From the IMG/VR virus record IMGVR_UViG_3300010389_000150, positions 1 to 22,963 of that record: a DNA stretch of 22,963 nt; one strand, given 5' to 3'. The stretch is from a virus. Under the pieces are notes generated by a model. It made no database searches. It was not told the origin of the DNA and was given only the letters and a program-made list of their open reading frames with translations. Position numbers and translations under genes: made by a program. Below, one piece after another: positions 1 to 22,963 of the stretch. How positions within the stretch are numbered: the stretch's first letter is position 1; each line of letters begins with the position of its first letter.

Positions 1-45
1 ACACGTAAGGAGTCGTCGGCAGCGTCAGATGTGTATAAGAGACAG
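1..45. other. Illumina Nextera adapter (sequencing artefact)
   Basis: Bases 13-45 are identical to the Nextera Read-1 transposase adapter, including the 19-bp mosaic end that finishes in AGACAG. Bases 5-12 read GTAAGGAG, which is the i5 index sold as S505/N505, and bases 1-4 (ACAC) are the end of the P5 oligonucleotide. The order P5, index, Read-1 adapter is exactly that of a library molecule. These bases are therefore not phage DNA, and genuine sequence begins at base 46. Any gene reading into this stretch is artificially ended by it. Confidence 0.98.
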
Positions 46-3000
46 GAATTCAAGATTTTTAATTCTAGTTTCTAAACCAGAAATATCTTGCATTCTATAT
101 CTTTTGTGATCTATTATAGAAACAGAAGCATCTCTCAAAGAACAAAGATACGGAGGTAGAACAATTCTAGCTATTTCTAATGCACCAGAAACTTCATCTG
201 GAATTTGTGGCAATTCTGATGGAACTCCCTGTTTTGTCAAAATTATCGGTGTTCTAACATATGATTCTGAAATTTTTTGATTGTTATTTTGCGGTGATAG
301 ATATATTCTGTCAATTCTTCCGAGATAGAATGAATAGTTGCAAACTATTGATTCATCTGATGCCAAAACATCAAGGGCAGAATTTTGATCTCCATCAAAG
401 GATCTACCATAAAATTCAAATGGTGAACGAGTAGCAGAATTTGGATCATACTGATCAACTATTGGTCTAGTATCAATAATATCTGAAGTTCTATTCGAAT
501 TTACAGATTGTAAATCACAGTAATCAAATTGATTATAAGAATCTGCAACAGTAATATCTCCAGTATCTGATGCTGGAATATAAGCAGATTCGAAATATAC
601 TTTTAGTTTTCTTGTTGGAGAAGATACATTTTGCTTTCTAATAAGTCGAGAATAATCTAAAATGGTGCTTCTTTGCCCATTATCTACAGTAAAGTTGGAT
701 TTAATATCATTTGATCCTGCGGTGATTGTGTTAATAACTGCAGTCACATTTGAATCCTTAAATTTAATACTTTCACCTTCAATAAATGACAGTTGATTCA
801 AACTAACATAATTTATAGAAAGTGAAGATGGTTTTTCAAGGCAAATGGCAACATTTCCACTTTGTTCACCTACAATCTCTTCACCAATCACTATTTCAGA
901 TGTTGTTGCTGAAGTAGATGAAATATTTTGAAGAATAATAGTTGGTGGTGTTGGATCTTGAATTCCAGAAGATTCAAAAACAGCATATACCTTAGTAACT
1001 TCGGGAACATTCAGTGACAGTTCTTCATCCTGAACACGAGTTCCATACGCATAGTTTCCAAAAGTTAATCCATCATTATTAGTAGTGTTTCCTACTCCAC
1101 TATTAACTCCAGAATAACTATAAATCGACTTATCAATAACTGTAGAATTTACTCTATTTTTATTTTTTACTCTAGCCTTAACATTTATTTTTTGTAAGGT
1201 TGCAATTAGTCTTGCAGAACCATCTGACTGAAGACCATTGATTGTGAGTTCTCTTCCACCAGATGTGAATACAAACTGATCAGAACTTAAAGGTTCTGTT
1301 GTTCCATCATTTCTGATTAAAACATATCTCTCTTCATCAAATGATAAAAATACCTCATTTGAAAGTATTTCTGTAGGAGATACAATTAAAGAATTTGATG
1401 AGATTGTAACATCAAATTGTTTTCTGATAACCAGTTGAGAGTCTGAAAGATCTACCGAGGAAATATACTTCTTTCCTAATGGAGTATATAAAGTATTATC
1501 TGAAGAATTTAAGAATCTTGACTTTAAGATTGTAAAATCCGACGGAGTAATGTCTGTAGATGGTAAAGCACCTTCACAAATACCAGTTACTGTTGTAACA
1601 CCGGAAATTGTAACAATTTTTTCAGATACGGACTCAATCTTGGCAAATACTGAAGTAGTTAATCCTGCATTAGAGAAAGAAACTAAGTTTCCTACGGTTG
1701 CAACTCCAACAAAAGTAAAATCAGAAGAAGTTACTGTAGAAATTCCACCTGAGGAAGCAGTAATATTAACTGACCCAACATTTACTGATGAATATTGTCT
1801 AGTATCTGCTGTAAATGTTGATGCTGACCCCACAACACCATGTAAAGATTTTACATCTCCAGTTCCATATGAAGTAATTGCTGTTGCAACTCTATTATTT
1901 TCTATTCCATCAAAAATAAATTTCTCACCCTTTGCAAAAGTTCCACTGGTATTATACGCAGTAATGATTCCTGAGTTATTAACATCGTATCTCAAAAATC
2001 CTTTTGCACCACTTGCTTTTCCTTTAATAAAAGTTGGAGTTGTGAGTGTAATTGGTTCATTCAGAGAAATTTCTGTATAAGTTTGAATATCATATAGTGA
2101 AATTTCCCACTGGTTAGTATCTGGAAGAACAGAATCGTATAAACCAGATTCTAGAGCAAAATCATATACTCTAGCTACACCAATTTCTTTGCCCGATGCT
2201 GAGTATTGATCTGTTCCTACTCTAGAGTCTCTTAAACTTACAACATAAGTCGAGATTCCTACTGACGGAGATCCATAAACTCTGTTGAGTGAATAAGTTG
2301 CTCCCGTTGAATATATGATGCTTTGAGTATTAAGAGTTTTTGTTGTTCTTGGTTTTTCAAAATCTACTATGGAAGGACCCAAAGATTCTACTTCATAACC
2401 ATTAATATATGCTTTTCCTGGAGATAAAATGTAGCATCCTAAATCATCATTTGGAACTTGTGATTGGTATGTTAATTGATTTTCGTTAAAAATTCCATTG
2501 TTGCCCTTTTTATCATTTAGTGAGTTCTTTATTTCAACTTTAAAGGGAGTAACATAGTAATTTCCAGATTCATCAAAAGTTCTTCTTGCAAATTCTTCAG
2601 ATAAAATATTATATTCGGGATTTGATCGAAAATCAAAAATTATTCCATTGTTTATTTCAATAAGTTGTATAAAATTATTATCCTTTATATTGGTGAATCT
2701 GTCATCAGTGGGTTCAAAAATAGTATATAGGGGTATTTTTTTCAAAGTCGCAGTTATTTTTAACCTATCTGCACCAGGAGCTGCATAATTTGAAAATCCT
2801 TTTGCATTGTCAAAAAGAGAATCGTCAATATCGGAGTTAATAATTTCTTCCAATATTGAAAATCCAATTCTATATGATGGAAATGTGGATCCTGGTTCTA
2901 AAACTAAAATTTGTGATTCTACATTGACAAAAGTTCCTCTCAAGTAGTATACTCCTTCGGACAGTATTACAGCAGATCCAATTATAGAAGCTCTATCATT

Positions 3001-3522
3001 ATAAGTAGTTGCAAAAGATTGATTTGCTTGAATGGATGTAATTTCTGAAAATCCAGGAGAAACTGTTTGTTCAGATAAAAGATTTTCTGAATCATTGAAA
3101 GTTTCTTCACCATTCAATCCAGTATTTAAATAGTTTAAATATAATATTGTGTTTGTATTTTTATCTTGATTTTGTTTTAAAATATGTACAACTCTAGCTC
3201 TTAAACCGGAATTTTGTCCAATGATTACTTTTCCTAATAAATTATCAACATAAGAATCAACATTTACACCATTAAAAGTATTTTCTAAAATAACTCCAAA
3301 AAATGAACTATTATAGTTAATATTTCCCGGAATTACAACTGATCCTTCTTTGAAGACATGATTACCAAACTGCTCAATTTGATTTTGAAGAATAGACTGT
3401 AATCCTGTTAATTCACGAGCCTGAACAGGATACCCAGGTTTAAATAAAACCTTGTAATAATTTTTTGCGGGATCAAAATCGTCAAAGTATGGAGAGACGT
3501 TGAGGTTAGTTTCCTGTGGCAT
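46..3522 (-). CDS. DUF4815-family large baseplate/tail structural protein, 3' end missing
   Basis: This is a virion protein, probably of the baseplate periphery. Residues 11-66 (PYFDDFD...FKPG...QARELTGLQSILQNQ...FKEGSVV) match the start of the DUF4815 family, which is common in tail genes of marine T4-like phages. The rest is beta-rich and Ser/Thr/Asn-rich with no signal peptide or membrane segment, as expected for an extended fibre or wedge protein. It follows gp8 by 6 nt, the position of genes 9/10 in T4, so a gp10-like role is inferred from position only. About 1,159 real codons are present. The reading frame appears to end at base 25, but its last six residues (LSLIHI) and the stop codon are encoded by the Nextera adapter. 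The real C-terminus is missing and its length cannot be known from here. The start is the ATG at 3522; the ribosome site is weak (AAAGAATT). Confidence 0.9.
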
Positions 3523-3528
3523 AATTCT

Positions 3529-5082
3529 TTAGAATTGCAAAATGACTTTGATATCTTCTTTTTGATTTGATGATCTAGTAATCGAAGGTCTATTATCTAC
3601 ATAAATGATGTTTCCAGAATATTTTTTAACCTCTGGATTTGAAACACCTGATGTAAATGACTGACCCAAGTAGTATGTTCTATTATTTATTACGGTAGAT
3701 ATACCTGTGAAGGTTGTATCAATATCCAACGAATCCGTAGTTCCTACAATAGTTGTAGTTCCTCCAGTGCTGACTGTAGAACTAAATCTATTCAGATTAA
3801 ATCCATAAGTTGGATTTGTGTTAGCAGTCCCATCAGTATTAAATCCTGCAAGTGATCTATCTTGCCAATACTTTAAAACTCCAGTATTCTGATCATAAGA
3901 AATAACCCTACCAACAGCAGTAGATCCAACTCCAATAGTTTGAGTGATTCTACTATCTGCTGAGAAAATAGCACTGCTATATCCAATCCCAGTTAATTTT
4001 ATAGCACCAACTGCACTTGCTTTATCTGATGTAAGGAGTGAAGAAGAATCATATGCTTCTGGATTTTCGACAAGACCAACTCTTGCAATTTGGTTTCCTG
4101 TAATAAAATCGGGATTCTCTAAGTCATTTTCAATTCTAGAATAAACAATAACATTATAAGCACCCAACTCTCTATAAATATCTGCCCCATGTCCTCCTTG
4201 AGGTGGAATGATGACATTAAAAACTGGAGATGTGCTTCCCGTAGGAACATTGCCTGATGCAAGATCTACGGTTCCATAAGTATATCCAAATCCACCCTTT
4301 GAAATAACGACAGATTCAACTTTTGAATCATTATTAACAGTAATGGTACACTCAGCACCACTACCATCACCTTTAATAGGTACTCTCGTATAAGTTCTAT
4401 TTGCAGTTCCAAGACCAACACCACGATTTGTGATTGTTACGATCTTTAATTGACCACTAGTTGCCGCATTATTTCTGACTGATGCATTATCAGTGCTTGT
4501 TTCCCAATTCTTAGGAACAGGAATAAAGTTAATGGAATCGAACTTAATAATGTCACTTGGTTTGATGGTGTAAAGATACTTCCACAAATATCCATCTCCA
4601 CTAGTTCCAGCAGATCTTGGTTCTAAGTCAACAAAAGTTGGTTCGTCAAGTGATGGTCTTCCTTCTGGATTTTCTGGTGAAGTTCCATTTTGAAGACAGA
4701 TATAAACTCTATAATCACTGTTTACAACATAAAAGTTTGCAGAATATAAACTTGTAGCACCAGATGGTTTGGATGTGTTTGTTCTACTGATATCATGTCG
4801 ATACATGTCATAGGTTGTTCCTGATTGCCAAGTAACCTTACGAACAACTTGTTTTACATCATCCTCTCCAATCTTTTTGAGAGCAATCATTGTGTCCCAA
4901 TAATCATTCTCCTGATCAAAGTTGTCTTTTGGTGCAGGAGGAGTTACATCCCAAGTAGATGAATAATCAGTCGCATTGGGAAGACCTACAAAAGCATAAT
5001 AAGAATTTGAAGAAGAGGTTGCTACAGAAACAAAACTCTTAGCATTCAGTATTCTTAATTGATCAGTTATAATTGCAGACAT
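3529..5082 (-). CDS. 8: Baseplate wedge protein gp8, enlarged
   Basis: Homologue of T4 gp8, the wedge protein that forms a dimer and contacts gp7 and gp10. The C-terminal end (IIYVDNRPSI...DIKVILQF, about residues 492-517) aligns with the T4 end IYMENRPPI...EINILFTF. Residues 162-174 (GDGYLWKYLYTIK) match T4 GDGYVWEYLFEIP, followed by a matching Val-Pro segment near residue 188. The protein has 517 residues against 334 in T4. The extra length lies mostly in the middle (about residues 205-400) and includes a Gly-rich motif around GGFGY at 263-267, like the motifs recurring in the giant protein upstream. The start is the ATG at 5082. No clear Shine-Dalgarno is visible, but a late-promoter motif lies 17 nt upstream. 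It sits between the gp7-position gene and the DUF4815 gene, consistent with T4 order. Confidence 0.88.
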   Translation of the reverse strand: MSAIITDQLRILNAKSFVSVATSSSNSYYAFVGLPNATDYSSTWDVTPPAPKDNFDQENDYWDTMIALKKIGEDDVKQVVRKVTWQSGTTYDMYRHDISRTNTSKPSGATSLYSANFYVVNSDYRVYICLQNGTSPENPEGRPSLDEPTFVDLEPRSAGTSGDGYLWKYLYTIKPSDIIKFDSINFIPVPKNWETSTDNASVRNNAATSGQLKIVTITNRGVGLGTANRTYTRVPIKGDGSGAECTITVNNDSKVESVVISKGGFGYTYGTVDLASGNVPTGSTSPVFNVIIPPQGGHGADIYRELGAYNVIVYSRIENDLENPDFITGNQIARVGLVENPEAYDSSSLLTSDKASAVGAIKLTGIGYSSAIFSADSRITQTIGVGSTAVGRVISYDQNTGVLKYWQDRSLAGFNTDGTANTNPTYGFNLNRFSSTVSTGGTTTIVGTTDSLDIDTTFTGISTVINNRTYYLGQSFTSGVSNPEVKKYSGNIIYVDNRPSITRSSNQKEDIKVILQF

Positions 5083-5099
5083 TTTATGAGTTTTTTATC

Positions 5100-5107
5100 T
5101 ATTTATG
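5100..5107 (-). promoter_or_regulatory. T4-type late promoter motif upstream of gp8
   Basis: The minus strand reads CATAAATA, which fits the late-promoter box of T4-like phages (T4 TATAAATA; NATAAATA in cyanomyoviruses). It overlaps the stop codon of the giant gene and lies 17 nt before the gp8 ATG, so transcripts would have a very short leader. No -35 element is needed for gp55/gp33-type late transcription. The call rests on motif and position only, and the motif can occur by chance in AT-rich DNA. Confidence 0.55.
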
Positions 5108-8100
5108 AAACGTAGTTACGGTATTTTAATGGATTATATCTTTGAACTGATGGTGAAGTTGAAACTCCGATCAAACCATTATTGTAAGATGTGAATGTTG
5201 TAGGAGTATTTCTAGTCAAATTATGTATTCTTCCCCAACTATATTCACCAAAGAAGGAACTATATCCAAGACCAGATAATCCATTGTAATCTGAAACACT
5301 AACGGTCACTTTGGCAACATATGTCAGTCCTATACCAAGAGCGTCAGTTTGTCCAATAGAGACTGAAGCAACCTCATAAACATTATCTATAAAAGTTGAT
5401 CCAATTCCTAAAGTTGACCCATTTTGATAGATTGAAGTCAATCCATTTCCAACATTAGAGTTATAGACTACAAAGTAATAACCGGTTTGAATTCCACTTA
5501 CTCCAGTTGTTGCAATACCAACACTATTAATATTCGTATCTCTAAGGAATGAATTTTCTGGAATAAAGAGATCAAAAACAATTCCTGTAGATGCAACTCC
5601 AACTGTAATGGTATTAATCCCCGTGATAATGCCAAAATCACCTTCATAAAGAACATCTTCAACAACTTCTCTCGATACATCTGGGGGAGAAATAAGAACA
5701 ACTGGAGGAGTTGTTGTTGTATATCCAGTGCCAGGATTAGAAACAGTTATTGAAGAAACTGTTCCACCAACAGATATTGTAGATGTTGCTGTTGCTCTCT
5801 GAGTTGTTCCAAGTCCAACAGGATTCTCAATGATTACCACTGGATTTGTAGAATATCCAACTCCACCACTCGAAATAACAATTGATGAAATAGTTCCAGC
5901 AACGGATACTATCGCAGTTGCCGCAGCAGCCACCAATTGATCTTGAGAGGTAATAATGATCTTTCTTTGTGGTTCTTCACTTGTTCCATCTTGTAGGTAT
6001 TCATCAGCACTATCAAAGAAAGTTTTCACATTCTCTACAAAAATCTGAGTTGATCCAATGCCTACACTTTGAATTAAGTTGGATGTTGGATTAATGAGTG
6101 GTTCATAAAGGATTCTATCTTTGCCAACCTCTTGACCGTTAATGATCTTATCTTCAGTTTGTCTACACCAGATAACTGGTCTCGCAAAAGTTTCATCTTG
6201 AGTCAGTCCAGGTCCAGGATATACATTAGTTTCAACAACATCAGTAGATACAACATCAGTAACCAATCTTCTATCTTCCTTGAATCTTTCAATATCACTA
6301 TTGATTCTTAAGGTATCACCTTCTTTTACAGTTTCCAATACGTCAATATTCAATGTATCTACATCACCTGTTCCTCTGTAGAAGATAATTTTAGAGGTAT
6401 CTCCAACTTTTGGTGCTTCATTAAATGTTATAATACTTCCACCATTGAAGATGTATGACACATCAGGAACTTGTAAAATATCATTGATAAAGATCAAAAG
6501 GTTTGCCTTCACTTCAACATTAGAACCTCTTCTAGATCTAATAGTTGTCTGTTGACCATTTATCTTAATTGGGAAAGTAGTTCTTTGTCCATCAAACAAT
6601 GAATCTACGGGATCAATAACTTGAAGATCTCCAATTGACCATCCAGTAAACTCATCGGTAAATGTCTTATCGATCGTAATTTGGAATTCCTCAAATGAAA
6701 CTGAAGTATCTGTAGGAATACCAGTTGTTCCTCCAATAGCAACTGTAAGAATTTCACCTTGACCATATCCATAACCAGTGTTTCTTATTTCAAAAGAAAT
6801 AACACTAGATCCTTGTCCTACTACAATATCTGCTACAGCAGCAGTTCCAAGACCACTGGATGTTGAACTATAAATCAGTGGGATCTCGGAATATGAAAGT
6901 GGATCGTCAAAAATGACAATAGGTGGATTTGATGTTGTATATCCAGCTCCTGGATTTGTGATTGCAACACCAGTTACATGACCGTCTACGACCGTTGCAA
7001 TACCAACATAAGTAATATTTGGAATACCGGTGCTTGAAGTCGCAACTCCAACATTAACTGTTTGTAATCCAGATCTATATCCAGATCCACTATTTCCAAT
7101 ACTAATAGAAGAAATCGTTCCTGCAATAGAAACTGTTGCGGTTGCACCAGCAGAAACCAATGGTTGATATCCAAGACCAGCAGTAGATCCAACAGAAACT
7201 ATGACACCACCAAGAGGAATACTACTAGTATTGATATCATAAGAAGAAGATGTTGCTGTTCCCGTGAATGTTATTGAAGTAATTCCAGAATTTTCGGAAA
7301 GATCATAGTCACCAACTACTTCTATCGCACCAACTCTTGCAGGTCCTTGGAAAATATCATTAATAAGAACTATGGCATTGCTTGTAGAGAATCCTGCAAT
7401 ATTTGAACCATTCGACTTTAATGTAAATGTATTAGTAGTTCCATCAAATCCCGAAGAAATATCATCAAAGATATAGTTGTAAGAATAAGGTTCAGAATCT
7501 CCATTTACAATTCCAGATCTAATGAAAGATCTTCCACTAAATGTAGAGTGAGTTTCTATTCCAACAAAATCTCTACTATCTGGTGGATTTGTAGTTGATC
7601 CTATTGGGGTTGGACCGTATGGTGCTGTCACAAAATTGATAGTATTATCGACAATATTAAAATCACCATTGACTTTTGTGATTAATGAATTAATTGCGTG
7701 AGTTGCAATTCCAGATCCCATCCATGCTCTTTGAACAAGAACAACATTTGTGGATCCAAATCCAACAGAGTTGACTCTCATAATTTCATCATCAATCTTA
7801 ATCAAATCTCCACCGAAGAAAGAAGTGATCCCAGAGAAAGTAACTCTTTCATCAACAATTGCAACTGCTTTAGCAGCAGTTGTAGTTACTGAAGTTGCAA
7901 CTATTGGAGATTGAATTAAATTATCAATTCCAATCAAAACTCTTGCATTTTGATTTGTTGATACAAATCTATGCGAAGTTCCAATTCCTACATGAGTAAT
8001 ATCTAAGATACTTGGTGGATTACGGAGAGCATCTGAAGCAGAAGCTGCAACTCTAACCTTTAAGTCGGTATCTTTAACGATATAAATTGACGATGGCAAC

Positions 8101-11100
8101 TTATCTGTTGAACCAACTCCACTAATTGTTGTTGTTGCAATTCCTATTGCTTGAGTAGTTCCAGCACCTGCGAATGAATAGATTACTTTTTCACCAGTTA
8201 CAAAGAAATGTTCGGGGATAGTGATAGTGTTATTAGTAATATCAACTATATCCGAGTCACTTCCATCAAAATATCTTTCAAAAATTGGTTTTTCTTTGTA
8301 AGTTAATCCAAATGATCTCTTAACATCAGTTTCTGATCCGGTATAGAATCCATATCCACTTCTTATGAATGCATTTGTAAAATCAATAGTTCTATCTGCA
8401 ACAGTTAAATCAACCAATCCTATTGGATTTTGATATACTCTTACCTCAACATCAATATCTACATTTGGTGTAAATGTTAGATCAACATCTCCACTTCCAG
8501 TTACAGTTGCTCCAATTGATCCTATTGATGAGTTTGTCTGAAGAATTCCAAATTCTGCAAAATATGCTTCACTATCATCATCTACAAGAACAATCTCGGA
8601 TACTTGATATTCGTTGTTAGTGAGATCCTCTACAGAAACAATGTAGTAAGATCCTTCATAAGTTGAACTATATGTTGCTATTGTGGTGATCCCTGGTGTT
8701 GGTGTGGATGAAATAGCAACATAACTGGATTCAATTCTAGCATCATTAAATATTTCGGTTCCAATTCCAACAGAAAGTGTGCTTGCAATAGATACTCTAA
8801 CAGAGTTTACATCAAATTGAACTGGTGTTGATGCATAAGGAATCAAATCTACATTGATATCAGACCCTGAGTAATATACGTGATATGTTCCGATTCCAAG
8901 TGAAGAGTATGAATCAATATTGGATGTGTTTAATTGTCCATAATCTTGTAAAAGAATATCAGTTCCATTATGGAGAATTGTAAGTTCATCAAATTCATGG
9001 TAAGAAGAATCTGTAGCACCAATTTGAACTAGAACCTTAGATGCTCTATATGTTGATGCTATACCAACCACTGTAGTAGCAGAGGATGTTCCTGAAGGAA
9101 TAGTTGTTGTTGCAGAACCAACAAAAACAGCATCTCCAAGATCTGTGGATCCTATTGAGGCAATTGTATCTCTAATATCAAATGAAATTGTACTTACATC
9201 ATAATCATTAATAGTAGATCTAGTTGGATAGAAGAGCAGATTTCCATCAAGTCCACTAATACTGAAATCAAATGATCCCATGTCATAATAAGTGTCTACT
9301 CCCCCATATTGGTTAATATAAGCAGTAGATCCATCATGAACGAGAGATACAATAGATACCTGTCTTTGTGCGGTAAATCTTCTATCTTTAATAAATGTCA
9401 GATATTTTACAGATCTTGATTCTAAGTTAAAAGTATTAACAATACTAAATTGTGTTGGTCTTGGGTTGCTATTAAATTCATCACTAATATCATCAATCAA
9501 TAGAACTCTATTTCCAACAGATTCGATATAATCTTGAAGAACACGAGATCCAAAAATAATTTCATCCGATCTAACATTTCCATCAACAATAAAGTTATTT
9601 TCAGTGACCAGATCAAAATCATATACACAGTTTAAATCGATTGAACGTGAAAGATCCGCAATTCCAGAAACATCTCCTAAGTTCTGTTCTGTACTAATTC
9701 CAGATATTATTGGAGTAGATTCTACTACCAAGTCACTGAATCTCTTGAATCCTGCAGTATGATTCAAGTTACTTACTGCATCATCCCAAGTTTCTATTGA
9801 AACCTGTGATTTTAAAGAATATGCAAAATATTGATAGTAATCATTGTCGTGAACTCTTTGGAACTGATTATCCAAGAATCCAGTTTCTCTTTGCCATCCT
9901 TTTACGACAGTTGATGCTGCTCCAACAACATAATTTGCAATTGATGTTGTTATAGTTTCAATAATTCCATTAGATGTTGATGTTCTACCAGTTATTGTAC
10001 TTCCAACAACAAACGTATCATTTGTAGAAACTTTCAGAGTTTCTTCAACTTCATTCCAATCAACAACAATTCCAGAAGATTCTCCAGAAGATACAATCTC
10101 CCCTTTATTGAATGTATTTTTCTCAAGAGTTATATCAAATATTGGGAAATATTTTTGCGGAATTATTCTACCAGCAGAATTTACCGGATCAAAGGTTCCT
10201 GGTATTTCTCCATTAGAGAGATAGTTTGTGATATTATAAGATACAGTAGCTCCAACACCTCCAATATTTGGATCAGTGTTTACAATAGTGAATAATGCAT
10301 AGTTATAGTTTGAAGAGTTATATCCTTTTCCAGTAGATCCAACTCCAACACTTACATTTTCAATGAGAATTTTATCCCCAATAACAAATGGGAAATCTGA
10401 AGCATTACTAAAACTGGATCCTAAGGTCACAACAACATCATTTGAGGATGATATATAACGAATTGAACTAATGCCAACACCATTAGTATTATTGACGGGT
10501 ATAATCGTTGGGGTTACATTATTAATTGATTTTGTATTTTTCAGAATAGTTACTGTTCTCGAATCCAAATCATATCTCAAATCAACATCAGATATAACGT
10601 TATCCGTAAGTCCGTCAAGAACGATTAAATCTGGAGCAATTGAATATCCTCTTCCAACAGAAGAAACTCCAATAGATCTAAAAGAAGATTGTGGATTAAG
10701 TTTAATAACATCTGGAAGTTTTGCTGTTGGTCTTACAGAATAGTCATTAGAATATCCAAATCCAATATCATCGATTGTTGTTTTTAGAACTTTTCCAATA
10801 CTATTAGTCAATACCTGTAAAACTTCTCCAGATCCTAAGTTAGAAGAAATATTTTCAATCTCAGGTATTGACTCTAAGTTGAGACCACCATAGTTTGTAC
10901 TAATGGATTCAATTTCTCCATAAGCATTTGTAGAATTTGTTATATAAGATAACTCAGAATCTGTTGTATCATAATTTAATTGTTCTGGAGTTTCAGATAC
11001 AAGATAAGTAAATGTATTTGAAGTAAGTGAAGAAACTGACTTATTTCCACTATAAATGCTTGGAACAATATTGACAGAATTGCCATCAACCACTTCATTA

Positions 11101-14100
11101 TCTACAATAACTTCTTCCTTTACCGAAGGAATTATATCTAAATTTGTAGGAGTAAGTTTGTAGTATAATTTTCTTGGAGTAGAATCATTTACTCTCAGAG
11201 CAACTGTTGCTGTTGTGTCAATTCCAACTCTTCCAGTTCTTACTACTTCAACATTATTAACGTTGGTAAATTCAAATGGATACCTAAATCTAGGATCACT
11301 GTAGAAGTCTAGATCAAATGCCGAGTATAAGATTCCACTGTTTGTAAATGAAAGTGTAGAACTTGATACATCAAAAACTAAAGTATTATTATTTGTAAGT
11401 TCTATTGCTGGATTTACTGGAGAAATAGAACCGTCCGATGATGACGTAATGTTTATTTCATTTCTCTCTATCCTTGAAGAATAGTAGTAACTATCCGATA
11501 ATTTGATAGTATTTTCATCTACAACAATAACATAGTAAATACTCTCATTCGACAAACCTCCAGATGGTGAGGTTGAGGTATAAATTACTTTTTGAGTAGT
11601 ATATAAACCATGATTTGGTATCGTTATAGTATTTCTTGCAGTATCAACTGCAGCCGATAAGAAATCTAATTTGTCAATAACAATTCTTCTATTATAATCA
11701 TTATAAGAAACCGAAATCTGAGTAGAAATTCCAGCATTGACATTCATAACAACATTATCACCCAACTGAAGTCCATGAGTGGATGCTGTAGAAACAGTTA
11801 CTTCATTCTTTGAAAGATTACCTGTTAAAATGCTTTCATAATTTGTGGTAAAACTGTGAATTTCTCCACTTCCAACACTAGTCAGATATAAAAGATCTGC
11901 AGCAGTTGATATTCCAGCATAATAACCAGTAGTTCCTAATCCAACACGATATGAACTAATTCCAATAAGATCGGAAGTTAATCTAGTTGCATAAACAACT
12001 GAATTTTCTGTAAGTTGATATGAGGAAATTCCATCAGTAGAAATGGATATTTGAGTTCCACCATTAGATGAGTAAATTAACTCATCACCAGACAATAATT
12101 GATGATCTGGCAGATATATCGATCTAGTTGGAATTGAAATTTGAGTAGCACCAACTCCAGGATTTGAGAATGTTAATGTTGTTGCAACACCAGGTCCAGC
12201 AGTAGTACCTATTCCTAAAGATTCTGTTGGGTTAAAGTAAAACTCTTTGTTTAAATTAAAATCATAGTTATTTTTTATATCCAAATCAAGATATAACTTT
12301 CTAGTAACTTCTGTTATAGCAATTCCGACAGAATAAGTTGTAATTCCTGATATTTCACCAACATTTCTAAGAACTCTTACTCTAGATGAATCTTCATCGA
12401 CATTAAGAATCTTTACTCTTTCATCTAATACCTGATAAATGTCATTTTCTCTAATGAAAGAATCCGAAAGATTGCCAATTACATTAAAGTAAGTAACAAG
12501 ACCAGTATAAGTGGTAGATCCAATCCCAGTAGATACAATTAAACTATTGATTCGATTTGATATGTTAGTAGTCTGTAAATCTTCAAAATCTGATGTAAAA
12601 GTTACAGTATCTCTATTATTGAAATAGTGTGGTGAAGTTGAGAATGCAACGTATCCATTAGAATCTGGATAAAACTCTAAGTTCGATAGGTTTGAAGATG
12701 CTACACTAACAGAACTTACGGTTTTTCCTTTAATAAAGGAAACACTGGCAGATGGTTTTTTGGAAGAAAGATCTACTTCTTTAAATACAACTCTATCGTT
12801 TACTTGATAAGAATCCCCACCTGTCAGTATTCCTACAGAACTTATAGTTCCTTTAGATACTGATTTTACACGAGAAACTTGTTCTCTTACATTATTTGGA
12901 TTATATAAGAAATCATATCCACTATTAGAATTTGTTATATTATAAGGTGTTGTATTTCTAATCCAATTAGTATTATTAATATTAATATCGGATTGATTTG
13001 ATGATTTTAAGAAATTGAATTCTTCTGGTTTCGATTTATAGGTGTTTCCAACAAAATATGGGAATACTGGAGATTTATAATTCTTAAAGACACCAATAGA
13101 ATCTACCTGTCCACCATTGATGGTTGTAAAGTATGCATAAACTCCATTGGGATACTCTGGAGTAACACAGAATCTGCCATTATGCTCATCGAGGTCTCCC
13201 TCCCCCACAAACTCATAATCTTCAACAAAGAATCCTGCAGGATATAAAGTAACACTTGGTCTATTTGGTTGAAGTTTTAACTGATAACCAGAGACCATGG
13301 ACCTAATGGATCCTCCAGTAATTGATGAATATCCATATGGACCATAAATTGGGTTTCCATCATAAGCCCATCCAATGATTGGTGAGTGTGCATTTGATGT
13401 TACTTCTTTTCCATTAATAACTTGTAAATCGGGTTGATAGAAAATGCGACCATTTCTATATCTTGTTCCCAGAACTGAAGATCTAAGTTTTCTTGGTGAG
13501 TATAAATGGAAATATTCCAATCCAAATCCGGAGAAACTATCTCCTAAAACACCATCATCGTCAGTGATTTGATTTGTTTGAACAAATCTTTCAAATAGGT
13601 TTACATTCCAAGATTTGATATTGCACTCAAATTTTGCAGATAATCCAGCAGCAGTTACTGCAATAGAAGTATCGGAATCGAGATAACCAGAACCACCAAA
13701 AACAACATTTACTGATGTTATTGTTCCATTAGAAATTATTGGAGTTAATAATGCTCCCGATCCACTTCCACTAACAGTTATATTTGGTGGAGAATTATAA
13801 TTACTTCCTGGATCATTAACAATAACATCTACAATCGATCCATTATTAATAATCGGAGTTAGTTGAGCACCACTTCCATTTAACAGTAAAAATTCTGGTT
13901 GTCTGTTGTAATTTAAAATGTCTGAAGATCCAAAAGAATCTCCACCATCTTGAACATGAACAGATTCAATACTTCCTCTAAAAATTGGTTGAAGAGTTGC
14001 ATTAAAATCTTGACCTGTTAGAGTAGAAACTCCAATAGTTCCAGAAACAGTAACGGTTATTGGTTCATAATTGAATATATGAACACCACTACCAGAACTA

Positions 14101-17099
14101 ATAAGATCTACATATTCTCTTGTAGTATAATTAATATTTTTTGGTTGAGTGGTAGAAGTACCAACTAAAGAAAGTTTAAAGTTATTTTCATCAACCTTCG
14201 TAATATAATAAGTTGCTGTTGATGCTAATCCTACTATTGAGATCTCTGTAAAGTCATAAGTTACTATTTCTCCACTTTGATATCCGTGATTTTCGATGTA
14301 AATTGTATTTGATGCAGTATTGATTCCAGATACACCAGAGGTTCTTTTCTTGTTTTCGTAGTTGTTTCCTGGTGAAATTACAGTTACTGAACCAATCTTT
14401 TTCTTTTTATTAATCGACTTAAATCTCTGAACACCATTACCAGTGTTAGCAACGGGAACAGTATTTACTCCCAAAATACTATCTGAGTAGGTACTGTGCA
14501 GTTTAACAGTCTTAGAGTCGATTACAGACACGAAATAGGAAGAATTAGTTGATAATCCCCCAACTACAGTTTGACCTTGTGGATCGTAGATTACCTGTTC
14601 ATAGTCTCTAAACTTATGGTCTTCAATGAATAAAATTTCATAAGTTGTCGCATTAACTCCACCAGATGTTGGACTAGCATTAAAGTTAACTAAGTGATCA
14701 AAAGATATTAGGTTTGCTTTTGCATCTGCTAAAGAACCATTTCCTCCAGAAATTTTAATTCTAGGTTCTTCTAGGTAATCAAATCCACCATCAATTACAT
14801 CTATTCTATCCAGAGTGCCTTTTACATTGCAATAAGCAGTAGCACCAGATCCAATAGAATCTGAAACTTGAAGAACTGGTGGATTGATTACATCATATCC
14901 AGATCCAGAAGAAGTGACCGAAATATTTTCTATGGGACCATAGAAAACACTATTATTTGATTTGTAGTTTAATACCTCAACGCCATTGACTAAAATTCCA
15001 GTAGATCCTGGTAAGGTTTGAAATACACTTTCATCATTAACTGGGGTTGATACTTTACGAATCAACTTCTGTGGTTCTAATTGTTTTGTTTCTCCTGAAT
15101 TTTCTAAAACAAAAGAAGAAAGTTCTAATTTGTTATTTGATACCGTCCCCGAAACTGAAACAACCTTATTTGCAAAAAGATTAGCCCTACTCTTTGCAAG
15201 TTGAATTGTGTTCTCATCAATTTTTCTTACAAAGTAAAAACCATCATCTATACCTAAGTTATTTCCTTCTCCACCAGATCTATAATAAACCGCATCACCA
15301 GTATAGAAAGGATGATTGGAAATTGCTAAACTTTGACCTACAAAAATTCCAGAAAAAGTTACTGATCTATCATTTACTGTTATCTTTTGATTCAAGTATG
15401 TTGGTAATGATGGCGCAGCAACATACAACGATCTATCATTATCAACATATACATTTTGAACATTAGTGGTATACTCATCAAGAGATGGATAATTGCTCGA
15501 ATCAAATCTCGATAATACTTTTCTAACATCAAATGTGTCACTTACATTTAAAGAACCTTGACCAGAAATAGTGATTGATTTCTCATTTCTATAGGAAATT
15601 ACTGTTCCAAAAACTTCAGTTCCAGGTCTTCCATAAGAAGGCAATATAGAAACTCTATCACCAATAACAAAAGAATGATTATCATAAAAATTTATTGCGT
15701 AAGAATTGTTAGAAGAATCTAATAATTCTACAGATTTTGTTACATAAGACGTTGCTACATTAAAAAACCAATTGTTGAATTTATACTCATTGATGTTATC
15801 TCCAAGAGTCTTTATTTTTATTGGATCCCCGGATGAAAATAAAGAATTTTGTTCTCTCAGTTGAATGTCGGATAGTACACCAGTTACCCTAAATCTTACA
15901 ACACTCTGAGAATCATCATATCCATATGCAAAAACATTTGATTTAATTTCAGTTCCACTAGGAATTTCTTGAGTGATTCCAGAACAATTTAAAAACTGAG
16001 TAAGAGTTTTATCTGTGTAAGTTATAATAATCTGAGATCCATTTTCTAAATCAACAGCAAGTTCTCCTGATTGTGGAAATCCTACAGTTGAGTCAACATC
16101 AAGAGTAGTAAAATTTGGAGAAAATCCACCTACACTAGAATCAGTATCTCTAATATCAGTGATTAATAGTGTTTTAGGATGAATGGTAAATTCACCAAAG
16201 ATAGTACCATCAACATCAATGTCTCTTTGATATCCAATGTCAAGACTAAGGACATAATAATCTTTTTCTGCTCTTTGAATTCTTTCTACCTGAGTTACAG
16301 TTCCTCTTGCTTTTGGTAGGAAAGAATTTTCATCTTGGTAAACAGTTCTGTTTACTAATTGATTAATGTCACCATCAATTGTTTCAACAACTAAATCTTT
16401 AGTTACTCTATATTGAGCATCTGATGGTTGTATCAAATAATCCTGAGGTCTAATAACAGTAACGTCTTGACCATAGAGAGCTCTGAATAAAATTTCAAAG
16501 GAACCTTCTGTTCCTTTTGAGGAATAAAAATCTACTGCCTGTTTTAAGAAAAGAGCATCGTTTAATCCACTGAAGATGGATCTATCTTCAAATCCAGGTG
16601 TAATCTGAGTCTTTAATTTTATAAAAAACTTTTGGAGAAAGAGAACGCTGAGATTCTTAACAGTAGAACCATTAGTATGTTCCTCTACTGAAGAATCTGA
16701 AAATATTAACTCATCAGGGTTATCTAAAGAAGTTACTCCACTGAATCCTCTGATGCATCCAGTGAAAGATGTTGAAGTTTTTCCAGTGTATGATACGATT
16801 TCAGAATCAATTAAAAGGAGACCATAAGAGTCTGGAAAACCTGCAGTAGATGCCACATTTAGTGTGGCATCAAAAAATGAAACACTTGTGGTAAGTGTTG
16901 TAGAATCAATTAAGTTCGATAAAGTGTCTACTTTTACATATTGATCTAAATTTGTTGCCAGGTCATATGCAGAACTCTGACTTTCAAGAGAAAGATAATA
17001 CTGTTTTAAAAACTCAGAAACTAAAGGAAATTCATCCTTTACAAACTCTGGAAGTTGATTTTCGACAATCGAACTGATTTTGATTCTTGTTTCTGCCAT
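5103..17099 (-). CDS. Giant (3,998-aa) baseplate structural protein in the gp7 position, with YHYH domain
   Basis: An intact 12-kb frame between gp6 (4-nt gap) and gp8, the place of gene 7 in T4. T4 gp7 has about 1,030 residues, so this protein is roughly four times larger, and equivalence to gp7 is inferred from synteny. The N-terminus (MAETRIKISS...) is followed near residues 85-125 by a small beta module with IDSEIVSYTG and CIRGFSG. Residues 1195-1325 form a YHYH domain, seen as GWAYDGNPIYGPYGY and later GDLDEHNGRF...PNGVYAYF. Two short motif families recur: a glycine type (GGxGYxxxPxVxI), in two clusters at 13.7-14.9 kb and 5.7-7.1 kb, and an NHG...tGd.ViY type. The composition is rich in Ser, Thr, Gly, Ile and Val with little cysteine, and there is no signal peptide or transmembrane segment, which suits a chain of beta domains around the baseplate. 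The start is the ATG at 17099, chosen from its spacing to gp6; the ribosome site is poor. Confidence 0.88.
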   Translation of the reverse strand: MAETRIKISSIVENQLPEFVKDEFPLVSEFLKQYYLSLESQSSAYDLATNLDQYVKVDTLSNLIDSTTLTTSVSFFDATLNVASTAGFPDSYGLLLIDSEIVSYTGKTSTSFTGCIRGFSGVTSLDNPDELIFSDSSVEEHTNGSTVKNLSVLFLQKFFIKLKTQITPGFEDRSIFSGLNDALFLKQAVDFYSSKGTEGSFEILFRALYGQDVTVIRPQDYLIQPSDAQYRVTKDLVVETIDGDINQLVNRTVYQDENSFLPKARGTVTQVERIQRAEKDYYVLSLDIGYQRDIDVDGTIFGEFTIHPKTLLITDIRDTDSSVGGFSPNFTTLDVDSTVGFPQSGELAVDLENGSQIIITYTDKTLTQFLNCSGITQEIPSGTEIKSNVFAYGYDDSQSVVRFRVTGVLSDIQLREQNSLFSSGDPIKIKTLGDNINEYKFNNWFFNVATSYVTKSVELLDSSNNSYAINFYDNHSFVIGDRVSILPSYGRPGTEVFGTVISYRNEKSITISGQGSLNVSDTFDVRKVLSRFDSSNYPSLDEYTTNVQNVYVDNDRSLYVAAPSLPTYLNQKITVNDRSVTFSGIFVGQSLAISNHPFYTGDAVYYRSGGEGNNLGIDDGFYFVRKIDENTIQLAKSRANLFANKVVSVSGTVSNNKLELSSFVLENSGETKQLEPQKLIRKVSTPVNDESVFQTLPGSTGILVNGVEVLNYKSNNSVFYGPIENISVTSSGSGYDVINPPVLQVSDSIGSGATAYCNVKGTLDRIDVIDGGFDYLEEPRIKISGGNGSLADAKANLISFDHLVNFNASPTSGGVNATTYEILFIEDHKFRDYEQVIYDPQGQTVVGGLSTNSSYFVSVIDSKTVKLHSTYSDSILGVNTVPVANTGNGVQRFKSINKKKKIGSVTVISPGNNYENKKRTSGVSGINTASNTIYIENHGYQSGEIVTYDFTEISIVGLASTATYYITKVDENNFKLSLVGTSTTQPKNINYTTREYVDLISSGSGVHIFNYEPITVTVSGTIGVSTLTGQDFNATLQPIFRGSIESVHVQDGGDSFGSSDILNYNRQPEFLLLNGSGAQLTPIINNGSIVDVIVNDPGSNYNSPPNITVSGSGSGALLTPIISNGTITSVNVVFGGSGYLDSDTSIAVTAAGLSAKFECNIKSWNVNLFERFVQTNQITDDDGVLGDSFSGFGLEYFHLYSPRKLRSSVLGTRYRNGRIFYQPDLQVINGKEVTSNAHSPIIGWAYDGNPIYGPYGYSSITGGSIRSMVSGYQLKLQPNRPSVTLYPAGFFVEDYEFVGEGDLDEHNGRFCVTPEYPNGVYAYFTTINGGQVDSIGVFKNYKSPVFPYFVGNTYKSKPEEFNFLKSSNQSDININNTNWIRNTTPYNITNSNSGYDFLYNPNNVREQVSRVKSVSKGTISSVGILTGGDSYQVNDRVVFKEVDLSSKKPSASVSFIKGKTVSSVSVASSNLSNLEFYPDSNGYVAFSTSPHYFNNRDTVTFTSDFEDLQTTNISNRINSLIVSTGIGSTTYTGLVTYFNVIGNLSDSFIRENDIYQVLDERVKILNVDEDSSRVRVLRNVGEISGITTYSVGIAITEVTRKLYLDLDIKNNYDFNLNKEFYFNPTESLGIGTTAGPGVATTLTFSNPGVGATQISIPTRSIYLPDHQLLSGDELIYSSNGGTQISISTDGISSYQLTENSVVYATRLTSDLIGISSYRVGLGTTGYYAGISTAADLLYLTSVGSGEIHSFTTNYESILTGNLSKNEVTVSTASTHGLQLGDNVVMNVNAGISTQISVSYNDYNRRIVIDKLDFLSAAVDTARNTITIPNHGLYTTQKVIYTSTSPSGGLSNESIYYVIVVDENTIKLSDSYYYSSRIERNEINITSSSDGSISPVNPAIELTNNNTLVFDVSSSTLSFTNSGILYSAFDLDFYSDPRFRYPFEFTNVNNVEVVRTGRVGIDTTATVALRVNDSTPRKLYYKLTPTNLDIIPSVKEEVIVDNEVVDGNSVNIVPSIYSGNKSVSSLTSNTFTYLVSETPEQLNYDTTDSELSYITNSTNAYGEIESISTNYGGLNLESIPEIENISSNLGSGEVLQVLTNSIGKVLKTTIDDIGFGYSNDYSVRPTAKLPDVIKLNPQSSFRSIGVSSVGRGYSIAPDLIVLDGLTDNVISDVDLRYDLDSRTVTILKNTKSINNVTPTIIPVNNTNGVGISSIRYISSSNDVVVTLGSSFSNASDFPFVIGDKILIENVSVGVGSTGKGYNSSNYNYALFTIVNTDPNIGGVGATVSYNITNYLSNGEIPGTFDPVNSAGRIIPQKYFPIFDITLEKNTFNKGEIVSSGESSGIVVDWNEVEETLKVSTNDTFVVGSTITGRTSTSNGIIETITTSIANYVVGAASTVVKGWQRETGFLDNQFQRVHDNDYYQYFAYSLKSQVSIETWDDAVSNLNHTAGFKRFSDLVVESTPIISGISTEQNLGDVSGIADLSRSIDLNCVYDFDLVTENNFIVDGNVRSDEIIFGSRVLQDYIESVGNRVLLIDDISDEFNSNPRPTQFSIVNTFNLESRSVKYLTFIKDRRFTAQRQVSIVSLVHDGSTAYINQYGGVDTYYDMGSFDFSISGLDGNLLFYPTRSTINDYDVSTISFDIRDTIASIGSTDLGDAVFVGSATTTIPSGTSSATTVVGIASTYRASKVLVQIGATDSSYHEFDELTILHNGTDILLQDYGQLNTSNIDSYSSLGIGTYHVYYSGSDINVDLIPYASTPVQFDVNSVRVSIASTLSVGIGTEIFNDARIESSYVAISSTPTPGITTIATYSSTYEGSYYIVSVEDLTNNEYQVSEIVLVDDDSEAYFAEFGILQTNSSIGSIGATVTGSGDVDLTFTPNVDIDVEVRVYQNPIGLVDLTVADRTIDFTNAFIRSGYGFYTGSETDVKRSFGLTYKEKPIFERYFDGSDSDIVDITNNTITIPEHFFVTGEKVIYSFAGAGTTQAIGIATTTISGVGSTDKLPSSIYIVKDTDLKVRVAASASDALRNPPSILDITHVGIGTSHRFVSTNQNARVLIGIDNLIQSPIVATSVTTTAAKAVAIVDERVTFSGITSFFGGDLIKIDDEIMRVNSVGFGSTNVVLVQRAWMGSGIATHAINSLITKVNGDFNIVDNTINFVTAPYGPTPIGSTTNPPDSRDFVGIETHSTFSGRSFIRSGIVNGDSEPYSYNYIFDDISSGFDGTTNTFTLKSNGSNIAGFSTSNAIVLINDIFQGPARVGAIEVVGDYDLSENSGITSITFTGTATSSSYDINTSSIPLGGVIVSVGSTAGLGYQPLVSAGATATVSIAGTISSISIGNSGSGYRSGLQTVNVGVATSSTGIPNITYVGIATVVDGHVTGVAITNPGAGYTTSNPPIVIFDDPLSYSEIPLIYSSTSSGLGTAAVADIVVGQGSSVISFEIRNTGYGYGQGEILTVAIGGTTGIPTDTSVSFEEFQITIDKTFTDEFTGWSIGDLQVIDPVDSLFDGQRTTFPIKINGQQTTIRSRRGSNVEVKANLLIFINDILQVPDVSYIFNGGSIITFNEAPKVGDTSKIIFYRGTGDVDTLNIDVLETVKEGDTLRINSDIERFKEDRRLVTDVVSTDVVETNVYPGPGLTQDETFARPVIWCRQTEDKIINGQEVGKDRILYEPLINPTSNLIQSVGIGSTQIFVENVKTFFDSADEYLQDGTSEEPQRKIIITSQDQLVAAAATAIVSVAGTISSIVISSGGVGYSTNPVVIIENPVGLGTTQRATATSTISVGGTVSSITVSNPGTGYTTTTPPVVLISPPDVSREVVEDVLYEGDFGIITGINTITVGVASTGIVFDLFIPENSFLRDTNINSVGIATTGVSGIQTGYYFVVYNSNVGNGLTSIYQNGSTLGIGSTFIDNVYEVASVSIGQTDALGIGLTYVAKVTVSVSDYNGLSGLGYSSFFGEYSWGRIHNLTRNTPTTFTSYNNGLIGVSTSPSVQRYNPLKYRNYVS

Positions 17100-17103
17100 T
17101 TTG

Positions 17104-19014
17104 TTATATTCTTACGAGGTCTCCGTTGGAATAACTTGAAGTTACCGTGTATGTTGATCCAGAGATATCAGAACCTGAAGATATTTCATCTGATACCATA
17201 TTTAACACACTAGAAGATGGGTCTAATTGGAGATATAGATCCTGTAATCCAATTACATCATTTGATCTAGGAGATACTGATATCTCAATAATAGATTCTC
17301 CTCCACTATTCTTTGTAGTGGAAGTTATGTTTACAGGATTTAAAATAATTTCTCCTCGATCATAATCAATTCTTCCAACATTATTTCTTACAACTGTTGG
17401 AGTATTTGTAGATGTTATTGTAAAGAAAAATATGGATCCCGTTTTTCCATCAGCATTTGGAATATCTGACATATAAACTGTTCCATTTACTGAACTCACA
17501 GTAAAACCAGAAGACTTAATATTATATCCACTCATCTTTCCGATGTGGAAAGCATTACCATAACAAATCTCATAATCTGCAAATTGGTTCAACGCAGGTT
17601 TCATATCTCTTCTCATAACAACTTTTGTTATGTTTGAAGTGATTGCACTGTTGCTATCGTCAATTAACTTTAAGAATTTACTATATTTAAATCTAGCACC
17701 ATATCTATTCAATTCCGAAGAGTCTGCGTATGAGTTTATATTACTTGATACGATAGTTTTCAAGTAATCTGCACTTGGTGCTGCATTTGTATTGTAATAT
17801 ACCGAAGAATCGAACTCAATGTAAAGATATTTCAGATCCAATATCTCAGGTACAATTCCAGCAACACTATATTTTCTTAGACTATTAACAATATTTTCTT
17901 TTATCTGACTCGAAACAAAAGTTCCGTTAATGGGTTTGATTGATATATAAACCTTTCCAAATCTAGGAGGGTTCAAATCTTCTCCACCAAATACAGAAAC
18001 AGATTCTGTCTCTGGATAAATGGTTGGAATAATAGTTTCATAATCAGTTGCAGTTACAGCTCTATTCTGAGAAGCATATATTCTGGGAGCATATTTTTTG
18101 ATCGAATCTACAGACTCTATATTTTGCCCACCTCTAGATTGTGTGTTGGTGGTTAAAAGAGAGATGCCTGTAGTAACTACACGATTATTGTTATCAACAA
18201 TTCTTCCATTAAATGTAAAGGATGAAACTCCGTTTGCATCTTCACCTGTAGTTGTTACATATGATACTTCAACATAGTTTTGATCATCAAGTTTAACTCC
18301 AAATACACCATCGCCAAAAATAAGTTCATATCTCTGATCTTCTATTTCTTGAATAAAAAATACTCTAGAAGTTGAATCGACATCAAGTAAACTAGTAGAT
18401 AATGTAAACTTACGAGTTACACTACTTGATTGTGTATTTCTAACTAAAACAGAAATTGATTTAGTATCAATATCAGAGTTGTCTAAAATATATTTTTGAT
18501 TTGGATCATTCGAGTTTACAGTAAATGTTTTAACTAAGAACGTTCCCTCATATACATTAACATTTTCGAATAATGCAATTCCATTAATAACTGGTTTAGT
18601 AACATCTTCTGGAATTGTAAATGTATAACTTTGATTTCCGAAAGTACTTGTGGATGTACAAACAGTTCCTTTCTTAAGTGTCAAAGTTAATGGTCTTGTA
18701 GTAAACCCAGTGGTATCTACAAAAAAAGATATATTTGCTGTCGCCGAAGTTTTGGAACGAGGAACATATCCAATGTTCCTTGCCAAAGAAACAACGTTTT
18801 CTCTTAAGGTAGCACTATCAATAAACACCTCATTGGTGATCATATTCGCATTATATGATGTAATGTAGGTGTTATATGCTAAAACATCAATAAGAGTTGA
18901 TAGAGTCGATCCCTCAAAATCGTAGTCAGTAAAATTCGAGTTCGATCTAAGGTAATCCTTAATCGAAGTCTTGATTTGATCGAAGTCTAGGTTAGTGAAA
19001 TTTACTAATGCCAT
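17104..19014 (-). CDS. 6: Baseplate wedge protein gp6
   Basis: Homologue of T4 gp6, a baseplate J-like protein. Two copies per wedge join with gp7 and form the inner ring that ties the wedges to the hub. The clearest match is at residues 30-49, DYDFEGSTLSTLIDVLAYNT, against T4 DYDFEGSRLNVLCDLLAYNT. Downstream of it, NVVSLARNIGYVPRSK aligns with the T4 stretch ending GYLPTSK. A later segment (YVEVSYVTTTGEDANG) matches T4 VIEYISTNGADANG, and the conserved ATDYETIIP motif is also present (T4 ATDYDTFV). The length of 636 residues is close to T4's 660. Its ATG overlaps the gp25 stop by one base (TAATG), so translation is probably coupled. No Shine-Dalgarno is visible. Confidence 0.93.
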   Translation of the reverse strand: MALVNFTNLDFDQIKTSIKDYLRSNSNFTDYDFEGSTLSTLIDVLAYNTYITSYNANMITNEVFIDSATLRENVVSLARNIGYVPRSKTSATANISFFVDTTGFTTRPLTLTLKKGTVCTSTSTFGNQSYTFTIPEDVTKPVINGIALFENVNVYEGTFLVKTFTVNSNDPNQKYILDNSDIDTKSISVLVRNTQSSSVTRKFTLSTSLLDVDSTSRVFFIQEIEDQRYELIFGDGVFGVKLDDQNYVEVSYVTTTGEDANGVSSFTFNGRIVDNNNRVVTTGISLLTTNTQSRGGQNIESVDSIKKYAPRIYASQNRAVTATDYETIIPTIYPETESVSVFGGEDLNPPRFGKVYISIKPINGTFVSSQIKENIVNSLRKYSVAGIVPEILDLKYLYIEFDSSVYYNTNAAPSADYLKTIVSSNINSYADSSELNRYGARFKYSKFLKLIDDSNSAITSNITKVVMRRDMKPALNQFADYEICYGNAFHIGKMSGYNIKSSGFTVSSVNGTVYMSDIPNADGKTGSIFFFTITSTNTPTVVRNNVGRIDYDRGEIILNPVNITSTTKNSGGESIIEISVSPRSNDVIGLQDLYLQLDPSSSVLNMVSDEISSGSDISGSTYTVTSSYSNGDLVRI

Positions 19015-19415
19015 TATCGTGTTGGCTGTAATGCAAATGATAACTGTTGCGGTAATACATCAATCCCAACAATGTAATAATTAATTGTCACATTAAATTC
19101 ATTGTTTTCATAATTTGGAGAAACATCGACAGAAATTAAATCAACTCTTGGTTCGTAATTATTGATAGTATTGGTGATTTCATCTTTAATCACAGATGCA
19201 GAAATCTCATCCATATTCTCAAAAAGTGTTTGAGACACTCTAGAACCAAGATTTTCGTTAAAAAATCTTTCTCCTGGGAGAGTAAAGATGAGATTTCTGA
19301 CCGAACGAGCAATAGCGGTCTCATTTTTAATAGAAATCAAGTCATTATTCAGGGGATTAACCTGAAATGACATGCTTATATCTTTGAATCCTCTACTTAG
19401 CCGTTCTACAGGCAT
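19014..19415 (-). CDS. 25: Baseplate wedge protein gp25
   Basis: Homologue of T4 gp25, the small wedge protein of the GPW/gp25 family that links the wedge core to the sheath and helps trigger sheath contraction. The length (133 residues) is almost equal to T4 gp25 (132). Typical family features are the N-terminal GFKDISMSF, the DLISIKNETAIARSVRNLIF helix region, LPGERFFNENLGS at 46-58, the FENMDE segment, and the C-terminal EPRVDLISVDV with beta strands ending in a short tail. Older annotations may call it a lysozyme because of the family name; no lysozyme activity is implied. The start is the ATG at 19415, with no good Shine-Dalgarno. A late-promoter motif lies 21 nt upstream. It overlaps gp6 by one base. 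Confidence 0.94.
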   Translation of the reverse strand: MPVERLSRGFKDISMSFQVNPLNNDLISIKNETAIARSVRNLIFTLPGERFFNENLGSRVSQTLFENMDEISASVIKDEITNTINNYEPRVDLISVDVSPNYENNEFNVTINYYIVGIDVLPQQLSFALQPTR

Positions 19416-19436
19416 GAAAATATTATGAATCTATCT

Positions 19437-19444
19437 TATTTATT
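19437..19444 (-). promoter_or_regulatory. T4-type late promoter motif upstream of gp25
   Basis: The minus strand reads AATAAATA, fitting the NATAAATA late box. It overlaps the stop codon of the 84-aa gene and ends 21 nt before the gp25 ATG. This would start a late transcript covering gp25, gp6 and the giant gene. The assignment is from motif and position; the surrounding DNA is AT-rich, so chance is possible. Confidence 0.55.
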
Positions 19445-19697
19445 ATGGTTTTTTAAATTCATAGAGTGGTTCTGTGCCATACTCCCAGTCATCATAGTCT
19501 TCATCATTACGTATTTTTGAGTGAATCTCATTTTGAGTTTCAAAATCATGCTTTTTGGGAGTAAGATCATCATTACTGATCTCTCTTAGCATCTGTTTGT
19601 CTTTGATTTTTTCAAAAATACCATAATCTGATGTTAAATTAGTAGTTCCCCATAGTTCGTACATATAATTTTGATCACGATCTGATGGTTTTCCCAT
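19443..19697 (-). CDS. Small acidic conserved phage protein, function unknown
   Basis: An 84-residue, highly charged soluble protein (MGKPSDRDQNYMYELWG...). The C-terminal half is acidic and aromatic (NDEDYDDWEYGTEPLYEF), and no membrane segment or recognised domain is seen. The start is the ATG at 19697. It has a good ribosome site, AGGAGA, about 6 nt upstream, placed immediately after a 7-bp hairpin. It lies directly before gp25. The same location relative to baseplate genes suggests co-expression with late genes, but no role can be assigned from the sequence. Confidence 0.85.
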   Translation of the reverse strand: MGKPSDRDQNYMYELWGTTNLTSDYGIFEKIKDKQMLREISNDDLTPKKHDFETQNEIHSKIRNDEDYDDWEYGTEPLYEFKKP

Positions 19698-19707
19698 TTT
19701 TGCTCTC

Positions 19708-19724
19708 CTGATTTGTAAAATCAG
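19708..19724 (-). promoter_or_regulatory. Hairpin abutting the ribosome site of the 84-aa gene
   Basis: The minus strand forms CTGATTT-TAC-AAATCAG, a perfect 7-bp stem with a 3-nt loop. The right arm runs into the AGGAG ribosome site of the next gene, so the fold could expose, stabilise or partly mask the site. There is no T-tract after it, so it is not a typical terminator. Confidence 0.5.
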
Positions 19725-19732
19725 AACTTTTT

Positions 19733-19750
19733 ACGGGGTTGCTATCCCGT
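19733..19750 (-). promoter_or_regulatory. Second hairpin after the 199-aa gene
   Basis: The minus strand reads ACGGG, an 8-nt loop, then CCCGT, beginning at the stop codon of the 199-aa gene. It is followed by AAAAAG and not by a run of T, so it is unlikely to be a Rho-independent terminator on this strand. With the neighbouring hairpin it makes a two-stem leader, possibly an mRNA processing or 3'-end protection element. On the plus strand it is also not followed by T. Confidence 0.4.
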
Positions 19751-20349
19751 TAATCGATGTAAAATCCCTGTCTAAGGTAATCTTTATCTTCGATGAACGT
19801 TAAATTATCGATATTTTCTATTTTTTGATCATTCCACACTGGAATTGCAACTGTATTGCCATATCTAAAGTCTGGATTTCTCCTAAAATGAACCTCTATA
19901 AGGTGATTTCCGATAAATTCGCAGTTTATCCACTCATAATCACCTTTTAGACTATTTAATACAGGAGGAAACTCTACCTTAAAGTCCATCTTAGTCCACT
20001 TTTTCCATCTGTAGAGTGGATCTTCTTCGTCTTTTTCACCTAAGACCACTAATTTTGACTCTTTGTTTTGATAATCAACGCTATAATGATCTCCATAGAA
20101 CATTTCACACCAAAACTCTGAGGGATGAAACCTTTCAGTGTCTTTATAAATCCATTCCTTACGAGAAAATCGTCCCATACCAAGAAGGTTAATACTTGGT
20201 CGGACGATATAATACCCCGAATATGGAACAGGCACCCCTGTAGGTCCACAGAGATGCCCCAAACGATTATTTAAAAAGAGTTTGTTATAGACCCATAGAT
20301 CTTCTGGATGTATAGATTTCCATTCGTCTAATGAATCTAAATGATACAT
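19750..20349 (-). CDS. Conserved phage protein with ATP-grasp-like motifs
   Basis: A 199-residue soluble protein of unassigned function. Three motifs appear in the order expected for an ATP-grasp catalytic core: YIVRPSINLLGMGR (47-60), like the RPS..LGG nucleotide loop; CEMFYGDHYSVD (81-92), like the E..xGxExSVD strand; and IEVHFRR (151-157), like the metal-binding E-x-N-x-R strand, though with His in place of Asn. It is much shorter than usual ATP-grasp enzymes and lacks an obvious N-terminal substrate domain, so it could be a minimal or degenerate member, or the likeness could be chance. The start is the ATG at 20349, which overlaps the upstream stop by one base (TAATG), with an AAGGT ribosome site. 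It is the last gene of the glycosyltransferase operon. Confidence 0.82.
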   Translation of the reverse strand: MYHLDSLDEWKSIHPEDLWVYNKLFLNNRLGHLCGPTGVPVPYSGYYIVRPSINLLGMGRFSRKEWIYKDTERFHPSEFWCEMFYGDHYSVDYQNKESKLVVLGEKDEEDPLYRWKKWTKMDFKVEFPPVLNSLKGDYEWINCEFIGNHLIEVHFRRNPDFRYGNTVAIPVWNDQKIENIDNLTFIEDKDYLRQGFYID

Positions 20350-20480
20350 TACTTACCTTGCCCCCGATACTTCTTCTTGCGACCATTACGAGAAGTTGCT
20401 GAGAGAAGAGTCCGAGCAGAACGACCTTGACGAGTCTTCTTAGGTGCTCCTTTTTCAAAAATAGTCTTATTCAGTGCCAT
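20349..20480 (-). CDS. Small basic conserved phage protein (43 aa)
   Basis: A 43-residue, strongly basic protein (MALNKTIFEKGAPKKTRQGR...RNGRKKKYRGQGK). Its KKTRQGRS and SRNGRKKKYRGQGK segments resemble a short protein I recall as common in cyanomyovirus genomes, of unknown role. The charge suggests nucleic acid or ribosome contact, but this is inference. The ATG at 20480 overlaps the upstream TAA by one base and has a strong GGAGG ribosome site about 7 nt before it. Its stop overlaps the next start in the same way. Confidence 0.8.
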   Translation of the reverse strand: MALNKTIFEKGAPKKTRQGRSARTLLSATSRNGRKKKYRGQGK

Positions 20481-20626
20481 TAGATTTCCTCCAGTTCGAG
20501 TTGTTCAATATCAAAGTCCTCATCAGTGTAATACTTAGAGGAGAGTTCGTCAAGAACCTCAGTACATTCTTCATGACTGAGGTTCTGATATATCTTACGT
20601 CCTTTGTATAAGATATTAAAAGCCAT
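20480..20626 (-). CDS. Small acidic conserved phage protein (48 aa)
   Basis: A 48-residue protein, MAFNILYKGRKIYQNLSHEE followed by an acidic tail ending in EQLELEEI. A short basic, aromatic N-terminus precedes an acidic helix. It resembles small conserved cyanophage proteins of unknown function. The ATG at 20626 overlaps the glycosyltransferase stop (TAATG) with no ribosome site of its own, so it is probably translated by coupling. The end of the gene contains the ribosome site of the next gene. Confidence 0.78.
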   Translation of the reverse strand: MAFNILYKGRKIYQNLSHEECTEVLDELSSKYYTDEDFDIEQLELEEI

Positions 20627-21393
20627 TAGATCACACGAGTTTTTTCATGTCCCACACGAATACGAGGATCACACCAGATATCAAATCCAGCTTCTTTTGC
20701 ATCTAAACAGAATGATACGTCCTCTCCGCACATATCTTGAACTGCACCAGATTCAAAGACTTGCATCTTAGGTGCAAACCAGGGATACTCAAGATTCTCA
20801 AATACACCCTTTTTGATCATGACCCAACCAAATCCCGTGTAATCAACTGTAAATGGTTTACGACGTTTTGTAATACCTTCCACGTTCTCGTGATTCATGA
20901 CTCCACCGTTCTTACGGAAGTCATCTTCCTCTAACCAGTGAGCAACAGATGTTGTATGTCCATCTTCAGTTGCATACCAACCTGCAACAATCTCTTTCTC
21001 CTCACCTTCTTCGTTCAGTGCAAGATCACAGAGTTGCCAAAACTTTTCGGTGTTGAATACAATGTCACTATCAATCCACAGTTGATAATCATAATTCAGT
21101 TTACCATCCCAAGGAATCTGTTTGGGCCCCCGCAACACATTTGCTCCAAGAACTTTACAACGAGCAAAGTTTACCATTGAACTATAGTCTTGAGAAATCT
21201 GAATACTCATGTTGTTTTGAACAAGATCAAAACAAAGTTGAACAAATGCTTTTAAGAAAGTAAATGAGCATCCACGACCAGGAAGACAAAAGACAATCGA
21301 CTTGCCCTTCATTCGTTCCTTAATTGCCTCATAATCCCATTCTGCTTCCTTTGGTTTCGGAGCATTAGCCTTCAAAGTAAATCCTTTTGCCAT
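20626..21393 (-). CDS. GT-A fold glycosyltransferase
   Basis: A cytoplasmic glycosyltransferase of 255 residues, of the GT2-like type found in many cyanomyoviruses. After a short basic N-terminus, residues 31-40 (KSIVFCLPGR) form the first strand of the nucleotide-sugar fold. WIDSDIVF at 106-113 carries the DxD motif (D108, D110) for metal and sugar-nucleotide binding. A Gly-Trp-Tyr segment is at 138-140 and YTGFGWVMIKKGVF at 185-198. CGEDVSF at 222-228 is the usual acidic acceptor-side motif, and H249 in VGHEK is a likely metal ligand. Donor and acceptor are unknown; a virion protein, DNA base or host glycan are all possible. The start is the ATG at 21393, with GAAGGT upstream and its own promoter in front. 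It heads a four-gene overlapping operon. Confidence 0.85.
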   Translation of the reverse strand: MAKGFTLKANAPKPKEAEWDYEAIKERMKGKSIVFCLPGRGCSFTFLKAFVQLCFDLVQNNMSIQISQDYSSMVNFARCKVLGANVLRGPKQIPWDGKLNYDYQLWIDSDIVFNTEKFWQLCDLALNEEGEEKEIVAGWYATEDGHTTSVAHWLEEDDFRKNGGVMNHENVEGITKRRKPFTVDYTGFGWVMIKKGVFENLEYPWFAPKMQVFESGAVQDMCGEDVSFCLDAKEAGFDIWCDPRIRVGHEKTRVI

Positions 21394-21417
21394 AAGAAAA
21401 AAATAACCTTCAGATCA

Positions 21418-21446
21418 ATTTTAACAGTCTATATATCTCTTGTCAA
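21418..21446 (-). promoter_or_regulatory. Strong sigma70-type promoter for the glycosyltransferase operon
   Basis: The minus strand has a perfect -35 box TTGACA (21441-21446) and a -10 box TAAAAT (21418-21423), separated by 17 bp. TGT precedes the -10 box, giving an extended -10. The -35 box overlaps the stop codon of the 63-aa gene. A start site near 21411 is expected, about 18 nt before the glycosyltransferase ATG. Recognition by host sigma factor would place these genes in the early class, unlike the late baseplate genes. Confidence 0.8.
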
Positions 21447-21634
21447 TAAGAACCTTCCAAAGAGATTTTCCGGTTCACCATAAGTTCCTCATAAGATAAA
21501 TCAGAGATTTCATAATCAGTATGCATAATACCTACCATGTTTCTTAAGGTTTTCCAAGTAACCTCAAACTCTTCTTCTTTGATCGAATGAAATAAACAAC
21601 GATCCTTTGCATAGATGTGATAAATCTTTTCCAT
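21443..21634 (-). CDS. Small conserved phage protein (63 aa)
   Basis: A 63-residue protein, MEKIYHIYAKDRCLFHSIKE followed by EEFEVTWKTLRNMVGIM and DLSYEEL. It looks like a compact alpha/beta protein, a type seen in cyanomyoviruses without known function. The ATG at 21634 is preferred over the GTG one codon earlier because it overlaps the cupin stop as TGATG and has GGGAGG about 8 nt before it. The end of the gene carries the -35 box of the next promoter. Confidence 0.78.
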   Translation of the reverse strand: MEKIYHIYAKDRCLFHSIKEEEFEVTWKTLRNMVGIMHTDYEISDLSYEELMVNRKISLEGSY

Positions 21635-21972
21635 CACTCTACCCTCCCATAATGGTCCTCTAAACGAACAATATCATCCTCATCACATAAACCGAGTTGT
21701 GTCTCAATGATTGTGATACCATTCTTCCCTGCTTTGAGACGATGTATCTCTTCCTTTCTTATAAACACACTATCACCAACTTCAACAGTTCTTGTAGTGT
21801 CCTCTAAGGTCAGTTCTCCATCACCATCAACAACAATCCAATACTCTTCCCTATGGAAATGATATTGGAGTGATATTGATTGATTTGGTGAGATAATAAT
21901 CCTCTTAACCTTATAATCAATTTCCTCCAATAAATTCTCAAATATTCCCCATGGTCGAACCTCTGTAGTCAT
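21634..21972 (-). CDS. Cupin-fold mannose-6-phosphate isomerase-like protein (type II)
   Basis: A 112-residue single-domain cupin that matches the C-terminal domain of bifunctional mannose-1-phosphate guanylyltransferase/mannose-6-phosphate isomerase (AlgA/ManC type). The visible matches are RPWGIFENL (6-14), VKRIIISPNQSISLQYHFHR (22-41), EEYWIVVDGDGEL (42-54), GDSVFI (66-71), EIHRLKAG (75-82), and IIETQLG...DEDDIVRLEDHYGR near the end. H38, H40, E43 and H77 are the expected metal ligands. The predicted reaction is interconversion of mannose-6-phosphate and fructose-6-phosphate, but a different sugar isomerase or a sugar-binding role is possible. Its nearness to the glycosyltransferase suggests a common sugar-modification task. 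The start is the ATG at 21972. Its leader resembles that of the 34-aa gene. Confidence 0.9.
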   Translation of the reverse strand: MTTEVRPWGIFENLLEEIDYKVKRIIISPNQSISLQYHFHREEYWIVVDGDGELTLEDTTRTVEVGDSVFIRKEEIHRLKAGKNGITIIETQLGLCDEDDIVRLEDHYGRVE

Positions 21973-21992
21973 AAAAATTTTTCCGGAATTTT

Positions 21993-22145
21993 TTATCTCA
22001 CTGCATTATATATCAGAATAAGCAAAAACCCGACCGAACCTCCGAAGATCGAAAAGCACTGCCGAGGATATCTTATTAACCAACCCGCAAAGACAACCTT
22101 CCAGAAGTTCCAATAAGGGGATTTATTTCTTCTTCCTCGCACCAT
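21993..22145 (-). CDS. Putative 50-aa membrane protein overlapping the 34-aa gene
   Basis: This 50-codon frame starts with ATG at 22145, inside the 34-aa gene, and overlaps its last 23 nt in the +1 frame. The product begins basic (MVRGRRNKSP), then has YWNFWKVVFAGWLIRYP, and ends with a hydrophobic segment SVGFLLILIYNAV, a plausible single membrane span. Four tryptophans and a sensible positive-inside N-terminus support a real gene. It fills the otherwise empty gap before the cupin gene and ends 20 nt before it. There is no clear Shine-Dalgarno, so coupling to the 34-aa gene would be needed. Function unknown. Confidence 0.6.
   Translation of the reverse strand: MVRGRRNKSPYWNFWKVVFAGWLIRYPRQCFSIFGGSVGFLLILIYNAVR
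22005..22010 (-). promoter_or_regulatory. Possible -10 element before the cupin gene
   Basis: The minus strand contains a perfect TATAAT, with TGA three bases before it, inside the end of the 50-aa frame. No good -35 box is found at 16-18 bp spacing, so if real it would act as an extended -10 or depend on an activator such as a MotA-like protein. Confidence 0.3.
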
Positions 22146-22227
22146 TTTTCTTTGCTTGTGACTTTATACTTTTACAACGTTTATCTGGACGGGAATTACC
22201 ATTCTTATGAATCCACCTTGTGAACAT
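22123..22227 (-). CDS. Small basic protein (34 aa)
   Basis: A 34-residue, lysine- and arginine-rich protein (MFTRWIHKNGNSRPDKRCKS...ending RKKK). Fourteen residues are Lys, Arg or His, so nucleic acid binding is possible but unproven. The start at 22227 has a convincing ribosome site, CCGGAG, about 9 nt upstream in an AT-rich leader. It is followed by, and overlaps, the putative membrane protein frame. No recognised family. Confidence 0.6.
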   Translation of the reverse strand: MFTRWIHKNGNSRPDKRCKSIKSQAKKNGARKKK

Positions 22228-22326
22228 TTTTTATACTCCGGAAATTTTTTATGATCGTGATATTTAAAGGTCGAATTGTCACCTCTGTAGGTTAGGGTAG
22301 TTTCGGATTTTTATTAACCCCCCCCG

Positions 22327-22404
22327 TTACGCCACGTATAAGAATACACAATAAATCGCAAATACTGCTATAACGAATAACGAATAAACTGCGATTTCAC
22401 GAAT
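22327..22404 (-). pseudogene. Cryptic membrane-span frame without a normal start codon
   Basis: One minus-strand frame encodes REIAVYSLFVIAVFAIY followed by CVFLYVA and a TAA stop, a clean hydrophobic span with a charged N-terminus. The only start-like codon is ATT at 22402-22404, one base from ATG, and there is no ribosome site. It may be a decayed small membrane gene, a non-canonical start, or chance in AT-rich repeats. Confidence 0.25.
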
Positions 22405-22420
22405 AAGAAATAACGAATAA
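22353..22420. repeat. Short CGAATAA repeats and an 8-bp inverted repeat
   Basis: Four copies of CGAATAA lie at 22374-22380, 22381-22387, 22400-22406 and 22414-22420, the first two in direct tandem. AAATCGCA (22353-22360) and TGCGATTT (22390-22397) form an inverted repeat around the first two copies. Together with a run of eight C at 22318-22325 this is the least gene-like part of the window. Within 22228-22459 no other gene can be supported. Confidence 0.6.
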
Positions 22421-22424
22421 GATA

Positions 22425-22451
22425 GGGGGAGAAACTATAAAGAACTCCCCC
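22425..22451 (-). terminator. GC-rich terminator hairpin
   Basis: The minus strand reads GGGGGAG, a 13-nt loop, then CTCCCCC followed by TATCTTATT. The 7-bp stem lies 8 nt after the stop codon of the 47-aa gene, as expected for a Rho-independent terminator. The T-tract is interrupted, so termination may be partial. Confidence 0.6.
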
Positions 22452-22459
22452 CAATCTCA

Positions 22460-22603
22460 TCAGAACTCGATCACATCAGAAGTGGGCATGTTACCCTGTT
22501 GATCATCACTCACTGCATCACTGGTAATAGCATCAAGAATCGACAGAATCTCGTTGCCAGTGTTACCTTGACGCAGCATGGAGATGAGAACTTCTTTAGA
22601 CAT
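22460..22603 (-). CDS. Small conserved phage protein (47 aa)
   Basis: A 47-residue acidic protein that begins MSKEVLISMLRQGNTGNEIL and continues SILDAITSDA. This N-terminal pattern is one I recall from short proteins in cyanomyoviruses; the function is unknown. It is predicted to be a helix pair with an acidic, disordered tail ending IEF. The start is the ATG at 22603 and no Shine-Dalgarno is visible. It is the second gene of the unit driven from near 22.9 kb and is followed by a terminator hairpin. Confidence 0.75.
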   Translation of the reverse strand: MSKEVLISMLRQGNTGNEILSILDAITSDAVSDDQQGNMPTSDVIEF

Positions 22604-22676
22604 AATGAAAGGGAAAAGAGTAATGAACTGTTGGTGGTTAGTTTATAGTCATGCCCAGGACTTAAGAGTTAAGGTA

Positions 22677-22841
22677 TCAGAAAGGATTGCTCCAGGTTTC
22701 GTATTGTTTCGAGGTGATCTCTCCACTCTTGCAGAGATCATCTGTAAAGTTGTTCCAGTTCTCCCGAGTGTAGATTGTGTCACCTTTCACAACACCTTGA
22801 TGCTCATTGCGGAAGATGTAGAGTGCTTGCTGTTTGGTCAT
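22677..22841 (-). CDS. Small conserved phage protein (54 aa)
   Basis: A 54-residue protein, MTKQQALYIFRNEHQGVVKG, then DTIYTRENWNNFTDDLCKSG and a C-terminal YETWSNPF. It is soluble and mixed-charge with no recognised domain. An upstream in-frame GTG at 22955 would add 38 residues, but the ATG at 22841 is preferred because a sigma70 promoter lies inside that extension and the added residues are Pro-rich and atypical. A GGAGG sits about 35 nt before the ATG, too far to act directly, so the ribosome site is unclear. First gene of the short unit that ends at the 22.43-kb hairpin. Confidence 0.72.
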   Translation of the reverse strand: MTKQQALYIFRNEHQGVVKGDTIYTRENWNNFTDDLCKSGEITSKQYETWSNPF

Positions 22842-22895
22842 TGTTTTAGGTGGTGAAGTGTGTGTGGGGTTCGTTTCCTCCCCCCCGATGAACCT

Positions 22896-22924
22896 AATAT
22901 AGGGTATTTGGGGGATCAGGTCAA
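22896..22924 (-). promoter_or_regulatory. Sigma70-type promoter for the 54-aa and 47-aa genes
   Basis: The minus strand carries TTGACC (22919-22924), a 17-bp spacer, and TATATT (22896-22901), close to the bacterial housekeeping consensus. The predicted start near 22889 gives a leader of about 48 nt that contains a G-rich run and GGAGG. The right edge of the window beyond it (22925-22963) shows no other feature. Confidence 0.75.
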
Positions 22925-22963
22925 GGGGTTCTGACCAGTTCCCCGATTGGCACACCTCAGATT

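Follow-up and report, generated by a model that had tools for sequence, protein, structure and literature searches.

A probable gp7 orthologue with a split baseplate wedge core in a T4-like cyanophage

Introduction

A 12.0-kb gene located between those of the baseplate wedge proteins gp6 and gp8 raises two questions: does it encode gp7, the wedge initiator, and, if so, where in the protein do the residues that T4 gp7 lacks lie? The window analyzed here is the whole of a 22,963-base stretch (IMG/VR virus record IMGVR_UViG_3300010389_000150, positions 1 to 22,963), which is a genome fragment and not a complete genome. The open reading frame (5103..17099, minus strand) starts with ATG and runs over 3,998 codons without internal stop. 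The single unbroken frame occupying more than half of the window that had been noticed in an earlier examination (hereafter the original prediction) is therefore real. Its product is a gp7-type baseplate wedge protein of 3,998 aa (about 432 kDa, predicted pI of 4.5) assigned to PHROG 2885. The original prediction also proposed that most of its mass forms extra peripheral domains, perhaps a second receptor-contact layer on the baseplate.

Results

The location between gp6 and gp8 was confirmed by PHROG and Pfam searches. The gene is flanked on one side by gp6 (17104..19014, minus strand; PHROG 219, Pfam Gp6 domains, T4-type gp6 structures with E-values down to 1.5e-42), beyond which lies gp25 (19014..19415, minus strand; PHROG 261, E = 2e-54), and on the other side by gp8 (3529..5082, minus strand; PHROG 438, E = 1e-166; Pfam Phage-Gp8). 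The latter is followed by a gene encoding a VrlC-like DUF4815 protein (25..3522, minus strand; PF16075, E = 2e-34; HTVC008M VrlC, E = 3e-78) that is truncated by the contig end and whose stop codon is adapter-derived (bases 25-45). An Illumina Nextera read-1 adapter indeed occupies positions 13-45, within the first 45 bases of the contig; several unrelated phage records also carry this adapter sequence close to their ends. The order gp25-gp6-gp7-gp8-VrlC/DUF4815 is common to the window, S-SM2, P-SSM2 and HTVC008M. The VrlC/DUF4815 protein is also related in sequence to a solved DUF4815 protein of 1,152 aa (PDB 9euf, E = 4e-13).

The assignment to gp7 does not depend on gene position alone, since the N-terminal part of the protein is homologous to the wedge core of T4 gp7. 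This N-terminal wedge core (residues ~1-310; 16170..17099, minus strand) was delimited by alignments. In a low-confidence model, it is predicted to be helical over residues ~1-62, to carry a small beta insertion at ~66-142 and to continue with helices and a trifurcation-like block at 143-283. Block 1 (residues ~179-283, FYSSKGTEGSFEILFRALYGQDV; 16251..16565, minus strand) matches residues 725-809 of T4 gp7. A comparison by hhalign of 13 N-terminal sequences with four T4-type gp7s aligned residues 184-282 with T4 727-809 (E = 6.8e-11, probability 97). The profile search of the N-terminus proposed in the original prediction also gave a positive answer: a profile of residues 1-300 matched gene 7 alone in the whole T4 genome (E = 6.1e-9), and an hmmsearch with the N-terminal profile over all PDB chains ranked T4 gp7 first (E = 1.1e-6). 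Furthermore, residues 1-300 directly matched gp7 of Aeromonas (E = 4e-6) and Enterobacter phages in tblastn searches, and PF23786 was detected on block 1 (E = 1.8e-4), below the curated cut-off of this family.

Other domains of T4 gp7 were not recognized by sequence. Neither domain V nor domain VI (PF21427 and PF21456) had any Pfam match in the window protein, block 1 being aligned into the first half of T4 domain V. The helical domain (PF21428, T4 643-689) had no Pfam match and an HMM of the first 60 residues was negative, whereas the low-confidence model predicts N-terminal helices. PF21427 and PF21456 are models that describe close relatives of T4. Domains V and VI were treated as accessory and, judged from these comparisons, the protein is a divergent gp7 orthologue and not a T4-type gp7 in every domain. 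A phmmer search of the whole protein against the PDB gave no credible match, NCBIfam gave none, and an AlphaFold model of residues 1-480 built with 12 sequences was not usable (pLDDT 43). The published tail structure of cyanophage A-1(L) was considered as a parallel and rejected because it is of a different type.

The second half of the gp7 core, block 2 (residues ~2407-2480, DNDYYQYFAYSLKS...NHTAGFKRF; 9660..9881, minus strand), is located far downstream. An HMM built from cyanophage sequences only detected it in the compact gp7 of Ochrobactrum phage vB_OspM_OC (OC; residues 226-277, E = 2.5e-18) and in that of HTVC008M (residues 759-811, E = 1.9e-14). Its match to T4 gp7 (~861-892, more precisely 864-888) is weak (E = 1.3e-4), the best of 800 shuffles scoring below T4, and a direct hhalign comparison of block 2 with T4 is also weak (E = 0.0017, probability 15%). 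The order from block 1 to block 2 is identical in every protein compared, and the two blocks are adjacent in PF23786 (positions 154-230 and 233-278 of the 284-position model). The spacing of the two blocks, measured between their motifs FYxxKG (block 1) and HxxG (block 2), is ~145-150 residues in T4, 172 in OC and ~590 in HTVC008M, compared to ~2,256 in the window protein; it is ~2,230-2,310 across a further 12 giant homologues and reaches ~2,790 in S-RIM2 and Syn19 (block 1 of HTVC008M, S-RIM2 and Syn19 being located from BLAST alignments). Since T4 and the compact gp7s have the blocks near each other, whereas they lie far apart here, the protein appears to have grown by insertion inside the wedge core. 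Taken together, these results indicate that the gene is very probably the orthologue of T4 gene 7 in a T4-like cyanophage, with a split-core layout in which ~2,100 residues separate the two blocks.

The two blocks and the gene position are shared with T4 gp7 (1,032 aa; PDB 5hx2, 5iv5 and 5iv7), in which ~640 residues precede the core, ~50 residues occupy the place of the ~2,100 of the window protein, and neither a YHYH domain nor a counterpart of the C-terminal extension is found. The compact gp7s of HTVC008M (1,016 aa) and OC (631 aa) carry both blocks and their core begins at the N-terminus; the insertion is shorter in the former and nearly absent in the latter, and neither matched the YHYH block. 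The recognizable core amounts to ~10% of the window protein. In agreement with the original prediction, ~90% of the mass lies outside this core, but this mass is mostly an internal insertion to which a C-terminal extension is added.

The internal insertion (residues ~311-2406; 9882..16169, minus strand), defined by the block spacing, holds five B repeats (HMM repeats at residues 590-635, 818-867, 926-977, 1654-1714 and 1818-1868, minus strand), GxGY repeats and the YHYH domain. Small repeat A is present in a first copy inside the helical core (residues 77-123; 16731..16871, minus strand; E = 5e-25) and in a second one at residues 331-376 (15972..16109, minus strand; E = 1e-21). The C-terminal extension (residues 2481-3998, ~1,500 residues beyond block 2; 5103..9659, minus strand) includes three tandem copies of the D repeat of ~100 residues (2606-2708, 2734-2837 and 2857-2917; 8349..9284, minus strand; E = 5e-41, 5e-40 and 3e-13). 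In total, iterated HMMs with shuffled controls found two A, six B, seven GxGY and three tandem D repeats. The last ~1,000 residues matched 101 phage records in tblastn searches, and no Pfam family matched the last ~400.

Such a composition could suggest that only the N-terminal core is gp7 and that the remainder is a fused, polyprotein-like tail fibre or adhesin, possibly cleaved during assembly. The repeated small domains, the YHYH domain and the spread of lengths (631-6,483 aa) would suit an add-on module, and the 175-aa S-PM2 neighbour S-PM2d082 bears one of the repeat domains. However, block 2 at ~2407-2480 implies that residues 311-2406 are not a simple terminal fusion, and the block spacing is stable, so that we consider this explanation unlikely.

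Another explanation stems from a report that T4 gp7 is absent from both cyanomyophages and pelagimyophages and that VrlC takes its place (PMC7029224), which would make the giant protein an unrelated virion protein occupying the locus; Sullivan et al. (PMC3037559) likewise considered gp7 too divergent to cluster. This is very unlikely, because both gp7 core blocks are found in the gp7-position protein, these genomes encode VrlC separately, in a gene of its own that follows gp8, and HTVC008M VrlC has no match to the core. DUF4815 was not found in the giant gp7 but in the separate gene 25-3522. Moreover, no separate gp7 was found elsewhere in the ten complete relatives searched with the core profile (the window's own record being a fragment): the full core matches only in the gp7-position gene, one per genome, and the remaining matches essentially cover the small repeat A region only. 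At the sequence level, marine T4-like phages thus appear to have a gp7, which contradicts the statement of PMC7029224.

Annotations at this locus are heterogeneous. In HTVC008M, the gp7 gene (L030:8001-11051) is annotated "head closure Hc2", whereas the downstream genes gp059, gp062 and gp063 are labelled "baseplate wedge initiator". The first two of these were considered as second gp7s and rejected, as they show no BLAST relation and the genome-wide core profile matches gp055 only. In OC, the gp6-position gene (L032:3881-5764) is annotated "T4-like gp7", as is its neighbour.

The frame itself is not due to chance, since the longest open run averaged 94 codons (maximum 143) when the bases of this DNA were shuffled 50 times, and the GC content by codon position (0.43/0.41/0.17) is a coding signature; it is also open across 3,400-3,700 codons in the relatives, over the sequence compared. 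An assembly or frame artefact fusing several genes, which the adapter at one record end and an interruption of the frame around residue 1,200 in one relative (environmental contig L004, 13575-13645) might have suggested, is already refuted by the sequence comparison, the identical single frame being found in many independent contigs as well as in isolate genomes. At the position of the L004 break, the frame is open in the other relatives examined.

The protein belongs to a large family. The 4,179-position profile of PHROG 2885, named "baseplate wedge subunit", matches residues 1-3369 of 3998 (E = 0), tblastn with the first 1,000 residues retrieved 469 phage records, nearly all from cyanophages and many named baseplate wedge initiator, and IMG/VR contains at least 592 related stretches. 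GenBank names the homologues of S-SM2 (4,156 aa) and P-SSM2 (5,195 aa) "gp7, baseplate wedge initiator". Proteins encoded at the gp7 locus range from 631 to 6,483 aa: 631 aa in OC, 1,016 in HTVC008M and 1,032 in T4 among non-cyanophages, and, among cyanophages, 3,048 in S-PM2, 3,515 in S-RSM4, 4,067 in both Bellamy (gene 111) and SynMITS9220M01 (gene 083), 4,156 in S-SM2, 4,454 in P-HM2, 5,195 in P-SSM2, 6,378 in S-RIM2 and 6,483 in Syn19. While the ratio of about four to T4 gp7 given in the original prediction is arithmetically correct (3,998 versus 1,032 aa), the unusual size that it implied is not, as 3,998 aa falls in the lower half of the range of annotated cyanophage homologues (3,048-6,483 aa). 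By sequence, the giant protein is an ordinary-sized further member of a large and already annotated family, new only as one more member.

Its closest counterparts differ from it only by sequence divergence. The gp7 of S-SM2 (GU071095) has the same locus and length class and can be aligned over the entire length, with 44% identity across residues 1-3997; Bellamy gene 111 and SynMITS9220M01 gene 083 share locus and length class and, like PHROG 2885, are already annotated as wedge initiator or wedge subunit. The gp7s of P-SSM2, P-HM2, S-RSM4, Syn19 and S-RIM2 share the core, the YHYH domain and the locus but differ in length. In those of Syn19 and S-RIM2, the N-terminal core contains ~500 extra residues and GxGY repeats are far more numerous than in the window protein. 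These ~500 residues are inserted near the site of the 77-residue small domain of the window protein.

The YHYH-family domain (residues ~1231-1328; 13116..13409, minus strand) was recognized by PF14240 (E = 2e-26 and 8e-30) and forms a conserved block in almost every giant homologue examined. This domain has been predicted to be a metal-dependent (zinc) hydrolase with three conserved histidines and an aspartate (PMC7824862). In the window protein, the motif that gave the domain its name is replaced by YAYF and, among 53 sequences of the block, His1238 is the only invariant histidine, His1198 being nearly invariant, and Asp 1247 and Asp 1304 are invariant. A zinc-hydrolase role is therefore not supported by the sequences for the giant-gp7 version. 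The YAYF form also occurs in many Bacteroidota proteins, in a scan that favoured similar sequences. An AlphaFold model of the block built with 53 sequences (pLDDT 71) had no match in the PDB (best E = 4), nor did the sequence of the block, whereas in a viral library the model matched phage and giant-virus proteins, several of them named YHYH-domain proteins. In a control hhalign comparison, the block was unrelated to T4 gp7 (E = 0.09). Two contigs filed as Planctomycetaceae and Euryarchaeota MAGs (L119 and L120, respectively) match the phage YHYH block with 46-47% identity; the L119 stretch, an uninterrupted reading frame of 1,460 aa, resembles phage DNA that was assigned to a MAG during binning.

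Discussion

The protein is ordinary for marine T4-like phages, and what deserves to be retained is only its split-core architecture: the giant gp7 would have arisen through an insertion that separates two parts of the wedge core and not solely by addition at its ends. By analogy with the T4 baseplate structure, the core would pack with two gp6 chains in a (gp6)2-gp7 wedge unit. As the insertion begins and ends in the core, its domains would form a large side lobe rather than a free-end appendage, the block order suggesting that the chain leaves the wedge and re-enters it.

Less certainly, this lobe and the C-terminal extension, with their small repeated domains and the YHYH domain, may enlarge the baseplate rim. 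They could take over some of the work of the N-terminal domains of T4 gp7 and perhaps that of further peripheral proteins of T4. They may also serve as a surface for attachment, host contact or fibre docking, and we propose their host-contact role only tentatively. In the same way, the second receptor-contact layer of the original prediction may possibly correspond to a laterally projecting second baseplate tier, formed by the ~2,100-residue lobe of the split-core gp7 and carrying host-contact (YHYH) domains. YHYH has been grouped with carbohydrate-binding and host-recognition domains of cyanomyophages and pelagimyophages (PMC7029224), which fits a contact role, without being a proof. The S-PM2 gp7-position gene, S-PM2d081, carried an early mutation in evolution experiments in which several early mutations were pre-existing alleles (PMC9910659); for this reason, the mutation is weak evidence for host contact.

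The presence of such proteins in virions is suggested by a relative of the window phage, S-SM1: T4-GC 969 is listed as a virion structural protein from mass spectrometry of this phage (PMC3037559), and the gp7-position protein of Syn19 bears this cluster label. A gp7-position homologue is thus probably a virion component in S-SM1. The map of core and non-core regions would guide docking by structural biologists and point to a possible host-contact surface. Since annotations at the gp7 locus are unreliable, gp7 is better recognized by profile searches for both blocks than by the names given to its product.

Two other genes of the window deserve mention. A cupin of the mannose-6-phosphate isomerase C-terminal family (21634-21972; PF01050, E = 6e-28) lies alongside the baseplate genes. 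A 255-aa ORF without Pfam match (20626-21393) shares ~77-80% DNA identity with hypothetical genes of Bellamy, S-SCSM1 and S-CAM9, which is the top-scoring similarity of the window at the DNA level.

Follow-up and report, generated by a model that had tools for sequence, protein, structure and literature searches.

Can a protein of just 199 residues, encoded beside the baseplate genes of a virus, be an ATP-grasp enzyme? This question was raised by a preliminary description of a stretch of viral DNA of 22,963 nucleotides (IMG/VR record IMGVR_UViG_3300010389_000150), which we will call the window. The window holds gp25, gp6, and then a reading frame of 3998 amino acids, which is the arrangement of T4-like cyanophages. 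The features that we discuss are listed in Table 1.

Table 1. Features of the window, with their positions, strand, and evidence. Fractions with a denominator of 184 in the active-site rows refer to distinct relatives. BC, biotin carboxylase.
Feature	Position	Strand	Evidence
Compact ATP-grasp-like protein, 199 aa, PHROG 3577	19750..20349	minus	ORF list; phrog_3577, E 4.1e-58; model and fold matches; upstream stop
Basic peptide gene, 43 aa, PHROG 516 (T4-GC 394 in annotated cyanophages)	20349..20480	minus	Stop overlaps ATP-grasp start (TAATG)
ORF, 48 aa	20480..20626	minus	TAATG overlaps on both sides; match within 1.5 kb in 97/197 loci
GT-A-like glycosyltransferase candidate, PHROG 1574	20626..21393	minus	phrog_1574, E 2.3e-116
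gp25 baseplate wedge gene (downstream landmark)	19014..19415	minus	Profile matches; 183/184 loci with room
Conserved RNA leader (next gene, small, 5' of gp25)	19695..19750	minus	ATP-grasp stop codon to next start; folding and covariation
K23, linker Lys/Arg position (E. coli PurK R80, BC K116)	20281..20283	minus	183/184
R50, second basic residue, strand end (PurK K120, BC K159)	20200..20202	minus	R 177, K 7 of 184
G57-M58-G59-R60, glycine loop over phosphates	20170..20181	minus	G57 184, M58 183, G59 171, R60 183 of 184
E82 to H88, hinge and ribose region (PurK E153/E161, BC E201/H209)	20086..20106	minus	E82 175, H88 184 of 184
E144, first metal-binding acid (PurK E226, BC E276)	19918..19920	minus	184/184
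E152-x-H154-x-R156, ExNxR motif with His for Asn (BC E288-N290-R292; PurT EVSPR)	19882..19896	minus	E152 183, H154 181, R156 184 of 184

A family of short phage proteins

The 199-residue ORF is real. It begins with ATG, and an in-frame stop codon lies one codon 5' of this ATG, which shows that the N-terminus is truly short and that the start was called correctly. When we compared relatives without gaps (pairs at least 70% identical, up to 60 sequences), differences were most frequent at third codon positions (68,989, versus 32,966 at first positions and 18,875 at second positions), as for a protein under selection.

The protein belongs to PHROG 3577, to which PHROGs assigns no function. A protein search of 50,697 phage records gave 50 matching records, and the feature under every match is called hypothetical. 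The carriers include S-T4 (72% identity), S-SRM01, ACG-2014f isolates, and BUCT-ZZ01 (31% identity). In S-SRM01, the match is in two pieces (L082:6001-6598, with an annotated coding sequence of about 165 amino acids), the cause being a frameshift, either of the phage itself or of its recorded sequence. Four overlapping scans of IMG/VR confirmed 281 of 285, at least 578 of 600, at least 580 of 600, and at least 582 of 600 candidate stretches; the family has hundreds of relatives in IMG/VR, and many cyanobacterial viruses carry it. Scanning IMG/VR with the BUCT-ZZ01 protein as the query gave no matches.

Short length is typical of the family. Among 188 distinct sequences that were not filtered by length, 184 had 190-239 amino acids (in ten-residue classes), one had 240-249, and three had fewer than 180. 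An upstream in-frame stop is present in all 188 (the possible extension has a median of 5 residues and a maximum of 50), which means that the N-terminal domain is truly absent. The set that we used to study conservation came from 281 places, of which 272 passed a length filter (180-245 amino acids); these gave 184 distinct proteins.

We found no cellular relatives by a pattern search of GTDB, and none in a separate search of 8 genomes. Matches at E up to 1 were present in 13 of 386 genomes (one cyanobacterial phylum), with a best E of 0.038. Seven of 10 such loci were inspected (all but L320, L325, and L326; four further matches have no locus): six matches were to one helicase-like protein, which we named by eye, over about 50 residues, and one was to another protein. 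We take the weak cyanobacterial matches to be due to chance. Literature searches on ATP-grasp proteins in cyanophages or bacteriophages, phage peptide ligases, and minimal ATP-grasp or pre-ATP-grasp domains gave no account of PHROG 3577 as an ATP-grasp family, and the term "ATP-grasp" is absent from the S-SRM01 paper (PMC8557907).

Predicted structures resemble ATP-grasp enzymes

The preliminary description proposed structure prediction as a check, and AlphaFold does predict a two-part ATP-grasp fold, over nearly the whole chain, for two members of the family. The model of the window protein, which was built with 63 aligned relatives, has a pLDDT of 93.6 and a pTM of 0.88. When we compared it to the PDB with Foldseek, the best 50 rows were all ATP-grasp enzymes, with PylC at the top (E 2.6e-5), followed by an ATP-grasp protein from Archaeoglobus; the RiPP ligase PsnB was also among the best matches. 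Among the rows listed, seven matches had E up to 0.001, and TM-scores were modest (0.27-0.56 by query length). With VIA-align, PurK came first (Z = 12.3, 190 residues, 3.1 Å), followed by GAR synthetase, L-amino-acid ligases, PurT, biotin carboxylase, and carbamoyl phosphate synthetase, and the best 50 entries were again all ATP-grasp enzymes. No RNA ligase or PurC was among the VIA-align entries listed, which is not evidence against such kinship. A comparison to models of viral proteins gave an unnamed relative first (46% identical), and then glutathione synthase and an ATP-grasp protein.

The second model was for the protein from ACG-2014f (48% identical to the window protein; 34 sequences). 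Its confidence is lower (pLDDT 81.1), and residues 52-58, at the glycine loop, are below 50. This model finds the same enzyme families (Z = 10.5, 176 residues, 3.5 Å).

Sequence profiles do not detect the relationship

A profile search had also been proposed as a check, and here the ATP-grasp kinship did not reach significance. HMMER found no match to Pfam's ATP-grasp families for the window protein and 17 members of the family (3 of the 17 have a weak match to an unrelated Pfam family, and otherwise there was none), nor to NCBIfam's ATP-grasp families for the window protein and the relative from BUCT-ZZ01. The family had no match of note among PDB sequences. With hhalign, the scores of the family against four ATP-grasp proteins from E. 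coli were no better than those against 21 other E. coli proteins, their neighbours. Four small ATP-grasp profiles (of 3-19 sequences) gave probabilities of 0.15-0.38%, and two of six unrelated controls scored above them (the highest, a SNF2-like helicase, at 29%). Despite the low probabilities, the best local alignments to the mixed profile and to the CarB profile were in the correct register. Because profiles fail, assigning the family to the ATP-grasps rests on the predicted structure together with the order of the motifs and their conservation.

To describe the order and spacing of the motifs, we composed a regular expression from the E. coli ATP-grasps, after having seen the window protein. 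None of 100,000 shuffles of the window protein match this template. It matches 234 of 1486 ORFs of at least 150 codons (a redundant set from the loci that we collected): 228 are members of the family by blastp, and the other 6 are true ATP-grasps (PurT, biotin carboxylase, and four that are CarB-like by eye). In other words, of 1209 non-family ORFs, the other 1203 do not match. The template overlooks 49 of 277 family ORFs, as well as E. coli PurK and, as expected, Ddl.

The predicted active site is conserved

Three signature regions of ATP-grasps had been reported in the window protein, and they do occur in the expected order: RPSINLLGMGR at residues 50-60, CEMFYGDHYSVD at 81-92, and IEVHFRR at 151-157. 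We compared the window protein by hand with the sequences of E. coli PurK, PurT, and biotin carboxylase, and we verified that PurK and biotin carboxylase have residues of the expected kind at the numbers in Table 1. The roles that we assign to the matched residues (linker, phosphate loop, hinge, ribose, and metal) are those of the E. coli residues.

R50, E82, E152, and R156, which had been singled out as key residues, are conserved across the 184 distinct relatives, as are the other positions in Table 1. Position 50 is basic (R or K) in all of them. The exceptions at E82 are Q in six relatives, D in two, and K in one; at E152, D in one; at H154, Q in three; and at G59, S in 11 and C in two. 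D92, N142, and N158 are each invariant. ATP-grasps have an acidic residue in strand 4 of the second domain and ExN in strand 5. The family has E144 for the former and E152 for the Glu of the latter, but H or Q instead of N at the third position of ExN; E. coli PurK and PurT have A and S there.

Comparison to known groups of ATP-grasps

The closest structural matches are to the branch that includes PurK, PurT, biotin carboxylase, and CarB. The phage family has the same order of conserved features as PurK, PurT, and biotin carboxylase (the linker Lys/Arg, the strand Lys, a GxG loop, the hinge Glu, another Glu, and ExxxR). Unlike the enzymes of this branch, the phage protein lacks the N-terminal pre-ATP-grasp domain, has ExH instead of ExN, ExA, or ExS, and has no sequence-profile match. 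PylC, the best Foldseek match, and the L-amino-acid ligases (BacD/YwfE, the Bacillus licheniformis enzyme, and RizA, with Z = 8.9-11.4 to the phage models) are also similar in fold, but among the rows listed they are just 8-14% identical and have chains of 344-471 residues.

The ATP-grasp peptide ligases that we found described from phages belong to the R2K clade (CDC123, PF14243), as seen in excerpts of PMC4431377 and of an overview of jumbo phages (PMC7824862). Both groups are ATP-grasps of phages, and they share a second basic residue in the loop after strand 2 (R60 in the window protein). However, R2K proteins are defined, in the same excerpts of PMC4431377, as lacking both the linker Lys and the GxG loop, whereas the phage family keeps both (K23 and the GMG loop). 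Also, PF14243 has no matches in the window's record or in 17 members of the family. We therefore set aside the idea that these are R2K peptide ligases. Going by excerpts of PMC4431377, ATP-grasps are characterised by a basic residue in the linker before the first domain, to which K23 corresponds, and by a basic residue where strand 2 ends and a GxG-type loop; the family has these as well (R or K at position 50, and the GMG loop). The same source, again in part, gives an Arg in the strand after the hinge as the mark of most peptide-forming ATP-grasps. No Arg is found among the columns that are at least 97% conserved at positions 88-105 of the 184 relatives (we placed the strand using the predicted model).

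A slot of variable content before the baseplate genes

In the window, TAATG overlaps link the glycosyltransferase-like gene, the 48-residue ORF, the gene for the basic peptide, and the ATP-grasp gene into a chain; among other loci, there is variation in the spacing 5' of the ATP-grasp gene. We counted neighbours across 197 distinct ATP-grasp loci, restricted in each case to the loci with room. The glycosyltransferase-like gene is upstream in 141 of 143 loci, 172 of 180 have a match to the basic peptide no more than 400 nt upstream, and gp25 is downstream in 183 of 184. The glycosyltransferase-like gene, the small peptide gene, and the baseplate genes gp25 to gp6 make up the constant surroundings. 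One of the two exceptions for the glycosyltransferase-like gene has it farther off; the other is BUCT-ZZ01, where the stretch we examined contains no glycosyltransferase, peptide, or gp25.

The preliminary description placed the protein in a sugar cluster, beside a glycosyltransferase and a sugar isomerase. The first of these neighbours is constant (its best match, PHROG 1574, is a family of unknown function, and it has weaker matches to glycosyltransferase families, the best at E 3.9e-8), but the second is not: the isomerase-like neighbour is a 112-residue cupin, and just 6 of the 112 loci that extend 2 kb upstream have a match to it there (8 of 197 if the extent is ignored). Given the rarity of the cupin and the variable content of the slot, "sugar cluster" is too strong.

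What occupies the slot in other phages? In phages without the ATP-grasp gene, the gap between the peptide gene and gp25 may encode a PHROG 3704 protein, a 2OG-Fe(II) oxygenase, or some other protein, or it may lack a sizeable gene. For example, in S-RIM8 and S-SM1, the peptide gene is directly before gp25, with no gene between. (PHROG 3704 and the ATP-grasp do not exclude each other: three query proteins from PHROG 3704 have nearby matches in 11, 3, and 3 of the 197 loci.) The stretch from gp46 to gp25 is a hot spot of Synechococcus-phage genes, according to excerpts of Sullivan et al. 2010 (PMC3037559). In short, the content of this slot, which leads into the baseplate genes, varies from phage to phage; the ATP-grasp gene is one of its occupants, and a glycosyltransferase-like gene is its one constant neighbour. 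We rejected the idea that the slot holds a stable enzyme partner of the glycosyltransferase, because other T4-like cyanophages carry unrelated proteins or nothing there. At E 1e-3, the glycosyltransferase-like gene matches 104 phage records, and the ATP-grasp matches 50, so the association of these two genes may be plain linkage. (S-T4, S-SRM01, and ACG-2014f, which carry the ATP-grasp, are among the best 60 of the 104 records.) The 43-residue peptide matches 453 phage records in a lenient search (E up to 10), or 128 with 80% coverage.

We made some other observations about these loci. The peptide is strongly basic, ends in YRGQGK, and is usually encoded just 5' of the slot gene in the records that we opened. 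In 30 of 197 loci, as in S-SRM01, the start of the ATP-grasp gene is followed after about 640 bases by a gene similar to speD (S-adenosylmethionine decarboxylase). The slot proteins of S-SM2, Bellamy, S-SKS1, and S-CAM4 (L293, L295, L297, and L289) are recorded as ferredoxin, and one also as purM; none has a credible Pfam match. PHROG 3704 carries the name ferredoxin as well (three of these four slot proteins were scanned). The name looks wrong for these slot proteins.

An RNA leader of the gp25 operon

A conserved RNA element follows the ATP-grasp gene. In the DNA, its first hairpin has the stem ACGGG/CCCGT and the loop AUAGCAAC. In the RNA, the order is the stem ACGGG/CCCGU with the loop AUAGNAAC, a run of A, GUUCU, and a second hairpin, which covers the Shine-Dalgarno sequence. 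The downstream AAAAGUUCU could pair with the loop to form an H-type pseudoknot, and the second hairpin shares bases with this possible pseudoknot, so a translational switch is possible.

The element from 19750 to 19695, including the Shine-Dalgarno hairpin, has z = -3.6, and 2 of 200 shuffles were as stable. We aligned 32 of 64 distinct forms. Two pairs of the stem change on both sides, in 30 cells; none of 500 shuffles scored as high, but the bare number of such pairs (two) was reached by 454 of the 500. Two other pairs are invariant, and 9 of the 32 forms lack the outer pair. The pairs between the loop and GUUCU hardly vary, and covariation does not demonstrate the pseudoknot, which is possible.

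A scan for the element alone gave at least 120 stretches, and we inspected 79 new loci. Where there was room, gp25 lay within 900 bases downstream in 69 of 70 new loci, and an ATP-grasp match was upstream in just 4 of 64. Because it mostly occurs without the ATP-grasp but with gp25 next, the element belongs to the gp25 operon of T4-like cyanophages, as its leader, and not to the ATP-grasp gene. Rfam has no match to it at the gathering score; at E up to 5, all matches were far below the family scores, and one of these overlaps the leader (E 2, a snoRNA). Literature on pseudoknots of cyanophages led us to excerpts of PMC2864571, which describe the manA and wcaG motifs as RNA motifs of cyanophages, and not a leader of the gp25 operon. 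Excerpts of PMC3014915 describe a different RNA structure at gene 25 of T4-even phages.

The element is also found at L282:4268, L286:4753, L296:4834, L297:5336, L298:5065, L299:5742, L082:6976, and L083:6627. In some loci, the slot gene reads through it (the C-termini of the ATP-grasps in L012, L021, L031, and L039, and the slot gene at L298:4441-5139). This gives the tail RDSNPVKSSD to two unrelated proteins, the ATP-grasp and PHROG 3704.

What might the protein do?

We think that the family is probably an active, if compact, ATP-grasp ligase that activates carboxylates. The idea of a very short ligase gains from the protein's unusual shortness, which reflects the lack of a pre-ATP-grasp domain, from the conservation of the key residues, and from the predicted fold, but not from profiles. 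The ATP-grasp fold and ATP binding are very likely. Because the active site is kept, activity as an enzyme is likely; and because many of the nearest folds perform it, carboxylate-amine ligation is the most likely chemistry. ATP-Mg would lie between the two halves of the protein, with K23, R50, and the GMG loop holding the phosphates, and E144, E152, and H154 holding the metals. A carboxylate or similar oxygen would be phosphorylated to give an acyl phosphate, and with the help of R156 a nucleophile (most likely an amine) would displace it. As there is no N-terminal substrate domain, the substrate would have to be small or be presented by a partner; nothing points to the small peptide or the sugar acid that had been suggested. 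As the gene lies in one string with a glycosyltransferase-like gene, beside the baseplate genes, its most likely job would be to finish a modification of the virion or of the host's surface. Our guess is that the enzyme completes the modification of such a component late in infection. Two observations speak against our reading of the protein as an active ATP-grasp: a His replaces the metal-binding Asn, and 9 of 184 relatives have another residue at the hinge position, E82.

Alternatively, the protein could be an ATP-grasp that is not a carboxylate-amine ligase but does other chemistry, for example as a kinase or as a carboxyphosphate-forming carboxylase. Among the closest folds are enzymes that use bicarbonate (PurK, biotin carboxylase, and the CarB type), which share the E-x-x-x-R motif, and the strand after the hinge lacks the conserved Arg of the peptide-forming enzymes. 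But L-amino-acid ligases, PylC, Ddl, and PsnB match too, and we recognised no biotin-carrier or purine gene among the neighbours that we scanned, so we view another chemistry as unlikely. It is quite unlikely that the protein is a non-catalytic structural or regulatory component of baseplate assembly, either as an ATP binder or with a relic site. The His in place of Asn and the near-constant position next to gp25 would fit such a role, but the catalytic positions are near-invariant, and a dead enzyme would be expected to lose them. Furthermore, other T4-like cyanophages have unrelated proteins in the slot, or leave it empty, so the ATP-grasp-like protein is not a core assembly factor.

The basic peptide encoded just upstream might seem to be a substrate, as RiPP ATP-grasps act on precursor peptides: its gene overlaps the start codon of the ATP-grasp, the two are rarely far apart, and PsnB is among the best Foldseek matches. 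However, the peptide matches many more phage records than the enzyme does (its search was more lenient), and it occurs without the enzyme, as in S-RIM8 and S-SM1. Precursors of graspetides are acidic, while this basic peptide has one Glu and no Asp. We consider it very unlikely that the enzyme is a maturase for this peptide. Finally, the resemblance to ATP-grasps could be a chance similarity of alpha+beta sandwiches, as might be suspected from the lack of significant similarity between sequence profiles. This is highly improbable, given that the rows listed in four comparisons to the PDB are ATP-grasp enzymes only, and that the order and spacing of the motifs agree with those of ATP-grasps.

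Implications

Returning to our preferred reading, a carboxylate-activating ligase, a more specific version of it is tentative and rather unlikely: a phage-specific branch of ATP-grasps that is reduced to the bare core, with ExH for ExN, might join the co-encoded glycosyltransferase in decorating a glycan on the virion or the host's surface with an acyl or amino-acyl group. If this is true, the pair would be an undescribed modification system of T4-like cyanophages. If the phage protein is active at all, it would presumably be among the smaller ATP-grasp enzymes and would be a natural minimal model of the fold, and the hot spot that precedes the baseplate operon of cyanophages would be shown to encode a modification enzyme. 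More broadly, a family that is called "hypothetical" in all 50 of the phage records we found now has a testable enzyme activity attached to it.
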